This document shows positions 1-64,000 of a stretch of DNA of 64,000 nt, in pieces (positions within the stretch are counted from its first letter, which is position 1; each line of letters opens with the position of its first letter). The DNA is from Puniceibacterium antarcticum (GTDB lineage Bacteria > Pseudomonadota > Alphaproteobacteria > Rhodobacterales > Rhodobacteraceae): the NCBI RefSeq assembly GCF_002760615.1, contig NZ_AWWI01000064.1, positions 1 through 64,000 of the forward strand, given 5' to 3'. A program made the position numbers and the translations under genes. The notes under the pieces are model-generated. The model was given only the letters and a program-made list of their open reading frames with translations, made no database searches and was not told the origin of the DNA.

Positions 1-97
1 ATCATGCTGCTGTTGCGCGGAAAATCCACTCATCCCGGATGTTCAGTTTTCACAAACAACCACTAGCAGCCCAAAAAGCGCGGGCTCCGATCGCCTG

Positions 98-760
98 TCA
101 GGTGGTCAGCATCCGCAATCCCTGCGTCACGTCGGAGCGCACAGCCAACCGCAGCCCCGGCTCGTCCCCTGCTTTCAGCGCGGCGATGATCAACCTGTGA
201 TACTGCGGCGCCTCATTGCGGCGCATGCGGGTGTAGAGCGCGCGCATGGTCGGCCCCAGCTGCAGCCATACGGTTTCCGCCATGGCCAGCATCGCGGGCG
301 CTTGCGCGCGAAGATAGAGGGTGCGGTGAAATTCTAGATTGGTGCGGATATATCCCACCGCGTCCCGGTTGGACACTGCATCCGAAATGGTGCTGTTGAT
401 CGCCTGCATTCGGTCGATCAGAGCGATATGGGCGCGTGGAAGGGCGCGGCTGGCAAGTTCAACCTCGATCAGGGACCGTAAGGCAGCCAGCTCCTCGATC
501 CGCTCATTGCTCAGCTCGGGCGTCTGGACCCTGCCAGAATTGGACATCGACAGCGCCCCCTCGGCCACAAGCCGCTGCACCGCCTCGCGCGCCGGGGTCA
601 TCGAGACGTCAAAATCGCGCCCGATTCCGCGCAGGGTCAGCGATTCGCCCGGCCCCATCTGCCCCACCATAATTCGCGACCGCAGTCCACGATAGACACG
701 GTCATGCGCCGACACCTTGGTATCGACAGATTTTTCCGGGGGGCGAAAGGGACTGAGCAT
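98..760 (-). CDS. GntR-family transcriptional regulator, FCD subfamily
   Basis: DNA-binding regulator of the FadR/GntR type, about 220 aa. The winged helix-turn-helix lies at about residues 20-70 (ESLTLRGIGRDFDVSMTPAR, then EAVQRLVAEGAL), which is the usual GntR recognition segment. An all-helical FCD effector domain fills residues 85-215. An upstream start at 838 would overlap the neighbouring metallopeptidase gene by 47 bases, so the internal ATG at 760 (protein starting MLSPFRPPEKS) is preferred. Such proteins usually repress nearby catabolic or transport genes in response to a small carboxylate. No obvious target gene lies in this window, and the effector cannot be read from the sequence. 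The family assignment is firm; the role is open. Confidence 0.85.
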   Translation of the reverse strand: MLSPFRPPEKSVDTKVSAHDRVYRGLRSRIMVGQMGPGESLTLRGIGRDFDVSMTPAREAVQRLVAEGALSMSNSGRVQTPELSNERIEELAALRSLIEVELASRALPRAHIALIDRMQAINSTISDAVSNRDAVGYIRTNLEFHRTLYLRAQAPAMLAMAETVWLQLGPTMRALYTRMRRNEAPQYHRLIIAALKAGDEPGLRLAVRSDVTQGLRMLTT

Positions 761-791
761 GGCCAGACTGTGATCACAAGCGTGAGCACGG

Positions 792-1496
792 TCAATCCTC
801 AAACCGATAGCGGTGTAGGCCTGCGCCATGCTCGCCAAGCCACTGCCTCGGTGCCTGCCAGTCCCCGTGAATGCGACTTACTGTCTCCCAGAAAGCACGC
901 GAATGATTCATCTCGGCCAAGTGCGCGACCTCATGTGCGGCAACATAGGCCAGCACCTCGGGCGGGGCGAGCACCAGCCGCCACGAATACATCAGCCCCC
1001 CGGCCGCCGTGCAGGACCCCCAGCGCGATCGCGTGTCGCGCAGCGTCAGGCGCGTGTAATCCAGCCCAAGCTGCGCCGCGTAAAGATCGGATGCCACCGC
1101 AAGACGATCCCGTGCCAGCGCCTTGAGATGGCCGTTAAGTCGTGCAGCCACACGATCCGGCGGACCGGGCACATGCAGCTCTGATCCTGTTTCAGCCTGA
1201 AATGTCCTGACAATACGCCCTTCCCCGGGAAAGACGCGGTGCTCAACACCCTCTACAGGCAGGAGGACGCCGGGGGCAATTTTCACGCTGCTGACCTGAT
1301 CCGCCAAGTGACGGCGCAGCCAGCTTTCCTTTTCCTGCAGAAAGGCCAGTGCTTGCGCCTGAGGCAATCGCTTGGGTAGGGTCAGCGTCACTCGCCCGTC
1401 CAACTGTGAAAGCCTCAAGGAAATCCTCCGCGCCCGCGCAGAGCGGCGCAGCAGCACAGGGATCGGGGGGTTGCCCCAGAGCGTGATATCACCCAT
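792..1496 (-). CDS. YgjP-like (M48/DUF45) metallopeptidase domain protein
   Basis: Predicted zinc-dependent metallopeptidase of the YgjP/SprT-like family, about 234 aa. The zinc motif HEVAHLAEMNHS (HExxH) is near the C-terminus, preceded by the family signature TRSRWGSC about 30 residues earlier. No signal peptide is seen, so it is probably cytoplasmic. The start at 1496 (MGDITLWG) is chosen because the nine extra residues of the longer ORF are unlike the family. It sits 31 bases upstream of the GntR gene on the same strand. The substrate is unknown. Confidence 0.85.
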   Translation of the reverse strand: MGDITLWGNPPIPVLLRRSARARRISLRLSQLDGRVTLTLPKRLPQAQALAFLQEKESWLRRHLADQVSSVKIAPGVLLPVEGVEHRVFPGEGRIVRTFQAETGSELHVPGPPDRVAARLNGHLKALARDRLAVASDLYAAQLGLDYTRLTLRDTRSRWGSCTAAGGLMYSWRLVLAPPEVLAYVAAHEVAHLAEMNHSRAFWETVSRIHGDWQAPRQWLGEHGAGLHRYRFED

Positions 1497-1629
1497 ATAA
1501 ACGCCTCGGAGGTTCGGGGCCAAGAAGCCTTTGACACTGGCATACTGTTATGGCAGTTGGCCCGGATCGTCCACAGGACCAATCCCATTGGACCAAGCCC
1601 ATTGGACCAAGCAACGAGAGGGACTTCCC

Positions 1630-1953
1630 ATGCCCAAAGAAGAATGGGGCGTCAAACGCGTCTGCCCGACGACCGGCAAGCGGTTTTATGACCTGAACAA
1701 GACCCCGATCATCAGCCCCTACACGGGCGAAGTCGTGGAACTGGATCACGGCAAGCGTGGTCAGATCTCCGCGGATGCGGCAGATGGAGCATCGCGCAAA
1801 TCCAAGGTCGAAGAAAAAGAAGACGTCGATGTGCTGGACGACGACGATGATGTCGATGTCGAGCTGGACGACGATGATGTTCTCGAAGATGAGGACGACG
1901 ATGAGAACGTCTCGCTGGACGACATCAAGGATGTTGCGACCGACGACGACTGA
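1630..1953 (+). CDS. TIGR02300-type FYDLN acid-domain protein
   Basis: Small protein (107 aa) of a family found in Alphaproteobacteria. The N-terminal half carries the signature WGVKRVCPTTGKRFYDLNK followed by PIISPYTGE. The C-terminal half, from about residue 60, is an extremely acidic low-complexity tail of Asp/Glu runs, giving a very negative charge. The ATG at 1630 starts right at the conserved MPKEEWG and is preferred over the upstream in-frame ATG at 1531. The function is unknown. The tRNA-Ala gene follows about 100 bases downstream on the same strand. Confidence 0.9.
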   Translation: MPKEEWGVKRVCPTTGKRFYDLNKTPIISPYTGEVVELDHGKRGQISADAADGASRKSKVEEKEDVDVLDDDDDVDVELDDDDVLEDEDDDENVSLDDIKDVATDDD

Positions 1954-2051
1954 TGTCGTGAAATGAATCGGCGTCGGCCTGGATTTTCCTCTTGATCCCG
2001 GCCGCCGCTTTGCGTAATTGCTCGCACACCGCCGGAAACGGAAACTGGAAT

Positions 2052-2127
2052 GGGGCCTTAGCTCAGCTGGGAGAGCGCCTGCATGGCATGCAGGAGGTCA
2101 GGGGTTCGATCCCCCTAGGCTCCACCA
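2052..2127 (+). tRNA. tRNA-Ala (anticodon GGC)
   Basis: A complete 76-nt cloverleaf folds by eye. The acceptor stem pairs GGGGCCT with AGGCTCC (one G-T wobble), the D-stem pairs GCTC with GAGC, and the anticodon stem CCTGC/GCAGG encloses the loop ATGGCAT with anticodon GGC. The T-stem is AGGGG/CCCCT, and the CCA end is encoded at 2125-2127. An integrase remnant begins about 100 bases downstream, as is usual for a tRNA used as an integration site. Confidence 0.97.
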
Positions 2128-2227
2128 TTCACCACAAAAGTCCTTTTAGGTCAGTAAGTTGGTGATTTTACATGGTAATTTTGGGGAACTGTCACGCTGA
2201 GGTGTTACAGTGAGTACCCTAGAAAGC

Positions 2228-2502
2228 ATGTCAGGACATACCTGACCCTATCGCCGTGGCGCTGTTTATTATCACCGCGCCGCCGTGCCCAAGGACCTAG
2301 TCGCAAGCTATCAAAAATGCGACGAGACCTTCTCTCTGAAAACCAAGGATCACACTGAAGCTTTGCGCCGAGTGCGCATCTAAGCCGTGCGAGTGGACCA
2401 GCGGTTTGACGAACACAGGCGCTGGCTTGCTGCGCAAAACGCACCCGTCGTGGATCACTTGTCTGCAGATCAGTTGGCAACCATCAAACAAGCGTATCCT
2501 CT
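2228..2502 (+). pseudogene. N-terminal remnant of a tyrosine recombinase (phage-type integrase)
   Basis: Reading the frame of position 2246 gives YRRGAVYYHRAAVPKDL and then SYQKCDETFSLKTKDHTEAL, the typical opening of tRNA-associated tyrosine recombinases. It continues past a stop (TAA, 2381-2383) as VDQRFDEHRRWLAAQNAPV up to ATIKQAY near 2502. A frameshift is likely near the start codon (ATG 2228 runs into TGA at 2243). The catalytic domain is absent: the frame passes directly into a LysR-type fragment. The gene is dead and probably marks an old integration next to tRNA-Ala. Confidence 0.7.
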
Positions 2503-2905
2503 GTCACGGACCGTGATGCGGCCAGTCGTGGGCGCGGGACATCCGCTGGCCACGGTACGGCAGCCGGTTTCGACCCACGAACTCGAACCGCATGTACAGC
2601 TCGTGCTGTCCGACCCGGTGGATCCCGCAGGTCAGAACTATGGTCTGGCCAGCGCGCGGCTCTGGCGGTTCGCGGATCTGAACCGACGTTATGACTTCGT
2701 GTTGGCGGGATTTGGCTGGTGCCGGATGCCGGAGCATCTGTTTGCCGATGCGCTGGGTGACGGGCGACTCGTCGAACTGGTGATCCAGGACGACACGGCG
2801 CCGCGCGACGGTTTGACTATCTTTGCCGCTCACGCCCGCGATCGTGTGCTCGGACCTGGAGCTACCCATCTATTATCAGCTTTGCGAAAGCGGTTCGCGG
2901 CTTAG
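2503..2905 (+). pseudogene. C-terminal fragment of a LysR-type regulator (substrate-binding domain)
   Basis: About 133 codons resembling the second half of a LysR-family effector-binding domain: VVGAGHPLAT, then HVQLVLSDPVD, LNRRYDFVLAGFGWCRMPEH and RLVELVI. The N-terminal winged helix is missing. The fragment is fused in frame to the integrase remnant, so an open reading frame from 2387 spans both. It is likely non-functional. Between its stop and 3158 I see no further convincing gene. Confidence 0.65.
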
Positions 2906-3158
2906 AGCAATATTTCCCTCTGGGAATGGGGCGTGAGGCTACGCCAAAACCCGCTAATTTTCGATGCCATCCTACGTAACGCACTTATCGCGTGTGCCGT
3001 CTATGTTGCCATCGACGTGGTTCAGTATAACCGCCCGTCTCACCTCTTGACGCCTGCGGTGGTGTCCAGTTTCACGGCGCGGGTGCTTCGATGCGGCTGA
3101 TCTTAGGTTCGGCGATTTGCTCAGTAACGGACGTGAACAAAGCTTCGGGACTCATGCC

Positions 3159-3433
3159 TCACCTCGGATCACCCTTCGATGTGAGGACGTTGCCTGCGAG
3201 CATCCGCTTCGCCGACATCCCAAATCGCGGGTGAACCTGGCACAATCGCTCTATGCGTTTCGCCTGCTCTAAGTTGGAAGCGCCACCCTCCTCGCGCAGC
3301 TGCTGAGCGGCGAGCATGTGACTGAGCACGTCATCGATCCGGCGGATGCGCAAAGCCGCATTCTTTATGGCTAATTCGGAGCCCTGCCATTTTTGCAGGG
3401 CGTTGGGTGCAGCGCGTTTATATGTAACATTAT
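3159..3433 (-). pseudogene. C-terminal fragment of an unrecognised protein, interrupted by an IS element
   Basis: On the minus strand about 90 codons read open from the left end of the IS element to a stop at 3159 (ALRIRRIDDVLSHMLAAQQL, then ASNLEQAKRIERLCQ). The composition is helical and charged, like a real protein tail, but I do not recognise a family. The open frame continues into the IS only as antisense shadow. A 23-bp segment (3363-3385) is identical to part of the tniQ gene at 10832-10854. The call as a truncated gene is tentative. Confidence 0.3.
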
Positions 3434-4533
3434 GGAAGGTCTGAAAAACCTCCCCTTTTTGGCATGATCTGGTAAACTTGGGCATCCCCTCCAAGGAGCC
3501 TTTGAGGTGCCAAAGCAACCTGCATTTCCCGGCCTGCGCGACGCGATGAAGAAGAAGCAGACGCGGCGCGAGGTTTTCCTGTCCGAGATGGAGGCAGTTG
3601 TCCCTTGGGGTCTGTTGCTGGGGTTGATCACACCGCACTATCCGAAAGCCGGACCGAAGGGCGGGCGCCCACCGATGCCGATTGAGACCATGCTGCGCGT
3701 CTATTTCCTTCAGAATTGGTATGCCCTGAGCGATCCGATGGCGGAGGAGATGCTCTATGACAGCGAGGCTATGCGCCGCTTTGCCGGGATCGAGCTGGGC
3801 GACGACCGGATTCCGGATGAGACCACCATCCTCAACTTCCGCCACCTGCTGGAGCGGCACGGGTTGACCGAGGCGATCTTTGCGGAAGTGAATACGCATC
3901 TCGCCGACAAGGGCTTCACCCTGCGCTCGGGCACACTGGTGGATGCGACAATCATCGATGCGCCGTCGTCGACCAAGAACAAGGCGAAGGCGCGAGATCC
4001 CGAGATGTCGTCCACAAAGAAGGGCAACGACTGGTTCTTCGGCATGAAAGCCCACATCGGCGTCGACGCCGAGAGCGGCGTGATCCACAGCGTTGAGACC
4101 TCAACGGCCAAGGTGCACGACAGTCAGGTCTGGGATGCGCTGCTGCACGGCAACGAGACCTCTGTGTGGGCCGATAAGGGTTATGTCAGTGCGGAGCGCG
4201 CGGCCGCGTTCAGTGGCCCTGGCCAGTTCTGGGGCGTCATGCGCAAGGCCCCAAAGGGCGGCAAGCTGCATCCACTCGAGGAAAGCACCAACCGCATCAT
4301 CGCCAAGGTAAGGGCCAGGGTCGAGCATCCCTTCCGTGTCATCAAATGCCAGTTTGGCCATGTGAAGACCCGCTACCGCGGCTTGGCCAAAAACCGGGCT
4401 CAGCTCTTCACGCTGTTTGCGCTCGGCAACCTGTTTCTGGCGCGACGAAAGCTGATGGCATGAGCACGAGTCTGCCCGGAAACGGGTGTCAGGCCGAAAG
4501 AGCGGCATTGAGAGCATGACTTAGACCGCTTCC
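3434..4533 (+). mobile_element. IS5-family insertion sequence
   Basis: The element surrounds one transposase gene. The left end GGAAGGTCTGAA (from 3434) resembles the known IS5 terminus GGAAGGTGCGAA. A weaker inverted match, read on the minus strand as GGAAGCGGTCTAAG, ends at about 4533 and is taken as the right end. No clean 4-bp target duplication is visible, so the right boundary is uncertain or the flank has rearranged. Confidence 0.55.
3507..4463 (+). CDS. IS5-family DDE transposase
   Basis: Complete 318-aa transposase of the IS5 family, which cuts and rejoins the element ends. An N-terminal DNA-binding region (PKGGRPPMPIETMLRVYFLQ) precedes the catalytic core. The likely DDE residues are D in TLVDATIID (about 146), D in VWADKGY (about 223) and E in RVEHPFRVIK (about 273), the last in the usual Y-(2)-R-(3)-E-(6)-K style context. 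Translation starts at GTG 3507 after a GGAG-like site. The frame is intact, so the element may still be active. Confidence 0.92.
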   Translation: MPKQPAFPGLRDAMKKKQTRREVFLSEMEAVVPWGLLLGLITPHYPKAGPKGGRPPMPIETMLRVYFLQNWYALSDPMAEEMLYDSEAMRRFAGIELGDDRIPDETTILNFRHLLERHGLTEAIFAEVNTHLADKGFTLRSGTLVDATIIDAPSSTKNKAKARDPEMSSTKKGNDWFFGMKAHIGVDAESGVIHSVETSTAKVHDSQVWDALLHGNETSVWADKGYVSAERAAAFSGPGQFWGVMRKAPKGGKLHPLEESTNRIIAKVRARVEHPFRVIKCQFGHVKTRYRGLAKNRAQLFTLFALGNLFLARRKLMA

Positions 4534-4895
4534 GCCTCCGAAAGGCCCCCCCCAAAGCGCTCAGGCGGCAGCCTCGCGCAGCCGGGAACGTTGATCAGAC
4601 CTTCCTTATCTTTTGATGTCGTGCAGGTGTCGGGCCCCTGAAAAGCTCGGAGCGCCCGACCGCTTCGTAAACCTCTGTAAATATGCACCTCTTCTCTCAG
4701 GGACCACCGCGTAATTGGGGGATCACACGACTTGCGGGCTCGTCTGCGATGCTTCGCAAAGGAGGTCGCTGATGCGATCAGAGAGGTGAAAGTTAAATGG
4801 GAACACGGCAAGCCTTTGACCTATTGCTTCCCCTCACATGAAGGCAAACGATTTGAACCTAAGGTGTTTTTTCTTTCGCGCGCACGAATTCCCGC
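4464..4895. other. No gene recognised between the IS element and htpG
   Basis: This 430-base stretch holds the presumed right end of the IS element and AT-richer sequence. Short open frames are present (for example plus strand 4732 onward) but none shows a family signature or a convincing ribosome site. No clear hairpin-plus-T terminator was found downstream of htpG. Confidence 0.5.
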
Positions 4896-6758
4896 TCACA
4901 AAGCCTGTGCCATCACCACGCCGAGGCGGCGCGCAAACTCGGACGGGTCCGCCAGGTCCTCTCCTTCCACGATGCGCGCCTGATCCAGAAGCAGGTGAGC
5001 TGCGTCCTTGAGCAATGCATCCGATCCCGCGTCACTGCCTTTCGCGCGCTCGGCAAGCTTGATAATCACTTGATGGGTCGGATTCAGTTCTAATACTCGC
5101 GGCATGCCCTGTTGCAACTGTCCGTGCCGTTTGAGCAGGCGTTCAAGATTGACGTCCATGTCCCCTTCATCAGCAATGAGACAGACGGGGCTGCCCGTCA
5201 GGCGCTTTGAGGGGCGTACGTCTTTGACAGCGTCACCAAGCTCGGCCTTGAAAACCATAATCAAGGCGTCGAGATCGGCTGCGTTTTCGTCTTTGTCAGT
5301 CTTGTCGTCTGCCGAAGAGATTCCGTCCAGATCCGCCGCTCCGCGTGTGATGGATTTGAGCGGTTTGCCGTTGAACTCCGTGACGTGTTGCAACCAAAAT
5401 TCATCGACGTGGTCAGATAGCAGCAGCACTTCAACGCCCTTGGCCTTGAAGCCCTCAAGATGCGGTGATTGTGCCACTTTGGCGGCGTTTTCGCCCGCAA
5501 TGTAGTAAATCGCCTCTTGGCCGTCTTTCATACGACCAACGTAGTCAGAAAGGCTGATGACATCGCTCCCTTGCGTCGACGCAAAGCGGCAGACCTCGAG
5601 AATCCGGTCGCGCAAACCTGCATCTTCGACCAACCCTTCTTTCAGAACTGCGCCGAAGTTCGCCCAGAACACGGCGTATTCCTCGGGCGCCTTGGTCGCC
5701 TTTTTCTTGAGCTCGCTCAGGACCTTCTTGGTGATCGAGGTTTTGATCTTGGCCAGCGTAGGGTCGGTCTGGAGCATCTCGCGCGAGACGTTCAACGACA
5801 GATCCTGCGAGTCGACGATACCACGCAGAAACCGCAGATACGCCGGGATCAGGTCTTTCGTCGTTTCAGAGATAAAAACGCGGTTTACGTAGAGCTTTAC
5901 ATGGCTCTTGCGCTCCCCATCAAACAGATCGAACGGCGGAGTTGACGGTATGAACAGCAGGCTGGTGTGGTTGACCGTGCCTTCGACACGGTTGTGCATG
6001 ACGTGCCACGGTTCATCGAAGGCGTGCGACGTGTGGCGGTAGAACTCAGTGTACTGCTCTGCCGAAATATCCTTGGCCGGGCGCGTCCAGATCGCAGAAG
6101 CCGCGTTCAGAGTTTCCTCGCCCAGCTTGACCGGGAAGCTGATGTGTTCGGAGTAAGTCTTGATAATGTGACGGACCCGTGCGTCCTCGGCGAATTCCTT
6201 GGCATCCTTTTTCAGGTGCAGCGTCACGATCGTGCCGTTCGCGTCCCGCTCGGCAGGCTCGATGGAGAATTCACCCTTGCCGTCCGACGACCACAGCCAG
6301 CTTTTTTCTTCGCCAGCCTTGCGGGTCAGCACATCGACCCGGTCTGCGACCATGAAGGTGGAATAGAAGCCGACCCCGAACTGCCCGATCAAGCCGACGG
6401 TATCCTTCTTTTCGGCCTTGAGTGCTTCGATAAAAGCGCCCGTGCCGGATTTGGCGATGGTGCCAAGTGTCTCCAGCAGATCCGCATGGCTCATCCCGAT
6501 GCCATTATCCGACACCGATAATGTCTTGGACTTTGTGTCGATTGCCAGCGTTATGGCCAGCGCATCCGCAGCTTGTGCCAGCGCGGGATTGGTCAGGGCG
6601 GCATAGCGCAGCTTGTCGCAAGCATCCGAGGCGTTCGATACAAGTTCGCGCAGGAAAACCTCGCGATTGGAGTAAAGGGAGCCTGCCACGATATCGAGCA
6701 GTTGACCGACCTCGGTCTGGAACGAAAAAGTCTCTTTCACGCTTGCGTCGCTCATCAC
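4896..6758 (-). CDS. htpG: Molecular chaperone HtpG (Hsp90 family)
   Basis: ATP-dependent cytosolic chaperone, 620 aa, full length for bacterial Hsp90. The N-terminal GHKL ATPase shows LRELVSNASDACDKLRY (Glu and Asn for ATP/Mg), DNGIGMS, GTIAKSGT and GQFGVGFYS. The middle domain includes NVSREMLQ, and the C-terminal dimerisation domain ends near LLLDQARIVEG. Two adjacent Met codons (6758, 6755) are possible starts. A candidate heat-shock promoter lies about 40-65 bases upstream. It is a core gene flanked on both sides by mobile remnants. Confidence 0.97.
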   Translation of the reverse strand: MMSDASVKETFSFQTEVGQLLDIVAGSLYSNREVFLRELVSNASDACDKLRYAALTNPALAQAADALAITLAIDTKSKTLSVSDNGIGMSHADLLETLGTIAKSGTGAFIEALKAEKKDTVGLIGQFGVGFYSTFMVADRVDVLTRKAGEEKSWLWSSDGKGEFSIEPAERDANGTIVTLHLKKDAKEFAEDARVRHIIKTYSEHISFPVKLGEETLNAASAIWTRPAKDISAEQYTEFYRHTSHAFDEPWHVMHNRVEGTVNHTSLLFIPSTPPFDLFDGERKSHVKLYVNRVFISETTKDLIPAYLRFLRGIVDSQDLSLNVSREMLQTDPTLAKIKTSITKKVLSELKKKATKAPEEYAVFWANFGAVLKEGLVEDAGLRDRILEVCRFASTQGSDVISLSDYVGRMKDGQEAIYYIAGENAAKVAQSPHLEGFKAKGVEVLLLSDHVDEFWLQHVTEFNGKPLKSITRGAADLDGISSADDKTDKDENAADLDALIMVFKAELGDAVKDVRPSKRLTGSPVCLIADEGDMDVNLERLLKRHGQLQQGMPRVLELNPTHQVIIKLAERAKGSDAGSDALLKDAAHLLLDQARIVEGEDLADPSEFARRLGVVMAQAL

Positions 6759-6795
6759 TCAAGTCTCCGTTTTGCTTGCTCGCTTAAACTGCCAG

Positions 6796-6824
6796 AAGAT
6801 AAGAAATTACCGCCAAGTTTCAAG
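6796..6824 (-). promoter_or_regulatory. Candidate RpoH-type heat-shock promoter for htpG
   Basis: Read on the minus strand, CTTGAA (6819-6824) is followed after 16-17 bases by TTATCTT (about 6796-6802). This resembles the alphaproteobacterial sigma-32 pattern CTTGAA ... CCATnT, and it sits at a suitable distance from the htpG start. It is a pattern match only. Confidence 0.4.
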
Positions 6825-6840
6825 CTGCTCGCGCCCACCA

Positions 6841-7101
6841 CTAAGGTTGTGATAAGTGGCATCCGTCTATGGCGCCCGCGCCGTCCTCTGCGTCAAAGAA
6901 ATTGCTCCGCAGAACAACCGCGGTTCCGTTCCGGTGCAGCACGATTGAATGGGCGCCGGAGCGGCGCCGCCAGTGCAGGCGACCGACCAGCCTGTAAAGT
7001 GCTTTGGAGTCCGGGCCGATCAGGACCTCGACCACGGATGTGGGCCGTGCGGTCCAAAGTCCGGTGCCCAAAATGATCTGATCCGGCCATTCTGCGCGCA
7101 T
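6841..7101 (-). CDS. Hypothetical small protein
   Basis: An 86-codon open frame upstream of htpG, on the same strand (starts MRAEWPDQIILGTGLW). It has a plausible mixed composition and an Arg-rich centre (LHWRRRSGAHSIVLHRNG), but no family was recognised and no strong ribosome site is seen. It could be a fragment left by the rearrangements around it, or a chance frame. Nothing else is recognised between 6825 and 7217. Confidence 0.25.
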   Translation of the reverse strand: MRAEWPDQIILGTGLWTARPTSVVEVLIGPDSKALYRLVGRLHWRRRSGAHSIVLHRNGTAVVLRSNFFDAEDGAGAIDGCHLSQP

Positions 7102-7217
7102 TTGCGTGACGGAGAATTTGGATTTTAGAAATAGACGGTAAAATGGGTCTTTTTCGTGGATAATCGGGATGAATTACCCGGGTTGGGTTACTGAGCGGAG
7201 CCAATGGGATAAGCTAT

Positions 7218-7588
7218 CTATTCCAAAATGTACCCAAGAGCGCGATATCCAGTTCGTCGTTTGGCGGCCATTCTGGAGAGAACTGGCACCGCACTGTCGA
7301 CATAGTCGACCACCAGGACGTCCTTCTTTGCATCATGTTGCCGATGTAACCTCCCGACATATTGCGCCAGAGTGCCCTTCCAAGAGATCGGCATCGTCAA
7401 GAATAGAGTATCGAGGCGGGCGTCATCAAAACCTTCACCGATGTAGCGCCCTGTCGCGAGGATCAGGCGCTCCTCATGATCCTCAACGTTCATAGCCGCC
7501 GTGGCGACCTTTCGATCTTTAGCTGACATGCCCCCACGAAGCACGACCAGGTTCTTGGTAAATCTGGAAAACCTATTTTGCAGATATT
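7218..7588 (-). pseudogene. C-terminal remnant of a superfamily 2 helicase (TOTE-type primase-helicase)
   Basis: About 120 codons of a helicase C-terminal RecA-like domain: VVLRGGMSAKDRK, then RLILATGRYIGEGFDDARLD (motif V region), GTLAQYVGRLHRQH (motif VI) and LSRMAAKRRTGYRALGY at the end. It lacks the Walker A half. On the minus strand it lies downstream of the primase fragment at 8612-9301. The two pieces match the order primase then helicase in TOTE conflict proteins, so they are read as ends of one broken gene. Confidence 0.65.
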
Positions 7589-7809
7589 CAAGTCGGCATC
7601 AGCCGCCTTTGAAGCGTCAACTCGACTCAAGAGACAACGGTTCGATGCCGCTGTCGCTTGATGGGAAATCCTCGTCCTTCAGGGCGGGGAAGATGTTAAC
7701 CAAACGGCTTGATCGCTTCACAAATCGGCGGCAATCTCAACCTTTAAGCGCATTTATTCCTTCGGTAGAATATCGTTCACGCGCGTCGACTAATTCAGCG
7801 GCCTGTTAA

Positions 7810-7841
7810 AAGGCCACGGCCGCACGAGCGACCGTGGCCTT
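7810..7841 (-). terminator. Intrinsic terminator of the VPLPA-CTERM gene
   Basis: Perfect 10-bp inverted repeat AAGGCCACGG / CCGTGGCCTT. On the minus strand it is followed by TTTTAA, and it begins 15 bases after the stop of the 7856-8545 gene. Confidence 0.8.
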
Positions 7842-7855
7842 CAAGCCTCGCAATG

Positions 7856-8545
7856 TCAGACGACGCGGCGTGCCGTTGCCAGGCGGCGGCCTCGACGCGA
7901 TCCGACAGCGCCGAGCCCAGCAAGGCCGGTCAGCAGCACGACTGCGCCAGCGGGAAGCGGGACAGCGGAGACCGGTGCAAGATTTGTGAAATTGTCCGCT
8001 GTTGCTGATCCATAGAACGCAAGCCCAACACCGGTACCGGCGAACATTGTGGAGAGAGTCTCGGTGAAGCTTTCGCCATTGAAGCCGGCCGTGACTGTGC
8101 CATCGCCATTTTGCGTCACGAAAAAGGTGCCGCTGGTTGCAGGGTTTGAAAGGAGTTTAAGGTATTCCCCGGACACGGCAGGCAAGCTCCCGACCACCGC
8201 GCGGTAAAAGAAAATCGAATCGAAGCCGCTGGACCCATTGTTGTTCTGGATCTTGACCATCAAGGTGTCGTCAGCCGAGGTGACACCCAACGCAATCCCG
8301 ATAAAGGCCGTCCCGCTAGCGCTGGTCGAGACATCTACCGAATAGCTATTTCCGGTTGCGCCATTGAGGGTCGAGAGCGCAAAATTGGTCCCCGATACAC
8401 TTGTCCCGTTGTGGGTCGTGCTGCCAAGGACATCGGTCCAGTTGGACTTGTTGGTGTCATTGAAATCATCGACAATGGTGGAGGCACTTACTGTGCCGCT
8501 CGCCAGGCCAGATACCAAGGCTGCAATCGCAAAAAAACGTAACAT
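7856..8545 (-). CDS. Secreted VPLPA-CTERM sorting-domain protein
   Basis: About 229 aa with an N-terminal signal peptide (MLRFFAIAALVSGLASGTVS). A Thr/Ser/Gly/Asn-rich beta-type body follows. The C-terminal sorting signal consists of VPLPAGAVVLLTGLAGLG and an Arg-rich tail. This PEP-CTERM variant is typical of Rhodobacteraceae; the family model is sorting and processing by an exosortase at the membrane. The start at 8545 is preferred over the ORF start at 8581 because it begins exactly at the signal peptide. It has its own terminator and lies between two halves of a broken primase-helicase gene. The function of the body is unknown. Confidence 0.85.
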   Translation of the reverse strand: MLRFFAIAALVSGLASGTVSASTIVDDFNDTNKSNWTDVLGSTTHNGTSVSGTNFALSTLNGATGNSYSVDVSTSASGTAFIGIALGVTSADDTLMVKIQNNNGSSGFDSIFFYRAVVGSLPAVSGEYLKLLSNPATSGTFFVTQNGDGTVTAGFNGESFTETLSTMFAGTGVGLAFYGSATADNFTNLAPVSAVPLPAGAVVLLTGLAGLGAVGSRRGRRLATARRVV

Positions 8546-8611
8546 ATCCAAATCCCCAAAAAAATAAGACTCTAACAACATAACGCTGCGGTTGAATGTG
8601 CTACAATACGG

Positions 8612-9301
8612 TCAATTGTAGCGATACAATTTTGACTCACAAAATCCCCACCTGCACTGACGAATAAGTAGCATGGCATTGCCAAATTGTCTGTCTGGCC
8701 TAGCACTCCTTTGGCAGAATTTTGCTGATCTGATAATCTCCGGATTCACGGGAGGCGATGCCTTGTCGAAATCCGCCGCCAAAAACCAGCAGGTATCACC
8801 GGGCAGCAAAGGGTAAACACCAGCTACAAAATCTCCATTTCGGCCATCGTCGCCGCGCAGGTGTTTTTCGATGATGGATTCATCAGGTGGAATGAATTTC
8901 TGATGACCACATTCACCGCATTTGACCTTTGGCTTTCCACAAATGCCTTTCACCCATTCGTTGGCGCAAGCTGGGGAGTACCCGGATCTACCGGTCTTCT
9001 TGTTTTCCCATCTTGTGGGAAATACGTCAGGTCGACCGGCGAAAAGACGGCGAAAAAGTTTTACTTTCTCGCGGGAAGTAGAGTTGTTCGTAATTGGGGC
9101 GATTCCGAAACCAGGTTGTTGTACCGATGACCTCTCCTTGGAGGCAAGTCGAACCTCGAGTGCCGCTATCTGACGCTGAAGTTCACGTCGTTCTGCTTCA
9201 AGACTGGCCAGACGTTGCCGGACCTGCGCCAAGTCTGCAGCTATTTCACTTTGGTCATTCAACCGAAGTACCCACCCATTACGCTCAGTTGGTTCCAGCA
9301 T
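8612..9301 (-). pseudogene. N-terminal fragment of a TOTE-type archaeo-eukaryotic primase protein
   Basis: The first 55 residues form a coiled coil (LAQVRQRLASLEAERRELQR). Then comes the start of an archaeo-eukaryotic primase domain: EKVKLFRRLFAGRPDVFPTR, SGYSPACANEWVKGIC, a Cys cluster (CGKPKVKCGECGHQ), and VAGVYPLLPGDTCWFLAADF with the following Asp giving the metal-binding DxD. The similarity stops right after DFDK, and the last 40 codons are unrelated. The rest of the primase and the N-half of the helicase are missing. The family is described as part of TOTE conflict systems; this copy cannot be functional as it stands. Confidence 0.7.
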
Positions 9302-9544
9302 AGTCGGACGCTACGCTTCGTATATGCCTTCAACGAAAAATCGCATGTTTTCTAAGGTAAGGCAGCACCAAAGTAGATTTGAAGCTGACCTCTTTCTTTG
9401 ATTTTCCCGGAAGCCATGACATCGACGACTTTAATAGACACTTCGCCATGCAGCCATAGCATACCGTCTATGGTTAGGGATTTGGCATTTGGCCCATATC
9501 TTCGTGTCAAGCAAAGACGCAAAGTCAACACGAAAGACCGAACC

Positions 9545-9715
9545 ATGAATACGCAATCACAATTCGAGACACCCACCCGGGTCGAAGTTCAAAAGATCAT
9601 CCAGCAGGCGCACCGGATGCGCAGCGAATATCTTGCCACGTCGATCAAGGCCGGATTGTCTAACTGTCACGCGAGATTCAGTCGCAAGAAATCTGTAGGC
9701 GGCGCAACGGCCTGA
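9545..9715 (+). CDS. Small conserved protein, RSP_7527-like
   Basis: A 56-aa protein (starts MNTQSQFETPTRVEVQKIIQ, then QAHRMRSEYLATSIKAGL, with a basic tail). It resembles small Rhodobacteraceae proteins that occur next to DUF1127 proteins, which fits the next gene downstream on the same strand. There is no signal peptide or known motif. The function is unknown. The family name is from memory of the sequence pattern and is only moderately certain. Confidence 0.55.
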   Translation: MNTQSQFETPTRVEVQKIIQQAHRMRSEYLATSIKAGLSNCHARFSRKKSVGGATA

Positions 9716-9898
9716 CCACTGCGGTCTGCGCCTGCAGATGCCATAATCACTGCCTGTCCGGGACAAGATCGCTCTCAGACTTGGTCCACACTGAGGGTCA
9801 AGTGGCGAACAGCAAGCCAATCCAGAACAGACCAGTCGCCATCATTCGCAATACGCGGTGGATCCAATTCCACAATTTGAAACGAAAGACCTAAGACC

Positions 9899-10129
9899 AT
9901 GACACTTCAGAACATTCTCACCGTACATCCCTTCGAAGGGCTCCACAATACGATCCAACAGTTTAGGGCCGACCATGCAGAGCGGCGCAGGGCAAGAGCA
10001 GTCTACGACCGGACATGGCGCGAGCTTTCGGCAATGTCCGACCCGGAACGGGCGGATATCGGTATCCACAGCTCCGACATTCCCCGGATCGCGTCCGAAG
10101 CCGCTACCATGAGCCGCAAGACATCGTAG
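9899..10129 (+). CDS. DUF1127-like small protein
   Basis: A 76-aa protein whose C-terminal half matches the DUF1127 pattern: YDRTWRELSAMSDPERADIG, then IHSSDIPRIASEA, following an Arg-rich helix (HAERRRARAV). DUF1127 proteins are small basic proteins; in some Alphaproteobacteria they have been linked to RNA-dependent regulation of phosphate or stress genes. The ATG at 9899 follows a GAAAGAC-like ribosome site. Confidence 0.6.
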   Translation: MTLQNILTVHPFEGLHNTIQQFRADHAERRRARAVYDRTWRELSAMSDPERADIGIHSSDIPRIASEAATMSRKTS

Positions 10130-10488
10130 CTCTGAGACGGTTACTGCAGCTGCCAAGCTGCAACGCACATGGCAGTTGCCCGCCCGACCTGCTTATCACA
10201 TCGTTCTAACAATACGCCCTCGCTGAACGTCCACTACGAAAAATGCTGCGCCGAGTCGCTGCGTGTCCGCTCACCGCCATCGCTACCGGTGGTGCCACGT
10301 CAACGCTGTAAAGATTTCTCAACATCGCGCTTGGGCGTCACCGGGACTGCTCCTCATTTAGATCTCCTGCGCATTTAGTATTGGGTGGGAGATAGTGTAG
10401 CTTCGGTCAGCCTACACAAGTCAGCACTCATAACAAGTTGGGCATGCACTAGGCTTCCAAGTTCAGGTAACGAGGCCCGAAAAAGGTG
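10130..10488. other. No gene recognised; probable flank of the Tn7-like element
   Basis: About 360 bases between the DUF1127-like gene and the end of tniQ. A short dyad (TGTAG ... CTACA) occurs near 10400. If the Tn7-like element ends near its tniQ side, the terminus would be here, but I cannot identify terminal repeats. Confidence 0.35.
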
Positions 10489-12300
10489 TCAGAGTTTCAA
10501 AATCGCCGCGCGCTCATACACCCGCGCATCACCTCCCGAAATTGCCGAGCCAAGCCCCGCGGCCTTGATCCGCATCATCATTGCCATCGGCGATACACCG
10601 AGGTGTTGGGCGGCTGTCTTCGGCGTTTGAAACTTCTCGAGGAATGCCTCGAGTTCGTCATAAGTGACGAGTTCGGCGGCGGCTCGCAGTCCGTTGCGAC
10701 GTCGCCGCTCCGATGGGAGTAATCCAGCAGAAACAACTTGTCGAATTTCGCGGCTGCTTAGCGCCAGGCGTTGCCGCACCTCCTCCAACGTCATGTCGGA
10801 ACGCTCTTGGCGACGTATCGCGGCGAGCAGCTCTTTATGGCTAATTCGGAGCCCCGACAGCCCGATCGCAGTTCGGTCAATATAGGAACCGGGCAGCTCA
10901 CCCGCCTCGAGAAAGCAAAGGATTTGCCCCGCCGGACACCGCAAGACGAATGTGGCATGCGAAAGGCTGATCATGTCGTGGCGGACAGCATGGCAGGAGT
11001 GAAATGTCGCCTGAGCTTCCATTCCCTTGAGAAGATCATCCAGCACATCAATACTGAAACGCGGCTTCTTGAATGCCTTTGTCGCAATGCACGTGACCAC
11101 CCTTTCTGACACAAGACCGTCGAACATGGTGATCCCGATGCCCAGAAATTTTGCGCTCTGCTCCGCCCCGAAGCTCGTCGCCAGTGTTGTTATATGCGCG
11201 GTGCATGCCCTGAGAAGTGATCTGACATTGAAACCGTCGGGAATACGCCCATCCGGTAAAAAGCCGTCGAGGATCAACGCACGCCCTACCCACTTTCTGG
11301 AGCGGTCGGTTGTCTCTGCAAGCTTCTTGATGCAGGCATCCACCTGCACTTGGGACGGGGCATAATGATGTCTGGACAACAGGCAGTAGTCGCCTTGATC
11401 CTTGATAAGGCCCAGCATGATGTCCCGAAACGCTTGCCGCTCGTCCCGCATTGAGGCCTGAAGCGCCCAGCCGTGGAACCAGGTCTTACTGAGCCTTGTC
11501 GAATGACGTCCGAGCGCTTGGTCGACCTCATCTAGCAGTTTCCCGTGGCCCACACGCGTGATCGAGAATCCCAGCTCAGTGAGCTCGCGCCGCCTTGCAG
11601 GTGGAGACGCATTGGGTCGTAAGGTGCCTTCGGCGATAAAGGCGCCCAGCCCCAGGCACCATCGCTCCAAGGTGTCGATCTGGATATCACCCAACCAGTC
11701 GATCATCAGCGTGTCAGCTTCAAGTCTCAGAAGAGCCGCGCGTTCGAAGTCCGACAGCGCTTGCCGTTGTACCCGTTCCTCCAATCGATGTAACCATCCA
11801 CCCGACAGTTCGGCGCGCAGGACATGATCATAGCAGGTCGTGTAATCTGCGTAAGGCAGCTCAATCAGCGCTGTTTCGTGGTGGCTGCAACAGGGCATGA
11901 AACGTGGCAGCCATTGCCATCGGATCGCACAGCCGTCCGCTTGGCTACCCGTCGACGACAGATCCTCCAGCCAGCAGTTGGGGCAAATGGACAGATCGTG
12001 TTTGCGGATGGACCGGGTCAGAAAACGCTGCCCATGCAGGTCAGTGTATTTCTCACTGACCTTGCGTGGACTGTGTAAGATCAGGTCTGAGCCAGACGAG
12101 CCGGTGAGCGCCGCCAGGGCTTTGAGATGCTGCGGGTCACCTGCACAGATAGCCGCTTTGCCAAGTCCCATTGCCGTGCAAAACTCGGCGGTAGACCGCG
12201 AAGCATTTGCCGAAGCGTTTCGGGACAAGGTCGAGAATGCCGGCTCGCCCACCGTGGCAGCCAAGGCGATCGGGAGCGCAGAGATCGCTTGAGTTTCCAT
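10489..12300 (-). CDS. tniQ: TniQ/TnsD-family target-selection protein
   Basis: About 603 aa. TniQ proteins choose the target and recruit the TnsC/TniB ATPase. The N-terminal TniQ domain contains the zinc cluster LSICPNCWLEDL ... FMPCCSHHE (residues about 105-150). A long C-terminal half ends with helix-turn-helix-like segments (LALSSREIRQVVSAGLL and TPKTAAQHLGVSPMAMMMRI). This length is closer to TnsD than to short TniQ, suggesting that it binds a specific DNA site. The ATG at 12300 has an upstream GGGGAG; a GTG at 12321 overlapping the tniB stop is an alternative. A 23-bp stretch at 10832-10854 recurs at 3363-3385. Confidence 0.85.
   Translation of the reverse strand: METQAISALPIALAATVGEPAFSTLSRNASANASRSTAEFCTAMGLGKAAICAGDPQHLKALAALTGSSGSDLILHSPRKVSEKYTDLHGQRFLTRSIRKHDLSICPNCWLEDLSSTGSQADGCAIRWQWLPRFMPCCSHHETALIELPYADYTTCYDHVLRAELSGGWLHRLEERVQRQALSDFERAALLRLEADTLMIDWLGDIQIDTLERWCLGLGAFIAEGTLRPNASPPARRRELTELGFSITRVGHGKLLDEVDQALGRHSTRLSKTWFHGWALQASMRDERQAFRDIMLGLIKDQGDYCLLSRHHYAPSQVQVDACIKKLAETTDRSRKWVGRALILDGFLPDGRIPDGFNVRSLLRACTAHITTLATSFGAEQSAKFLGIGITMFDGLVSERVVTCIATKAFKKPRFSIDVLDDLLKGMEAQATFHSCHAVRHDMISLSHATFVLRCPAGQILCFLEAGELPGSYIDRTAIGLSGLRISHKELLAAIRRQERSDMTLEEVRQRLALSSREIRQVVSAGLLPSERRRRNGLRAAAELVTYDELEAFLEKFQTPKTAAQHLGVSPMAMMMRIKAAGLGSAISGGDARVYERAAILKL
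10832..10854 (+). repeat. 23-bp exact copy shared with 3363-3385
   Basis: The stretch beginning TCTTTATGGCTAATTCGG is identical over 23 bases at 10832-10854 (inside tniQ) and at 3363-3385 (beside the IS5 element). The flanks differ on both sides. Confidence 0.8.
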
Positions 12301-12317
12301 GTGCAAAGCTACTCCCC

Positions 12318-13262
12318 TCACCTGTCCAGGTTGACATCTGCGGGTATGCTGACGAAGTCTTCAGCGATGAACGGGTTCATCTCTGGAAGGCAGTCGAACC
12401 GTTGCGCGTGGGTTGATCGAAAATGCTCAATCTCCAGCACCTTGTTGCCTGCGACCAGTGCCGCTTTCAGGGCCAAGATGCAGATTTCACACAATTCGCC
12501 GAACGCGTAATAGGATGCGTGAAGCAGCCTCTCGGCGAAATCTCGTGTCTTCACGGTCTTGCTAAGTTCCAGGCCCACTCCCTGACAGTAGCACGCTAGA
12601 ATTTTGATTGCGCGCGATGCGTCCACGCCAGGATCAAGGTCGGTCATATGCACGACGCTGTACCGGCGCTTGAACTGCTGGTCTGAGTTGAGGATCTCCG
12701 CGAAATCCGGGGTGCCGATCAGGATGGGGACGACCTGCCCTTTCTGGGGCTGTACCAGTGACTTGAGGGCGTCCCGCATGGACTGGCGGTCTCTGGCCCC
12801 GGCGGCACGAACATGCTGGATTTCGTCCAAGACCAGAACTCGAGTTTCCAATCTCTCGATGTAGGCGGCGACATACTGCCATATGTCCTCTGCGGAATCT
12901 CGGGCCTTCGGCGTCCAGCCATACTCCAACGAAATCAGCATGCGGAGCTTGCGGAGGGTCACATCGTCCCGAAGCGGAACGAACACGTGACCGCGCGGAG
13001 AATGCCCTACGGCCGTCCGTTGCAGACCGAGCGTTTCGAGAGCGCGCAGAACGCTCTTGGTCTTCCCGGTGCCGCTGCGCCCAAGAACGACGACACCCCG
13101 AGCGTCGGCGGGGTGTCCAAGTTCTCTTGCGGCCATAAACTCCCTAAGCGAGTTTTCTATCTGACGCGCAATGCGTTGCGCGTCAGCGTGGTCGATGAAA
13201 ATGTCGCGGCGCAGTGCCTGAACTCTGCGATCAACGTCGCTCGGTCGGAGGGCGAGAGTCAT
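12318..13262 (-). CDS. tniB: TniB/TnsC-family AAA+ ATPase
   Basis: ATPase that connects target selection to the transposase, about 314 aa. Walker A is GVVVLGRSGTGKTKS, Walker B is RVLVLDEIQHV, and a sensor/Arg region follows (PILIGTPDFAEIL ... FKRRYSVVHM). The length is normal for TniB. The start at 13262 forms an ATGA overlap with the tniA stop; the longer frame from 13283 is less likely. It is translated as the third gene of the transposition operon. Confidence 0.9.
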   Translation of the reverse strand: MTLALRPSDVDRRVQALRRDIFIDHADAQRIARQIENSLREFMAARELGHPADARGVVVLGRSGTGKTKSVLRALETLGLQRTAVGHSPRGHVFVPLRDDVTLRKLRMLISLEYGWTPKARDSAEDIWQYVAAYIERLETRVLVLDEIQHVRAAGARDRQSMRDALKSLVQPQKGQVVPILIGTPDFAEILNSDQQFKRRYSVVHMTDLDPGVDASRAIKILACYCQGVGLELSKTVKTRDFAERLLHASYYAFGELCEICILALKAALVAGNKVLEIEHFRSTHAQRFDCLPEMNPFIAEDFVSIPADVNLDR

Positions 13263-15412
13263 AGATCCTCTCCTTCCTGCCACCAGTCGGTATCTTCCTC
13301 AGGGTCATCGAGATCGACTTCTTCATCGTCTGATGTGGAAGGTGCGTCGCCCGGTAGCGCTCCGCCTTGGCCAGCGTCAGGGTCGCCGATGACGTAGCCG
13401 ATCCCGTCGTCAGCCAAATCGAGCGCGTCCAGTTCCGGTATTTCATTCTCGACGACAGACAGGCCGAGGTAGAGTTCCTTTTCCAGGCGCGCGATATCCT
13501 TCGCAGTTGCCTGTTGAGGTAGCACGCCCATGATACGCATGGCTTCATTTGCGCGGGAGCGCATTGCCTGAAGGGCGTCCGATATGGTGTCAGCAGCCAG
13601 GGCCGCTTGCCCGGCGTATCGGCGTCTTAGAATTTTCCCGACGGAAACCCACTCGTCGAGTTTCACCCCGTGGAAATTTTCGACGCTGCACTCGACCTCA
13701 AGCCATTCTTTCCCGGTGCAGACGCTGATCGTTCCTATGTCGTTGGGCTCTAGGTAAAGCGTGACCTTCGTGTTCTTTGCCCGGCGCCGGAGCTTTTGCA
13801 GTTCGCGGGAGTTGTAGGCCACCCCGAGCAATGTGATGCCTTTTGATGTTACCTTTCGATCGAGCGATATCCCGAAAGCCCTCCTCCGCATGGAGCGGGG
13901 CAACTGCGGGGGAAGTCCGACGGTGCCGCTAAGACGCTCCAGCGCCGCCGCAGGCGTCTCTCTGAAGAGCCCGGCATGGGGCGTGTTGTGGTAGACGTCG
14001 ACAACATACCGAATGAAGATCAGGGCCAATTGGTCGTCCGTCAGGACGGCCGTTTCCTCCGTCGGATAATCGCCGCGTTCCTTGGGGTTTGCGAAGGTTT
14101 GTCCAGGCAGATAGGGCATCACCCTGTATGTGAAAGTCAAAAATGGGCGCTCGATCGTCCCGCGAAACTGTGGCTCTCCCACGGTGGGATAGGAGTAGGC
14201 GGCACATGTCTCATTGACCGCTCGAGTGGTCGCGCCTGCGCGGAAAGCAGATCCGGTGTCGCTTTCGACGCCTTCAAATGGAAATCCGTGCCAAATGGAC
14301 TCCGCGCCTGCGGCAGCTGCCAAATCCGACTTGTCTCGTGTAGACATTTCCAGCGCTCGAATGGCTGACGCTGAATTTTGTGATGACGCAACGAGCAAAC
14401 CCACGATGTATCTGGTCGCGACGTCCAGGACGACGTAAAGCCATCGACGCCCGCGTGGCAACCGGTCGATCGTCTTCTGATCGAGCCCCTCTCTGATAGG
14501 CCCATTCATAATAATCGTACGCGCATCAATCTCCCACTCGTCCACTTGGAATGTCTGACCAGGACGGGTTGCCCGATTGGTCTTGCCAACACCCAAGTAG
14601 CGGCGCTTTGCGATCGCGCTGCCCTCACGACCAGCGTCGACCTCCAAGCGATCAAAACGCTTCAGCCATTCCCACAGCGCTGTCTTTCCACGTGTTTGTA
14701 ACAGCGGAAGCATGGCGGCCTCTCGTCGCTCGTTTTCGCGACGCAGCGCGTTGATCGTGTTATCAACGACTTCACGGCCTGTGTGGCGCTGGTTCAGGAG
14801 AAACTCTCTGAGTTGCTGTTGGATGAAAAGGTAGCTGTCTTGGTTGATATCGAGCTTGGAGGCCCTTCCGCGCTTATCGATAAGCGCATCCATACGGCCA
14901 CCGGCTTTTTTGACAGCGCGGTACCACCGCAAGATGCTTGCCGGGGATGCGTCGAAGCCAAAGCTGTTGCCGTTCGAGCTGAAGTACTTAGCCCCGTAGA
15001 TCTCATGGAATGTCTTCCACTCCTCTGCGGCATAGGCTTTGATGTGAGGGTAATGTTGTCCGACGCCATCGGGTCGAAGGGTCAGTCCACCTTCCGAATA
15101 CCTCCTTGTCAGACCACAGACGAAAAACCACCGGTTACAGACAAGAGTTTGGTTCGTCCGCGATAAAGCAGAGAGGCCGATGTGGGGCTGAGGTCGAGAC
15201 TTCGCCTCGTCCACGCTTTTAGATCGCTTCTCGTAGTCCCACTCTGGTTGCTGCACGATCTCATGCAGCGTCGGCCAGGTAAAACGCTCGACCGCGGCAG
15301 ATCCGTCATCTCGTCGGAAGAACGCGTGCTGATCGTCCGATTCTTCGAAAAAATATGGAACCGAGTTGATATAATAGCGTGTGACCCTATCGAAGTTCAT
15401 CCGGATTGTCAT
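13259..15412 (-). CDS. tniA: TniA/TnsB-family DDE transposase
   Basis: Transposase of the Mu/Tn7 retroviral-integrase superfamily, 717 aa. N-terminal helical DNA-binding domains precede an rve-type catalytic core. The likely triad is D in FQVDEWEIDAR, D in GVESDTGSAFR and E in FRGTIERPFLTF. A Mu-C-like beta-barrel region follows (VTLYLEPNDIGTISV). The C-terminal tail is very acidic (DDEEVDLDDPEEDTDW), which is unusual and may contact TniB. The start at 15412 overlaps the preceding gene's stop as ATGA. Confidence 0.92.
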   Translation of the reverse strand: MTIRMNFDRVTRYYINSVPYFFEESDDQHAFFRRDDGSAAVERFTWPTLHEIVQQPEWDYEKRSKSVDEAKSRPQPHIGLSALSRTNQTLVCNRWFFVCGLTRRYSEGGLTLRPDGVGQHYPHIKAYAAEEWKTFHEIYGAKYFSSNGNSFGFDASPASILRWYRAVKKAGGRMDALIDKRGRASKLDINQDSYLFIQQQLREFLLNQRHTGREVVDNTINALRRENERREAAMLPLLQTRGKTALWEWLKRFDRLEVDAGREGSAIAKRRYLGVGKTNRATRPGQTFQVDEWEIDARTIIMNGPIREGLDQKTIDRLPRGRRWLYVVLDVATRYIVGLLVASSQNSASAIRALEMSTRDKSDLAAAAGAESIWHGFPFEGVESDTGSAFRAGATTRAVNETCAAYSYPTVGEPQFRGTIERPFLTFTYRVMPYLPGQTFANPKERGDYPTEETAVLTDDQLALIFIRYVVDVYHNTPHAGLFRETPAAALERLSGTVGLPPQLPRSMRRRAFGISLDRKVTSKGITLLGVAYNSRELQKLRRRAKNTKVTLYLEPNDIGTISVCTGKEWLEVECSVENFHGVKLDEWVSVGKILRRRYAGQAALAADTISDALQAMRSRANEAMRIMGVLPQQATAKDIARLEKELYLGLSVVENEIPELDALDLADDGIGYVIGDPDAGQGGALPGDAPSTSDDEEVDLDDPEEDTDWWQEGEDL

Positions 15413-16212
15413 TGCGGCCTCCGAACGATCGAGTGGAGGTTGATGCTTCCGGTACTGACGAGGCCGAGGCGCCTTTCAAAGATGGCACGGACTGCAGCCC
15501 GGAACCCTCGCGAGCCGGTACGGCTGAGAATAATCAGATCGGTGATGGTGAACTCGCCGTCGAGTTTTGCCACCGTCTCTTCGAGGCGAGCGTCAGCTTC
15601 AGCATCCGGGCACAGAGAGAACCGCAGATAGGTCGCCGCATTCACGGCTGCAGTACGTGAAAAGCACTGCTCCGTAACCAAACGGACTTCATCCACCATG
15701 TCTGGCACCACGGCACGCCGAATCTGTTCCAGCTCGGCTAGAAAGCGACCAGATGCCAGGCGAGACGTTGGTTTCACAGCAACCGCAACTCTGCGTCCGG
15801 TCTTGTAGGTGATCAGCAGGTCGAAATAATGCGTGCCCTTCGTTCCGTCCGGCTTGCGAAACTTCACCGGACCGAATTGCTCTTGGACTTGGCGAACTCT
15901 CGGATCGATCAGCGTGACCACCAAGTTGCCGTGTTCAATTTTACTGTCCATGCCATAGATACGTGGCAAGCCGGTCTCAAGGTCGGGATACACGGCGAAG
16001 ATTCTGCATGAAGATCGCGACCTTGGATTGATCCGACGCTGACCGCGGTAAGCGAGCACGGGGTAATCTTCGCGAATGACTTCCCCCATTAGATCATCCG
16101 GAAACGCTTCTGTGGGGCCGTAGGCCCTGCGGAAGGCTTCGGGCATCCCGGATAGGTCACGACCAACCGGCGTGACCGGGGCGTTTAGACTGCGTTCGAT
16201 TGGCATATTCAT
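15409..16212 (-). CDS. TnsA-like endonuclease-family protein
   Basis: About 267 aa, first structural gene of the transposition operon. The central part has the shape of a TnsA N-terminal endonuclease domain: GTHYFDLLITYKTGRRVAVA followed by VKPTSRL, in the place where TnsA has D ... (Q/E)xK. Here the residue two before the Lys is Ala (AVK), so a catalytic residue may be lost. The C-terminal part (TITDLIILSRTGSRGF) resembles a winged-helix contact domain. Starts at 16212 (MNMPIERS) or 16206 are both possible. In Tn7, TnsA cuts the 5' ends of the element; whether this one cuts is uncertain. Confidence 0.7.
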   Translation of the reverse strand: MNMPIERSLNAPVTPVGRDLSGMPEAFRRAYGPTEAFPDDLMGEVIREDYPVLAYRGQRRINPRSRSSCRIFAVYPDLETGLPRIYGMDSKIEHGNLVVTLIDPRVRQVQEQFGPVKFRKPDGTKGTHYFDLLITYKTGRRVAVAVKPTSRLASGRFLAELEQIRRAVVPDMVDEVRLVTEQCFSRTAAVNAATYLRFSLCPDAEADARLEETVAKLDGEFTITDLIILSRTGSRGFRAAVRAIFERRLGLVSTGSINLHSIVRRPQ

Positions 16213-16398
16213 GGCATAGCATCCCTGTTTCCGGGCCGTTGAGCGCCGGATTGCGAGGACACGCAGGAGCAAGCCGCTCATGCATGCCTGTTGACTTTTC
16301 GCTGCTGTGGTGGGATGAAAGAAGGGACCAACCTTCCAAGGGCTCTGCATGCTTCGCGCTGCGGGGCCTTTGTTCTTTCATCGGGGTCGTCGGTTTCG

Positions 16399-16635
16399 CT
16401 AGGTCATTGAGACAGCTCCTTCTGGTTGGGCAAGGAGCGAAGCCAGTTCCTCGGGGTCCTCGCCAAGTAGGCGTGCGATTTCTGTTATGACCGGGAGGCT
16501 CTTCCGGTGACCGCCAATGACCAAGCTGATCGTCGAAGGATTGCGCCCAAGACGGGACGCAAGTTCTTTGATCGAAAGGCCTGCCTCTATCCGCAGACGA
16601 CATTTGATGATCTCGGCTGTGCCGCGAAATTTCAT
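16399..16635 (-). CDS. Small helix-turn-helix (XRE/Cro-like) regulator
   Basis: A 78-aa DNA-binding protein with a Cro/C1-type helix-turn-helix: LSIKELASRLGRNPSTISLV at residues about 20-40. It is the first gene before the TnsA-like gene on the same strand, 186 bases upstream. It probably regulates the transposition operon, perhaps through the dyads in its own promoter. It is not a recognised Tn7 component and could also be a host-derived addition. Confidence 0.75.
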   Translation of the reverse strand: MKFRGTAEIIKCRLRIEAGLSIKELASRLGRNPSTISLVIGGHRKSLPVITEIARLLGEDPEELASLLAQPEGAVSMT

Positions 16636-16657
16636 GTACGAACCTTGGGCAATTTTT

Positions 16658-16703
16658 GTTGACGGATACCCGAATCATGTGGGTTCGCGATTCGCAAGTC
16701 AAC
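16658..16703 (-). promoter_or_regulatory. Candidate promoter and operator of the transposition operon
   Basis: On the minus strand TTGACT (16697-16702) and CATGAT (16674-16679) are separated by 17 bases, a good -35/-10 pair, ending about 40 bases before the HTH gene start. Two near-concentric inverted repeats overlap it: GTTGAC/GTCAAC (16658-16663 and 16698-16703) and CGAATC/GATTCG (16671-16676 and 16689-16694). They are plausible binding sites for the HTH protein. Confidence 0.4.
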
Positions 16704-17007
16704 CACCATCCGCATCCATGAAAATTCAACCGTGTCAATATAGTTCAGAGTTATTTTGACAATTAACATGTGCGCGCGATTCCAGTTGCACTGACTATCT
16801 GCACTTCTGTAATCGATGGAAAACTAGGCGTATCCCATGGATCGGCACGAGGAAAAGACACGTTGGTCAGACCTGATAACGACCGATCAACGTTGTTGTC
16901 GCCTGATTTACCTTCGATCCCGCGAGGCATGGGTCCAAAACTGCGATGTTCATCGCTTCAGCCAACGCCAGATGGCCGAAGCCGCGGTGACTGGATCAAC
17001 TTCTGAA
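16704..17007. other. No gene recognised; possible transposon end
   Basis: About 300 bases between the promoter of the transposition operon and higA. TTGACA-like words recur at 16735 and 16755. One transposon end is expected here if the layout follows Tn7, with the tnsA side near an end, but no terminal repeat could be established. Confidence 0.35.
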
Positions 17008-17295
17008 TCAGGAGAGCAGCGGCTCGATCCCACTCACGTCCACCTGCCTAGCCGCAGTGCGCATATCGAAATTGGTCTGCATGTTCATCCAATATTCCGG
17101 CGTCGTTTTGAACACACGTGCCAGCCGCAGCGCGGTATCGGGCGTCATGATGGTTGAGCCCTTCACCAGCCGCTCGATGAGCGTCCGGGGAACATAAAGG
17201 CGGTGAGCCAGCGCGATCGCGCCCATCTCAAGCGGATCTAGGTACAGTTCTTTCAGGACTTCGCCTGGGTGCATCGGGTCTTGAAGCAGGCTCAT
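17008..17295 (-). CDS. higA: HigA-family antitoxin
   Basis: A 95-aa helix-turn-helix antitoxin. The family signature is clear: MHPGEVLKELYLDPLEMGAI, then ERLVKGSTIMTPDTALRLAR (HTH), and TTPEYWMNMQTNFDMRTA. HigA binds and neutralises the HigB RNase and represses the pair's promoter. It starts 11 bases after the toxin frame, in the usual toxin-first order of higBA. The gene appears intact even though the toxin may not be. Confidence 0.93.
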   Translation of the reverse strand: MSLLQDPMHPGEVLKELYLDPLEMGAIALAHRLYVPRTLIERLVKGSTIMTPDTALRLARVFKTTPEYWMNMQTNFDMRTAARQVDVSGIEPLLS

Positions 17296-17306
17296 GATGT
17301 CTCATT

Positions 17307-17576
17307 TCAGCGGCAATCGACGATCTTGACTTCGGCGGGGCCATTCTGCGTCCAGACGAAGCAGATGCGCCACTGCCCGTTGATCCCCACCGAGTGCCGA
17401 CCGGCGCGATCTCCCTTCAGTTGCTCAAGGTTGTTATCTGGCGGAAAACGCAGGTCTTCCACCGCAACAGCTGGGTCCAGCACCGAAAGCATCGCCCCCT
17501 GCGCCTCAAGAGGTCCGCCGGGAAATCCTTGCCGTACTTGCCTTGCAGCACGTTTGCCTTCGGTGCTCTGGATCAT
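17307..17576 (-). CDS. higB: HigB-family toxin, probably frameshifted
   Basis: RelE/ParE-fold ribosome-dependent RNase toxin; the open frame encodes 89 aa. The C-terminal two thirds are typical: LSVLDPAVAVEDLRFPPDNN, LEQLKGDRAGRHSVGI and GQWRICFVW. The first third is not: between about 17505 and 17560 the family-like sequence KYGKDFPADLLRR is encoded in another frame. A run of five G near 17500 looks like a one-base insertion that restores the frame. The protein made from this frame would have a scrambled N-terminal helix, so toxicity may be lost. Confidence 0.75.
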   Translation of the reverse strand: MIQSTEGKRAARQVRQGFPGGPLEAQGAMLSVLDPAVAVEDLRFPPDNNLEQLKGDRAGRHSVGINGQWRICFVWTQNGPAEVKIVDCR

Positions 17577-17620
17577 GTCCGCAATGTATCATTATGTGAT
17601 ACATGTGCGCGATGACTGTG

Positions 17621-18451
17621 TCATTGGAAGCTTGCCTGGAAATTAGTGGCGGTGAGGGTGACATGAGCTTCGAGCGGAGGCCGTAGTTCGAAGGCCTGAG
17701 GGGCGCGAGCGAACTCGTAAAGTCTGAACAGATACCAGTCATCCCGGCGTTCGTTTGCAACCTCCAGTTCGTTACGTGAGATGTGGAACGGTGTCCGCTC
17801 CAAACCGTTTGTCGTCTTCACCTCGATGAGGCGTTCGCGACCTTCGATTGTGAAACTGGCGATGTCATAGCCTGCGCCGTCGCCGTCCTCCTTGGAGACC
17901 CAACGCACACGCCGAGCTAAGGCGTCCTGGCCATGTTGCCGCAAGGTCTGACGTTCGTGATGAAAAACCCGTTCCTCACCCGCATGACCGAGAGCCCGAT
18001 TGCGCTCGTCCCGCCCCGCGACATCGAAACGCCGCGCCACCCTCTGCATTTGCTCCAGCTCTTCTGGGGGCGGTGTATTCCGCAAGGTAGGTGCTGTTCC
18101 GACGTAGAGCGCCGGAGGCTCAGCCATTGTGGAAGCGTCTTTGCGGTGAAGCGCGAGCTCCCATTCTGGATGACGCGCCAGCCAGCGAGATGCGGCCTCT
18201 GCAAGAGACATCTGGAAATTGAACCGCGGTCGATAGCCTTTGACGATGGGAAGCCCTAATCCGACACAGGCCGCAGAGACGTTGCAGAGTTTGAACTCGA
18301 TGGAGCCACGGCTCCGTCCTGTCTGATCTTGCAATGCCCGGTTCTGCGCAGCTTTGTTATAGCTGCGCACGGAGAGCTCATCGCTGAGCATCCCGAAATA
18401 AGACGCAACGACCGCGTCGTTCTCTGTGTCGGACCAATCACCTGAATTCAT
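17621..18451 (-). CDS. DUF3883-domain protein, restriction-endonuclease-like
   Basis: A 276-aa protein with two parts. The N-terminal 95 residues (WSDTENDAVVASYFGMLSDE, RSRGSIEFKLCNVSAACVG) resemble a domain found in front of various nucleases. The C-terminal DUF3883 domain contains GYDIASFTIEGRERLIEVKT and PFHISRNELEVAN, with the D ... ExK arrangement of PD-(D/E)xK nucleases. DUF3883 proteins occur in defence and restriction loci, so DNA cleavage is inferred. It lies 44 bases upstream of higB, on the same strand. Confidence 0.75.
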   Translation of the reverse strand: MNSGDWSDTENDAVVASYFGMLSDELSVRSYNKAAQNRALQDQTGRSRGSIEFKLCNVSAACVGLGLPIVKGYRPRFNFQMSLAEAASRWLARHPEWELALHRKDASTMAEPPALYVGTAPTLRNTPPPEELEQMQRVARRFDVAGRDERNRALGHAGEERVFHHERQTLRQHGQDALARRVRWVSKEDGDGAGYDIASFTIEGRERLIEVKTTNGLERTPFHISRNELEVANERRDDWYLFRLYEFARAPQAFELRPPLEAHVTLTATNFQASFQ

Positions 18452-18626
18452 TTGGGCAGGTTATGTTGGCCCGGAGGGATTGTCATTGGTCTTAAGATGG
18501 GCAGCGATGCGCAGGGAGGCCCGGAACCTGTTCAGACAAGCAGAACCACCTCTGAAGCAGATCGAAAAATTACACGAAACCGCCCCTCTCAAAGTAGGTG
18601 AACGGCGATCGGGTCAGAATGCCGAG

Positions 18627-18812
18627 TCAATCCCCATCCTCGCATGGACGAAGCCAGTCCAAGGTGCCGTTTGACTTGCAGCGGCGAACGTTCACCACTC
18701 TCAGGACCGCCTGTTCAAACTGATGCTCGTCACCTGCTTCAAACGCGTGACGGATCAGATCAAACTGCTTGTCCAAACAGTTTCCCAAATCATAATCTGA
18801 GACATCATTCAT
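18627..18812 (-). CDS. Small hypothetical protein
   Basis: A 61-aa acidic frame (MNDVSDYDLGNCLDKQFDLI, then RHAFEAGDEHQFEQAVLRVV). Its ATG overlaps the stop of another small frame at 18809, which suggests a co-translated pair. No family was recognised. The helical, charged composition is protein-like. Confidence 0.45.
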   Translation of the reverse strand: MNDVSDYDLGNCLDKQFDLIRHAFEAGDEHQFEQAVLRVVNVRRCKSNGTLDWLRPCEDGD

Positions 18813-18928
18813 TTTAGAGCTCCTCTTGCAGCCGTCAGTGAGATTTCCTCTTCATGGCACATTTGACAAATTCCTACTTCGTCAGGATCGCTCCAATCAA
18901 GGCTCAGTCCCTTATTCGTGACGATCAT
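18809..18928 (-). CDS. Very small hypothetical protein
   Basis: A 39-codon frame (MIVTNKGLSLDWSDPDEVGI, then CQMCHEEEISLTAARGALK) that ends in an ATGA overlap with the next small gene. It contains a CxxC pair. The open frame continues upstream without a Met, so this may be the tail of a longer gene cut by the repeat-rich DNA at 18.95-19.2 kb. Low certainty. Confidence 0.25.
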   Translation of the reverse strand: MIVTNKGLSLDWSDPDEVGICQMCHEEEISLTAARGALK

Positions 18929-18949
18929 ATAGCAACAAGAATCGATTAA

Positions 18950-19210
18950 AGTTTTTTTGCCATCATGGCCTTCTGCGAACTTCCCGCCAATCGAAACGAT
19001 TCGCTGCGGGTCGCTCGACCTGCAGCAACGCGCAGAATACGCCCTTTGCAAAGTCGCGGTGGCAGCGCCCGCCGGAGCGACGCCACCGGCCCTTTGCGGA
19101 CACCTGCCACCGACCCAGATTCTGCGCCGCGGCCCGTCGTTCCGGACATTCGACGCAGCCGAAAATCCGGGCGGTGGACAAGTCTCTGTCGTACTGAGTG
19201 GACACTGTTG
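18950..19210. repeat. Degenerate intergenic repeat block
   Basis: A GC-rich non-coding block with words such as CGCTGCGGGTCGCTCGACC and CCTTTGCGGACACCTGCC. It is of the same style as the blocks at 19.92-20.22, 22.08, 24.9-25.2 and 26.76-27.0 kb. Short frames across it on both strands have no family signature. It is treated as part of a dispersed, decayed repeat family. Confidence 0.4.
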
Positions 19211-19238
19211 ATGCCGCACTGACCGGACCGGATAAGAA

Positions 19239-19805
19239 CTATGTTTGCGAAGACCTGAGGTCTTCAAGGTAGCCACCAAGTTCGTCGCCATAGCCCCAGC
19301 CGGTATTGGCAACGCGTTGATATTCTTTCTCCAGAAGATCCAGCCAAGTTGCGGTCAGTTCCGGGTCGGCTTGCACGGATAATTTCTTCACGATCGAGCC
19401 AAACATGGACCCCATGCTGTTGTAGAACGTCTCATCCATATCACCGAACTCCAGCGTGACGTCATTGCCGCACTTGATGTAGTAGAACATTAGCTCCAGC
19501 GTTTCGCCGAGCTGTCCCCTAGCCTTGTTATAATCGGATATGGCACGTCGGGCGTCGCGGTATTTGATGGGTGCGTCCCACCGGCTGGGATTGATGGCTG
19601 CCTTGATCCGCTTCTTGTAGGGCGAAAGGTCGGTACCCCCATCCGAAACCAGGAATCTTGCATGCAGAAAATCCTGGTTCTTCGGGTCGGCGCGATACAG
19701 GTCTTGGACGAGGCCCATGAGCTGTACCCTCGAAAACCCCGACAACGCCCCCTTTATCGCGGTCCAGTTCTTTGTCACGATTCGAGCCCCTTCCAGTTTC
19801 TCCAC
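19239..19805 (-). CDS. DUF6155-like hypothetical protein
   Basis: A 188-aa soluble helical protein. The pattern GFSRVQLMGLVQDLYRADPK, PYKKRIKAAINPSRW and YRDARRAISDYNKARGQLGE resembles the DUF6155 family, in which the protein acts on an unknown substrate. The C-terminal half is acidic (TLEFGDMDETFYNSMG). It is isolated between two repeat blocks, like an accessory cassette. The family call is from pattern recognition and moderately certain. Confidence 0.55.
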   Translation of the reverse strand: MEKLEGARIVTKNWTAIKGALSGFSRVQLMGLVQDLYRADPKNQDFLHARFLVSDGGTDLSPYKKRIKAAINPSRWDAPIKYRDARRAISDYNKARGQLGETLELMFYYIKCGNDVTLEFGDMDETFYNSMGSMFGSIVKKLSVQADPELTATWLDLLEKEYQRVANTGWGYGDELGGYLEDLRSSQT

Positions 19806-19920
19806 GGCATCTTTTCTACCGACATTGTGAGGAAGGTGAAATCTTCAAGCCAGTGTGCCGGGGACGGTCCTAACCTGCCGTTCGCTTCCTAGCCGTGCGC
19901 TGCGGTGCAGCTTAACGAGA

Positions 19921-20224
19921 CCGGCCATTCGTCCATCGTGCAGCATTTCGGAGGGGGAAGGTCGCCAGAGCGGACTTTTCTGCCGTTCGCCGCAAGCGCG
20001 AAAATTTGAACGTGGTCAAATTGGCATCAACATGTAAGGCGGAGAACGGACCTTCGCTGCGCCCGCAAACTAAAACGGGGAAGCCGAACAAAGCGGCCGC
20101 TCGGGGCCGCCGCGCAATATTTTTTGGGGTGCATCTGCAGCGAAGGTCGGCAGTGAGCCCTCTACGTTCATTTTCACCGATGCAGCCAAAGGCTGCTTTG
20201 CGGGTAGCGAAGCGCGGAACGACC
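19921..20224. repeat. Intergenic repeat block with copies elsewhere
   Basis: Two segments of this non-coding block recur. 19921-19948 matches the reverse complement of 24987-25014 with one mismatch. 20136-20160 (TGCAGCGAAGGTCGGCAGTG and the next five bases) is identical to 22083-22107. The block fills most of the gap between 19806 and 20224, and no gene is seen there. Confidence 0.6.
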
Positions 20225-20872
20225 CTACCGGGAACCCGCAACCCTGATAGCCCTTTCTGCTGCCAGAAAAGGAGACGAGATAACGGGGATACCCATGTCG
20301 CTGAGCCGTGCTTCAGCCAGACGCATGGAGGCTTGGGCCAATAAGATGCCGTCTGGCAGAGCAGAGCGGGACACCTCGGTTCGGATGGTCGTCGCTATGC
20401 TGTCTGCAAACCCTTCATAATCGCCGCGTTCAAAGTAGGGCCACGCGGCTGCACTGAGAACAACACGGGGCAAAACGACAGTTCCCGCACGATCTGCGCA
20501 TGCTTTTAGGAGATCAAGTGTTGCCGCTTGCGTGCTTTCCAGGCAAATAGCGACCAAGATGTCTGGCCCAATCCCGCAGGTCTTTTCCATGACCGGACGG
20601 TCTATGCGAAGCACATGGTCGTGTGTCCGTGAAACCACATCCGCAATCGGCCCCAAGGTTGAGCAAGTGCACATCACCGCATCGGCCGTGGCAAGTTCGG
20701 ACAGAGCCGCCTCGACCTTGGCGCGGACATGGTCAAGACCGTGCTGCCGCGCTTGATCAAGCAGCTCCGGCATGACCCTATGCGTGCGCGCGCCTTCATA
20801 TCCCAGCTGATTCAGCAAACCATCGAAGGTTTCGACATGCACGGCGGCGGTGTGCAGAAATGCAATGTTCAT
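20225..20872 (-). CDS. Aspartate/glutamate racemase-superfamily protein
   Basis: A 215-aa enzyme of the Asp/Glu/hydantoin racemase fold, which inverts chirality at an alpha-carbon with two cysteines. The first Cys is in AVMCTCSTLGPIADV (about 67-69). The C-terminal segment PVISSPFLAAERAI fits the family, but the second catalytic Cys is less clear. It is third in a minus-strand operon after a LysE exporter and an ABM-domain protein. A role in handling an unusual amino acid that the exporter removes is an inference. Confidence 0.7.
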   Translation of the reverse strand: MNIAFLHTAAVHVETFDGLLNQLGYEGARTHRVMPELLDQARQHGLDHVRAKVEAALSELATADAVMCTCSTLGPIADVVSRTHDHVLRIDRPVMEKTCGIGPDILVAICLESTQAATLDLLKACADRAGTVVLPRVVLSAAAWPYFERGDYEGFADSIATTIRTEVSRSALPDGILLAQASMRLAEARLSDMGIPVISSPFLAAERAIRVAGSR

Positions 20873-20924
20873 CCAAGAATTTTCTTTCTGTTCGCGCGGT
20901 TAAGTGCTTTCTGCCTGCCGAGCA

Positions 20925-21254
20925 TCAAGCGACGAAGGGTATGAACGGGATCCGTTCACGCGACGCGGCTTTGGCAACCAGTTCATCAACAGCATTCAGA
21001 AAATGCGGAGACGCGTTGTGCGCGTCCCATCCCGCCCTGTCTTCGTAAAGTTCATAGACGAAGAATTCAGACGGGTTTTCTGGCGACCGGTAGGGCATGA
21101 AAAATTTCATTCCGGGCTCTGCCATGGACGGACGGACAAGGGATTTCAGAATGTCAGCAACGGCGTCGGCTTCGCCTTCCTTGGCAACAATCCTGACGGA
21201 AACCACAAATCCGGTGTTCAGGTTAGCGGCGGTGGAGTCATCATATGCGGACAT
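20925..21254 (-). CDS. Putative quinol monooxygenase (ABM domain)
   Basis: A 109-aa dimeric ferredoxin-like fold protein of the antibiotic biosynthesis monooxygenase group (YgiN-like): VVSVRIVAKEGEADAVADIL, then MKFFMPYRSPENPSEFFVYE, and WDAHNASPHF near the end. These small enzymes oxidise quinols or similar compounds without cofactors. The ATG at 21254 is chosen; the longer frame overlaps lysE. It lies 4 bases after the LysE stop, so translation is probably coupled. Confidence 0.8.
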   Translation of the reverse strand: MSAYDDSTAANLNTGFVVSVRIVAKEGEADAVADILKSLVRPSMAEPGMKFFMPYRSPENPSEFFVYELYEDRAGWDAHNASPHFLNAVDELVAKAASRERIPFIPFVA

Positions 21255-21258
21255 GTAT

Positions 21259-21900
21259 TCAGCCTCTGCTGGCAAGCAGGCGCAGACCTGCGATGGCGAA
21301 GAACAGACCAAGCATCCCCTGAATAGCACGCCGCGCGCTTGCATAGGCGCGCACCATGATGGGCGTTGAAAACGCGACGGCATAAAGGATATGGATCACG
21401 ACCGACATCAGGAATGTGCCAACAACAATGGCCGCCCCCACCCAAAGCGGCGCATCCTGTTTCAGCCCAAGGGATATGATGGCGATCCACGCCAACGCGG
21501 CCTTGGGATTGGTCATCTGAATGATGTATCCACGCTTGAGATAGCCGAGGGCGGTGCGACGCCCTCCGGCCAATTCCTTTGCCTCAATGTCGTGGCGGGA
21601 CGCGGCGGATTTGAACGCCTTGTAGGCCAGCCACAGAAGGTAGAGGCCACCAAGAACCTTGATCGCGATCAGGGCCGAGGCATAGGTTGCCAGAAGGGCG
21701 GACAGACCAAAGACAGTCAGAACCGCCCATGTGAAAGATCCTGTCGCAATCCCCATTGCCAGCGCCATACCTGACGTGCGCCCAACGCTCATCGACGTGC
21801 CGATGACGGCGAGGATGTTTGGGCCTGGGCTTGCTATGGCAAGCAGAAAAGCCGCGTAGGCCATGAGGATGCCGGGAAGGTAAAGTGAAATGTCCTGCAT
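21259..21900 (-). CDS. LysE/RhtB-family exporter
   Basis: A 213-aa inner-membrane protein with about six membrane segments that exports amino acids or related small molecules. The family signature near the N-terminus is FLLAIASPGPNILAVIGTSM. MTNPKAALAW lies in the middle, and the last helix is LGLFFAIAGLRLL. It is first gene of a three-gene operon with the ABM protein and the racemase-like enzyme. The exported substrate is unknown. Confidence 0.9.
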   Translation of the reverse strand: MQDISLYLPGILMAYAAFLLAIASPGPNILAVIGTSMSVGRTSGMALAMGIATGSFTWAVLTVFGLSALLATYASALIAIKVLGGLYLLWLAYKAFKSAASRHDIEAKELAGGRRTALGYLKRGYIIQMTNPKAALAWIAIISLGLKQDAPLWVGAAIVVGTFLMSVVIHILYAVAFSTPIMVRAYASARRAIQGMLGLFFAIAGLRLLASRG

Positions 21901-22344
21901 GACGTGACCTTTCGTGTGGGACAGTTATGTTCCTACATTGTTCCGATGTGTGCGGTTTGACAAGCTTTACCAGTAACCGATTTTTCCGATGAAAGCAGTC
22001 ATTGGTAACAACGCCGCGAACGATCAATTTGTCCGGACTGTTGCCGCTCGCCCTCCGGTTTGACGCTGATTTCGTTTGCAAGTGCAGCGAAGGTCGGCAG
22101 TGAGCCCAACTTGCGCAATGCTGCATCGACGATGAATGTCTGCTACCATCAGAGAACCAAAAACCTTTAACAACTGCTTCGGTTTTGAACGGGGTTTCTG
22201 GCAGCGTTAAACGAAGTATTTTGCGCATGTGCCAAAAAAAAAGGGTTTTTGGAACGGCATCGAAGGTCAATTTTTCTGCTCTGCCTAGATTGTCTAAAGG
22301 GGCCGTTATACGGTTCAGACCTGAGAAATATATGAGGTGAAACT
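21901..22344. other. Divergent intergenic region with a repeat copy
   Basis: This 444-base gap lies between the divergent lysE and GFA genes. It contains the 25-bp copy at 22083-22107 that is identical to 20136-20160. The part from 22110 to 22340 is AT-richer and likely holds the GFA promoter. No gene was recognised. Confidence 0.5.
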
Positions 22345-22839
22345 ATGTCAGCAGCGCAAGGGGGATGCCTATGTGGAGCGATCCGGTATGAGGTCTCGAA
22401 CCAGCCCGCCAAGGTAACGATGTGTCATTGCAGGTTTTGTCAACGCGCCACTGGTAGCGCCTATATGGTTCAGCCGGCATTTGACGCCTCTGACTTTGCC
22501 CTCATCGCAGGGCATCCAAAGATATACACGCACGTCTCCGAGGGTAGCGGCAAAGAGATTTTTATTAATTTTTGCAATACCTGTGGCACCAAGGTTTTTC
22601 AGACATTTGAACGCTTTGCGGGGTCGGTTGGCGTGTATCGGGGGACACTAGATGATCCGAATTGGCTCAAAGTAACACCCGATAACTCCAAGCATATCTT
22701 CTTGGCCGTTGCTCAGAACGAAACGCTAGTTCCAGCACATACGCCTGTTTTCAAGGAACATGCCGCGCAAAATGACGGAACCCCTATTGCGCCGATGGTG
22801 TTTGATACACCGCAAAAACGAGGTGATTTAACATCGTAA
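22345..22839 (+). CDS. GFA/CENP-V-family zinc protein
   Basis: A 164-aa protein of the glutathione-dependent formaldehyde-activating (GFA) fold. The zinc cysteines are in GGCLCGAIRYEV, CHCRFCQRATGSAY and NFCNTCGTKVF, all present. Members bind zinc and in a few cases act on glutathione adducts, but most are uncharacterised. It has its own promoter region and no operon partner. Its AT-richer composition compared with the right half of the window suggests that it was acquired. Confidence 0.88.
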   Translation: MSAAQGGCLCGAIRYEVSNQPAKVTMCHCRFCQRATGSAYMVQPAFDASDFALIAGHPKIYTHVSEGSGKEIFINFCNTCGTKVFQTFERFAGSVGVYRGTLDDPNWLKVTPDNSKHIFLAVAQNETLVPAHTPVFKEHAAQNDGTPIAPMVFDTPQKRGDLTS

Positions 22840-22923
22840 CGGCACTTGGCGCACAGTAGCGCAAATCGTTCAAAAAGGACCGTTTTGGGCAACTTTACTT
22901 TATCACAGGGGTTTTGACCTCGA

Positions 22924-23235
22924 CTAGAATATCGCCGCGATCAGGATTGCGAGCAGAAGGAGCTTCAGCACCGACGCGATAAGGCTTTCTCGCCAAAGTG
23001 GGACTCGCAGGTATGAAGCAGACTTCACGTATGAAGCAGACTTCACGGCCCTGTCAGCCTCTTCCCGTATGCGACGAAACCTCGGATCAAACTTCTCGAC
23101 GTCACCTTGATCTGGCCTGTAGAGCAGCGATTGTTTTGGCGCTTCATGGTGATGGTAGTCACGACCGACCTGGACGTTGTGGGACTGATCCCCAGCATCC
23201 AATTTCTGCTTCGGAAAATTGTCTTTGTCGCTCAT
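22924..23235 (-). CDS. Small C-terminally anchored membrane protein with a GDxSxNVQVGRDY motif
   Basis: A 103-aa protein starting at MSDKDNFPKQKLDAGDQSHN. It has the motif GDQSHNVQVGRDYHHH at residues about 15-30. A charged middle follows (KFDPRFRRIREEADRAVKSA), and one membrane helix lies at the C-terminus (LIASVLKLLLLAILIAAIF). A tandem 18-bp duplication encodes the repeated SASYVK. Its start codon is only 31 bases from that of a divergent gene whose protein carries the same motif. The family is not known to me; similar GD-NIQ-GRD motifs occur in proteins linked to cell-death and defence modules, but that link is an inference. Confidence 0.6.
   Translation of the reverse strand: MSDKDNFPKQKLDAGDQSHNVQVGRDYHHHEAPKQSLLYRPDQGDVEKFDPRFRRIREEADRAVKSASYVKSASYLRVPLWRESLIASVLKLLLLAILIAAIF
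23012..23047 (+). repeat. Tandem 18-bp direct repeat in a coding region
   Basis: GTATGAAGCAGACTTCAC occurs twice in immediate succession inside the 22924-23235 gene, adding six residues without breaking the frame. Confidence 0.85.
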
Positions 23236-23266
23236 AGTCCTGATACCAAGGTGTGAGGATCTCAGT

Positions 23267-23446
23267 ATGACATGGATTTCCGCGAACTGGGAGGTTTTGT
23301 TCGGGGGCGTTGGCACGGCGGTCATTGTGGCGGTGCTCGGATACGTCCTTAGGAAGAGAAAAACCGAGCCGGAAGCCCCGTCTCAAAATCTCGAGGCGGG
23401 AGATCATTCAAAGAACATCCAGGTTGGAAGAGACTACAAAAAGTGA
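23267..23446 (+). CDS. Small N-terminally anchored membrane protein with a GDxSxNIQVGRDY motif
   Basis: A 59-aa protein starting MTWISANWEVLFGGVGTAVI. One membrane helix lies at residues about 9-27, then a basic patch (LRKRKTEPE), then the motif NLEAGDHSKNIQVGRDYKK at the very end. It is the mirror of the divergent neighbour, which has the motif first and the helix last. The shared motif implies a common partner or mutual assembly. A start at 23267 is chosen because it begins right before the membrane segment. Function unknown. Confidence 0.6.
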   Translation: MTWISANWEVLFGGVGTAVIVAVLGYVLRKRKTEPEAPSQNLEAGDHSKNIQVGRDYKK

Positions 23447-24075
23447 ACGGATGAGGACAAAACCGGTAGGTTTTTGTCCCCGGCGAAAATCACCGTTTGT
23501 TGAACGGTTCAGCAGACCGGACATTGGTGCACGTGCCGCGAAGGTCTGAAAAGTCCGTATTCCGTTGAAAAACTCCGATGCGCGAAAAATAACCCTGAGA
23601 ATTGGAATTCTGTCCTCTATATGAGCCATGTTACAAACATAGTTTTCTAGATCGCGTTTCCGCAGGAAAATATTCTGTTGATCCGGCATGTTTGTGCGGG
23701 GAGGCGAGTTTTTCAACAGAATATCCGTTATGCTGACGGTCGGGTGCTCTTGGATGATGCGCCTGCGGCGAAAGGCAGCTTCTGCGCACTGCCGCCGCCG
23801 ATGCAGGCTGTAGCATCAAAGTTTGCAGCATCGCCTTGCCGAGCGGCAGCTTCCTGGAAGTCGGCCTGGGACTCTTGCGCCTGCAGCATCGATCTCGCTG
23901 CGTCTGGCATGAATGTCGTGAAAGGGCTGGCTGCCGTCGGCTGCAGCCAGCCCTGAGGCGGTTTCGGCCCGGTGCCTTCCTGCTGCACCGCCGCAAGGCG
24001 GCTGTGAGCCCTGAGTGACATTTTTCCGCGCGGCAGCTAACGTCGGCTTATTCAAAACCTTGGGTGGAGATACAA
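23447..24075. other. Long gap with IS-like debris and no firm gene
   Basis: About 630 bases. The segment 23575-23730 contains words also present in diverged form at 31890-32020, for example GAGTTTTTCAA and GAATTGGAA-type sequence, suggesting remnants of one mobile element. An unrecognised minus-strand frame is listed separately. Confidence 0.45.
23728..24021 (-). CDS. Hypothetical Ala-rich protein, doubtful
   Basis: A 97-codon frame rich in Ala, Gln and Ser (TTFMPDAARSMLQAQESQAD, then FQEAAARQGDAANFDATACI). The first 20 codons include the opposite strand of a hairpin-rich segment. No family or ribosome site was recognised. It may be a fragment or chance. Confidence 0.25.
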   Translation of the reverse strand: MSLRAHSRLAAVQQEGTGPKPPQGWLQPTAASPFTTFMPDAARSMLQAQESQADFQEAAARQGDAANFDATACIGGGSAQKLPFAAGASSKSTRPSA

Positions 24076-24879
24076 ATGAGCGATGACGCCGACGACGTGT
24101 CCAACTTGCTTGAAGATGCTGAAGCCGAATATCTATCTGATCGTGTTTCAGCTTTGGTAAAAATGCCTGATAATCCTTATGGAGCAGACGTTTTTGGACA
24201 TCCAAGCCAAAGAAGTTTTTTGGTGGCGAAAAGCCCAAGCCCGATGAACAATCGTATCTGCGGCTTTGATGTTAAGAGCGACAGATTGCCAACCGCCGAA
24301 ATTGCACTTTTCGATCAGGCAGGCGCAACCGTTCATCTCCCCGTCATTGGAGCCCCAAAAGACGTTAAGAAGCAGGCTGAGGACTTGGGCGTTCGCGTAC
24401 TTCGCGGTTGGACGCAAGGGCAGTTTTATGCCGAACTTTCGAACCTACCTCTTGCCGATGCCGCTGACCAAACCCGACCTCTCAATGCTAATGAATTAGA
24501 CGCCTTTATCGAAATTCACTCTGGCGCATTTAGGTACTCGGGTACAAAAGTGAACATTACACATGAGATGATGCGAGGGCTTCTGTCCGAGGGCCGTGCT
24601 GAGGCCTACGCTGTTTGTGATGATGATGTACCTGTTGCTATTGGCTTGGTCTATTTCGCGACGAATCAAACAGCATATCTCGCAACCGCTGCCACGATAC
24701 CTTCGGCGCGAAAAAGAGGCGCTCATTCATCCCTAATATCGCGACGTATTGAAGCTGCACGCCAACGCGGCTGCAAGCTTGTATCATCCACCGCGCTTAT
24801 TAATTCGCAGAGCTGTCGGAACCTGAAAAGAGCAGGGCTATCCCAGTCGCATGTGCAATCTCTTTTGGTCTTGCAGTAG
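24076..24879 (+). CDS. GNAT-family N-acetyltransferase
   Basis: About 267 aa. The C-terminal half is a GNAT acetyl-CoA fold: AEAYAVCDDDVPVAIGLVYF, TAYLATAATIPSARKRGAHS (the R/Q-x-x-G-x-G/A loop as RKRGAHS) and LISRRIEAARQRG. The N-terminal half is a second, partly related region. The ATG at 24076 is preferred over 24064 because GGAG lies 8 bases before it. Lower GC than the flanking chromosome suggests acquisition. The acceptor is unknown. Confidence 0.8.
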   Translation: MSDDADDVSNLLEDAEAEYLSDRVSALVKMPDNPYGADVFGHPSQRSFLVAKSPSPMNNRICGFDVKSDRLPTAEIALFDQAGATVHLPVIGAPKDVKKQAEDLGVRVLRGWTQGQFYAELSNLPLADAADQTRPLNANELDAFIEIHSGAFRYSGTKVNITHEMMRGLLSEGRAEAYAVCDDDVPVAIGLVYFATNQTAYLATAATIPSARKRGAHSSLISRRIEAARQRGCKLVSSTALINSQSCRNLKRAGLSQSHVQSLLVLQ

Positions 24880-25227
24880 GTCCTTCAGCGCGGTTCGATT
24901 GTCGCTCAAATCTCCAACCAAAGCTGACATTGAACTCGGTTGTACGACAGGCAACTAAGTCCGCTCTACCGACCTTCACCATCTGAAAATGCTGCACGAT
25001 GGAGGAATGGCCGGTCTGGTGCAGCCGCACCGCAGCGATTGAAAGCGCGATCAATGGCCGGTTTGGGCCGGAGTGGCGCCTTCTCCAGTGCGGCGCAGAT
25101 ACTATTTCTTCCGTTTCGGCACGCCACATTTTCCACCAGAGCTAGATGGCCAGATCCATTTGGGGCCATCGGAAGAGATCTGAACAGGTTGTGACCAATT
25201 ACCCCCATGGCATTGATAGCATTGAGC
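24880..25227. repeat. Intergenic repeat block
   Basis: This gap carries the inverted copy (24987-25014) of 19921-19948 with one mismatch. Further related words (CCGGTCTGGTGCAGCCGCAC, ATGGCCGGTTTGGGCCGGAG) have diverged counterparts at 26775-26860. No gene was recognised. Confidence 0.55.
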
Positions 25228-26583
25228 TCAGCGCCGGTTTTTGACACTCAGATACCCCGAAAGTGTCTGGTTCCAAACACCGCCGTTTCGGACGGCTATT
25301 GAAGCATCAAACAGGCCGGGCAGCCAATCGGCAAGAACCTCATAAGCACGGTCGTTGTTGCGGGAGCCGTGATGCGGCGCGGTATAGATAATTGGCCTAT
25401 TCGGTTGAACGAGGTGTTTTTCGAAATTTCTATCTGGCTGGTCGATTCCGAACGCCAAACGGGAATCGCCAAGAAAGATCGCGCTCGGTTCGGATTCTGT
25501 CTCCAGGCGTTGAAACACAAGAGAAGCAACATTCTGTTCGGTTAGCGTCAGTTTGAAGAACAGTATTAGCGCATTGGTTTCACGCTCCGCCTGCCTGAGT
25601 TCGACAGCATTCAAAGGCTGCAAAAATCCTTTTATACCTCCTGAGGGTTTGGCCCCTTTCTCAAATGCGGAAAAGTCAAACCAACGAACCGGTATGTCGA
25701 ACATAACAGCGGCACTGGCGATGTTCCTAATCGCCTCAGCTGTATCAATAATGTTTCGAAACAGGCTTCTCGCGAGCTGTGAAGTTGGACTTCCGCCATC
25801 GAACACTCGTCGTGAGATCCAGTGACCAGGCTCACCGCTGCCATCGATAAAGACCTCATCGACGAAAACTTCGCCACCCAGTTGGTGATATGTACCGGTT
25901 CGGTCAGCAAGCGGCTCACCATGAATCGCGCTCGTTTCCAGGTCCGAGCGAATTGCTTCCCAGTCGTCTACGGTGAAGCCCCAACTGTTGGCAGCAAGTT
26001 CTGTGCGGCTGGAGCCGACGCTGCGGTCATCCTCCATACTGCGATTAGCTCTGGCCTGTTCCTCAGAACTGCCCGGCCAGCTACCTTCGACGTACATGTC
26101 ATGCATTTCAGCTTGTATGGAACGCAAAGTTCTCCCCCGGAATGATCTCGAGGTCATCGATTCTACTTCTGTTTCACGATAGCTCTCATGCTCTCCAATG
26201 CGGTCTGCTGCAGTATTGGCACCCTCACGGAGCATTGTGACAAGCCGGTCCGGATTTGTCAGCGCCATCTCCACCGCTCCAGCCCAACCACCGGGTAGCC
26301 AGAACTCTCCGATAACATTTCCCTCGGCGAGCCATGTCTCGATGAAAGCAGGAAACCCTCCGGCATGGTCGTGGTCCCGATGCGTACAAATCGTGATATC
26401 TATCGTGTCCGTGATGTCGGGACAGAACTGCCTGATCGCTTTGTAGAGACCATTTTTCTTCGGGTTATTACTCTTCGATTGACCGCCATCGACCAGAATG
26501 ACACAGCGTTTGCCCCCGTGGTCTGTTTCGAGGATGAAGCTCTCGCCACTGGAAAGTGGAAGCGCTGTGAATCTCGATGCCAT
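25228..26583 (-). CDS. MBL-fold metallohydrolase
   Basis: A 451-aa metallo-beta-lactamase-fold protein related to the nuclease part of ComEC/Rec2. It starts with SGESFILETDHGGKRCVILV, carries the metal motif ICTHRDHDHAGGF (about 62-74), and has AIFLGDSRLAFG and IIYTAPHHGSRNNDRAYEVL near the C-terminus. The final 15 residues run into a repeat block and may not be native. It is divergent from the OLD/UvrD pair. The substrate, nucleic acid or small molecule, cannot be told from sequence. A defence role is inferred from position only. Confidence 0.82.
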   Translation of the reverse strand: MASRFTALPLSSGESFILETDHGGKRCVILVDGGQSKSNNPKKNGLYKAIRQFCPDITDTIDITICTHRDHDHAGGFPAFIETWLAEGNVIGEFWLPGGWAGAVEMALTNPDRLVTMLREGANTAADRIGEHESYRETEVESMTSRSFRGRTLRSIQAEMHDMYVEGSWPGSSEEQARANRSMEDDRSVGSSRTELAANSWGFTVDDWEAIRSDLETSAIHGEPLADRTGTYHQLGGEVFVDEVFIDGSGEPGHWISRRVFDGGSPTSQLARSLFRNIIDTAEAIRNIASAAVMFDIPVRWFDFSAFEKGAKPSGGIKGFLQPLNAVELRQAERETNALILFFKLTLTEQNVASLVFQRLETESEPSAIFLGDSRLAFGIDQPDRNFEKHLVQPNRPIIYTAPHHGSRNNDRAYEVLADWLPGLFDASIAVRNGGVWNQTLSGYLSVKNRR

Positions 26584-27166
26584 GCTGCATACCTTTTAGC
26601 TATCAGCGGGTACTGTCTTGCTTGAATGTCTCTTTCCGCAGTACTCCCATGTGTTGTGATTTAGCACAACCATCGTTCAGCATTTGGCCGCCTTCATCGT
26701 TTGAAACTTAGAGTGCGGAGGTTTGGATGTGTTCGTGCTGGGTCATCTCTATTCCCCAAATGCTGCGCGCAGCACGAATGGCCGGTTTGCGGAAGCCGCA
26801 CTGCAGCATAGGTCCTAACTTTGGAAGTCGGTTCTGGGCCGGTCGCTTCACCCGCACGAAGGGCGGAGAGCTGCCCTTCGCTGCAAACGCATGAGAACCC
26901 TTGGGCATCCAAGGGCGCGGCACTCGGGAAGATGGGCTGCGACCAAAAATAAGCGCCAAGGCCTCCGGCGTTGAGCCTCGAGGCCGGTGAGAGGCCCAAC
27001 ACCCACTATGCGATTTCCACCGCCCCCCCTATGATCCCGTAAAGCGAATAGCCTGACATGTGAAGACTGGCAGAGCCCCAGGCTGTAGAGCACGGCTACA
27101 AAACCGCAGGATAAGAATATATACAGACACCGGCGCAGCAATTCCTGCGAGGGGGATACCGATATT
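26584..27166. other. Divergent gap with a repeat block
   Basis: About 580 bases between the divergent MBL and OLD genes. The part 26760-27000 belongs to the dispersed repeat family (GCACGAATGGCCGGTTTGCG and similar). The remaining 160 bases before the OLD start are the likely promoter region; GCGAGGGGGATACC lies just upstream of the ATG. No gene was recognised. Confidence 0.5.
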
Positions 27167-29410
27167 ATGAAACTTGTACGCATTGAAGTCTTCAATTTTC
27201 GCAAATTGCGACGCGCCCGTCTGGACATGTCGGATAAGCAAACTCTCCTCGTCGGGGCCAACAACAGCGGCAAGACATCGGCCATGAAGGCGCTGCGCAA
27301 ATTCCTTAAGGATCGCGGCGGTATCGACACGCGTGATGTGACAGCCTCAAACTGGGCCGCGATCGAACAGATCGCGGGCGCCTGGACACAGGAGGCCGAG
27401 GCGGATCTCAGCCCGCTCCTAGACCAGCTTCCGTTCCTCGACGTCTGGCTCCATGCGGACACGTCAGAGCTCCACCATGTCGCGCATTTGATCCCCACAC
27501 TTACTTGGACCGGCGGCTTGCTCGGCGTGCGCCTGCGCCTTGAGCCCAAGAAAGGGGCCGACATCAAGGCGGGCTACCTTGCCGCGCGCCGAGACGCCGA
27601 GGCGCGGCAGCCGGATGGCACGACGGACAACGGTTTTGCGCTTTGGCCGCGCGACTTTCGGGAATATCTGGACAAACGCCTGAAGGACCTGTTCGAACTG
27701 AACGCACATCTTTTGGACCCTGCTAGCTTTGTAGCGTCCGGAGCAGTGGCGCCGCCGCCCCTGCCAGCCCTGTCAGAGGGGATTGGCGCCAACCCCTTTG
27801 CCGGTCTCCTCCATATTCGTGAGATTAACGCGCAACGTGGGTTCGCCGACGCCGGTGACGGGAAGGGCGATGATGGTGAGCTCGTCCATGCCGACAGCCG
27901 CAAGATCGCAAGCCAGATACAGCCCTATTTCCGCAAACATATTGACCCTGAAACGGACCCCACTCCGAACGACGTCAAAGCGCTCATGGCGATTCATGAT
28001 GCAGAGACCACCTTCAATGCCCGTCTCAAGGATGGGTTCGCCAATGCCATCAAGGAACTGGAAGAACTCGGCTACCCCGGAGGACTCAATAATCCGAAAC
28101 TCTTCATTGCCACGCAGATCAAACCAGTTGACGGGCTCGATCACCCCGCGGCTGTGCAATACGATATCTCGGGCGACACATCCGGGGTTAAGCTACCCGA
28201 AAGCTACAACGGCTTGGGCTTCCAGAACCTGATCTCCATGGTGTTTCAGCTCATGCGTTTCCGGGATGACTGGATGCAGGTAGGCAAGTTCAAATCAAAA
28301 ATGGTGAGCCCGGACGACAGGGGCATCGAACCCCTGCAACTGGTGCTGATCGAGGAGCCGGAGGCGCATTTGCATGTTCAGGTGCAGCAGGTCTTCATGG
28401 CCAGGGCCCACAAGGTGCTGCGCAACCATAAAGATCTGGAGAAGGAGGACTCGGCTTTTACCACGCAGCTGGTCGTGAGCACCCATTCTGGCCATATCGC
28501 GCACGCCGCTGCTTTTGAAGCGCTGCGATATTTCAAGCGCGAGCTGCCAAGTCACGGAGTTGTGCCCACGGCCACTGTGGCGAATATGAAGGGGCTCTTT
28601 GGCGAGGACACACAAACTCGTCGCTTTGTGACGCGCTATCTGCTGAGCACCCATTTTGATCTATTCTTCGCCGACGCCATCATCGTGATCGAGGGTGCCG
28701 CAGAGCGGATTCTGCTGCCGCATCTGATCCAGCATCATTACCCTGTCCTGGCTGCGGCCTATCTATCCTTTCTGGAGCTGGGGGGCAGTCACGCGCATCG
28801 GATGCGGCCTCTGATCGAGGCGCTGGAGCTGCCGACGCTGATCATTACCGATCTCGACGCGGTGGCAGAGGTGGACAAAGGCGGCAAGGTCGTCAAACAA
28901 TCCGCCCAGCCTTGCTACGGTGCCGCACAAACCACCGCTAACAACGTGCTAAAAACCTGGCTCCCCAAGCTGGATGAGGTCGACACGCTGTTAGCCCCTC
29001 TCCTCAAGGCCCTGTGTCATAAGGCCCCCGACCGCCCCATCGCCGTCAGCTACCAAACCCCCCAAAACGTCACAATTGGCGCGGTGTCCAAGAACGTCAC
29101 GCCCAGCACCTTCGAGGATGCTCTTGTCCTGACCAACCCAAAAGCCGTGACGGACGCCGCAAGAACGGAATTCTCCTGCCGCATGACCCGCGCCTTTGCC
29201 AAATCCATCGCTGAGGCGCAGTCCCCTGAAGACCTCGCCAAGGAGCTCTTTGATCGGTTGGCAAAAAAACCGGAAAAGGCTGCCTTCGCACTGGACCTCC
29301 TTTATATCGAGGACATCAAAGCGCTGCGCGCGCCGCCCTATATCAACGCCGGCCTGACTTGGCTCGCAGGCCAGCTGAAGGGCGTGGAGGGCGTGTTGTG
29401 CCAGTTGTGA
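27167..29410 (+). CDS. OLD-family ATP-dependent nuclease (GajA-like)
   Basis: A 747-aa protein with an ABC-type ATPase followed by a TOPRIM nuclease. Walker A is LLVGANNSGKTSAMKAL (about 27-43), and Walker B is LVLIEEPEAHLHVQ (about 390-403). The TOPRIM acidic residues are in DAIIVIEGAAERILL (about 503) and TLIITDLDAV (about 558). OLD proteins with a UvrD-like partner form Gabija-type antiphage systems, where the nuclease nicks DNA when nucleotides are depleted. The protein is longer than typical GajA (about 580 aa) because of a long insert within the ATPase. The downstream helicase start overlaps its stop. Confidence 0.88.
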   Translation: MKLVRIEVFNFRKLRRARLDMSDKQTLLVGANNSGKTSAMKALRKFLKDRGGIDTRDVTASNWAAIEQIAGAWTQEAEADLSPLLDQLPFLDVWLHADTSELHHVAHLIPTLTWTGGLLGVRLRLEPKKGADIKAGYLAARRDAEARQPDGTTDNGFALWPRDFREYLDKRLKDLFELNAHLLDPASFVASGAVAPPPLPALSEGIGANPFAGLLHIREINAQRGFADAGDGKGDDGELVHADSRKIASQIQPYFRKHIDPETDPTPNDVKALMAIHDAETTFNARLKDGFANAIKELEELGYPGGLNNPKLFIATQIKPVDGLDHPAAVQYDISGDTSGVKLPESYNGLGFQNLISMVFQLMRFRDDWMQVGKFKSKMVSPDDRGIEPLQLVLIEEPEAHLHVQVQQVFMARAHKVLRNHKDLEKEDSAFTTQLVVSTHSGHIAHAAAFEALRYFKRELPSHGVVPTATVANMKGLFGEDTQTRRFVTRYLLSTHFDLFFADAIIVIEGAAERILLPHLIQHHYPVLAAAYLSFLELGGSHAHRMRPLIEALELPTLIITDLDAVAEVDKGGKVVKQSAQPCYGAAQTTANNVLKTWLPKLDEVDTLLAPLLKALCHKAPDRPIAVSYQTPQNVTIGAVSKNVTPSTFEDALVLTNPKAVTDAARTEFSCRMTRAFAKSIAEAQSPEDLAKELFDRLAKKPEKAAFALDLLYIEDIKALRAPPYINAGLTWLAGQLKGVEGVLCQL

Positions 29411-31371
29411 CCGACGCCACCCGCGACGCTGGCGCTGACGCGACGATCCGCGCGTGCCTGTCCCTTGATCGGCCGCGCAGCTTCTTTCTCTTTGCCGGGG
29501 CGGGATCGGGCAAGACGCGCTCTCTCAAGGACGCACTGGAGGGGCTGGACACGCAAACCCTGACCACCTTGCGCAAACACAGCCGCAAGATCGCCGTGAT
29601 CACCTATACCAACGCCGCCGCAGATGAGATCACGCGCCGCGTCAAGGCCGATCCGGTGTTTCAGGTTCAGACAATCCACAGCTTCGCTTGGTCGCTCATC
29701 GAGGGGCGCACGGCGGATATTCGGCGCTGGCTGGAGACCGACTTGCAGACAGAGATTGTAAAGATCCAGGCAGACCATGAGAAGGGCCGGGGGCGGGGCG
29801 ACGCCCATGACAAACGCGTCAAGAAGATGGCATCCAAGACAAAGCGGCTGGAGCGCCTCGCCGAGATCCGCGCGTTCACCTACGCGCCCGTGGGGGACAA
29901 TTTCGGCCGCGATGCGCTGCAACATACCGAGGTCATTGATCTCGCCGCGCATTTCTTGACTGAAAGCGAGACGTTTCAAAATATCGTTCTGGCGCGCTAC
30001 CCGTTCATCCTGATCGACGAGAGCCAGGACACGATGAAACCATTGATGGAGGCGCTTTTGACCTTCGAGGCGCGCCATCGCGGCCGCATCGCCCTAGGGC
30101 TTCTCGGGGACACGATGCAGCGCATTTACACCGATGGTTTGCGCGATCTCGACCAACGGGTGGGGGATTTCGCGCAACCTGCCAAACAGATGAACCACCG
30201 CAGCCGCGCGCGGATCGTGGACCTGGCGAATGCGATCCGGCGCGACGATGATGGCCGCCAGCAGCGGGCGCGCGAAGACAAACCAGGTGGCACCGTGCGC
30301 GTCTTTCTTGCGCCAAGCGAAGGCACGGATCGCGCAGCCTTTGAAGCCTACACCCGGGCGGAGATGGCCCGCATCACCGGAGACCCCGCGTGGCAGAACG
30401 CAGAGGCGATCAAGACCCTCACGATCGAGCGTCACATGGCCGCCGCGCGACTTAGTTTTAGTGAGCTGTTTGAGCCCCTGAGCAAACCCGACAAGCTCAA
30501 GGACGGGTTTCGCGATGGCAGCTTGCCCGCGATGCGGCTTTTCACCCACCGGGTCTTGCCTTTGGTGACGGCACAAAAGAATGGGGATGCCTTTGCCGCG
30601 ATGGCGGTGCTGCGCGACGGCTCACCGCTGGTCGATAAGAGAGGTATTCGGGCGGGGCGCGGGGGCCAGGCCACTGGCCTCGAAGCGGCACGGGCGGGCG
30701 TCGCAGCGCTGATGACGCTATTTAAGGACGAACGGGATCCGAGTTGTGCCGAAGTGTTGGCGGTCGTGGCCGAGCACCGGTTGTTCCCGATCCCCGACCA
30801 GCTTCGGACCTGTTTGCCTGACGACAGTCCCGTGGCCCAAAACATGGCCGACATCCTTGCCGAGCTTGGTCCCCTCTTTGACGGTTTAGACCTGACCACG
30901 CCCGAGGCCATACCACCCACCGAAACCACCTTCACCGAGGCCTGGATGCAGGCGCTTGTGGCCCCGTTTTCCCAGGTGGCGCGCTACCTCGCGTATGTCG
31001 AAGACCGCAGCCCCTATGGCACCCACCAAGGGGTCAAGGGGCTCGAATTTCCCCGGGTCATGGTGATCGCTGACGATTACCAAACGCGCTTCAATGGCCT
31101 TGCCTCTTACGAGACGCTGTTTGGTGTGAAACCCTTGGGGCCAACCGCTCAAAAAAAAGCCGACAATGGTGAGGAAACCACGATCGAGCGCACCCGCCGC
31201 TTGCTTTATGTCACCTGCACCCGCGCAGAAGAGAGCCTCGCGCTTGTGCTCTATTCCGAGGCCCCCGACACAATCCGCAGGTTTCTGATCTCCAACGGAT
31301 GGATGGCCGAGGACGAGATCGTGATGGCTGTAGCCGACGGGACCTATCAGGAAGCTGCACTGCAGCGCTGA
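29398..31371 (+). CDS. UvrD-like superfamily 1 helicase (GajB-like)
   Basis: About 657 aa. SF1A helicase motifs are in order: FLFAGAGSGKTRSLKD (Walker A, about 31-46), KIAVITYTNAAADEITRR (Ia), ILIDESQDT (II, about 204), LLGDTMQRIY (III), GTHQGVKGLEFPRV (V, about 540) and RRLLYVTCTRAEESL (VI, about 600). The GTG at 29398 overlaps the OLD gene by 13 bases, so translation is coupled; the longer frame from 29359 is unlikely. It pairs with the OLD nuclease as in Gabija, but is longer than typical GajB. A truncated IS abuts its stop codon. Confidence 0.88.
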   Translation: MPVVTDATRDAGADATIRACLSLDRPRSFFLFAGAGSGKTRSLKDALEGLDTQTLTTLRKHSRKIAVITYTNAAADEITRRVKADPVFQVQTIHSFAWSLIEGRTADIRRWLETDLQTEIVKIQADHEKGRGRGDAHDKRVKKMASKTKRLERLAEIRAFTYAPVGDNFGRDALQHTEVIDLAAHFLTESETFQNIVLARYPFILIDESQDTMKPLMEALLTFEARHRGRIALGLLGDTMQRIYTDGLRDLDQRVGDFAQPAKQMNHRSRARIVDLANAIRRDDDGRQQRAREDKPGGTVRVFLAPSEGTDRAAFEAYTRAEMARITGDPAWQNAEAIKTLTIERHMAAARLSFSELFEPLSKPDKLKDGFRDGSLPAMRLFTHRVLPLVTAQKNGDAFAAMAVLRDGSPLVDKRGIRAGRGGQATGLEAARAGVAALMTLFKDERDPSCAEVLAVVAEHRLFPIPDQLRTCLPDDSPVAQNMADILAELGPLFDGLDLTTPEAIPPTETTFTEAWMQALVAPFSQVARYLAYVEDRSPYGTHQGVKGLEFPRVMVIADDYQTRFNGLASYETLFGVKPLGPTAQKKADNGEETTIERTRRLLYVTCTRAEESLALVLYSEAPDTIRRFLISNGWMAEDEIVMAVADGTYQEAALQR

Positions 31372-31375
31372 ACTA

Positions 31376-31827
31376 GGGCCTGTTGATGTTCATCGTAGGC
31401 GAATGACGGTCGCGGCGACCGCGATGAAAGCGCTGTAGCTTTCGTCGGTTTTACAGCAGCGCATGGCGATCCCCCTGTATTCCTTGAGCTTTCCGAAGAA
31501 GTTCTCGATCAGGTGCCGCCACTTGTAAGTGTCGCGGTCAAACTCTGGCGGAAATCGGCGGTTGGATTTTGGCGGGAGGACCGCCTCGATCCCCGCGCCA
31601 GCCAGGGCATCGCGCACCCAGCTTGCATCAAAGGCGCGGTCGGCAAGGAACTGGTCGCAGGCCAACCCTTCGATCAAGGCCGCCGTGCCGCGCAGATCGT
31701 GGGCCTGTCCGGGCAGCAGGCGGAAGTCGATCAGGTTGCCGAGTGCATCGGTCACCGCAGGGTTGTGCGTGAGGGTTGCAGAGCCCAGCTCGAATTTCTG
31801 CTCTTTTGGTATTGCTTCGGCACCCAT
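31376..31827 (-). pseudogene. 5'-truncated IS5-family transposase
   Basis: The C-terminal 135 or so codons of a second, different IS5-family transposase (IS427-like): HNPAVTDALGNLIDFRLLPG, DQFLADRAFDASWVRDAL, then YKWRHLIENFFGKLKEYRG with the catalytic Glu, and MRCCKTDESYSAF. The first catalytic Asp is missing. The 3' side keeps a possible terminal repeat, GGGCCTGTTGATGTTCA, starting at 31376, five bases after the helicase stop. The element is dead. Confidence 0.8.
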
Positions 31828-32151
31828 GCTGCGCCGTCATCAGGGCCCTCCCCGCCTATTCCACGGAAAAAAATCCTGTTCAACGAAAATCATCTCGGAA
31901 AATTGGAACGCCGTTCTCTCAATGGGCCATTTTTCAGACGTAGTCTCCAAATGGTCGTTTTTGCAGAAATAAATTCTGACGATCAGGCCCTTTCGGGTAG
32001 GGAAGAGAGTTTTTCAAAAGCATCCAGCCGCAGTGTCCGACCGACAACTTTGGCTTTGCCTACTGCAACTGTCAGCTTTAACAGGCCACCTGCCTTCAGC
32101 GAGAGTGGTCGGTCTGGCCCAGAAACACCGATCTCATTGCAGCCATCCTTG
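31828..32151. other. Gap with mobile-element debris
   Basis: About 320 bases. Parts of 31890-32020 resemble 23575-23730 (shared words GAGTTTTTCAA and an AATTGGAA...TCTC...GCCAT pattern). No gene was recognised. It marks the right edge of the visible accessory region. Confidence 0.45.
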
Positions 32152-32706
32152 TCAGCTGAGTTCGTTCCCGTGCTCCACATCTTGCCAGTGTTTATTCACC
32201 GGAAGCTTTGCGGCACGCTTGGCGATGTCTGTGATCTGCACGGGGCGAAATTGCCACTGATCCACGCCGACATTCACGCTGTTGCGTGAGCCGGGCCATT
32301 GGTCATGCACGTGCCCGAACAACTGCAGGGCGCCCCTACGGGCACCGTTCCAGGTAATCATCGGATAGTGGCACAGGACGAGGCTCTGATCGCCGTCCTG
32401 GATTTCGGCCATGTACTCTGTGCTGGCCCAGGGCAGAGAGATGACGGCTTCGTCGTCGTGATTGCCAATGATCAGATGCTTGCGACCGGGGAGGCTGTGA
32501 AACCAACTCTCGAACTGCGCCGTATCTTCGGCGCGACCGAAGGCGAAATCGCCCAGTATCCAAAGGTCGTCATCATGGCCAACGCAGGCTTGGAAATTCG
32601 CGATCAGGGCTGCGTTCATCTCGCCGGTCGAGGCGAAAGGGCGTTTGCAGAACTCGATGATGCGGTGATGGCCGAAATGCAGATCGGCCGAATACCAGTT
32701 GGCCAT
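32152..32706 (-). CDS. Calcineurin-like metallophosphoesterase
   Basis: A 184-aa phosphoesterase with the two-metal motifs YSADLHFGHHRII (D-x-H), LWILGDFAFG (GD), LIIGNHDD (GNHD), VLCHYPM and LFGHVHD (GHxH). It is short, like the single-domain phosphoesterases often seen in phage and bacterial genomes. The substrate is unknown. It is the first intact chromosomal-type gene to the right of the accessory region. Confidence 0.9.
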   Translation of the reverse strand: MANWYSADLHFGHHRIIEFCKRPFASTGEMNAALIANFQACVGHDDDLWILGDFAFGRAEDTAQFESWFHSLPGRKHLIIGNHDDEAVISLPWASTEYMAEIQDGDQSLVLCHYPMITWNGARRGALQLFGHVHDQWPGSRNSVNVGVDQWQFRPVQITDIAKRAAKLPVNKHWQDVEHGNELS

Positions 32707-32899
32707 TTCCGTGCCCTCCGTGTTCGTCAGGCTTCAGTCTAGAAGACAGACCGCCACGGCGCAAATGTCTGCCAAGAAAGCAAGGGTCTGGAGGCCTCGG
32801 CGCTCAAAACAGCACTAAGTGCCAGTCTTGCCCGGACGAAGTGCCAAGTCAGACCGGATAAGTTCCAATCTTGGGCGAACGTCACACTTAGGCGGAAAC

Positions 32900-32974
32900 T
32901 GGCTGGGGTGGTAGGATTCGAACCTACGATACACGGTACCAAAAACCGATGCCTTACCACTTGGCTACACCCCA
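32900..32974 (-). tRNA. tRNA-Gln (anticodon TTG)
   Basis: On the minus strand the gene starts TGGGGTGTAGCCAAGTGGTA and ends CACCCCAGCCA. The acceptor stem TGGGGTG/CACCCCA is perfect, the anticodon loop within CGGTTTTTGGTACCG reads TTG, and the CCA end is encoded at 32900-32902. Confidence 0.97.
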
Positions 32975-33538
32975 ACTGTCGGGCTACTTACGCTGAGATT
33001 TCCGGGTGATCAAGCCCTGTACGCCCAAAAAATTACCCTAATTATCACTTGGGTGGTTTGGTCTCAGATCGCGGCGGCAAGACCGATATGCTCGGCGCGA
33101 CAACCGGTGCAAAATCCCATTTCAAATAAATGGAAATTTCAAACGCCTGTTACTCTCTGTCCATACTGGACCCTCCGATAATAGCCGCCGACACAAGAAG
33201 ATCGGCATCTTCCTAAAATGTCGTTGCAGCGGATCCCGCCCATGTCCGTCATCATCATCGTCACACAGCAATTTCGAGCATACTACACCGCCCTATTCGA
33301 TCTGCGTACGCCCGGCCAGCAACATCCGCCAACGAGCAATCAGTAACGGAAATACTTCCTGGTTCTGACCTATCACGGAGCCTGTTCTGAAAGCGCTGCT
33401 CTGTCGGGTCAACACCCCGGATGCAATCAGGCAATGCGCGGCAGTGCCAGTGCCTCCAGATCAAGTCAAAGCATCACGCATCGCGCTCCACCATCCAGCA
33501 GGGCAGCGATTGCGGTGCCTGCCGGAACTGTAAAGGCT
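32975..33538. other. No gene recognised between tRNA-Gln and the diguanylate cyclase
   Basis: About 560 bases of AT-richer sequence. Short frames on both strands show no family signature. No hairpin with a T run was seen. Confidence 0.5.
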
Positions 33539-34543
33539 CTAGCCAGTCCCTGGCGCATTGCCTTCTGCAGTCTGAGCCATCGTTGCGTCGTAAAATCTAT
33601 GCTGTGCCCTACCACCGCGTTTTGCGACATAGAGTGCTTGGTCAGCCTCGTGCATAAAGTTGGCAAGGACGGCATCCCGGCGGCCGTTCGACAGTGTGAT
33701 TCCGATGCTGCCGGAAATCTGACACCATTGGCCCTCATAGGGCATGGAGCGCTCCAGACGGGCGATGATGCGCTCTGCCATGTTGGACAACCGTTGCCGA
33801 TCACTAAGGCCGACGAAGATCATCAAAAATTCGTCACCTCCGACACGAGCCGCCGTATCATCTTTGCGAGTTTCCCCCACAAGGATGCGGGCCACCTGCT
33901 GCAGGACGTAATCGCCCGCAGCATGGCCTAGGGAATCGTTCACTTCCTTGAAAAAATCCAGATCCAGATGCATCAGGGCAAAATCACGCCCCCTGCGGGC
34001 CAGACGCTCCAGGATATGATCGGTCGCCCGGCGATTCTTCAGCCCGGTGAGTGTGTCGGTAAAGGCCTGCTCCTCAGCCGCGATACGGGCACCCTGCAAG
34101 CGTTTGTTAAGGGTACGGGACGCTTCCATCGCGGCTGATTTCGCTTCGACAAGATAGAGCATTTCGATAGTCAAATCAGTTGCTGCGAAATCCGAACCGC
34201 TGAGGTCATAGTCCCGCACGGCATCCACCACCGAAATCCCAAAGGACAGATTGACCACAGCGCCCCCCAGGCCATCCGGGACAAGCACCCCCTTGAGGGT
34301 TGTATGGGGCGGGTCGCGGAACCGCAGATGCAGCTTGCTGCCTTCAACAGCCAGAAGTTCGACCATGGAACGGAGAAGGCGGGGCCGGTAGACCTCGAAA
34401 AGGTCAAGAAAATTCAGGCCGACCAGCCCGATCTTCGGGCGCAGCTTCTGCAGGGTTGGCCCCGTCTGCGCGATATCACCCGTCGGCGTCAGACAAACAT
34501 GCATCGGGCACAGGACCGTCAAAGCCTTCTGAGATATGGTCAA
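33539..34543 (-). CDS. Diguanylate cyclase with an H-NOX-associated N-terminal domain
   Basis: About 334 aa. The N-terminal 140 residues (TGDIAQTGPTLQKLRPKIGL, LRFRDPPHTTLKGVLVPDGL) look like the HNOBA domain that partners H-NOX sensors, followed by a short coiled coil. The GGDEF domain carries LTGLKNRRA, ARVGGDEFLMI and a product-inhibition site RKDD five residues before GGDEF, so c-di-GMP synthesis is expected. The H-NOX gene ends at 34540; a TTG at 34543 overlaps that stop (TTGA) and keeps the conserved TVLCPMHVCL, so it is preferred over the ATG at 34504. Confidence 0.82.
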   Translation of the reverse strand: MTISQKALTVLCPMHVCLTPTGDIAQTGPTLQKLRPKIGLVGLNFLDLFEVYRPRLLRSMVELLAVEGSKLHLRFRDPPHTTLKGVLVPDGLGGAVVNLSFGISVVDAVRDYDLSGSDFAATDLTIEMLYLVEAKSAAMEASRTLNKRLQGARIAAEEQAFTDTLTGLKNRRATDHILERLARRGRDFALMHLDLDFFKEVNDSLGHAAGDYVLQQVARILVGETRKDDTAARVGGDEFLMIFVGLSDRQRLSNMAERIIARLERSMPYEGQWCQISGSIGITLSNGRRDAVLANFMHEADQALYVAKRGGRAQHRFYDATMAQTAEGNAPGTG

Positions 34544-35148
34544 GAGGCTGACCGCCTTCTGTCCAACGCTGTGCCCCCCAGATCGAACTGGCGACCTTCT
34601 GCGTATTCTCTTTCGATCAGGGTGATGAAGATACGTTCGCAATCCCCGTTCCAACCCTGGTAGTCAAGAATGACAAGCGCGCCATAATCATCAGCCATGG
34701 CACGCAGCACGCCGACGAGAACGAGCCCGAAGCCCCGTATTGTGCCGCTGGAGGTGAGGGAGTACCGATCCTGCGTATATTCGGTTAGCTCAAGCCCCGG
34801 AAGGTCCAGATCGGAAACGGCCAGCCTCGCACGATCTGGCAAATCATCCAACGAATGCAGGAATTCCGTAAAGGTGACACCGCCAAAGCGCAGCAGCCGC
34901 CGCAAGGATTCAGTGTTCGGGTGGGACACCAGGTAGGTGCCAACATCTTCGAGGATCGCATCACAGGGCTTATTCAGATATGCTGCGGCCACATCCAGCA
35001 GGCTGTCCGTAAGCGCATTGTCGTAATGCAGCATCGCTTCGAATTCCGGTGGATCGATGTCGGCCAGGCGCGCTATTTCGTTCCAGGTCCCATGCCCATA
35101 GGTGTCCTGAAGAAAGCGTTGAAGCGTATTGTTGATCAACCCGTGCAT
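34540..35148 (-). CDS. H-NOX-like heme/NO-binding domain protein, canonical heme His not found
   Basis: A 202-aa protein of the H-NOX fold: it begins MHGLINNTLQRFLQDTYGHG and includes RRLLRFGGVTFTEFLHSLDD and LRAMADDYGALVIL. H-NOX proteins normally sense NO or O2 through a heme held by a His near residue 102 and a YxSxR motif. Here the His position reads LDDLPDR (101-106), and the YxSxR region reads SGTIR. It overlaps the diguanylate cyclase gene, so the two probably act as a sensor-effector pair. Heme binding is doubtful; another ligand or a protein-only switch is possible. Confidence 0.8.
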   Translation of the reverse strand: MHGLINNTLQRFLQDTYGHGTWNEIARLADIDPPEFEAMLHYDNALTDSLLDVAAAYLNKPCDAILEDVGTYLVSHPNTESLRRLLRFGGVTFTEFLHSLDDLPDRARLAVSDLDLPGLELTEYTQDRYSLTSSGTIRGFGLVLVGVLRAMADDYGALVILDYQGWNGDCERIFITLIEREYAEGRQFDLGGTALDRRRSAS

Positions 35149-35215
35149 CTGGCCTTGCCGCTCATATTCTTAGGCGGCAGGCTCGCATTCAGGACTTAAG
35201 AAACGGGAAACATTC

Positions 35216-36931
35216 TCAATTGTGCGGAAATAGCGCATGCGTTCCAACGATCAGCGCCTTTATTCCGGGCACAGCGACGCGGGCCTTTCCCGCGTGCAAA
35301 TCTTCAAGGATCGCAAACGGCAGATCAAAGTTCCGGTCCTTGCTCAGATCTATCGCGTAGCCCCAGAACTGCAGCCGTCCATCAACCACACGGAGGCTTC
35401 TTGCCGTCACGCTTCCCTCCCCTGTGTTCAGAAGCAGAATGGCGGACGTCTCCGCCAGATCGGGCATAAAATCGCCAAAGATCAGCGCGCAGCCCGGCCC
35501 ACCCACCACAGCCCGGCCACAGGCCTGCTGCCACTGGGCAAGCGTGTCGTCGTCAAGCATTCCCAGCTGCGCCTCAGTCAGCGGCTCGCCGCCCAGAACT
35601 GGCATCTGTGTAGCGACACTGGCACGAAGATCTTCCGCAACCACCGCCCGCTCCCCTGCGAGCATCGCGAAACCTGGGGCCAGCGCTGGATCTTCGCGGA
35701 GCTGTTCCAGCGCCTCTTCACCCGCCTTGCCCCAGTCCTGAGCCATCTCCCGAAGGGGCACATCGCTCGCAGGCAGGATGCCATCCCTGTAACGTGCAAG
35801 CTGATCGCGGGCGGCGATCCGTTCCGGGACCAGAAGCGGACTCAGCCAGACCACAATAACCGCCAGGGTCAGCAGCGCCAATCCGACATTCGCCTGCCGA
35901 ATGCGGCTGGACCAGTTGCGCCGCAGCGCCACAGCAGCACCATAGGACAGCCCGTACAACAGCACCATGCCTGCCACCGTCGCCGCCATCAGCCGCTCGG
36001 GCGTCCAACCATAAGAATGCAGTCGTAGCCACAAGGCATAGATCGCCAGCGCCGCCAGAATCGGCACGAGAAGCGCCAGAATTTGGACGATGGCGCGCAT
36101 CCAAGGCAAATGCACTTCTTCGGTGCTGTCACGATCCACCGCAACGGTAATCAATACGATGGCGGCCAAAGCTGCGCTCATCAATGTCGCGGCCGCCGAG
36201 AAATTGCCCACCAGATGCGACAGCCCCTGAATCGGTAACGCCAGCAAGAACACAAGCACCACGACCAAGACCACCGGCAGCAAAAGCCGAAGCAGTTGCA
36301 GCACGAGGAAGGGGGACAGATAGTCACGCAGCTCATGCACAACCGCAAGCGCAAGGCCAAACACCGCGCCTGTCAGCACCCAAGGCAGCGGCTGATACCG
36401 CAGGATCGTCGACATCAGCTCCAGCCCTACAAGGTTCAGCAAAGCATCCGAAAGCGCGAGCAATCCCCAGAACAGCGCCGTGAACAGAACGGCAGAGAGG
36501 TAGCGCACAAATATCCGCCAGCTGAGGTCGAACAGCGCCGGATAATCTGACCATCCACCGGTCGACCGCAACTGCGCAGCCACAAATGGGGTCGCCACGA
36601 ACAGGAAGAGCCAGAAACCGACCAGCGGATAGCCCGCACTCAGAAACGCATCGACAGACGCATATCTGAACGATGCCCAGTAGAGCAGCCCCGCTCCAAG
36701 GCTTGAGAGACCAATGGACCACGGCAGGCTGGGCCAGAACCGCGCCGGGCCGACCAGTGCCAGCACCATGAAGAAGGTGCCATAGCTCGCAGCCGCAAAC
36801 AGCATGAACAGCCGCAGTTCCCCGATCATCTGATCGTATAGAACAGACCAGAACAGCCAGCCAGCCAGCCCCGCTAGCGCGCCCAGAAACGTGATCTGAG
36901 GGCGCAGTCGTGCCGCAGGGTCCAGTGCCAT
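35216..36931 (-). CDS. DUF4153-domain membrane protein
   Basis: A 571-aa integral membrane protein with about eleven helices in the first 380 residues (FFMVLALVGPARFWPSLPWS, LLLPVVLVVVLVFLLALPIQ). A soluble C-terminal domain of about 180 residues follows, with repeated Leu/Glu-rich segments (EALEQLREDPALAPGFAMLA). DUF4153 proteins are widespread but uncharacterised. The ATG at 36931 is chosen because AGGAGA lies 8 bases upstream; longer starts at 36949 and 36961 are less likely. It is upstream of the H-NOX gene on the same strand. Confidence 0.88.
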   Translation of the reverse strand: MALDPAARLRPQITFLGALAGLAGWLFWSVLYDQMIGELRLFMLFAAASYGTFFMVLALVGPARFWPSLPWSIGLSSLGAGLLYWASFRYASVDAFLSAGYPLVGFWLFLFVATPFVAAQLRSTGGWSDYPALFDLSWRIFVRYLSAVLFTALFWGLLALSDALLNLVGLELMSTILRYQPLPWVLTGAVFGLALAVVHELRDYLSPFLVLQLLRLLLPVVLVVVLVFLLALPIQGLSHLVGNFSAAATLMSAALAAIVLITVAVDRDSTEEVHLPWMRAIVQILALLVPILAALAIYALWLRLHSYGWTPERLMAATVAGMVLLYGLSYGAAVALRRNWSSRIRQANVGLALLTLAVIVVWLSPLLVPERIAARDQLARYRDGILPASDVPLREMAQDWGKAGEEALEQLREDPALAPGFAMLAGERAVVAEDLRASVATQMPVLGGEPLTEAQLGMLDDDTLAQWQQACGRAVVGGPGCALIFGDFMPDLAETSAILLLNTGEGSVTARSLRVVDGRLQFWGYAIDLSKDRNFDLPFAILEDLHAGKARVAVPGIKALIVGTHALFPHN

Positions 36932-37147
36932 GTGTTGTTCTCCTGTCATGATCTTGGGCACGATGCCGTGTCACGGTCGCCGGGGCAAGCTTTGCCCGAC
37001 GCAGAGTTGCGAGCCAAACGGCTGCTTGTGGCACCTGAATCCGGCGCGGGAAGTATATGGCGCCTTGATCATAAGATATTCCGCACCAGTGAATTGCCGC
37101 TTGAGGACGAATACGTTCATCCGAAAGCGCATTCCCGTCACAAGGCG

Positions 37148-37864
37148 CTAGGACAAGGATGCAATCCAAGCAGGCAGATGGCCAATATCTGGGAGCACCA
37201 CATCTGCAAGCACCTCAAGCGCCTCGGCTTGCGCAGGCCCGGTCAGCACGCCGACGCACAACATGCCAGCGGCACGCCCCGCCACAAGATCATGGCTGCT
37301 GTCACCGACCATCACACACCGCTCCGGCGCGAGCCCCATCGCTCGGGCAAAGGCCAGCAACGGTTCGGGGGCGGGCTTTGCGCCATGCCCGCTGTCGAAA
37401 CCGGCCACAAAATCAAAGAGATCGATCACTCCCGCCGTCCCCAGATGTGCCAGTGCGCCGTATTCGGTGTCATTCGTCATCACGCCCAGCTTGAGCCCCA
37501 TGCCTGCCAGCACGCCTAGAAACGGGACCAGCGGCACCGCAGGCACCAGCGGCGCCTCAGAGGAGGTCAGCATCAGATGTCGTTCTATGTCGCCGACAGC
37601 ACGTCCGGGAAGGGCCGAGGCCAAACAGACTGCAGCCTCGTGGTTTGTCCCGGCAATGATCGGGCTGTCGGGCAGGAACCGCGCCGTCTCCAGATCATAA
37701 CGCGCCACATCGGCCAGCGCGTGCAGCACCTTTACATCGCCTTCGGCCAGGTCCCGCAGCGTGTGACCGGCCCACACATTCCAAGTCGCGCCAAAATCGA
37801 ACAAGGTGCCGTCCTTGTCGAAGAGCACGCCCCCAACCGGTCCGCCCATACTGCGCACCGTCAT
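37148..37864 (-). CDS. HAD-family phosphatase
   Basis: A 238-aa haloacid dehalogenase-fold hydrolase of the phosphoglycolate phosphatase type. Motif I is GVLFDKDGTLFDF with the Asp nucleophile, motif II is LGVMTNDT, the Lys lies in GAKPAPEPLLAFA, and motif IV is CVMVGDSSHDLVAG. The start at 37864 overlaps the DUF3572 stop as ATGA. The substrate is a small phosphate ester, probably cytosolic; the exact one is not readable. Confidence 0.88.
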   Translation of the reverse strand: MTVRSMGGPVGGVLFDKDGTLFDFGATWNVWAGHTLRDLAEGDVKVLHALADVARYDLETARFLPDSPIIAGTNHEAAVCLASALPGRAVGDIERHLMLTSSEAPLVPAVPLVPFLGVLAGMGLKLGVMTNDTEYGALAHLGTAGVIDLFDFVAGFDSGHGAKPAPEPLLAFARAMGLAPERCVMVGDSSHDLVAGRAAGMLCVGVLTGPAQAEALEVLADVVLPDIGHLPAWIASLS

Positions 37865-38145
37865 GTCCAATGTACCTGCTCACCACCTGGCAGCATCGCG
37901 CGGGCCTGCATCAACTGATCATAGGCCAAGGATTGCTCATCACAAAAGGCAACGACCCAGGCATCATCCATCAAAAGAAAATCCAGAACCGAGCCCTGAA
38001 AAACTGGATCAGCAAGACCTTGCCGGAAATCCTCTTCAGAAGCACCTGTCGCGCCCTGAAAAACCGGCAAAAGCTCATCATTCGCCGCAAGCCAGGCCAC
38101 AGCCTGCAATCCGATCATTTCGGCACGATCACGCGCAAGGGCCAT
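37861..38145 (-). CDS. DUF3572-domain protein
   Basis: A 94-aa soluble protein matching an alphaproteobacterial family: AEMIGLQAVAWLAANDELLP, then ASEEDFRQGLADPVFQGSVL and DFLLMDDAWVVAFCDEQSL. Function unknown. It is translationally coupled to the HAD phosphatase and divergent from the PleD-like gene; the 107-base gap at 38146-38252 holds both promoters. Confidence 0.88.
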   Translation of the reverse strand: MALARDRAEMIGLQAVAWLAANDELLPVFQGATGASEEDFRQGLADPVFQGSVLDFLLMDDAWVVAFCDEQSLAYDQLMQARAMLPGGEQVHWT

Positions 38146-38252
38146 TCGTATAAACTCCGAAAGGGTTTCTTAACCATTCTGACTAAAGACTTACACTGTC
38201 ACACGTTGCAAGCTTTGCCTCGCATGACGTTATGAAAGGGTGGTTTTGCAGT

Positions 38253-39629
38253 ATGACCGGCCGCATTCTGATCGTCGATGGCCTTCCAACGAACCGCATC
38301 ATCCTGCGGGTGAAACTTGCGTCTGCCTACTATGAGGTGGCGCTTGCAGAAAGCGGGTCTTCGGCAATCGGCATGATCGCGGTGCGCCAACCTGATGCCG
38401 TGATCGTGTCGATGGACCTTCCTGATATGAGCGGACCAGAGCTTTGCGCCCGGATCAAGGCCAATCCGCTATGGTCCGAAGTGCCCGTCATCATGGTACA
38501 TGGCGCGGACGAGACCGAAACCCGTATCGCGGCCCTGTCCGCTGGTGCAGATGATCTGCTGACACGTCCGATTGACGAACTTGTTCTGCTTGCCCGGCTG
38601 CGCAGCCTTCTGCGCGCCCGCGATGCCCAGGCCGAACTGCGATTGCGTGATGACACCCAGCGTGCCCTCGGCCTCGCCGAAGAGGGCGCGGGTTTTGTCG
38701 TTCCAGCCCGCGTTGCCGTTGTGCCCACCGGCCCGCATCGGATCCTGCAGCCACTGCTGAGGGATCTGCGCAGGGCGTTGCCCGACCACATCAATCTTGT
38801 CCCACTGGATTCAGTGCTTCGGGATCTCGACCAGCCTCCCGAAGTGGTGGTGATCCTCGAACATCCATCAAGCGAGGGCGAGGGGCTGAGCCTGCTCGCC
38901 AATCTGCGCGCCAGCACAGAAACGCGGCACGCCGCGATCCTTTACGTCACCTATCCGCATCAGCGGCACAGCGCGGCCTCTGCCCTTGACCTTGGGGCGA
39001 ACGATCTGATGTGCTCTGGTCCCGAACCGCGCGAGATGGTGCTGCGCCTGCAAGAGCAAATTCGCCGCAAGCGGCATGTGGACCGTCTGCGTGACAATGT
39101 CCGTGACGGTTTGCGCGCCGCGCTGACCGATCCCCTGACGGGCCTGTTCAACCGGCGCTACGCCCTGCCCCACCTTGCGCGGATGGCGGAACGGGCCGCA
39201 CAACAAAGGCGCCCCCTTGCTGTGATGGTCGCCGACCTCGATCACTTCAAGCGGGTAAATGACTGCCATGGTCATGCCGCCGGGGATGCGGTACTGACTG
39301 GTGTGGCCCGCGAGCTTGCCAACAACCTGCGCGCGGCGGATCTGCTGGCGCGGCTGGGCGGCGAAGAATTCCTGATCGCGATGCCCGACACCGACTGCGA
39401 CAAGGCGCTGCAACTCGCCTCTCGGCTGTGCAAGCTCGTCGCATCGCACCCCATCCAGATCAACCCGAACGGGTTTCACTTGTCGCAGACTCTCAGCATC
39501 GGCATCGCCATTGCTCCGCCCACCAGAATAATTGCAATATCAGAACTGATTGCCATGGCAGACCGCGCGCTTTATTCTGCCAAGGCCGATGGCCGCAATC
39601 AGGCGTTGCTGGGGACCGAGGCGGCCTGA
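38253..39629 (+). CDS. pleD: PleD-like diguanylate cyclase with two receiver-like domains
   Basis: About 458 aa: receiver 1 (residues 1-125), receiver-like 2 (about 150-280) and GGDEF (about 290-455). The cyclase has LTGLFNRRYALPH, the active site LARLGGEEFLIAM, and RAAD five residues before it as the inhibitory site. Receiver 1 is degenerate: the usual phospho-acceptor Asp is Ser (IVSMDLPDMSG), the acidic pair at the N-terminus is single (ILIVDG), and the conserved Lys is Arg (LTRP). Phosphorylation control is therefore doubtful. The start at 38253 begins exactly at the receiver; seven extra residues upstream are unlikely. Confidence 0.85.
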   Translation: MTGRILIVDGLPTNRIILRVKLASAYYEVALAESGSSAIGMIAVRQPDAVIVSMDLPDMSGPELCARIKANPLWSEVPVIMVHGADETETRIAALSAGADDLLTRPIDELVLLARLRSLLRARDAQAELRLRDDTQRALGLAEEGAGFVVPARVAVVPTGPHRILQPLLRDLRRALPDHINLVPLDSVLRDLDQPPEVVVILEHPSSEGEGLSLLANLRASTETRHAAILYVTYPHQRHSAASALDLGANDLMCSGPEPREMVLRLQEQIRRKRHVDRLRDNVRDGLRAALTDPLTGLFNRRYALPHLARMAERAAQQRRPLAVMVADLDHFKRVNDCHGHAAGDAVLTGVARELANNLRAADLLARLGGEEFLIAMPDTDCDKALQLASRLCKLVASHPIQINPNGFHLSQTLSIGIAIAPPTRIIAISELIAMADRALYSAKADGRNQALLGTEAA

Positions 39630-39660
39630 TCCTGCAAATTGTCGACCAGCAGGCCCCGCA

Positions 39661-40146
39661 TCACTCCCGATCCAGACGCCCCCAGCGCTTGTCCAGCCGA
39701 TCAATCTGATCCGAAAGGCGCTGCGCATAGGCGGCGCGATCCTCGGGTGTCATGTTCGCCACGAAATCGACCATGACGCGCTGCCCGCCCAAAAACCGTT
39801 TCTGGGCACGTTCACTTTGCCGCTCCAGCACCGTCATCAGCGCCGACTGATCAAAAGGTTCAGCGCGCAGGGCGGCAACGGCCGCGCGGTAATCTTCGGT
39901 CACCTGCCCGCGCGCATCGCGGTGATCACGGAAATCGCGTCGCAGCGCGTCGCGCATATCCGCACGGTCGCCTTCGCTCAGAGCGCGGATATAGGGCATA
40001 CCCTCGGGTCCCCCCTTTCCGCGCGCATCTTGGTCGTGCCGCCCACCGATCAGAGCAAAGCCGCCAATTGCGCCCACCAGCGCTAGGTTCAGCGCCAGAG
40101 AGACGATCAGCCCCCCCCTCAGCCAGCGTGTCTTTCCAAGATCCAT
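39661..40146 (-). CDS. Periplasmic Spy/CpxP-like heavy-metal sensor protein
   Basis: A 161-aa protein with one N-terminal membrane helix (GGLIVSLALNLALVGAIGGF) and a helical periplasmic part (LRRDFRDHRDARGQVTEDYR, LERQSERAQKRFLGGQ). This matches the periplasmic heavy-metal sensor group related to CpxP/Spy. It is the last gene of an operon with an ECF sigma factor and a membrane protein, so it likely modulates the signal sensed in the envelope. The ATG at 40146 sits 2 bases from the preceding stop. Confidence 0.78.
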   Translation of the reverse strand: MDLGKTRWLRGGLIVSLALNLALVGAIGGFALIGGRHDQDARGKGGPEGMPYIRALSEGDRADMRDALRRDFRDHRDARGQVTEDYRAAVAALRAEPFDQSALMTVLERQSERAQKRFLGGQRVMVDFVANMTPEDRAAYAQRLSDQIDRLDKRWGRLDRE

Positions 40147-40147
40147 A

Positions 40148-40498
40148 TCAGCCCTCCAACATCGCATAGTCATATCCACTCACCGGATCGACATTCTGTA
40201 TCACCGTTTGATCCTGCAATAGGGTCAGCATCAGATCCGGCGGGCTCACACCCATCCAAACTCCGGCACAGGTAGCGGCTGTCAGCCCCGCCACCGTGCG
40301 CCATCCGCCGAGAAAGCCCAGCAGATCACGCCAGGGTAATCTGCGCTCACGTGCGGTTGCCGTGGGCTGCAGACGCAGCGCATCCGCCTGAAGACGCGCC
40401 ATGAAATCCCCCGAAGGCATCTCGTCCTCTTGCCGCGCCGCGTCGAAAAAGGCGGCCAGATCGTCGGCGCCGGATGAGTTCGTGTCATATGTCATCAT
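40148..40498 (-). CDS. Probable anti-sigma-type membrane protein
   Basis: A 116-aa protein, start MMTYDTNSSGADDLAAFFDA, with a cytoplasmic helical N-terminus (EMPSGDFMARLQADALRLQP) and one membrane segment (TVAGLTAATCAGVWMGV). The gene overlaps the end of the sigma factor by 14 bases. The position and topology fit an anti-sigma factor, but no HxxxCxxC zinc motif or known domain is seen, so the role is inferred from context. Confidence 0.6.
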   Translation of the reverse strand: MMTYDTNSSGADDLAAFFDAARQEDEMPSGDFMARLQADALRLQPTATARERRLPWRDLLGFLGGWRTVAGLTAATCAGVWMGVSPPDLMLTLLQDQTVIQNVDPVSGYDYAMLEG

Positions 40499-41066
40499 GC
40501 AACCCCAGTTCCTCTCGCTGCCCCAGCAGCAGTGCTTCAAGTGCCCGTTTGCCCCGCGCGGTCAGGCTTTCGACTGCTCGCGTGCCCAAGGCCATGATCT
40601 GGCCAATCTCCGGATTGGCCAGACCTTCGATATGCCGCAGCACCACCGCTTGCCGCTGCCGCTCAGGCAACTGCATCAGCGCGGCCTGCAAGGCGTCCGC
40701 CCGAGCCCGCCGATGCATCGACGCCTCGACCGAAGGTCTGCCGTCAGCAATTTCCGGCACCGAGTCGAGGTCGGTGCCGCGCTGTTTGCGCAGCCGGTCT
40801 GTACACAGGTTCGCCGTGACCCGGTAAAGCCAGGTTGTCACCTTGGCCTCTCCCGTGCGCCAGTCCGGGGCGGTCCGCCAAAGGCGCAACAGCGCCTCTT
40901 GCGTGACATCTTCGGCCTCGGCGCGATCAGCCAGCAAGCGCTGCGCATGCGAAAACACCCGCGGCCCCAACCGCGCTGTCAGCGCTCGCGCCGCACTGGC
41001 ATCGCCGCGCGCATAAAGCGCGAGCAAACGGTCGTCGTCATACTCGCTCATTGCGTCCAGGGGCAT
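40485..41066 (-). CDS. ECF-family RNA polymerase sigma factor
   Basis: About 193 aa with region 2 (VFSHAQRLLADRAEAEDVTQ, EALLRLWRTAPDWRTG) and region 4 (LQAALMQLPERQRQAVVLRH, IEGLANPEIGQIMALGTRAV). This is the standard layout of an ECF sigma factor that redirects polymerase to envelope or stress promoters. Three Met codons open the frame; GGAG lies 8 bases before the one at 41066. It heads a three-gene operon with a putative anti-sigma protein and a Spy-like sensor. Confidence 0.92.
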   Translation of the reverse strand: MPLDAMSEYDDDRLLALYARGDASAARALTARLGPRVFSHAQRLLADRAEAEDVTQEALLRLWRTAPDWRTGEAKVTTWLYRVTANLCTDRLRKQRGTDLDSVPEIADGRPSVEASMHRRARADALQAALMQLPERQRQAVVLRHIEGLANPEIGQIMALGTRAVESLTARGKRALEALLLGQREELGLHDDI

Positions 41067-41110
41067 CATCATAACTCCAAAGCGCTACCTGCTCCGCCAT
41101 TTTTGCGCAA

Positions 41111-41137
41111 CGCCTGGCAAAAAACTCTGCCAGGCGC
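41111..41137 (-). terminator. Hairpin between the EF-hand and sigma-factor genes
   Basis: Inverted repeat CGCCTGGCA / TGCCAGGCG with an 9-base loop lies just downstream of the EF-hand gene and upstream of the sigma gene on the same strand. There is no T run after it, so it may be an attenuator or mRNA-stability element rather than a strong terminator. Confidence 0.4.
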
Positions 41138-41144
41138 AATTGTT

Positions 41145-41627
41145 TCAACGCTTGTCGTGATCTTTGTGCGGGCCTTTACCGTGGTGGCCGCGCATCATCT
41201 TGGCTGCTTCGGCGAATTCCTTTTCGCTCAGGACACCATCGCTATTTTTGTCCAGACGCTTGAAAATCTGTGCAGGGTCACGACGGCCCCGTATCTCTTC
41301 CAGGCTCAGCATGCCGTCACCATCCTGGTCCATACGTTCGATCATCTTCGCATTGCGCTCGGCGATGCGTTCGGCAGCAGCAGCATTCATTTCCTCCACG
41401 CTCAGCATGCCGTCGCCATCGCTGTCCGCCTTGGCGAAACGCTCGGCGGCGCGGGCGGCCATTTCTTCCGGCGTCAGCTTGCCGTCTCCATTGCCATCAA
41501 AGGCGCCAAACATCATGCCACGATGCTCATCGTGATCGCCCGGCCCCGTGCCCTGCGCCTGTGCGGCGACTGCGGTCAGGCCCATGGCGGCAACCAGCGC
41601 TCCGGTAATCCAGTTTGTGGTTTTCAT
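41145..41627 (-). CDS. Secreted EF-hand calcium-binding protein
   Basis: A 160-aa protein with an N-terminal signal peptide (NWITGALVAAMGLTAVAAQA) and four calcium loops: DGNGDGKLTPEE, DSDGDGMLSVEE, DQDGDGMLSLEE and DKNSDGVLSEKE. The C-terminus is His/Lys-rich (HHGKGPHKDHDKR). It is probably periplasmic. It lies directly upstream of the ECF sigma operon on the same strand, so a role in the same envelope response is plausible. The start at 41627 is set by the signal peptide. Confidence 0.88.
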   Translation of the reverse strand: MKTTNWITGALVAAMGLTAVAAQAQGTGPGDHDEHRGMMFGAFDGNGDGKLTPEEMAARAAERFAKADSDGDGMLSVEEMNAAAAERIAERNAKMIERMDQDGDGMLSLEEIRGRRDPAQIFKRLDKNSDGVLSEKEFAEAAKMMRGHHGKGPHKDHDKR

Positions 41628-41902
41628 TGCAGTTTCTCCTTGTCCTGCCTCTTGACGACCAGTGCCCTTTTGGCCCCGGTTCTGCAGTGTCAAACGGCGG
41701 ACGGCAGAGTTTCCGTCGCGGATCGGCAAGAAAATCACCAGACTGACAAATCAGGCAGGGCGCACAACGGCTAAAATATGATCCAAAATCCCCCACAGCT
41801 TTAGCCGCCAGACGCGACATCCAGACGCAAGGACAGTATGTACCCTTTCAAACGGCCCGCATGATGCCCCATGTAAGAGGAAAGCTGTACGCGAGGACAA
41901 TT

Positions 41903-42292
41903 ATGACCGACATTACCCAGCATCACGACGAGCGTCCAATGTGGCCCGCCGTGTGGAATGGTTGGCGCTGCCGCTGCCCCAACTGTGGCAACGGCCCGTT
42001 GCTGCGCGGCTATCTGACCATGCGCGACAGCTGCCCTGTCTGCCGGGAGGATTTTCAGCCCGCCCGCGCCGATGACGGACCCGCCTATCTGACAATTCTG
42101 ATTGTGGGTCACGTGATGGCGCCGCTTCTGCTGATCGTTTTCACCACCTTCCGTCCCGATCCGCTGATCCTGTTCACAATCTTTGCCGTTGGCTGCGTCT
42201 CGCTTTCGCTCTATCTTCTGCCCCGACTGAAAGGGGTGATCGTGGCGATCCAATGGTCGCGCTTCATGCACGGCTTTTCACAGGCCGCATGA
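41903..42292 (+). CDS. DUF983-domain membrane protein
   Basis: A 129-aa protein with a zinc-ribbon-like start (WRCRCPNCGNGPLLRGYL ... CPVCREDF), the signature ADDGPAYLTILIVGHVMAP, and two membrane helices. It matches DUF983, a family common in Alphaproteobacteria, function unknown. The ATG at 41903 is preferred over the ORF start at 41861. The stop overlaps the next gene (ATGA), giving a coupled pair with the NUDIX hydrolase. Confidence 0.88.
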   Translation: MTDITQHHDERPMWPAVWNGWRCRCPNCGNGPLLRGYLTMRDSCPVCREDFQPARADDGPAYLTILIVGHVMAPLLLIVFTTFRPDPLILFTIFAVGCVSLSLYLLPRLKGVIVAIQWSRFMHGFSQAA

Positions 42293-43035
42293 TCCGCCCC
42301 CAGCAAGGGGCACAGATGCGCGCATTCAAAGACACCGTGACACCGGTCGACAAGGCTGAAATCCGCAACGCGGCCACGGTCATCCTGCTGCGCGACCGCG
42401 CCACACGGCCCCGCATCCTGATGGGGCAGCGTGGCGCTGCGGCAGCCTTCATGCCCAACAAGTTCGTCTTTCCCGGCGGCGCGGTGGACAACTCAGATGG
42501 GCAAATTCCTCTGGCCGCACCGCTGAGCGCCCTTTGCGCCAGACGCCTGTCAGAAGAGGCCTACCCCGATCTGGCACATGCATTGTCCGTGGCAGCGATC
42601 CGCGAGCTTTGGGAAGAAACCGGCCAGATCCTTGGGCAGCCTGGCGCCTGGCCCGGACATCCGCCCGCAGACTGGGCCGATTTTGCCGCCACCGGCCATG
42701 TTCCGCAAGCCGACCCGCTGCAGTTCGTGTTCCGTGCCATCACCCCGCCGGGCCGACCCCGCCGGTTCGATGCGCGTTTCTTTCTGGCGGATGCCGCGAC
42801 ACTCGCCTCCGATCCGGACGATTTTTCGGCAGCCTCGGATGAACTGAGTCTGCTGCAATGGATCGATCTGGACGAGGTACGCAATTTTGATCTGCCTTTC
42901 ATCACCGAGGTCGTGCTGGCCGAGGTTGCCGCACGGGCGCGATCGGAAACGCCACCTGTGTCTGTTCCGTTCTTTCGCAACAATGACGAGGAGAGCCTGT
43001 TTCTGCGCCTGCGTGGCCATCCGATGCTGGACTGA
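42289..43035 (+). CDS. NUDIX hydrolase
   Basis: A 248-aa NUDIX protein that hydrolyses a nucleoside diphosphate linked to another group. The domain opens with ATVILLRDRATRPRILMGQR and KFVFPGGAVD. The catalytic helix is IRELWEETGQIL (REx2EExG). The spacing between the PGG and the helix is longer than in simple NUDIX enzymes, as in the NUDT7/NUDT19-like CoA or acyl-CoA diphosphatases. The C-terminus has FFRNNDEESLFLRLRGHPML. The start overlaps the DUF983 stop. Confidence 0.88.
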   Translation: MIRPQQGAQMRAFKDTVTPVDKAEIRNAATVILLRDRATRPRILMGQRGAAAAFMPNKFVFPGGAVDNSDGQIPLAAPLSALCARRLSEEAYPDLAHALSVAAIRELWEETGQILGQPGAWPGHPPADWADFAATGHVPQADPLQFVFRAITPPGRPRRFDARFFLADAATLASDPDDFSAASDELSLLQWIDLDEVRNFDLPFITEVVLAEVAARARSETPPVSVPFFRNNDEESLFLRLRGHPMLD

Positions 43036-43111
43036 ATCGGCGCGTTTCAGGATGCGCCGCCCCCGTCCTGGGGACTCCACGGGGATATTTAAGGGCCGAT
43101 GAAGGCGGGTA

Positions 43112-44020
43112 TCAGGGTTCTATCACAACGATCAGTGCGAGGACCGATAGGGTGATAAAAGCGATACCAAGGAGTTCGCGGCGGCTGATTGTTTCGCGAA
43201 AGAACAGCACAGAGACGAAAAGCGAAAAGATCAGCTCGACCTGGCCAAGCGCCTGCACATAAGCGGCCTTTTGCAGTGTGTAGGCGGTAAACCAGCAAAG
43301 GCTGCCTGCCATTGAGGTGAGGCCGAGCCAGAGCGCCATCCGGCGCGCGGCCCAGACAGCCCTGATCTGGCCAGGTTCACGCAGCCGCAACCAAAGCGCC
43401 ATAAAAATGGTCTGAGCCATGGTCACGCAGACCAGCGTGACACCGGCGCGCACCAGCGGATCGGCATGATCAATCTGAAGAGACGCCGCGCGGTAGCCCA
43501 CGGCCGAAATGGCAAAAAAGAAGCCCGAGGCCAACCCCAGCGCCACGGCCCTGTTGCCTATTCGCCGCCAGAACGACATGCCGATCTGCCCCGCGTCCGA
43601 CAGCAGCAGTACGCCCAAAAGGCCCACGGCAATGGCGATCCAGCCGCCAAGGCTGATACGCTCCCCGAGGATCAAGGCGGCGACAAGCGCAGTCTGGATC
43701 ACCTCGGTCTTTTTGAAGGTGATGCCGACCGCAAAATTGCGCTGATGAAACAGCGCGACAACGCAGTTCGTTGCCAGGATCTGCCCCAAGGCGCCCGCCA
43801 TGGCATAGGCCCAGAAGGCGCCGCCCAGCACAGGCGGCGAAATGCCCTGTGCCCATAGATACAGACCGACAAGGACCAGCGCACCCGGCGCCGCGAAGGC
43901 AAAGCGCGCAAATGTCGAACCTGTCGTGCTGAGACCGCCCATGTTCAGCACCTTGTGCAGCAAGAAGCGCAAGGTCTGAAAGACGGAGGCAGAGAGGGTT
44001 ACAGCGATCCAGAGGTCCAT
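43112..44020 (-). CDS. EamA/DMT-family transporter
   Basis: A 302-aa inner-membrane protein with ten predicted helices in two EamA repeats (TEVIQTALVAALILGERISL; YVQALGQVELIFSLFVSVLF). Members export or import small metabolites. It is convergent with the NUDIX gene, and a GC-rich repeat with GGGGATATTT lies between them. The substrate cannot be inferred. Confidence 0.88.
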   Translation of the reverse strand: MDLWIAVTLSASVFQTLRFLLHKVLNMGGLSTTGSTFARFAFAAPGALVLVGLYLWAQGISPPVLGGAFWAYAMAGALGQILATNCVVALFHQRNFAVGITFKKTEVIQTALVAALILGERISLGGWIAIAVGLLGVLLLSDAGQIGMSFWRRIGNRAVALGLASGFFFAISAVGYRAASLQIDHADPLVRAGVTLVCVTMAQTIFMALWLRLREPGQIRAVWAARRMALWLGLTSMAGSLCWFTAYTLQKAAYVQALGQVELIFSLFVSVLFFRETISRRELLGIAFITLSVLALIVVIEP

Positions 44021-44164
44021 GCGCCTCTATTGCCCGCCAGTCACGGTTTGGCCAGAGGGGATATGGTAGGTTTTTACAACCCGAATTCTGCAAACAAGTG
44101 TCCGCGTCACATCTGCACATCATCCTACAAAAACCGATCTTTTCTGGCCCCTTCATCTGCCCCC

Positions 44165-44210
44165 AAATATCCTCGGGGGAGCGCGAGGGGGCAGACAGCC
44201 CCCTCGTTCC
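44165..44210 (+). repeat. 46-bp intergenic repeat with hairpin (copy 1)
   Basis: The unit begins AAATATCCTCGGGGGAGCGC and contains the hairpin CGAGGGGGC / GCCCCCTCG. It is identical over 46 bases to 50675-50720. A diverged version follows at about 61752. It lies at the 3' end of the aldo/keto reductase gene, so it may also act as a terminator. Confidence 0.85.
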
Positions 44211-44221
44211 GACAGTGCAAA

Positions 44222-45265
44222 TCAGTACGGCATCGGATGCTCTTTGTGCACCTCATCAAGACGCACCAGCAGTTCGGGTGACAGAGTGACATCCTTGGCG
44301 CCCAGCAACCGCTCCAGCTGTTCGACCGTGGTCGCGCCAAAGATCGACGAGGCGACAAAGGGGCGACGCGCCGACCAGGCCAGCGCCATATGCACCGGGT
44401 CCATGGCGAACTCCTGCGCCACGGCCAGATAGGCATCGACCGCCAGAAACGCCCGGTCGGATTTGCGCCCGCCCAGATCGCCGTTGATCGCCATGCGCGA
44501 CCCTTCGGGCAGCGCGCCGTTCTGATACTTGCCGGTCAGAAGACCCGCAGCCAAAGGCGAATACGGCAGCAGGCTCACATCCTCATTCACCATCAGCTCG
44601 GCCAGATCGGTATCGGCCAGACGGCACATCAGCGAATATTCGTTCTGAAGCGCGGCAACGCGCGGCGTGCCCGTCTCTTCGGCCACTTTCAGCCACATCG
44701 CCGTGCCCCAGGCGCTTTCGTTGGACAGGCCGAAATGCCGGATCGTGCCACGCTGGACCTCGTCCTTCAGCGCGCCCAGCGCGTCGTGCATGTGCTGCAG
44801 GGTCGACACCTTGTCCTGCCCTGAAGGGTCAAAGCTCCAGTTCTTGCGGAACATATAGGAGCCGCGATTGGGCCAGTGAAACTGATAAAGGTCGATGACA
44901 TCGGTCTTGAGCCGCTTCAGCGATGCCTCGATACAGCCGGGGATGGTGTCGGACGAAATCGGCGCACCGTCGCGCACGAACCCCTGATCCGCGCCGGAAT
45001 GCTTGGTCGCAAGGATCCAGTCATTGCGCCGCCCGGTAGCCGCAAACCAGTTGCCGATGATCTGTTCGGACAGGCCCACCGTTTCGGCCTTGACCGGGTT
45101 GACCGGATACATCTCGGCCGTGTCCATGAAATTGATACCGGCGTCATAGGCCATGGCGATCTGGCTGTGGGCGACGGTTTCATTGGTCTGGTTGCCAAAG
45201 GTCATCGTGCCAAGGCACAGCTCGGACACCATCAGGCCGGTACGGCCCAGCGGATTCATCTTCAT
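44222..45265 (-). CDS. Aldo/keto reductase (Tas-like)
   Basis: A 347-aa NADPH-dependent oxidoreductase. The catalytic tetrad is visible: D and Y in GINFMDTAEMYP, K in LATKHSG, and H in LYQFHWPNRG. The C-terminal cofactor region is FVASSIFGATTVEQLERLLG. The ATG at 45265 (MKMNPLGRTGLMVSELCLGT) is at the expected domain start, 14 residues inside the longest frame. The substrate is unknown. Confidence 0.92.
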   Translation of the reverse strand: MKMNPLGRTGLMVSELCLGTMTFGNQTNETVAHSQIAMAYDAGINFMDTAEMYPVNPVKAETVGLSEQIIGNWFAATGRRNDWILATKHSGADQGFVRDGAPISSDTIPGCIEASLKRLKTDVIDLYQFHWPNRGSYMFRKNWSFDPSGQDKVSTLQHMHDALGALKDEVQRGTIRHFGLSNESAWGTAMWLKVAEETGTPRVAALQNEYSLMCRLADTDLAELMVNEDVSLLPYSPLAAGLLTGKYQNGALPEGSRMAINGDLGGRKSDRAFLAVDAYLAVAQEFAMDPVHMALAWSARRPFVASSIFGATTVEQLERLLGAKDVTLSPELLVRLDEVHKEHPMPY

Positions 45266-45312
45266 ATCGGGAACCTTTCGTTCTGCGTTGCGGCGTAAAA
45301 TAGCCACGCAGG

Positions 45313-46407
45313 TCAGCTCTGCAAGCCCAGACCGATATCCGTCTGCGCCACCGCCACCGATTTCAGCACTGCAAAACAGGCGCTGCCTGTTTGCAGGCCA
45401 AGCGCATCGGCAGAGCGCCGGGTGATCCGCGCCAGCAGCGTGTCATTGCCCGCGCGCAACTGCACGATCACCCCCGGCCCGTCGCCGCGCCGCAGGCTCA
45501 GAACCTCGACCGGCAGAATGTTCAGCGCCGAAATGCCGGTGGGCCGAGTGATCGCCAGCATCACATCCTGCGCCAGAATGCGCACCCGCAACTCTGATCC
45601 GATAGCTGCCTCGACCTCGGGCAGGCACAAAACGCCGCCGGAAAACTGCAGCTCTGTCACCCCGTCATCGGAATGGCGCAGCACCCGCGCTTGCAGAACC
45701 GCGCCCGCATCGCGCACCCCCATCACCCGCACCATGCCCGGATCGGCAAGCAGCGCACCCGCGGGTCCCGCCTGCAGCACGCGCCCCTCCTCCATCACGA
45801 CCACATGGGTGGCCAGCCGGGCGACCTCTGACACATTGTGGCTGACATACAGGATCGGCACACCGGCTTCGGTGCGCAGGCGTTCGAGATAGGGGAGGAT
45901 CTCGGCCTTGCGTGCGCCGTCCAGCGCGGCAAGCGGTTCATCCATCAGCAGCATCACTGGATCGGCCAGCAGTGCGCGCCCGATGGCCACCCTTTGCGCC
46001 TCTCCGCCCGACAGCGCGCCGGGCTGACGATCCAGCAAGGCACCGACGCCCAGCAGATCAACCACCCGCTTCAGCCCCTCCTCAGACCGGTTGCCGCCAA
46101 CACGCCTTGCATACAGCAGGTTCTGTCGTACGGTGAGATGCGGAAACAATCGCCCCTCTTGGAACACATAGCCCATCCGCCGTTTGTGAACTGGCACATA
46201 ATTCCCCTGCCGACTGTCAAAGAGCACCTGATCTGCGACCACGATCCGCCCTTGGGACGGCGTCAGCAATCCCGCCACGGCATTCACCACAGATGTCTTG
46301 CCCGACCCGGATCGGCCGAACAGCACGGTCACACCGTCGGGGGCGTCAAATTGAACGTCCAGACGGAAAGCGCCCAAGGAATGGCGGATATCGACAGACA
46401 GGCTCAT
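45313..46407 (-). CDS. modC: Molybdate ABC transporter ATP-binding protein ModC
   Basis: A 364-aa ABC ATPase. Walker A is LFGRSGSGKTSVV, the signature is ALSGGEAQRVAIG, Walker B is VMLLMDEPLAALDG, and the switch His is in LYVSHNVSEVARL. The C-terminal third is a MOP/TOBE domain (EQ-rich molybdate-binding beta-barrel, ISALNILPVEVLSLRRGDG), typical of ModC. The start at 46407 overlaps the ModB stop as ATGA. Confidence 0.93.
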   Translation of the reverse strand: MSLSVDIRHSLGAFRLDVQFDAPDGVTVLFGRSGSGKTSVVNAVAGLLTPSQGRIVVADQVLFDSRQGNYVPVHKRRMGYVFQEGRLFPHLTVRQNLLYARRVGGNRSEEGLKRVVDLLGVGALLDRQPGALSGGEAQRVAIGRALLADPVMLLMDEPLAALDGARKAEILPYLERLRTEAGVPILYVSHNVSEVARLATHVVVMEEGRVLQAGPAGALLADPGMVRVMGVRDAGAVLQARVLRHSDDGVTELQFSGGVLCLPEVEAAIGSELRVRILAQDVMLAITRPTGISALNILPVEVLSLRRGDGPGVIVQLRAGNDTLLARITRRSADALGLQTGSACFAVLKSVAVAQTDIGLGLQS

Positions 46408-47099
46408 CGTCCGGAAATCCTGCGTGCGACGCGCCGCGCGAACCATTCCGACAGCAGCAGCGCCCCCATGGCGAGCGTGACCGAAACCACGACCAGCCGC
46501 ATAGCCGCCTCCTCTCCCCCCGGTACCTGCAGAAAGGCATAGATGGCCGAGGGAACAGTGCGCGTCTGTCCAGGAATACTCGACACAAAGGTGATGGTCG
46601 CGCCAAATTCCCCCATCGCCTTGGCAAAGGCCAGTACCGCCCCCGCAATTATCCCCGGCGCGATCAGCGGTAACGTCACGGTGGCAAAGACCTTCCAGCG
46701 TGACGCGCCAAGCGTGGCTGCCGCCTGTTCCAGCTTTGGGTCCACCGCCTCAATCGCAAGGCGCATGGCACGTACCATCAGCGGCAAGGCCATGATCGCT
46801 GCCGCCAGCGCTGCCCCCGTCCAACGAAACGCCAGCACGATGCCGAACCACTCCTCCAGAAGTCCCCCCACCGGCCCGCGCCGCCCGAAGGTCAGCAGCA
46901 ACAGATAACCGGTGACCACAGGCGGCAGGATCAACGGCAGATGCACCAGACCGTTCAGCACCTGCCGCCCCGGGAATCGTCCTCGCGCCAGAAGCAACGC
47001 CAGACCAAGGCCAAACGGCAAAGAGGCCAGCGTCGCCCAGAACGCAACCTTCAGCGACAGCGCTACCGCCTGCCATTCCTCGGGGCCCAGAAAGTCCAT
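46404..47099 (-). CDS. modB: Molybdate ABC transporter permease ModB
   Basis: A 231-aa membrane protein with about five or six helices and the permease coupling motif EQAAATLGASRWKVFATVTL. The start region MDFLGPEEWQAVALSLKVAF is typical of ModB. It forms the channel for molybdate with ModC. The upstream partner modA is reduced to a stub (see 47115-47192), so a binding protein must come from elsewhere if the transporter works. Confidence 0.93.
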   Translation of the reverse strand: MDFLGPEEWQAVALSLKVAFWATLASLPFGLGLALLLARGRFPGRQVLNGLVHLPLILPPVVTGYLLLLTFGRRGPVGGLLEEWFGIVLAFRWTGAALAAAIMALPLMVRAMRLAIEAVDPKLEQAAATLGASRWKVFATVTLPLIAPGIIAGAVLAFAKAMGEFGATITFVSSIPGQTRTVPSAIYAFLQVPGGEEAAMRLVVVSVTLAMGALLLSEWFARRVARRISGR

Positions 47100-47114
47100 G
47101 CTCTTGGCTGTAAC

Positions 47115-47192
47115 CTACTCTGCGGGCAGGACAAAGCCGTGTTGTTGCAGGATCTCTCCAGTTTTGCTTCCGCGCAACCAATCCAAACTGGC
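47115..47192 (-). pseudogene. modA: C-terminal stub of the molybdate-binding protein ModA
   Basis: In the minus-strand frame ending at a TAG at 47115-47117, the last 23 or so codons read DWLRGSKTGEILQQHGF and then VLPAE, matching the end of ModA proteins. Upstream of this the similarity vanishes and a plus-strand GNAT gene begins at 47307. The stub lies 15 bases before modB, where intact modA would end. Confidence 0.5.
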
Positions 47193-47306
47193 ATGCCTGC
47201 CCCAAAAACAACGGTGCGCTCCTGCCCCAATGGTCTTAAAACGATGCGAAATGCCACGGTCGGGGTCCGGTCAAGCGTTCTGCAAGCAAAACGAATAGAG
47301 GTGAAG

Positions 47307-47768
47307 ATGAAAATCAGAGATGCAATCGCCACGGACGCGGCACAGATCAGCGCCTTTTTGCAAGAGCTGACCGCTCTGGGCAAACGCACCAACCGCAGCG
47401 ATGAGGATTTTGTTCTGAGCAGTTACATCAACGGCCCGACCAAGGTGAAATGTGCCGTGGCCGAGGATGCGGATGGCACGATCCTTGGGCTTCAGAGCCT
47501 GTCCCGCGCGACCGAGGACAACATCTACGGTGTCACCCCCGGCTGGGGAATCATCGGCACCCATGTCAGCCCCGAGGCCGCACGGCGCGGTGTAGGCCGC
47601 GCCCTGTTCGCCGCCAACCGGCAGGCCGCGCAGGACGCAGGTCTCGACAAGATCGACGCCAGCATCGGCGAGAGTAATGCCGAAGGGCTTGGCTATTACG
47701 AGGCGATGGGCTTTCGCACCTATCGCACACCGCCGGGCAAGATCTGCAAATGCTTTGATCTGACCTGA
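47307..47768 (+). CDS. GNAT-family N-acetyltransferase
   Basis: A 153-aa acetyltransferase: MKIRDAIATDAAQISAFLQE at the start, GIIGTHVSPEAARRGVGRAL with the acetyl-CoA loop RRGVGRA, and NAEGLGYYEAMGFRTYRTPP. It resembles the phosphinothricin/PAT-like small GNATs. The ATG at 47307 follows GAGGTGAAG. It lies head to head with the modBC operon over the position where modA should be. Confidence 0.9.
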   Translation: MKIRDAIATDAAQISAFLQELTALGKRTNRSDEDFVLSSYINGPTKVKCAVAEDADGTILGLQSLSRATEDNIYGVTPGWGIIGTHVSPEAARRGVGRALFAANRQAAQDAGLDKIDASIGESNAEGLGYYEAMGFRTYRTPPGKICKCFDLT

Positions 47769-47789
47769 AGCGGCGCATTCCATCGCAAA

Positions 47790-47812
47790 ACAGGGTGCCC
47801 AAGGGCACCCTG
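47790..47812. terminator. Hairpin between convergent genes
   Basis: CAGGGTGCCC and GGGCACCCTG form a 10-bp stem with a 2-3 base loop between the GNAT stop (47768) and the end of the SDR gene (47837). It is probably a shared terminator, though with only a short T-containing tail. Confidence 0.7.
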
Positions 47813-47836
47813 CACACTTGTTAAGACCCCCTGGCC

Positions 47837-48694
47837 TCAGGCCTTCAGCGTCGCCGCGACGAAATCCGCCAGCGGCGTGGTGGGCCGCCCGATCAGCTTG
47901 GCCAGATCGCCGCTGTCGCCATACAGCCCGCCCTTGGCCAGCCCGGCATCGGAATCGGCCAGCATCTCGGCCAGCCCCTCCGGCAGGCCGAATTCCTTGA
48001 GCTTCGCGGCATAGACCTCTTGCGGCATGTCCACATAGGCGACCTCTTTGCCCGATTGCGCGGCAATTTCGGCGGCCAGTCCGGACATGGTGAACCCAAC
48101 GTCCCCGGCCAGCTCATAAACCGTGCCCGGCGCGATATCGTCGCGGGTCAGCACAACCGCTGCGGCCTCGGCGTAATCCTTGCGGCTCGCGGCCGACACC
48201 CGACCCTCCTGCGCCGCGCCCAGAACGGCGCCATGCTCCAGCGCCATGCCCACGGCGGATTCGTAATTCTCAAGATACCAGCCGTTGCGCAGCAGCACGA
48301 CCTCTAGCCCCGATGCCGCCAGCGCCGCCTCGGTCGCGCGGTGTTCTTCCCCCAGCATCAGAACCGACTGCGGCGCGCCAAGGAGGCTGGTATAGACGAT
48401 CCGTGTGACACCCGCCGCCTTGGCCGCGTCGATCACTGCCTGATGCTGCGGCACGCGCTTGCCGACTTCGGACGAGGAGATCAGCAACACGGTCTCAACC
48501 CCGGCAAAAGCAGCCGCAAGCGTTTCGGGGCGATCATAATCGGCCTCGCGCACGGCAACGCCCAGTGCCGCCAGATCTTTGGCAGCCTCGGGGCGACGCA
48601 CAGCGGCGACGATGGTTTCGGCCTTCGTGCGCTCCAGCAAAGCCGTGATGACATGACGGCCCAGCTGGCCTGTGGCACCTGTAACAGCAATCAT
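47837..48694 (-). CDS. NmrA-like NAD(P)-binding oxidoreductase (QorB-like)
   Basis: A 285-aa atypical short-chain dehydrogenase. The Rossmann motif is MIAVTGATGQLGRHVITALL, and further segments are GVETVLLISSSEVGKRVPQH and ITRIVYTSLLGAP-like RIVYTSLLGAP. Similar to NAD(P)H:quinone oxidoreductases (QorB/YtfG type). The ATG at 48694 starts exactly at the nucleotide-binding fold. It is divergent from an HxlR regulator that probably controls it. Confidence 0.9.
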   Translation of the reverse strand: MIAVTGATGQLGRHVITALLERTKAETIVAAVRRPEAAKDLAALGVAVREADYDRPETLAAAFAGVETVLLISSSEVGKRVPQHQAVIDAAKAAGVTRIVYTSLLGAPQSVLMLGEEHRATEAALAASGLEVVLLRNGWYLENYESAVGMALEHGAVLGAAQEGRVSAASRKDYAEAAAVVLTRDDIAPGTVYELAGDVGFTMSGLAAEIAAQSGKEVAYVDMPQEVYAAKLKEFGLPEGLAEMLADSDAGLAKGGLYGDSGDLAKLIGRPTTPLADFVAATLKA

Positions 48695-48740
48695 TTTGGT
48701 CTCTCCTTGTGAATTCCAGTGACACCACCCAGATAAACAT

Positions 48741-48765
48741 GGTACAAACGAAAAGTAAGTACGCA
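48741..48765. promoter_or_regulatory. Candidate HxlR operator in the divergent promoter
   Basis: The 102-base gap between the SDR and HxlR starts contains GGTACAAACGAAAAGTAAGT followed by ACGCA. This AT-rich segment has GTAC words at both ends and resembles operators described for HxlR/YodB-type regulators. Pattern match only. Confidence 0.3.
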
Positions 48766-48796
48766 CATAAATGTTAGTTTTGGGAAAGTCCCACCA

Positions 48797-49189
48797 ATGC
48801 CCTATCACTCCGCCGAACCCGTCTCTGACCTGCTGCGCCGGGGCGAGGTGCTGTCAGCCAAATGCCCCTCGCGCGAGATCCTGAGGCATGTGACCAGCCG
48901 CTGGGGCGTGCTTATCCTGATCGTGCTGCAGGACGGCACGCTGCGGTTTTCCGACCTGCGCCGCAAGATCGGCGGAATAAGCGAACGCATGCTGGCCCAG
49001 TCGCTGCAGGCGCTTGAGGCAGACGGCTTCGTCAACCGGGTCTCGCATCCGGTGGTACCGCCGCATGTGGAATATTCCCTGACCCCGTTGGGGCAGGAAG
49101 TTTCGGTCAAGGTGGCGGACCTTGCCGACTGGATCGAGGTCAGCATGCCCCGCCTGATGGCCACGAAACGCCCCGCGACCGACGCCTAA
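48797..49189 (+). CDS. HxlR-family transcriptional regulator
   Basis: A 130-aa winged-helix regulator: CPSREILRHVTSRWGVLILI, FSDLRRKIGGISERMLAQSL (recognition helix) and YSLTPLGQEV. HxlR members often respond to quinones or aldehydes through a Cys near the N-terminus; a single Cys is present in SAKCPSRE. It is divergent from the QorB-like oxidoreductase, as in the known qorB/qorR type arrangement. Confidence 0.92.
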   Translation: MPYHSAEPVSDLLRRGEVLSAKCPSREILRHVTSRWGVLILIVLQDGTLRFSDLRRKIGGISERMLAQSLQALEADGFVNRVSHPVVPPHVEYSLTPLGQEVSVKVADLADWIEVSMPRLMATKRPATDA

Positions 49190-49290
49190 AGCGTCCCGCC
49201 TTAAACGTGACTCGCGTGTTCGCTGCCTGTCGGCTGCGCCTCCAAAGCGAAAAGCGACGAGTGTGTTTCAGGTGAAAGGCGGGATGCTCT
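49188..49290 (+). repeat. 103-bp intergenic repeat (copy 1)
   Basis: Starts AAAGCGTCCCGCCTTAAACG and ends with AGGTGAAAGGCGGGATGCTC, so the ends form an imperfect inverted repeat (GCGTCCCGCCTT ... AAGGCGGGATGC). A closely matching copy occupies 61623-61725. A short related word (AAAGCGTGTTGCGTTAAA) follows the metG stop at 52500. It begins inside the stop codon region of the HxlR gene. Confidence 0.85.
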
Positions 49291-49429
49291 AAAGCGCGAG
49301 ATGGACAGGCACGCCTGCCCCACCTGCCCGCTGAAGGCAGGGCCCGGAGGACACACCCCACGCCCTAAAACGACACGAAAGGTCGCAACCCGTCTCGACA
49401 GAGCCGCCACGCCATGACCTAAGGTCCTC

Positions 49430-50653
49430 ATGCGCCTGCCCCTTTCCTTTGTGGCCCTCTTTTTGTCGGTCATCCTTCTGCAATTGTCCTCGGGCGCGCT
49501 TGGCCCTCTGGACGCGCTGTCCGGCTTTGCCCTGCACTTCTCGACCGCTGAAATCGGCATGCTCGGCTCGGCGCATTTCCTCGGCTTCTTCATCGGCTGC
49601 TGGTTCGCGCCGCGCCTGATGGGCTCGATCGGCCATTCACGCGCCTTCGCCGCCTTCACCGCCGTTGGCGCCATCGGGCTGATCGGGCATATGCTGATCC
49701 TGAACCCCTATGCCTGGGCGCTGATGCGCATCGCCTCGGGCCTCTGCATCGCCGGCTGCTACACGGTGATCGAGGCCTGGATGCAGGCCGAGGTGACCAA
49801 TGAAACCCGGGGCCGCGCCATGGGGTCCTACCGCGTGGCGGATATGGGCGCGTCGCTGGTGGCGCAGCTGCTGATCGGCGTGCTCGATCCCGCGCATTAC
49901 GTCAGCTACAACCTGCTGGCGCTGCTGTGCTGTGCCGCCCTGCTGCCGCTGACGCTGACCACCTCGAAACAACCCGACACCCCCGCCGCCCCGCGCCTGC
50001 GCCCCCGCCTGGCTTTGGACCGCTCGCCTCTGGCCGCCGCCGGGGTGATCGTGGCGGCCCTCTCCTCGGCCAGCTTCCGCATGGTGGGGCCGATCTACGG
50101 TCAGGGCGTCGGGCTTGAAGTCGACCAGATCGCCTGGTTCCTCGCGGCCTTTGTCCTTGGCGGGGCGCTGTCCCAATACCCCGTGGGCTGGCTCGCGGAC
50201 AAATTCGACCGCCGTCTGGTGCTGATCTGGCTCTCGGTCGCGGCGATTCTCAGCTGCGCGCTCACCGCCTCGCTCAGCAACCTGCCCACCATCGGCATCA
50301 TGCTCACGGCGACGATCTTCGGCCTCACCACCTTTCCGATCTTCTCGGTCGCCTCGGCCCATGCCCATGACTTTGCCGACAGCTCTGAACGGGTCGAACT
50401 CTCCGCCGCGCTGATGTTCTGGTACGCCGTCGGCGCCATCGCCGCGCCCTACGTGGCCTCCCTGCTGATGAACGCCTATGGCCCCCCGGCCCTCTTCATC
50501 CTGATCGCCCTCGGCCACGCCGTCCTTGTCGTCTTCGGACTGTTTCGCATGCGCGCCCGCCCCTCGGCCCGCCCGCGCACGCCCTACGTCTACGCCCCGC
50601 GCACCAGCTTCCTCATCGGCCGCCTCATGGCCCGCGCCCGCGACCGGCGCTGA
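49430..50653 (+). CDS. MFS transporter
   Basis: A 407-aa membrane protein with twelve predicted helices. It starts MRLPLSFVALFLSVILLQLS and has the loop MGSYRVADMGASLVAQLLIG and the cytoplasmic motif GWLADKFDRRLVLIWLS. The C-terminal tail is Arg/Pro-rich. It resembles the YcaD/YfkF-like MFS branch. The substrate is unknown. Two repeats flank it. Confidence 0.9.
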   Translation: MRLPLSFVALFLSVILLQLSSGALGPLDALSGFALHFSTAEIGMLGSAHFLGFFIGCWFAPRLMGSIGHSRAFAAFTAVGAIGLIGHMLILNPYAWALMRIASGLCIAGCYTVIEAWMQAEVTNETRGRAMGSYRVADMGASLVAQLLIGVLDPAHYVSYNLLALLCCAALLPLTLTTSKQPDTPAAPRLRPRLALDRSPLAAAGVIVAALSSASFRMVGPIYGQGVGLEVDQIAWFLAAFVLGGALSQYPVGWLADKFDRRLVLIWLSVAAILSCALTASLSNLPTIGIMLTATIFGLTTFPIFSVASAHAHDFADSSERVELSAALMFWYAVGAIAAPYVASLLMNAYGPPALFILIALGHAVLVVFGLFRMRARPSARPRTPYVYAPRTSFLIGRLMARARDRR

Positions 50654-50674
50654 CACCCCCCTTCACCTGTCCCT

Positions 50675-50720
50675 AAATATCCTCGGGGGAGCGCGAGGGG
50701 GCAGACAGCCCCCTCGTTCC
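50675..50720 (+). repeat. 46-bp intergenic repeat with hairpin (copy 2)
   Basis: Identical over 46 bases to 44165-44210. The hairpin CGAGGGGGC / GCCCCCTCG lies at 50694-50716 between the MFS stop and metG. Confidence 0.85.
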
Positions 50721-50787
50721 CGCCACTGGCCACGCCGCGCAACATCCGTTAAGGCACACCAAATCCTGACATCAGCGGAAGCAAAGC

Positions 50788-52500
50788 ATGGCACGCCACC
50801 TCATCACCTCCGCGATCCCCTATATCAACGGGATCAAGCACCTCGGAAACCTCGTCGGCTCGCAGCTGCCCGCCGACCTCTATGCCCGCTACAAACGCGC
50901 GCGCGGCGATGAGGTCCTGTTCCTCTGCGCAACGGACGAACACGGCACCCCCGCCGAACTCGCCGCCGCCAAGGCAGGCAAGCCGGTCGCCGAATATTGC
51001 GCCGAAATGCACGATGTGCAGGCCGAAATCGCCAAGGGCTTCCGCCTCAGCTTTGATCACTTCGGCCGCTCCTCCTCGCCCCAGAACCACGTGCTGACCC
51101 AGCATTTCGCCGGCGTGCTCTATGACAATGGCCTGATCCGCGAAGTGTCCGAAACCCAGATGTATTCGCCCACCGACGGGCGCTACCTGCCCGACCGGTA
51201 TATCGAAGGCACCTGCCCCAACTGCGGCTTCGACTCGGCGCGCGGCGATCAGTGCGACAATTGCACCAAACAGCTCGACCCGGTCGATCTTATCAATCCG
51301 CACAGCACGATCTCGGGCGCCACAGACCTGCAGATGCGCGAGACCAAGCATCTCTACTTGCGCCAGTCCGAAATGAAGGTCCAGATCGAGGCCTGGATTG
51401 ATTCCAAGACCGACTGGCCCATCCTCACCACCTCCATCGCCAAGAAATGGCTGACCGATGGTGACGGCTTGCAGGACCGTGGCATCACCCGGGACCTCGA
51501 CTGGGGTGTGGCGGTGAAACGCGGCACCGAGGATTGGCCGGGCATGGAGGGCAAAGTCTTTTACGTCTGGTTCGACGCCCCCATCGAATACATTGCCTGC
51601 GCGCAGGAATGGCAAGAGGCCGGAAAAGGGACAGACTGGGAACGCTGGTGGCGCACCGACAAGGGCGCCGAGGATGTCCGCTACACCCAGTTCATGGGCA
51701 AGGACAACGTGCCCTTCCACACCCTGTCCTTCCCGGTCACAATCCTCGGCTCGGGTGAGCCTTGGAAGCTGGTCGATTACATCAAATCGTTCAACTACCT
51801 GAACTATGAAGGCGGCCAGTTCTCCACCTCGCGCGGGCGCGGCGTCTTCATGGATCAGGCGCTGGAAATCCTGCCGTCGGATTACTGGCGCTGGTGGCTG
51901 CTCAGCCATGCGCCCGAAAGCTCGGATGCCGAATTCACCTGGGAAAATTTCCAGACCGCGGTGAACAAGGACCTTGCCGATGTGCTGGGCAACTTCGCCA
52001 GCCGCGTGACCAAATTCTGCCGTTCGAAATTCTCCGAGGCCGTGCCCGCAGGCGGCACCATGGGCCCGCGCGAAGAACAGCTGATCGCAGATATCACCAC
52101 GCGCCTCGCCGACTACCAGACCCAGATGGACGGGATCGAGGTCCGCAAGGCCGCCGCCGCCCTGCGCGCCCTCTGGGTGCTTGGAAATGAATACCTGCAA
52201 GAGGTCGCGCCCTGGACCACGATCAAGACTGATCCGGAGCAGGCGGCCATGCAAACGCGTCTCGGCCTGAACCTGATCCGGCTCTACGGTGTGGTCTCCT
52301 CGCCCTTTATCCCCGATGCCGCCGCGCAGCTGCTCGCGGATCTCAACGCCTCTGACGCGCAATGGCCCGCTGACATCGCCACGGAACTCACGGCCCTGCC
52401 CGAAGGCCATGCCTTCACCGTCCCCGAGGTCACGTTCCGCAAGATCACCGATGACGAACGCGCAGACTGGCAAAGCCGCTTCTCCGGCATCCGCAGCTAA
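50788..52500 (+). CDS. metG: Methionyl-tRNA synthetase
   Basis: Class I synthetase, 570 aa, charging tRNA-Met. The HIGH-like motif is [10 protein letters not shown] (about 14-23), the zinc site [17 protein letters not shown] (about 143-159), and the KMSKS-like loop FSTSRGRG (about 345-352). The anticodon-binding helical domain fills the C-terminus. There is no C-terminal EMAP-type extension. The divergence of KMSKS to FSTSRG is normal for this subfamily. A strong terminator follows. Confidence 0.97.
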
Positions 52501-52552
52501 AGCGTGTTGCGTTAAATCCAATTCATCCGCCAGCCTGACCGCAGCGCCAAAC

Positions 52553-52587
52553 AAAAATGCCGGACCCCGCAGGGCCCGGCATTTTTT
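52553..52587. terminator. Intrinsic terminator after metG, bidirectional
   Basis: Stem AAAAATGCCGG / CCGGCATTTTT with a 12-base GC-rich loop, flanked by A and T runs on both sides. It separates the convergent metG and FKBP genes. Confidence 0.92.
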
Positions 52588-52637
52588 AATCAAACCGGCG
52601 TGGCCAAAGGCCACTCCATCAGATCAAGCCCGACAGA

Positions 52638-53066
52638 TCAGGCGATTTCGACCAGCTCGATGGCAAAGGTCAGATCCTTGCCCGCCAGCGGGTGGTTCGC
52701 ATCCAGCGTCACTTCGGCCTCGGTCACGTCCACAACCGTCACCGGCATCACTTCGCCCGTGGGTGTCTGCACCTGCAGCTGCGTGCCCAGATCCAGCGGG
52801 ATGTCTGCCGGGATTTCGGTGCGCGGCACAGCCTGACGCGCCTCGGGGTTGAGCTGGCCATAGGCCTCGTCCGCCACGATCGCGACGGTCTTCTTCTCAC
52901 CGATGCTCATGCCGGGCATCGCCTTGTCGAGACCGGGAATGATCTGCCCGGACCCTACGGTAAATTCCAGCGGATCACGGCCCGCCGAGCTGTCGAATGT
53001 GGTGCCGTCGTTCAGTGTGCCGGTGTAATGAATGCGTACAGTGTCGCCTGCTTTGACTTCTGTCAT
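52638..53066 (-). CDS. FKBP-type peptidyl-prolyl isomerase (SlyD-like)
   Basis: A 142-aa folding helper that isomerises X-Pro bonds. The FKBP fold is split by an insert-in-flap domain, as in SlyD: MTEVKAGDTVRIHYTGTLND, LEFTVGSGQIIPGLDKAMPG, GEKKTVAIVADEAYG and a C-terminal beta strand (AGKDLTFAIELVEIA). The His/Cys-rich tail of E. coli SlyD is absent. No signal peptide, so cytosolic. Convergent with metG. Confidence 0.92.
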   Translation of the reverse strand: MTEVKAGDTVRIHYTGTLNDGTTFDSSAGRDPLEFTVGSGQIIPGLDKAMPGMSIGEKKTVAIVADEAYGQLNPEARQAVPRTEIPADIPLDLGTQLQVQTPTGEVMPVTVVDVTEAEVTLDANHPLAGKDLTFAIELVEIA

Positions 53067-53346
53067 CTGAAAATCCTGTCATGTCTGGAAAGGTTACTTT
53101 GCGAGGCCGCGTCCAGCGCGGGTGCTCATGCTCATCCCCCAACTTAGGGGTCGCCCGCGGAAATTGCAAACAGAAGCCCGCCAAAACACCTGTAAAAGCG
53201 CGATATCAGACAGTTTCAGCCCCTTTTTTCCACCTTACCGACACCCAGAACCACCGGCCCGGCCCAGCAAACCGGGACCTATTTCGCCCTTTCCCCGGAT
53301 GCCCCGGCATGACAATCTGCCGCTGACGCGACGCCAAGGAGACCCG

Positions 53347-54030
53347 ATGGCCATCACCACCTGCATCTTCGACGCCTATGGCACGCTGTTCGATGTCGCC
53401 TCCGCCGCCCGGTTGGCCGCGGGCGAGCCGGGCCGCGACGCGCTGGCCGGATGCTGGAAGGCCCTTTCCGAGGACTGGCGCCTCAAGCAGCTGCAATACA
53501 CATGGCTGCGCGCGATCACGGGCGAGCACGGCCCGTTCTGGACAGTGACGCAGGACGGGCTCGACTGGGCGCTGGAACGCCACGGCCTCGACGGTGACCC
53601 GGAACTGCGCGAACGCCTGCTCGCGCTCTACTGGGAACTCGCCGCCTATCCCGAGGTTGCTCAGATGCTCGCCACGCTCAAGGCCCGGGGCAAGACCTGC
53701 GCCATCCTGTCCAACGGCAATCCTGACATGCTAGACGGCGCCGTAGACAGCGCCGGGATCGAACTCTGGCTCGATGCCGTGCTGTCTGCCGAAACCGTGC
53801 AGATCTTCAAACCTGCCGCCCGGGTCTACGACCTCGTCGGCCAGCGCTTCGGCTGTTCACGTGAAGAGGTGCTTTTCATCTCTTCCAACGGCTGGGATGT
53901 GTCCGGTGCTGCGCGCTATGGCTTCACCACCGCCTGGGTCAACCGGTCGGGTGACCCGGTCGACAGGCTGCCACATCGCCCGGCGCACATCCTCAAGGAC
54001 CTTGTCACAATACCGGATCTTGCAAACTGA
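53347..54030 (+). CDS. Haloacid dehalogenase, type II
   Basis: A 227-aa (S)-2-haloacid dehalogenase-type HAD enzyme. The nucleophile is the Asp in TCIFDAYGTLFDVA, the substrate Ser/Asn region is CAILSNGNPDML, the Lys lies in IFKPAARVYDLV, and motif IV is VLFISSNGWDVSGAARYG, which is diagnostic of the family. It is first in a cluster whose next gene (alpha/beta hydrolase) starts on its last base (TGATG). Confidence 0.92.
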   Translation: MAITTCIFDAYGTLFDVASAARLAAGEPGRDALAGCWKALSEDWRLKQLQYTWLRAITGEHGPFWTVTQDGLDWALERHGLDGDPELRERLLALYWELAAYPEVAQMLATLKARGKTCAILSNGNPDMLDGAVDSAGIELWLDAVLSAETVQIFKPAARVYDLVGQRFGCSREEVLFISSNGWDVSGAARYGFTTAWVNRSGDPVDRLPHRPAHILKDLVTIPDLAN

Positions 54031-54851
54031 TGCCCACGTTCACCACATCCGACCACGTCACCCTGCATTACGCAGACGAGGGCACGGGCCTCCCCCTGCT
54101 CTGCCTTGCCGGCCTGACGCGGGATCTGCATGATTTTGATCACGTTGCCCCGCATCTCACCGGCGTGCGCCTGATCCGGCTCGACTACCGTGGGCGCGGC
54201 CTGTCCGAATGGGCGGACCCCGACACCTACACCATCCCCGTCGAGGCGCGCGATACGCTCGAACTGCTCGACCATCTTGGCATCGAAAAGGCCGCGATCC
54301 TTGGCACCTCGCGCGGCGGGCTGATCGCCATGATGCTGGCCGCCACCGCCAATGACCGCCTGTTGGGCGCCGCCCTCAACGACATCGGCCCCGAGATCGC
54401 GACCAAAGGCCTCGATTTCATCAAGACCTACCTTGGCCGCAATCCGCCTTGGAAAACCTGGGACGAGGCGGCGCAGGCCCGCGCAAACACTCATGACGGC
54501 TTTGACAACGTGCCGCTGACCCGCTGGCGGGAAGAGGCCGAAAGGCTCTACCGCGAAACCCCCGAGGGGCTGGTCATCCGCTACGATTCCCGCCTGCGCG
54601 ACGCCGTGCTGAACTCCGGCGCCCAGCCCGCGCCGGACCTCTGGCCGGTGTTCGATGCCCTTGACGGCCTGCCGCTCTGCACCCTGCGCGGCGCGAATTC
54701 CAATCTGCTCACACCCGAGACATTTGCCGAGATGCAGCGCCGCCGCCCCGACATGATCGCCGCCGAAGTCGCAGACCGTGGCCACATCCCGTTTCTCGAT
54801 GAACCACAGGCGCTCAAGGCCCTCACGGACTGGCTCAAACGGCTGCCCTGA
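54030..54851 (+). CDS. Alpha/beta-fold hydrolase
   Basis: A 273-aa serine hydrolase. The nucleophile elbow is ILGTSRGGLIAM, the oxyanion segment is LCLAGLTRDLHDFD, and the catalytic His lies in VADRGHIPFLDEP. Start and stop overlap the dehalogenase (TGATG), so the genes are cotranslated. Some members act on ring-cleavage products or esters, but the substrate is not readable. Confidence 0.88.
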   Translation: MPTFTTSDHVTLHYADEGTGLPLLCLAGLTRDLHDFDHVAPHLTGVRLIRLDYRGRGLSEWADPDTYTIPVEARDTLELLDHLGIEKAAILGTSRGGLIAMMLAATANDRLLGAALNDIGPEIATKGLDFIKTYLGRNPPWKTWDEAAQARANTHDGFDNVPLTRWREEAERLYRETPEGLVIRYDSRLRDAVLNSGAQPAPDLWPVFDALDGLPLCTLRGANSNLLTPETFAEMQRRRPDMIAAEVADRGHIPFLDEPQALKALTDWLKRLP

Positions 54852-54916
54852 AACCGGCCTCCTTCGCTTCTTCTCTTCACAAATACGCAAAATCCACCCT
54901 CCCCAAGAGCACCGCC

Positions 54917-55891
54917 ATGAACATCGACATGATCAACGCCGCCGCCCAGCGCCTTCAGGGCCACGTCCGCCGCACGCCCCTGCTCTCCTCTCCGTTTCTG
55001 GACGAGATTGCAGGCCGCAAGGTCTTCGTGAAACCCGAATGCCTGCAGCACACCGGCAGCTTCAAGTTCCGGGGCGGCTGGTCGGCCGTCTCCGCCCTCG
55101 CGCCTGAGGTCCGGGCCAAAGGCGTCATCGCCTTCTCCTCGGGCAACCATGCCCAGGGCGTGGCCCTCGCCGCGCGGGAACATGGGGTTCCGGCGGTGAT
55201 CATCATGCCGTCGGACGCACCCCGCATGAAGATCGACAACACCCGCGCCCTCGGCGCCGAAGTGGTGCTTTATGACCGCGCGGGCGAGGATCGCGATGCC
55301 ATCGGCGCACGGCTCTCGGCGGAACGCGGCCTGACCCTGATCAAACCCTTTGACGAACCGCAGGTCATCGCCGGGCAAGGCACAACCGGCCTCGAAATCG
55401 CCGAAGACGCCGCCGCCCTCGGCATCAAAAATGCCGATGTGCTCGTCTGTTGCGGCGGCGGCGGGCTGACCTCCGGCATTGCCCTCGCGCTCGAGGCCCG
55501 CGCCCCCACCCTGCGCGTGCGCCCCGCCGAGCCCGAAGGATTTGACGACGTGGCGCGCTCCCTTGCCTCGGGGCAGATCGAGCGCAACGCCCGCACCTCG
55601 GGCAGCCTCTGCGATGCGATCATCACGCCCCAGCCCGGCAACATCACCTTTCCGATTCTGCAGCGGCTCTGCGGCCCCGGTCTGGTGGTCAGCGAAGACG
55701 AGGCACTGCACGCCATGTCCCTCGCCTTTGCCCGGCTCAAGATCGTCGCCGAACCCGGCGGCGCCGTAGCCCTTGCCGCCGCGCTGTTCCTCGCCGATCA
55801 GATCAAGGGCGAGGCCGTCATCGCCATCGTCTCGGGGGGCAATGTCGACGGCGACATCTTTGCCCAGGCCTTGCAACGTTTCCCGGCCTGA
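54917..55891 (+). CDS. Threonine/serine dehydratase (PLP-dependent)
   Basis: A 324-aa fold-type II PLP enzyme that deaminates threonine or serine to 2-oxo acids. The PLP Lys lies in CLQHTGSFKFRGGWS, the substrate loop is FSSGNHAQGVALAA, and the phosphate-binding glycine loop is VLVCCGGGGLTSG. There is no C-terminal ACT domain, so it belongs to the short, non-allosteric type. A tandem hairpin terminator follows. Confidence 0.92.
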   Translation: MNIDMINAAAQRLQGHVRRTPLLSSPFLDEIAGRKVFVKPECLQHTGSFKFRGGWSAVSALAPEVRAKGVIAFSSGNHAQGVALAAREHGVPAVIIMPSDAPRMKIDNTRALGAEVVLYDRAGEDRDAIGARLSAERGLTLIKPFDEPQVIAGQGTTGLEIAEDAAALGIKNADVLVCCGGGGLTSGIALALEARAPTLRVRPAEPEGFDDVARSLASGQIERNARTSGSLCDAIITPQPGNITFPILQRLCGPGLVVSEDEALHAMSLAFARLKIVAEPGGAVALAAALFLADQIKGEAVIAIVSGGNVDGDIFAQALQRFPA

Positions 55892-55907
55892 CCGTCCCCC
55901 ACCACCG

Positions 55908-55956
55908 CCAAGAGTTTTTACAAAACTCTTGGCAAAACTTTTCTGAAAAGTTTTGC
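55908..55956 (+). terminator. Two tandem hairpins after the dehydratase gene
   Basis: CCAAGAGTTTT / AAAACTCTTGG (55908-55932) is followed directly by GCAAAACTTTT / AAAGTTTTGC (55932-55956). Both have A/T-rich arms, consistent with termination in either direction. Confidence 0.75.
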
Positions 55957-56014
55957 ACCGCCCACACCAAACCCGGCCAAAATTCGCACCCACAGCCGAC
56001 AGGAGCGCCCGCTC

Positions 56015-56809
56015 ATGCACATCGCCAATCTCGACGACATCCGCCTGCACCACCGGATCGACGGCGACCCGGACGGTGCCCCGGTGGTCTTTTCCAATTC
56101 GCTTGGCACAGACCTGCGGCTCTGGGATCAGATCATACCTCTGCTTCCCAAGGGGTTGAAATTCATCCGCTACGACATGCGCGGCCATGGCCTGTCCGAC
56201 TGCCCGCCCGCGCCCTATGGCATGGGCGCGCTGGTCTCGGATGTTGAAAAGCTGATGGACCATCTCGGGGTGCGGGACGCCGTCTTTGTCGGCCTGTCCA
56301 TCGGCGGCATGATTGCCCAGGGGCTGGCGGCCAAGCGGCTTGATCTGATCCGCGCCCTTGTGCTGTCGAACACAGGCGCCCGGATCGGCAACCGCGACAT
56401 GTGGCAGGACCGGATTGACGCCGTGCGGGCGGGCGGCATCGAGGCCCTGTCCGAGGCGACCCTGCAGCGCTGGTTTTCGGCTGCCTTCCGTGCGTCCGAC
56501 GCCTTCAACGGCTGGCGCAACATGCTGATCCGCCAGCCGGTCGAGGGTTATATCGGCTGCTCCGCCGCGATCTCGGGCACCGATTTCATGACGACCACCG
56601 CCGCCCTGCGCCTGCCGACCCTTGGCATCGCGGGCTCCGAGGATGGATCGACCCCGCCCGATCTGGTGCGCGAAACCCTCGATCTGATCCCGGGCGCCGA
56701 ATTTGCCCTCATCCGCGGCGCAGGCCATCTGCCCTGTGTCGAGCAGCCCGAGGCCTATGCCCGGATCCTGACCGATTTCATCACCCGTCAGGGCCACGCA
56801 ACTCTCTGA
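56015..56809 (+). CDS. pcaD: 3-oxoadipate enol-lactonase
   Basis: A 264-aa alpha/beta hydrolase of the beta-ketoadipate pathway, converting beta-ketoadipate enol-lactone to 3-oxoadipate. The family pattern is strong: VVFSNSLGTDLRLWDQIIPL, YDMRGHGLSDCP, the nucleophile FVGLSIGGMIAQGLA and ALIRGAGHLPCVEQPEAYA. It lies 1 kb upstream of pcaB on the same strand, with one other hydrolase between. pcaGH and pcaC are not in this window. Confidence 0.9.
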   Translation: MHIANLDDIRLHHRIDGDPDGAPVVFSNSLGTDLRLWDQIIPLLPKGLKFIRYDMRGHGLSDCPPAPYGMGALVSDVEKLMDHLGVRDAVFVGLSIGGMIAQGLAAKRLDLIRALVLSNTGARIGNRDMWQDRIDAVRAGGIEALSEATLQRWFSAAFRASDAFNGWRNMLIRQPVEGYIGCSAAISGTDFMTTTAALRLPTLGIAGSEDGSTPPDLVRETLDLIPGAEFALIRGAGHLPCVEQPEAYARILTDFITRQGHATL

Positions 56810-56828
56810 CCCCGGACCGGAGCTGCCC

Positions 56829-57539
56829 ATGTCCCATTTCCTGATGATCCACGGATCCTGCCACGGTGCCTGGTGCTGGCGCGATCTGCTGCCGGAACTG
56901 CACGCCCTCGGCCACACGGCGCAGGCCATCGACTTGCCTGCCCATGGGCAGGACCAAACCCCGGCGGCCGAGGCCACGCTTGATCGCTATGCACGGGCAA
57001 TCCTTGGGGCTCTGGACGCGCCCACAATCGTCGTCGGCCATTCGATGGGGGGCTTCCCGATCAGCCGGGCCGCAGATATCGACTCCCACCACATCCAGCG
57101 CCTGATCTATCTCTGCGCCTATGTGCCCTGGGACGATCACACCCTGGTCGAAATGCGCCTGCGCGCGCCGCGTCAGCCGATCATGAAAGCGATCCGAAAA
57201 TCCGAAGACGGGTCAACGTTCGCCATTCTGCCAGAGCATGCGCGCGAGGTTTTCTATCACGACTGCCCCGACGCCGCCGTCGAATATGCCCTCGCAAACC
57301 TCTGTGCCGAACCGACCTTGCCGCAAGCCACCAAAGTCACTCTGGGCGCGGCTTATAAATCCGTCCCCCGCAGCTATATCCTGTGTGAGCAGGACAGCGC
57401 GATTCCGTCGGAATTCCAGCAGACAATGGCCGGGTACTTCGCGCCCGAAGACGTGGTGCGGATGAACACCTCTCATTCGCCGTTCTTTGCAGCCCCGGCA
57501 GAGCTGGCGCAACATCTGGATCAGATCGCCAAAGGCTGA
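56829..57539 (+). CDS. Alpha/beta hydrolase of the plant esterase-like type
   Basis: A 236-aa hydrolase: HFLMIHGSCHGAWCWRDLLP, IVVGHSMGGFPIS with the Ser, and MNTSHSPFFAAPAELA with the His. It resembles hydroxynitrile lyase/methyl-salicylate esterase-like proteins (RsbQ/SABP2 type). It lies 19 bases after pcaD, so it is probably cotranscribed. The substrate may be an aromatic ester feeding the pathway; this is an inference. Confidence 0.85.
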   Translation: MSHFLMIHGSCHGAWCWRDLLPELHALGHTAQAIDLPAHGQDQTPAAEATLDRYARAILGALDAPTIVVGHSMGGFPISRAADIDSHHIQRLIYLCAYVPWDDHTLVEMRLRAPRQPIMKAIRKSEDGSTFAILPEHAREVFYHDCPDAAVEYALANLCAEPTLPQATKVTLGAAYKSVPRSYILCEQDSAIPSEFQQTMAGYFAPEDVVRMNTSHSPFFAAPAELAQHLDQIAKG

Positions 57540-57757
57540 GCGGCCAGAAGTACAGCTTCCTGTCTGGCGACAATCTCGCTTTTGCGTAATTGAAAGGGGA
57601 GGACGCCGCACAAAAGAGTCCGCCCGCGACTGAACCTCTCAGATGCCGGACGGCGCAGCACCGTTCAGTTCGCGAAACCCTATAGGCTTGGCCACTATCA
57701 CTCGAACGGCGCTGCTCCTATAATGAGCACAATCACACAAAGACCCAAGGACTCTTC

Positions 57758-59083
57758 ATGCCCGCCTCGCCTTTCGACAGCGCCCATCTGAGCAAACTCT
57801 TTGATACCGGGGAAGCCGCCCGCCTGTTTTCGGACAGTGCCGAGATCCGTGCCATGCTGCTGGTCGAAGGCGCGCTGGCCAAGGTGCAGGGCGCGGCCGG
57901 TCTGATCCCCGAGCTCAGCGCCAAGGCGATCCACCGGGCCACGCTGGAAATTCAACTCGACCCTTCCGGTCTGGCCCAGGCGACTGGCCAGAACGGTGTC
58001 TCTGTCCCCGCCCTTGTTGCCGCCTTCCGCGGGCTGATGCAGGCACCGGAACATGCGCAATATCTGCATTGGGGCGCGACCTCTCAGGATATTCTCGACA
58101 CGGGCCTGATGCTGCGGCTGCGGCAAGTGCTGGCGCTGTACGACAGCGGGCTTGAAGCAACGCTCAAGTGCCTTGCCACTCTGGCACAGGGTCATGCCGC
58201 CACCCCGATGGCGGCCCGCACCTATGGCCAACACGCCACACCCACCAGCTTTGGCGCAACTGTCGCCGCCTGGGGCTGGCCGCTTTTGACCTTGCGGCAA
58301 GAGCTCCGCCAGATCCGCGCAGATGGCCTGCCAGTCTCGCTCTCTGGGGCGTCGGGAACTGCAAGCGAACTGGGGCCGGATGTCCCTGCCCTGCGGGCCG
58401 CGCTGGCGCAGGCCCTCGGCCTTTCTGATCCCGGGCGCAGCTGGCACAGCGACCGCAGCGTGATCCTGCGCCTTGCCGCATGGATCACACGCACCACAAC
58501 TGCGCTGGGAAAGATGGGCGAAGATCTGCTGTTGCTGACCCAGTCCGGACTGGGAGAAGTGCGGCTGGGCGGGGTGGGCGGATCTTCGACCATGCCGCAG
58601 AAACAGAACCCGGTGGCGCCTTCGGTCCTTGTTGCCCTGTCGCATCATGCCATCGGCCTGAACGCAACCCTGCAGGGCGCAGGACTGCACCGCCAGCAGC
58701 GGGACGGCGCCGCCTGGTTCACCGAATGGCTCACCCTTCCGTCGCTCTGCCTCTGCCTTGCCTCGGCACTGACCCATACTCAGCGTCTGTCCAAAACTGT
58801 GACCCCCGATGCAGGGGCGATGCGCGCCACGCTCGACAACGCCCAGGGCCTGCTCGCCGCAGAGGCGCTTTCCTTTGCCCTGACCGCCCGCATGTCGCGC
58901 CCCGAGGCCCAGGCCGCAGTCAAGCAACTCTGCGAGGAAGTCATTGCCAATCGCACGCATCTGCGTGACGCGGCAGAGGCCCGCTGGCCCGACCTGCCGG
59001 TGAGTGTATTCGAATATGCCACACAGATGGGCCAGGCCCCGCAAGAGGCGCGCGACTTCGCCACCGCTGTGCACGCGCTGTGA
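57758..59083 (+). CDS. pcaB: 3-carboxy-cis,cis-muconate cycloisomerase
   Basis: A 441-aa member of the fumarase/aspartase superfamily that lactonises 3-carboxymuconate in the protocatechuate branch. The superfamily signature is GSSTMPQKQNP, with LHWGATSQDILDTG and TYGQHATPTSFG earlier. The N-terminus MPASPFDSAHLSKLFDTGEA is typical of PcaB. It is placed with pcaD in one co-directional stretch, followed 10 bases later by an MFS gene. Confidence 0.92.
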   Translation: MPASPFDSAHLSKLFDTGEAARLFSDSAEIRAMLLVEGALAKVQGAAGLIPELSAKAIHRATLEIQLDPSGLAQATGQNGVSVPALVAAFRGLMQAPEHAQYLHWGATSQDILDTGLMLRLRQVLALYDSGLEATLKCLATLAQGHAATPMAARTYGQHATPTSFGATVAAWGWPLLTLRQELRQIRADGLPVSLSGASGTASELGPDVPALRAALAQALGLSDPGRSWHSDRSVILRLAAWITRTTTALGKMGEDLLLLTQSGLGEVRLGGVGGSSTMPQKQNPVAPSVLVALSHHAIGLNATLQGAGLHRQQRDGAAWFTEWLTLPSLCLCLASALTHTQRLSKTVTPDAGAMRATLDNAQGLLAAEALSFALTARMSRPEAQAAVKQLCEEVIANRTHLRDAAEARWPDLPVSVFEYATQMGQAPQEARDFATAVHAL

Positions 59084-59093
59084 CCTTGCGGCA

Positions 59094-60320
59094 ATGACCA
59101 ATAGCGCACAAAGCGATCACGCGAAGATGCGACTGCCAGTGATCTTTCTGCTGCTCACCGTGATGATCGACGCCATCGGCATCGGCCTGATCATCCCGGT
59201 CATGCCCGACCTCATCCGCGACGTGACCGGCGGTACCCTTTCCAATGCAGCACTTTGGGGCGGGGTGCTGGCCACGGTCTTTGCGGTGATGCAGTTCCTG
59301 TGCGGGCCACTGATGGGGAACCTCTCGGACAGATTTGGCCGTCGCCCCATCCTGCTGAGCGCGCTGGCGGTGATGGCCGCCGACTATATCGTCATGGCCC
59401 TGACTGGCAGCCTGTGGCTGCTTCTTGCCGGTCGCCTGGTGGGTGGCATCACGGCCGCCACCAAAAGCACCGCCTCGGCCTATATGGCCGACATATCCGA
59501 GCCGGGAAAGAAAGCGCAGAACTTTGGCCTGATCGGCGCAGCCTTCGGACTTGGCTTCGTGATTGGCCCGGCGCTTGGCGGCCTCATGGCACAATTGGAC
59601 ACCCGCGCACCGTTCTATGCTGCAGCAGCGCTCGCCGCCGGAAACGGCCTCCTCGGCTACTTCGTCCTCACCGAAACCGTAACCGACCGAATCCGCCGCC
59701 GCTTCGAATGGCGCCGCGCCAACCCGTTCGGCGCCTTCAAGGCCCTGAACCGCCTGCCGGGCATCGGACGCGGCATCGTGGTTTTCTTCCTCTATCAGGT
59801 GGCATTTTTCGTCTACCCGGCGATCTGGGCCTATTTTGGCACCGCGCGGTTCGGCTGGGACGCCGGGATGATCGGCCTTTCGCTCGCTCTGTTCGGCATC
59901 TCCATGGCCCTGGTGCAGGGCTGGCTGATCCGGCGCATCCTGAAACGACTGGGCGAACGCGGCACGGTGATCTACGGACTCACCTTCGACATCTTCGCCT
60001 TCCTCGCACTCGCCTTTGTCACCTCCGGCCCGCTGGCGCTGATTCTCACCCCACTCACCGCCCTCGGCGCGGTGATCACCCCGGCCCTGCAGTCGATCCT
60101 CAGCCAAAAGGTACCCGACAACCAGCAGGGTGAATTGCAGGGCGCTCTGGCTTCTGCCGGTGCAGTGTCGATGATCGTCTCCCCCCTGCTGATGACCTGG
60201 GTCTTCGCGGTCTTCACCGCGCGGGATGCCGCAATCTACATGCCTGGCGCGCCTTTTCTTGTCGCTACGGGCCTGATCATCGCCGCGCTCGGGGTCTTCC
60301 TTGCGCCAGCGCGCCCGTGA
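59094..60320 (+). CDS. MFS transporter, TetA-like
   Basis: A 408-aa membrane protein with twelve predicted helices. The TetA/BCR-type pattern is visible: IDAIGIGLIIPVMPDLIRDV, the loop GNLSDRFGRRPILLSALAV and GPALGGLMAQLDTRAPFYAA. Such proteins export drugs, but a substrate linked to the aromatic pathway is equally possible. The ATG at 59094 lies 10 bases after pcaB; the longer frame overlaps pcaB and is rejected. Confidence 0.9.
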   Translation: MTNSAQSDHAKMRLPVIFLLLTVMIDAIGIGLIIPVMPDLIRDVTGGTLSNAALWGGVLATVFAVMQFLCGPLMGNLSDRFGRRPILLSALAVMAADYIVMALTGSLWLLLAGRLVGGITAATKSTASAYMADISEPGKKAQNFGLIGAAFGLGFVIGPALGGLMAQLDTRAPFYAAAALAAGNGLLGYFVLTETVTDRIRRRFEWRRANPFGAFKALNRLPGIGRGIVVFFLYQVAFFVYPAIWAYFGTARFGWDAGMIGLSLALFGISMALVQGWLIRRILKRLGERGTVIYGLTFDIFAFLALAFVTSGPLALILTPLTALGAVITPALQSILSQKVPDNQQGELQGALASAGAVSMIVSPLLMTWVFAVFTARDAAIYMPGAPFLVATGLIIAALGVFLAPARP

Positions 60321-60544
60321 CCGCTCCGTCTTCCTCTCTTTCCAAACACGCACAGCAGTGGCGGCGGCCGCATTCCCGCTTGTGTCCTCCCATCATGCAT
60401 CGCAGGCTGCCCAAAGCATATTGCTTTTGCGAAGAGCCATGCCTTCAGTCAGCAGACGAAGTCAGCGTTTGCCTCGGGAAACACCTGCGGCAGGACTGTT
60501 GAAGGCCACTCAACGCCACATGATCTGAACCGAGAGGGGGCACC

Positions 60545-61624
60545 ATGACCCGCATCACCGCCGCCGTCTGCACCGCACAGGGCGCACCGCTGACCATAGA
60601 AGACCTCGACCTGCGCGCGCCCTTGGCGGGCGAGGTCGAAGTCACCCTCGAAGCGGTCGCCATCTGCCATTCCGACATCCACTTCGCCGAAGGCGCCTGG
60701 GGCGGCGACCTGCCTGCCGTCTATGGTCACGAGGCGGCAGGCCGCATCACCGCCCTTGGCGACGGGGTGAGCGGTCTCACACTCGGCAACCGCGTCGTCG
60801 TCACGCTGATCCGCGCCTGCGGCACCTGCCCGCAATGCGCCACCGGCAAGCCGACGATCTGCGAAACCCCCTCCCCCAATCCCTCACCGCTCAGCCGCCC
60901 CGATGGCACCAGCGTCGTGCAGGCGATGAACTGCGGCGCCTTCGCCAGCCACGTGGTGGTGGACCAAAGCCAGGTCGTCCCCCTGCCCGACGGCATGCCC
61001 CCCGAGGCGGTCGCGCTCATGGCCTGCGGCGTGATCACCGGCATCGGCGCTGTGGTGAACGCCGCCCAGCTGCGCCCGGGTCAGGACGTTGTGGTGATCG
61101 GCGCCGGCGGCGTCGGCCTCAACGCCATTCAGGGCGCAAGGATCGCCGGTGCACGCCGCATCATCGCCGTCGACATGTCGCCGGAAAAGCTCGCCATCGC
61201 CCGCGACTTCGGCGCCACCGACGGCGTGCTGGCCACTGCCGACAAACCCTGGCGCGAGGCGATGAAACTCATGGGCCGGGGCGCCGATGCGGTCATAGTC
61301 ACCGTCGGTGCCATCCCCGCCTATAACGACGCGCCCCGCTATCTCGGCTGGGGCGGCAAGGTGGTGATGGTCGGCATGCCCCATTCCGGCGCCATGGCCG
61401 AATATGAACCGGTCATGCTCGCCTATATGTCTCAGGGCATGACGGGCTCCAAGATGGGCGATGTGGTGATCCGCCGCGACATCCCTTGGATGGCCGACCT
61501 CTACCGCCAGGGCCGCCTCAAGCTTGACGAACTGGTCTCGGGCCGCTGGCGGCTCGATCAGATCAACGAGGCGATCGCCGACACCAAATCCGGCGGTGCC
61601 AAACGCAACGTCATCGTCTTTTAA
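60545..61624 (+). CDS. Zinc-dependent alcohol dehydrogenase family protein
   Basis: A 359-aa medium-chain dehydrogenase. The catalytic zinc ligands are in AICHSDIHFAEG and YGHEAAG. The structural zinc cluster CGTCPQCATGKPTIC has all four Cys, and the Rossmann motif is VIGAGGVGLNAIQGARIAGA. It resembles the glutathione-independent formaldehyde/alcohol dehydrogenase branch (class III-like). It starts 224 bases after the MFS gene. A 103-bp repeat follows its stop. Confidence 0.92.
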   Translation: MTRITAAVCTAQGAPLTIEDLDLRAPLAGEVEVTLEAVAICHSDIHFAEGAWGGDLPAVYGHEAAGRITALGDGVSGLTLGNRVVVTLIRACGTCPQCATGKPTICETPSPNPSPLSRPDGTSVVQAMNCGAFASHVVVDQSQVVPLPDGMPPEAVALMACGVITGIGAVVNAAQLRPGQDVVVIGAGGVGLNAIQGARIAGARRIIAVDMSPEKLAIARDFGATDGVLATADKPWREAMKLMGRGADAVIVTVGAIPAYNDAPRYLGWGGKVVMVGMPHSGAMAEYEPVMLAYMSQGMTGSKMGDVVIRRDIPWMADLYRQGRLKLDELVSGRWRLDQINEAIADTKSGGAKRNVIVF

Positions 61625-61725
61625 AGCGTCCCGCCTTAAACGTGACTCGCTTGTTCGCTGCCTGTCGGCTGCGTCTCAAACCCGAAAAGCGATGCGTGTG
61701 TTTCAGGTGAAAGGCGGGGCGCTCT
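61623..61725 (+). repeat. 103-bp intergenic repeat (copy 2)
   Basis: Close copy of 49188-49290, of equal length with roughly ten scattered differences. The ends form an imperfect inverted repeat that could fold over the gene's 3' end. A diverged form of the 46-bp repeat follows at about 61750. Confidence 0.85.
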
Positions 61726-61849
61726 AGACCCTGCCTTCACCTGTCCCCAAATATCCCGGGGGAGTCGCCCGGACGGGCGACGGGGGCAGCGCCCCCAACC
61801 CGGTCGGAGCGCACCCGCGATCCGAAACCAGACCAACGGAGCCACCCCG

Positions 61850-63082
61850 ATGAAACTCACAGATCTCGACATCATCGTCACCGCCCCGCCGGCCCCCGGC
61901 TGGGGCGGGCGCTACTGGATCCTCGTCAAGCTCACCACAGACACCGGCCTCACCGGCTGGGGCGAATGTTACGCCGCCTCGGTCGGCCCGACCGCCATGC
62001 AGGCCGTAATCAAAGACGTGTTCGAACGATACTTCCTGAATGAAACCCCCGAAAACATCGAACTCCTCTTCCGCCGTACCTTCAGCTCGGGCTTCACCCA
62101 GCGCCCGGACCTCACCGTCATGGGGGCTTTTTCAGGCCTTGAAATCGCCTGCTGGGATATTCTGGGCAAGGCGCGCGACCGCCCGGTCTGGGCGCTTCTG
62201 GGTGGCATGGTGAACCCGCGCATCCGCGCCTATACCTATCTCTACCCGCTGGAACAGCACAATCTGACCGACTTCTGGAACAACCCCGATCAGGCCGCCG
62301 ACTCTGCCCTCGACCTCGTGGCGCGCGGCTATACGGCGGTAAAATTCGACCCCGCCGGCCCCTATACGATCCACGGCGGCCACCAGCCCGCGCTCTCGGA
62401 CATCTCGCGCTCGGTGGCCTTCTGCAAGGCGATCCGCGAGGCGGTGGGCGACCGCGCCGACCTGCTCTTTGGCACCCACGGCCAGTTCACCACCTCGGGC
62501 GCGATCCGTCTGGGCCAAGCCATCGAACCCTACCTGCCGCTCTGGTACGAAGAACCCATCCCCCCCGACAACCTGCTCGAATTTGCGCAGGTCGCCCGCG
62601 CCGTGCGCATCCCCATCGCCACGGGTGAACGCCTCACCACCAAATCCGAATTCGCCACCCTGCTGCGCACCGGCGGGGCCAGCATCCTGCAGCCCGCTCT
62701 GGGCCGCTCCGGCGGGATATGGGAGACGAAAAAGATCGCCGCCATGGCCGAGGCCTTCAATGCCGAAATGGCGCCGCATCTCTATGCAGGCCCCGTGGAA
62801 TGGGCCGCCAACGTGCATTTCGCCGCCTCGATTCCCAACCTGCTGCTGGCCGAGACCATCGAAACGCCGTTCCACAGCGCCCTGATCAGGAACAGCATCC
62901 AGATCGAAAACGGCTATATCGTGCCGCCCACCGCCCCGGGTCTGGGCATCGAGGTGGACGAGGATCTCGCCCGCGCCCATCCCTACACCGGCACCGGCCT
63001 GCATTTACAGATGCAAGAGGCCCCCTGCGACTATCAGAACGACAACCACTTCATGGGCGGCGCACCACCCGTGGCGGACTGA
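61850..63082 (+). CDS. Mandelate racemase/muconate lactonizing enzyme-family protein
   Basis: A 410-aa enolase-superfamily enzyme. The N-terminal capping domain (TDTGLTGWGECYAAS) precedes a TIM barrel with TAVKFDPAGPY, the acidic metal ligands in LPLWYEEPIPPDN and IPIATGERLTTK, and a His in MAPHLYAGPVEWAANVHF. This pattern is closest to sugar-acid dehydratases such as galactonate or mannonate types rather than true muconate cycloisomerases. The reaction is not fixed by sequence alone. It is convergent with an acyl-CoA synthetase. Confidence 0.88.
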   Translation: MKLTDLDIIVTAPPAPGWGGRYWILVKLTTDTGLTGWGECYAASVGPTAMQAVIKDVFERYFLNETPENIELLFRRTFSSGFTQRPDLTVMGAFSGLEIACWDILGKARDRPVWALLGGMVNPRIRAYTYLYPLEQHNLTDFWNNPDQAADSALDLVARGYTAVKFDPAGPYTIHGGHQPALSDISRSVAFCKAIREAVGDRADLLFGTHGQFTTSGAIRLGQAIEPYLPLWYEEPIPPDNLLEFAQVARAVRIPIATGERLTTKSEFATLLRTGGASILQPALGRSGGIWETKKIAAMAEAFNAEMAPHLYAGPVEWAANVHFAASIPNLLLAETIETPFHSALIRNSIQIENGYIVPPTAPGLGIEVDEDLARAHPYTGTGLHLQMQEAPCDYQNDNHFMGGAPPVAD

Positions 63083-63086
63083 TCCC

Positions 63087-63130
63087 GCCACAGGCAAGGG
63101 CGGCACCGACGCGCTGCCCTTGCCTGTGGC
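63087..63130. terminator. Bidirectional hairpin terminator between convergent genes
   Basis: A perfect 15-bp stem GCCACAGGCAAGGGC / GCCCTTGCCTGTGGC with a 14-base loop separates the stops at 63082 and 63138. There is no T run, but its position and strength point to termination. Confidence 0.8.
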
Positions 63131-63137
63131 CTCAAAG

Positions 63138-64000
63138 TTACTTCAGCCAGTCCCAAGGCCGGGTGAATGCGCCCAGCACGGCCGAAACCTGCGCCTCGTC
63201 CGCACCATTTGCCGCCAGTTTCGCCACAAGCCCGCGCTTATTGTCATCCACCACCGACACGACCCGCGCCGCGCACTCCGCCTCGGCAAGCGCGCCGTTA
63301 TACACCCGGGTGATCGCCATCTTGCGCAGATCCGGCTTGAACACCTTGCCCACCGCCGTCTTGGGCAGTTCGTCCAGAATGGTCATGTGCTTTGGCTGCG
63401 CCGCGCGTTCATGCACGTGCACCCGGGCGTACTCCAGCAGCTCTGCCTCGCTCACGGTGCTGCCGCTCACCAGCTCCACATAGGCACAGGGCAGCTCTCC
63501 GGCATGGGCATCGGGCTGACCGATGGCCCCGGCAAAGGCCACCGCCGGATGCCCCAGCAGCGCCTCTTCGATCTCGGCGGGGTCGATGTTATGCCCGCCC
63601 CGGATGATCAGATCCTTGGCCCTCCCGGTGATCCAGAGGTATCCGTCCCCATCGACACGCCCCAGATCGCCGGTGCGCAGATGCGTGCCGTAATGGAACA
63701 GATCCCGGTTCTTGTCCGCCTCGGTATAGGTATGCCCCGCATAGACCCCGGGGTTCGAAATACAGATCTCCCCGACCTCATCCACGCCGCATTCAACAGG
63801 CTGACCATCCACCACCCGCAGAATCTTGACATCCGTATAGGGCATCGGAATCCCGATGGATCCGACCTTTTTCACCCCCTCGACCGGATTGACTGACACC
63901 AGACAGGTCGCCTCTGTCAGACCATAGCCTTCGACGATGGACACCCCCGTCGCCTCTTCGAACCGCCGGAACAGCTCAAGCGGCAGCGGCGCAGACCCCG
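63138..64000 (-). CDS. AMP-binding acyl-CoA synthetase, partial
   Basis: C-terminal part (about 287 codons) of an adenylate-forming enzyme that activates a carboxylic acid as CoA thioester; the N-terminal part lies beyond the window end. Visible motifs: SIVEGYGLTEATCLVSVNP (A5), RTGDLGRVDGDGYLWITGRA (A7/A8), KDLIIRGGHNIDPAEIEEAL and the catalytic Lys in DELPKTAVGKVFKPDLR (A10). Residues upstream (GSAPLPLELFRRFEEATG) confirm that the frame enters from outside, so no start is assigned. Fatty or aromatic acids are likely substrates. Confidence 0.93.
   Translation of the reverse strand, partial: GSAPLPLELFRRFEEATGVSIVEGYGLTEATCLVSVNPVEGVKKVGSIGIPMPYTDVKILRVVDGQPVECGVDEVGEICISNPGVYAGHTYTEADKNRDLFHYGTHLRTGDLGRVDGDGYLWITGRAKDLIIRGGHNIDPAEIEEALLGHPAVAFAGAIGQPDAHAGELPCAYVELVSGSTVSEAELLEYARVHVHERAAQPKHMTILDELPKTAVGKVFKPDLRKMAITRVYNGALAEAECAARVVSVVDDNKRGLVAKLAANGADEAQVSAVLGAFTRPWDWLK

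Follow-up and report, generated by a model that had tools for sequence, protein, structure and literature searches.

A Tn7-like element beside tRNA-Gln in Puniceibacterium antarcticum encodes a TnsA of a clade with a variant active site

Results

The DNA examined here, referred to as the window, is a stretch of 64,000 nt from Puniceibacterium antarcticum (assembly GCF_002760615.1, contig NZ_AWWI01000064.1, positions 1-64,000, forward strand). It contains one minus-strand operon running from 16635 to 10489, and all five genes that a first-pass annotation had read there, with overlapping junctions, are present as described:

16399-16635, minus strand: HTH gene of the Cro/C1 type at the head of the operon, 78 aa (Pfam HTH_31, 5e-9)
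15409-16350, minus strand: TnsA-like endonuclease (PF08722, 27.1 bits against a cut-off of 26.5)
13259-15412, minus strand: TnsB-like DDE transposase of the TnsB/TniA type (Mu-transpos_C over the cut-off, rve below it; DDE residues readable)
12318-13283, minus strand: TniB/TnsC-like AAA+ ATPase with Walker motifs (TniB, PF05621, 1.7e-19)
10489-12321, minus strand: TniQ/TnsD-like target selector, 610 aa (TniQ, PF06527, 8.9e-13), with an HTH_17-like stretch near the C-terminus

The tnsA and tnsB genes overlap by 4 bp, tnsB and tniB by 25 bp, and tniB and tniQ by 4 bp. Pfam matches over the cut-off were obtained for all four transposition proteins (TnsA-like N, Mu-transpos_C, TniB and TniQ), that of the TnsA-like protein barely exceeding it, and the operon thus has the gene content by which a Tn7-like transposon has been defined, namely homologs of TnsB and TnsC together with TnsA and/or TniQ (PMC11406308). 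The HTH gene, proposed to be the operon's own regulator, is conserved upstream of tnsA in the loci of Celeribacter baekdonensis B30, Thioclava and Sulfitobacter. The start codon of the TnsA-like reading frame is likely at 16212, as a stop codon interrupts the stretch before it in B30; residues of the protein are numbered here from the corresponding Met47 of the open reading frame.

The extent of the element was traced by comparison with two relatives, B30 and G174; the latter genome comes from the same bacterial family, and its operon proteins are 39-50% identical to those of the window. The following features delimit the window element:

32900-32974, minus strand: tRNA-Gln (TTG), the attachment site, with the element 13 bp beyond its 3' end
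32810-32886, minus strand: left end, with the terminus TGTGACGTTCGCC at 32886 and the direct repeats GGAACTTATCCGG and GGCACTTCGTCCGGGCAAGA, read as TnsB sites
10400-10488, no strand: point where similarity to B30 stops, the right end being expected beyond it (comparison with B30)

The B30 copy shows 97% DNA identity over window positions 10489-19092 (NZ_AMRK01000005.1, contig 5). On contig 16 of B30, a left end begins 9 bp behind tRNA-Gln and matches the window almost base for base inward, while contig 5 carries the operon, a right end approximately 420 bp past tniQ and then ACACC. The same ACACC stands before the B30 left end and is therefore present on both sides as a 5-bp duplication. The window left end is homologous to the left ends of both G174 and B30; near-identity of the window and B30 starts at 32886, and the outer flanks differ. 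As target duplication, the window would have the 5 bp outside its left end, which read CTAAG on the minus strand. From the left end, operon, right end and ACACC of B30, it follows that the window element comprises 10489-32886 together with any part that once lay left of tniQ, and that the stretch at 17-32 kb is cargo; the interval first given, 10489-16703, covers the transposition genes only. The window and B30 elements share the operon order, the tRNA-Gln site, and the left end with its metallophosphoesterase-like gene (94%). The B30 element differs in having a right end and other cargo beside its left end, and in standing in tandem with a second related element.

In G174, both ends were found for an element of 34,373 bp (C2:755003-789375) with inverted repeats and the duplication TATTT. 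Its ends are TGTGCCGTCCGGC / TGTGGCGTCCGGC, with the termini TGTGCCGTCCGGCATGAAT and TGTGGCGTCCGGCGTGAAT, and repeats of the type GCAACTTNGTCCGGGCAAGA lie inside both ends. The duplication-plus-repeat score alone is within chance (17/19, equalled by 1 of 20 shuffles), and the element is argued instead from its position at the tRNA, from its inner repeats and from the copy in B30. The G174 cargo (L045:12132-19571 and L032:463-4447), comprising a HATPase/Z1/DUF4420/AIPR gene set, AbiEii, a cytosine methylase and an HNH gene, is of defence type, unlike the cargo of the window.

The distance between the 3' end of tRNA-Gln(TTG) and the element is 13 bp in the window, 12 bp in G174 and 9 bp in B30, so that the attachment site is the same in the three cases available. 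This bears out the suggestion of a fixed site, which the TnsD-sized TniQ would recognise. The annotation had further proposed aligning filled with empty sites. Ends, duplications and target could be obtained from the relatives, but there is no clean empty site in the same-genus genomes, where the two flanks lie apart; the tRNA-Gln of one of them (G004) carries another island. Both B30 and Thioclava have a right end with another left end 5-8 bp behind it, and we read these junctions as tandem elements. Excised circles were considered as well; for B30, a tandem pair is the better explanation, as the duplicated ACACC flanks the newer of the two elements.

The window element had been called complete, but no right end was recognisable in the window, nor did a DNA-level search across the entire draft genome find one, and similarity to B30 ends at the tniQ stop codon. 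Thus, of the two ends found in G174 and B30, the window holds the left one, at 32886. Loss of the right end from this copy is the simplest explanation; a detection gap or a rearranged assembly may be the cause instead. Since no right end is recognisable, the window copy may be immobile, no longer moving by itself. The DNA left of tniQ (9330-10480) shows a weak match to one relative only and is either chromosome or cargo. An IS5-type transposase (DUF772, DDE_Tnp_1; 3507-4463), which could have been involved in the loss of the right end, lies close to the left border of the variable region, which is situated between tRNA-Ala and tRNA-Gln. The same region contains htpG (HSP90; 4896-6758), for which no DNA-level match was found in four same-genus genomes. 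Pieces of a TOTE conflict system lie at 7218-9301, where a PEP-CTERM-like gene (7856-8581) stands between a helicase fragment recognised by reading (7218-7544) and a truncated AEP-TOTE primase domain (8612-9301, 7.9e-37). The AT-rich repeats just ahead of the HTH gene (16640-17000) resembled an element end but were rejected as one: they have no partner, and B30 keeps the DNA through 19092. Scanning the 4 kb upstream of tnsA for TGT/ACA ends flanked by 5-bp duplications gave nothing convincing.

The cargo, approximately 15 kb between the left end and the tns operon, includes a Gabija defence system:

32152-32706, minus strand: metallophosphoesterase-like gene (GNHD and GHVHD motifs by reading; no Pfam match)
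29359-31371, plus strand: GajB (Gabija, UvrD-like helicase; PADLOC GajB, 3.1e-225)
27167-29410, plus strand: GajA (Gabija, OLD-like nuclease; PADLOC GajA, 9.7e-256)
17621-18451, minus strand: NOV_C-domain protein, PADLOC candidate PDC-S36 (Pfam, PADLOC)
17307-17576, minus strand: HigB-like toxin of a toxin-antitoxin pair (PF05015, 2e-10)
17008-17295, minus strand: HigA-like HTH antitoxin (HTH_3, 1.9e-4, below the curated cut-off; adjoins HigB)

The metallophosphoesterase-like gene is kept beside the left end in relatives. Several dispersed inverted repeats of 30-50 bp, approximately 75-90% alike, occur in the cargo at 19898-27027, and the B30 element has them in its cargo too (L149). Among the larger cargo reading frames that were scanned in the window and in G174, there was no resolvase, and the frames run against Pfam and PADLOC included no Cascade or Cas12k genes. 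A second TnsA-like gene, 34% identical, lies at a contig end of the same genome (G000, C173:63844-64464; L025, L035). Because a paralog of the metallophosphoesterase-like gene precedes it by approximately 1 kb, a second related element in this genome is likely.

Querying solved structures by sequence with the TnsA-like protein alone returned chance matches only. An AlphaFold model built from 21 homologs (pLDDT 81.7) matched Tn7 TnsA (PDB 1f1z) with a Z score of 13.7 over 193 aligned residues (rmsd 5.1), compared with 7.6 for the best unrelated fold; the next matches were 1t0f and the Tn7 transpososome 9bw1. The match to 1f1z spans model residues 53-266 and takes in the C-terminal winged helix as well as the nuclease core. 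The first-pass annotation read the motif FDLLITY...VAVAVKP correctly, and profile alignment with 1f1z, which has no gap between the Ala and the Lys, sets Ala opposite Gln130. At the position two residues before the catalytic Lys (K-2), the window protein thus has Ala, as in most of its clade, instead of the usual acid or Gln, while the catalytic Glu, Asp and Lys are kept (E93, D131, K147). Among the 21 homologs Q112, D131 and K147 are invariant and E93 is nearly so. Thirteen residues after the Lys (K+13) the protein carries Glu160, which in the model lies within the helix that follows the Lys strand.

To place these residues, 31 TnsA homologs from this bacterial family, together making up a single branch (support 99/95) and called the clade here, were compared with 29 TnsA from outside it. 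The K-2 acid or Gln is found in 1 of 31 proteins in the clade and in 23 of 29 (Glu, Gln or Asp) outside. The clade has Ala, Phe, Thr, Ser and other residues at this position, with a single Glu, and is highly diverged (mean column identity 25%). Conversely, K+13 is acidic in 23 of the 31 (22 Glu, 1 Asp) and in 1 of the 29; Lys or Arg occupies it in the other 28. The two traits separate mainly along one tree branch and count as one event, not many. Outside the clade, Ala also stands at K-2 in three TnsA with no Glu at K+13 (L121, L125 and L129), and others there have Thr, Ser or Lys. Acids at both positions are found in PseTnsA, L012 and L147, which could be intermediates; with both present in PseTnsA and L147, an acid at K+13 is not confined to proteins without the first one. 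Eight of the 31 clade members have no acid at K+13, and 10 of the 31 have Arg in place of the catalytic Lys, most of them also with tnsB next door. Among these, L016, L017, L021 and L030 combine the Arg with Gln or Lys at K+13 and a neighbouring tnsB, and are the best clade candidates for a truly dead TnsA. In most relatives tnsB follows the tnsA-like gene, and both genes are under purifying selection (dN/dS 0.13-0.18 for tnsA and 0.14-0.16 for tnsB). A literature search found no papers on this TnsA clade, which is not proof that none exist.

Discussion

The window element is a new member of the tRNA-homing Tn7-like elements, and its variant TnsA active site is common to its clade. We favour, with a probability of about 0.7, an ordinary cut-and-paste element that homes to tRNA-Gln and in which the acid of TnsA has been relocated. 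The element would insert 9-13 bp beyond the 3' terminus of the tRNA-Gln gene, where TniQ, in the manner of TnsD, would recognise the tRNA gene and hand the target to TniB/TnsC, which would in turn recruit TnsA and the TnsB bound to the end repeats. TnsB would make the 3' cuts and the joins, and the TnsA-like protein the 5' cuts, with an active site in which Glu, Asp and Lys are kept and the Glu at K+13 would replace the acid or Gln at K-2. Relocated carboxylates are known (PMC551604), and in restriction enzymes of the CCGG family, for which the motif PDX21-53KX12-13E has been described (PMC4652773), the second acid lies on the next helix (PMC4652773, PMC551604). As in these KX12-13E enzymes, the Glu at K+13 probably takes the role of the missing residue, and such a relocation is likely the reason that Ala is tolerated. 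The Ala at K-2 is a trait of the clade, not a lesion. The first-pass annotation took the Ala at a catalytic position to point to a modified excision mode, and named an acid elsewhere in the active site as what would speak against an altered TnsA. At sequence level such an acid is present, as the Glu at K+13, which is where PD-XXK-E nucleases have theirs; with the Ala found clade-wide and E93, D131 and K147 kept, the inference of a modified excision mode is weakened.

Cut-and-paste is favoured because tnsA is under selection like tnsB, because tnsB follows tnsA in most relatives and because no resolvase was found among the cargo frames scanned, although simple insertions with duplications may be compatible with resolved cointegrates too. 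Cut-and-paste would be equally ordinary if the K-2 residue were dispensable, Glu, Asp and Lys sufficing and the Glu at K+13 being a bystander. The three TnsA outside the clade with Ala and no Glu at K+13, and those with Thr, Ser or Lys, point this way, but the Glu is kept in most members of a very diverged clade at a position where other TnsA have Lys or Arg, and we regard dispensability as possible but tentative. That the TnsA-like protein is a dead nuclease, retained as a scaffold for TnsB and TnsC while the element transposes replicatively through cointegrates, appears unlikely. The K-2 acid is absent, 10 of the 31 clade members also carry Arg for Lys, branches lacking tnsA exist, and point mutations in TnsA permit replicative transposition (PMC8649781); against this stand the three catalytic residues kept in the window protein, a purifying selection on tnsA equal to that on tnsB, and the scanned cargo of the window and of the G174 element, which yielded no resolvase, an enzyme that replicative branches of Tn7-like elements usually gain (PMC8649781). 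It is somewhat doubtful that the family clade as a whole has left the standard nuclease site, either by moving the acid to the following helix or by changing Lys to Arg with no acid, with part of the clade excising otherwise or not at all.

Integrases commonly use the 3' ends of tRNA genes, and behind the same tRNA in G004 lies an integrase-like reading frame (by reading), both of which would suit a tyrosine-recombinase genomic island with the tns operon as a mere passenger. The flank, however, starts with TnsB-type repeats common to relatives whose right end lies close behind tniQ, and the duplications are of 5 bp with no long att repeats, making such an island highly improbable.

The element matters in two respects, neither of which overturns current views. 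The clade offers a set of natural TnsA variants with which to ask what residues are required for 5' cutting; these residues bear on the choice between cut-and-paste and cointegrates, a practical matter for transposon-based genome insertion. In addition, tRNA-Gln, with a defined insertion distance, joins the attachment sites of protein-guided Tn7-like elements.

Compared with known systems, the window protein shares with Tn7 TnsA (1f1z, 1t0f) its fold and the equivalents of Glu63, Asp114 and Lys132, and differs in having Ala for Gln130 and, at K+13, Glu for Lys145. With the CCGG-family restriction endonucleases (PMC4652773) it has in common a Lys and a later Glu separated by 12 residues, and no acid before the Lys, but the Asp-Lys spacing is 15 residues instead of 21-53 and the function is another, so that this is a resemblance and not membership. 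Since tRNA genes have repeatedly been taken as sites by TnsD/TniQ proteins (PMC11406308, PMC10293859), the closest parallels in targeting are the tRNA-homing Tn7-like elements and CASTs of types I-B2 and I-D (PMC11406308, PMC10293859), which share a TniQ/TnsD-type protein and a tRNA attachment site, whereas the window element has separate TnsA and TnsB instead of a fusion, and no CRISPR genes were seen in it. CyCAST inserts approximately 30-33 nt past tRNA-Leu, compared with 9-13 bp past tRNA-Gln in the window, G174 and B30.
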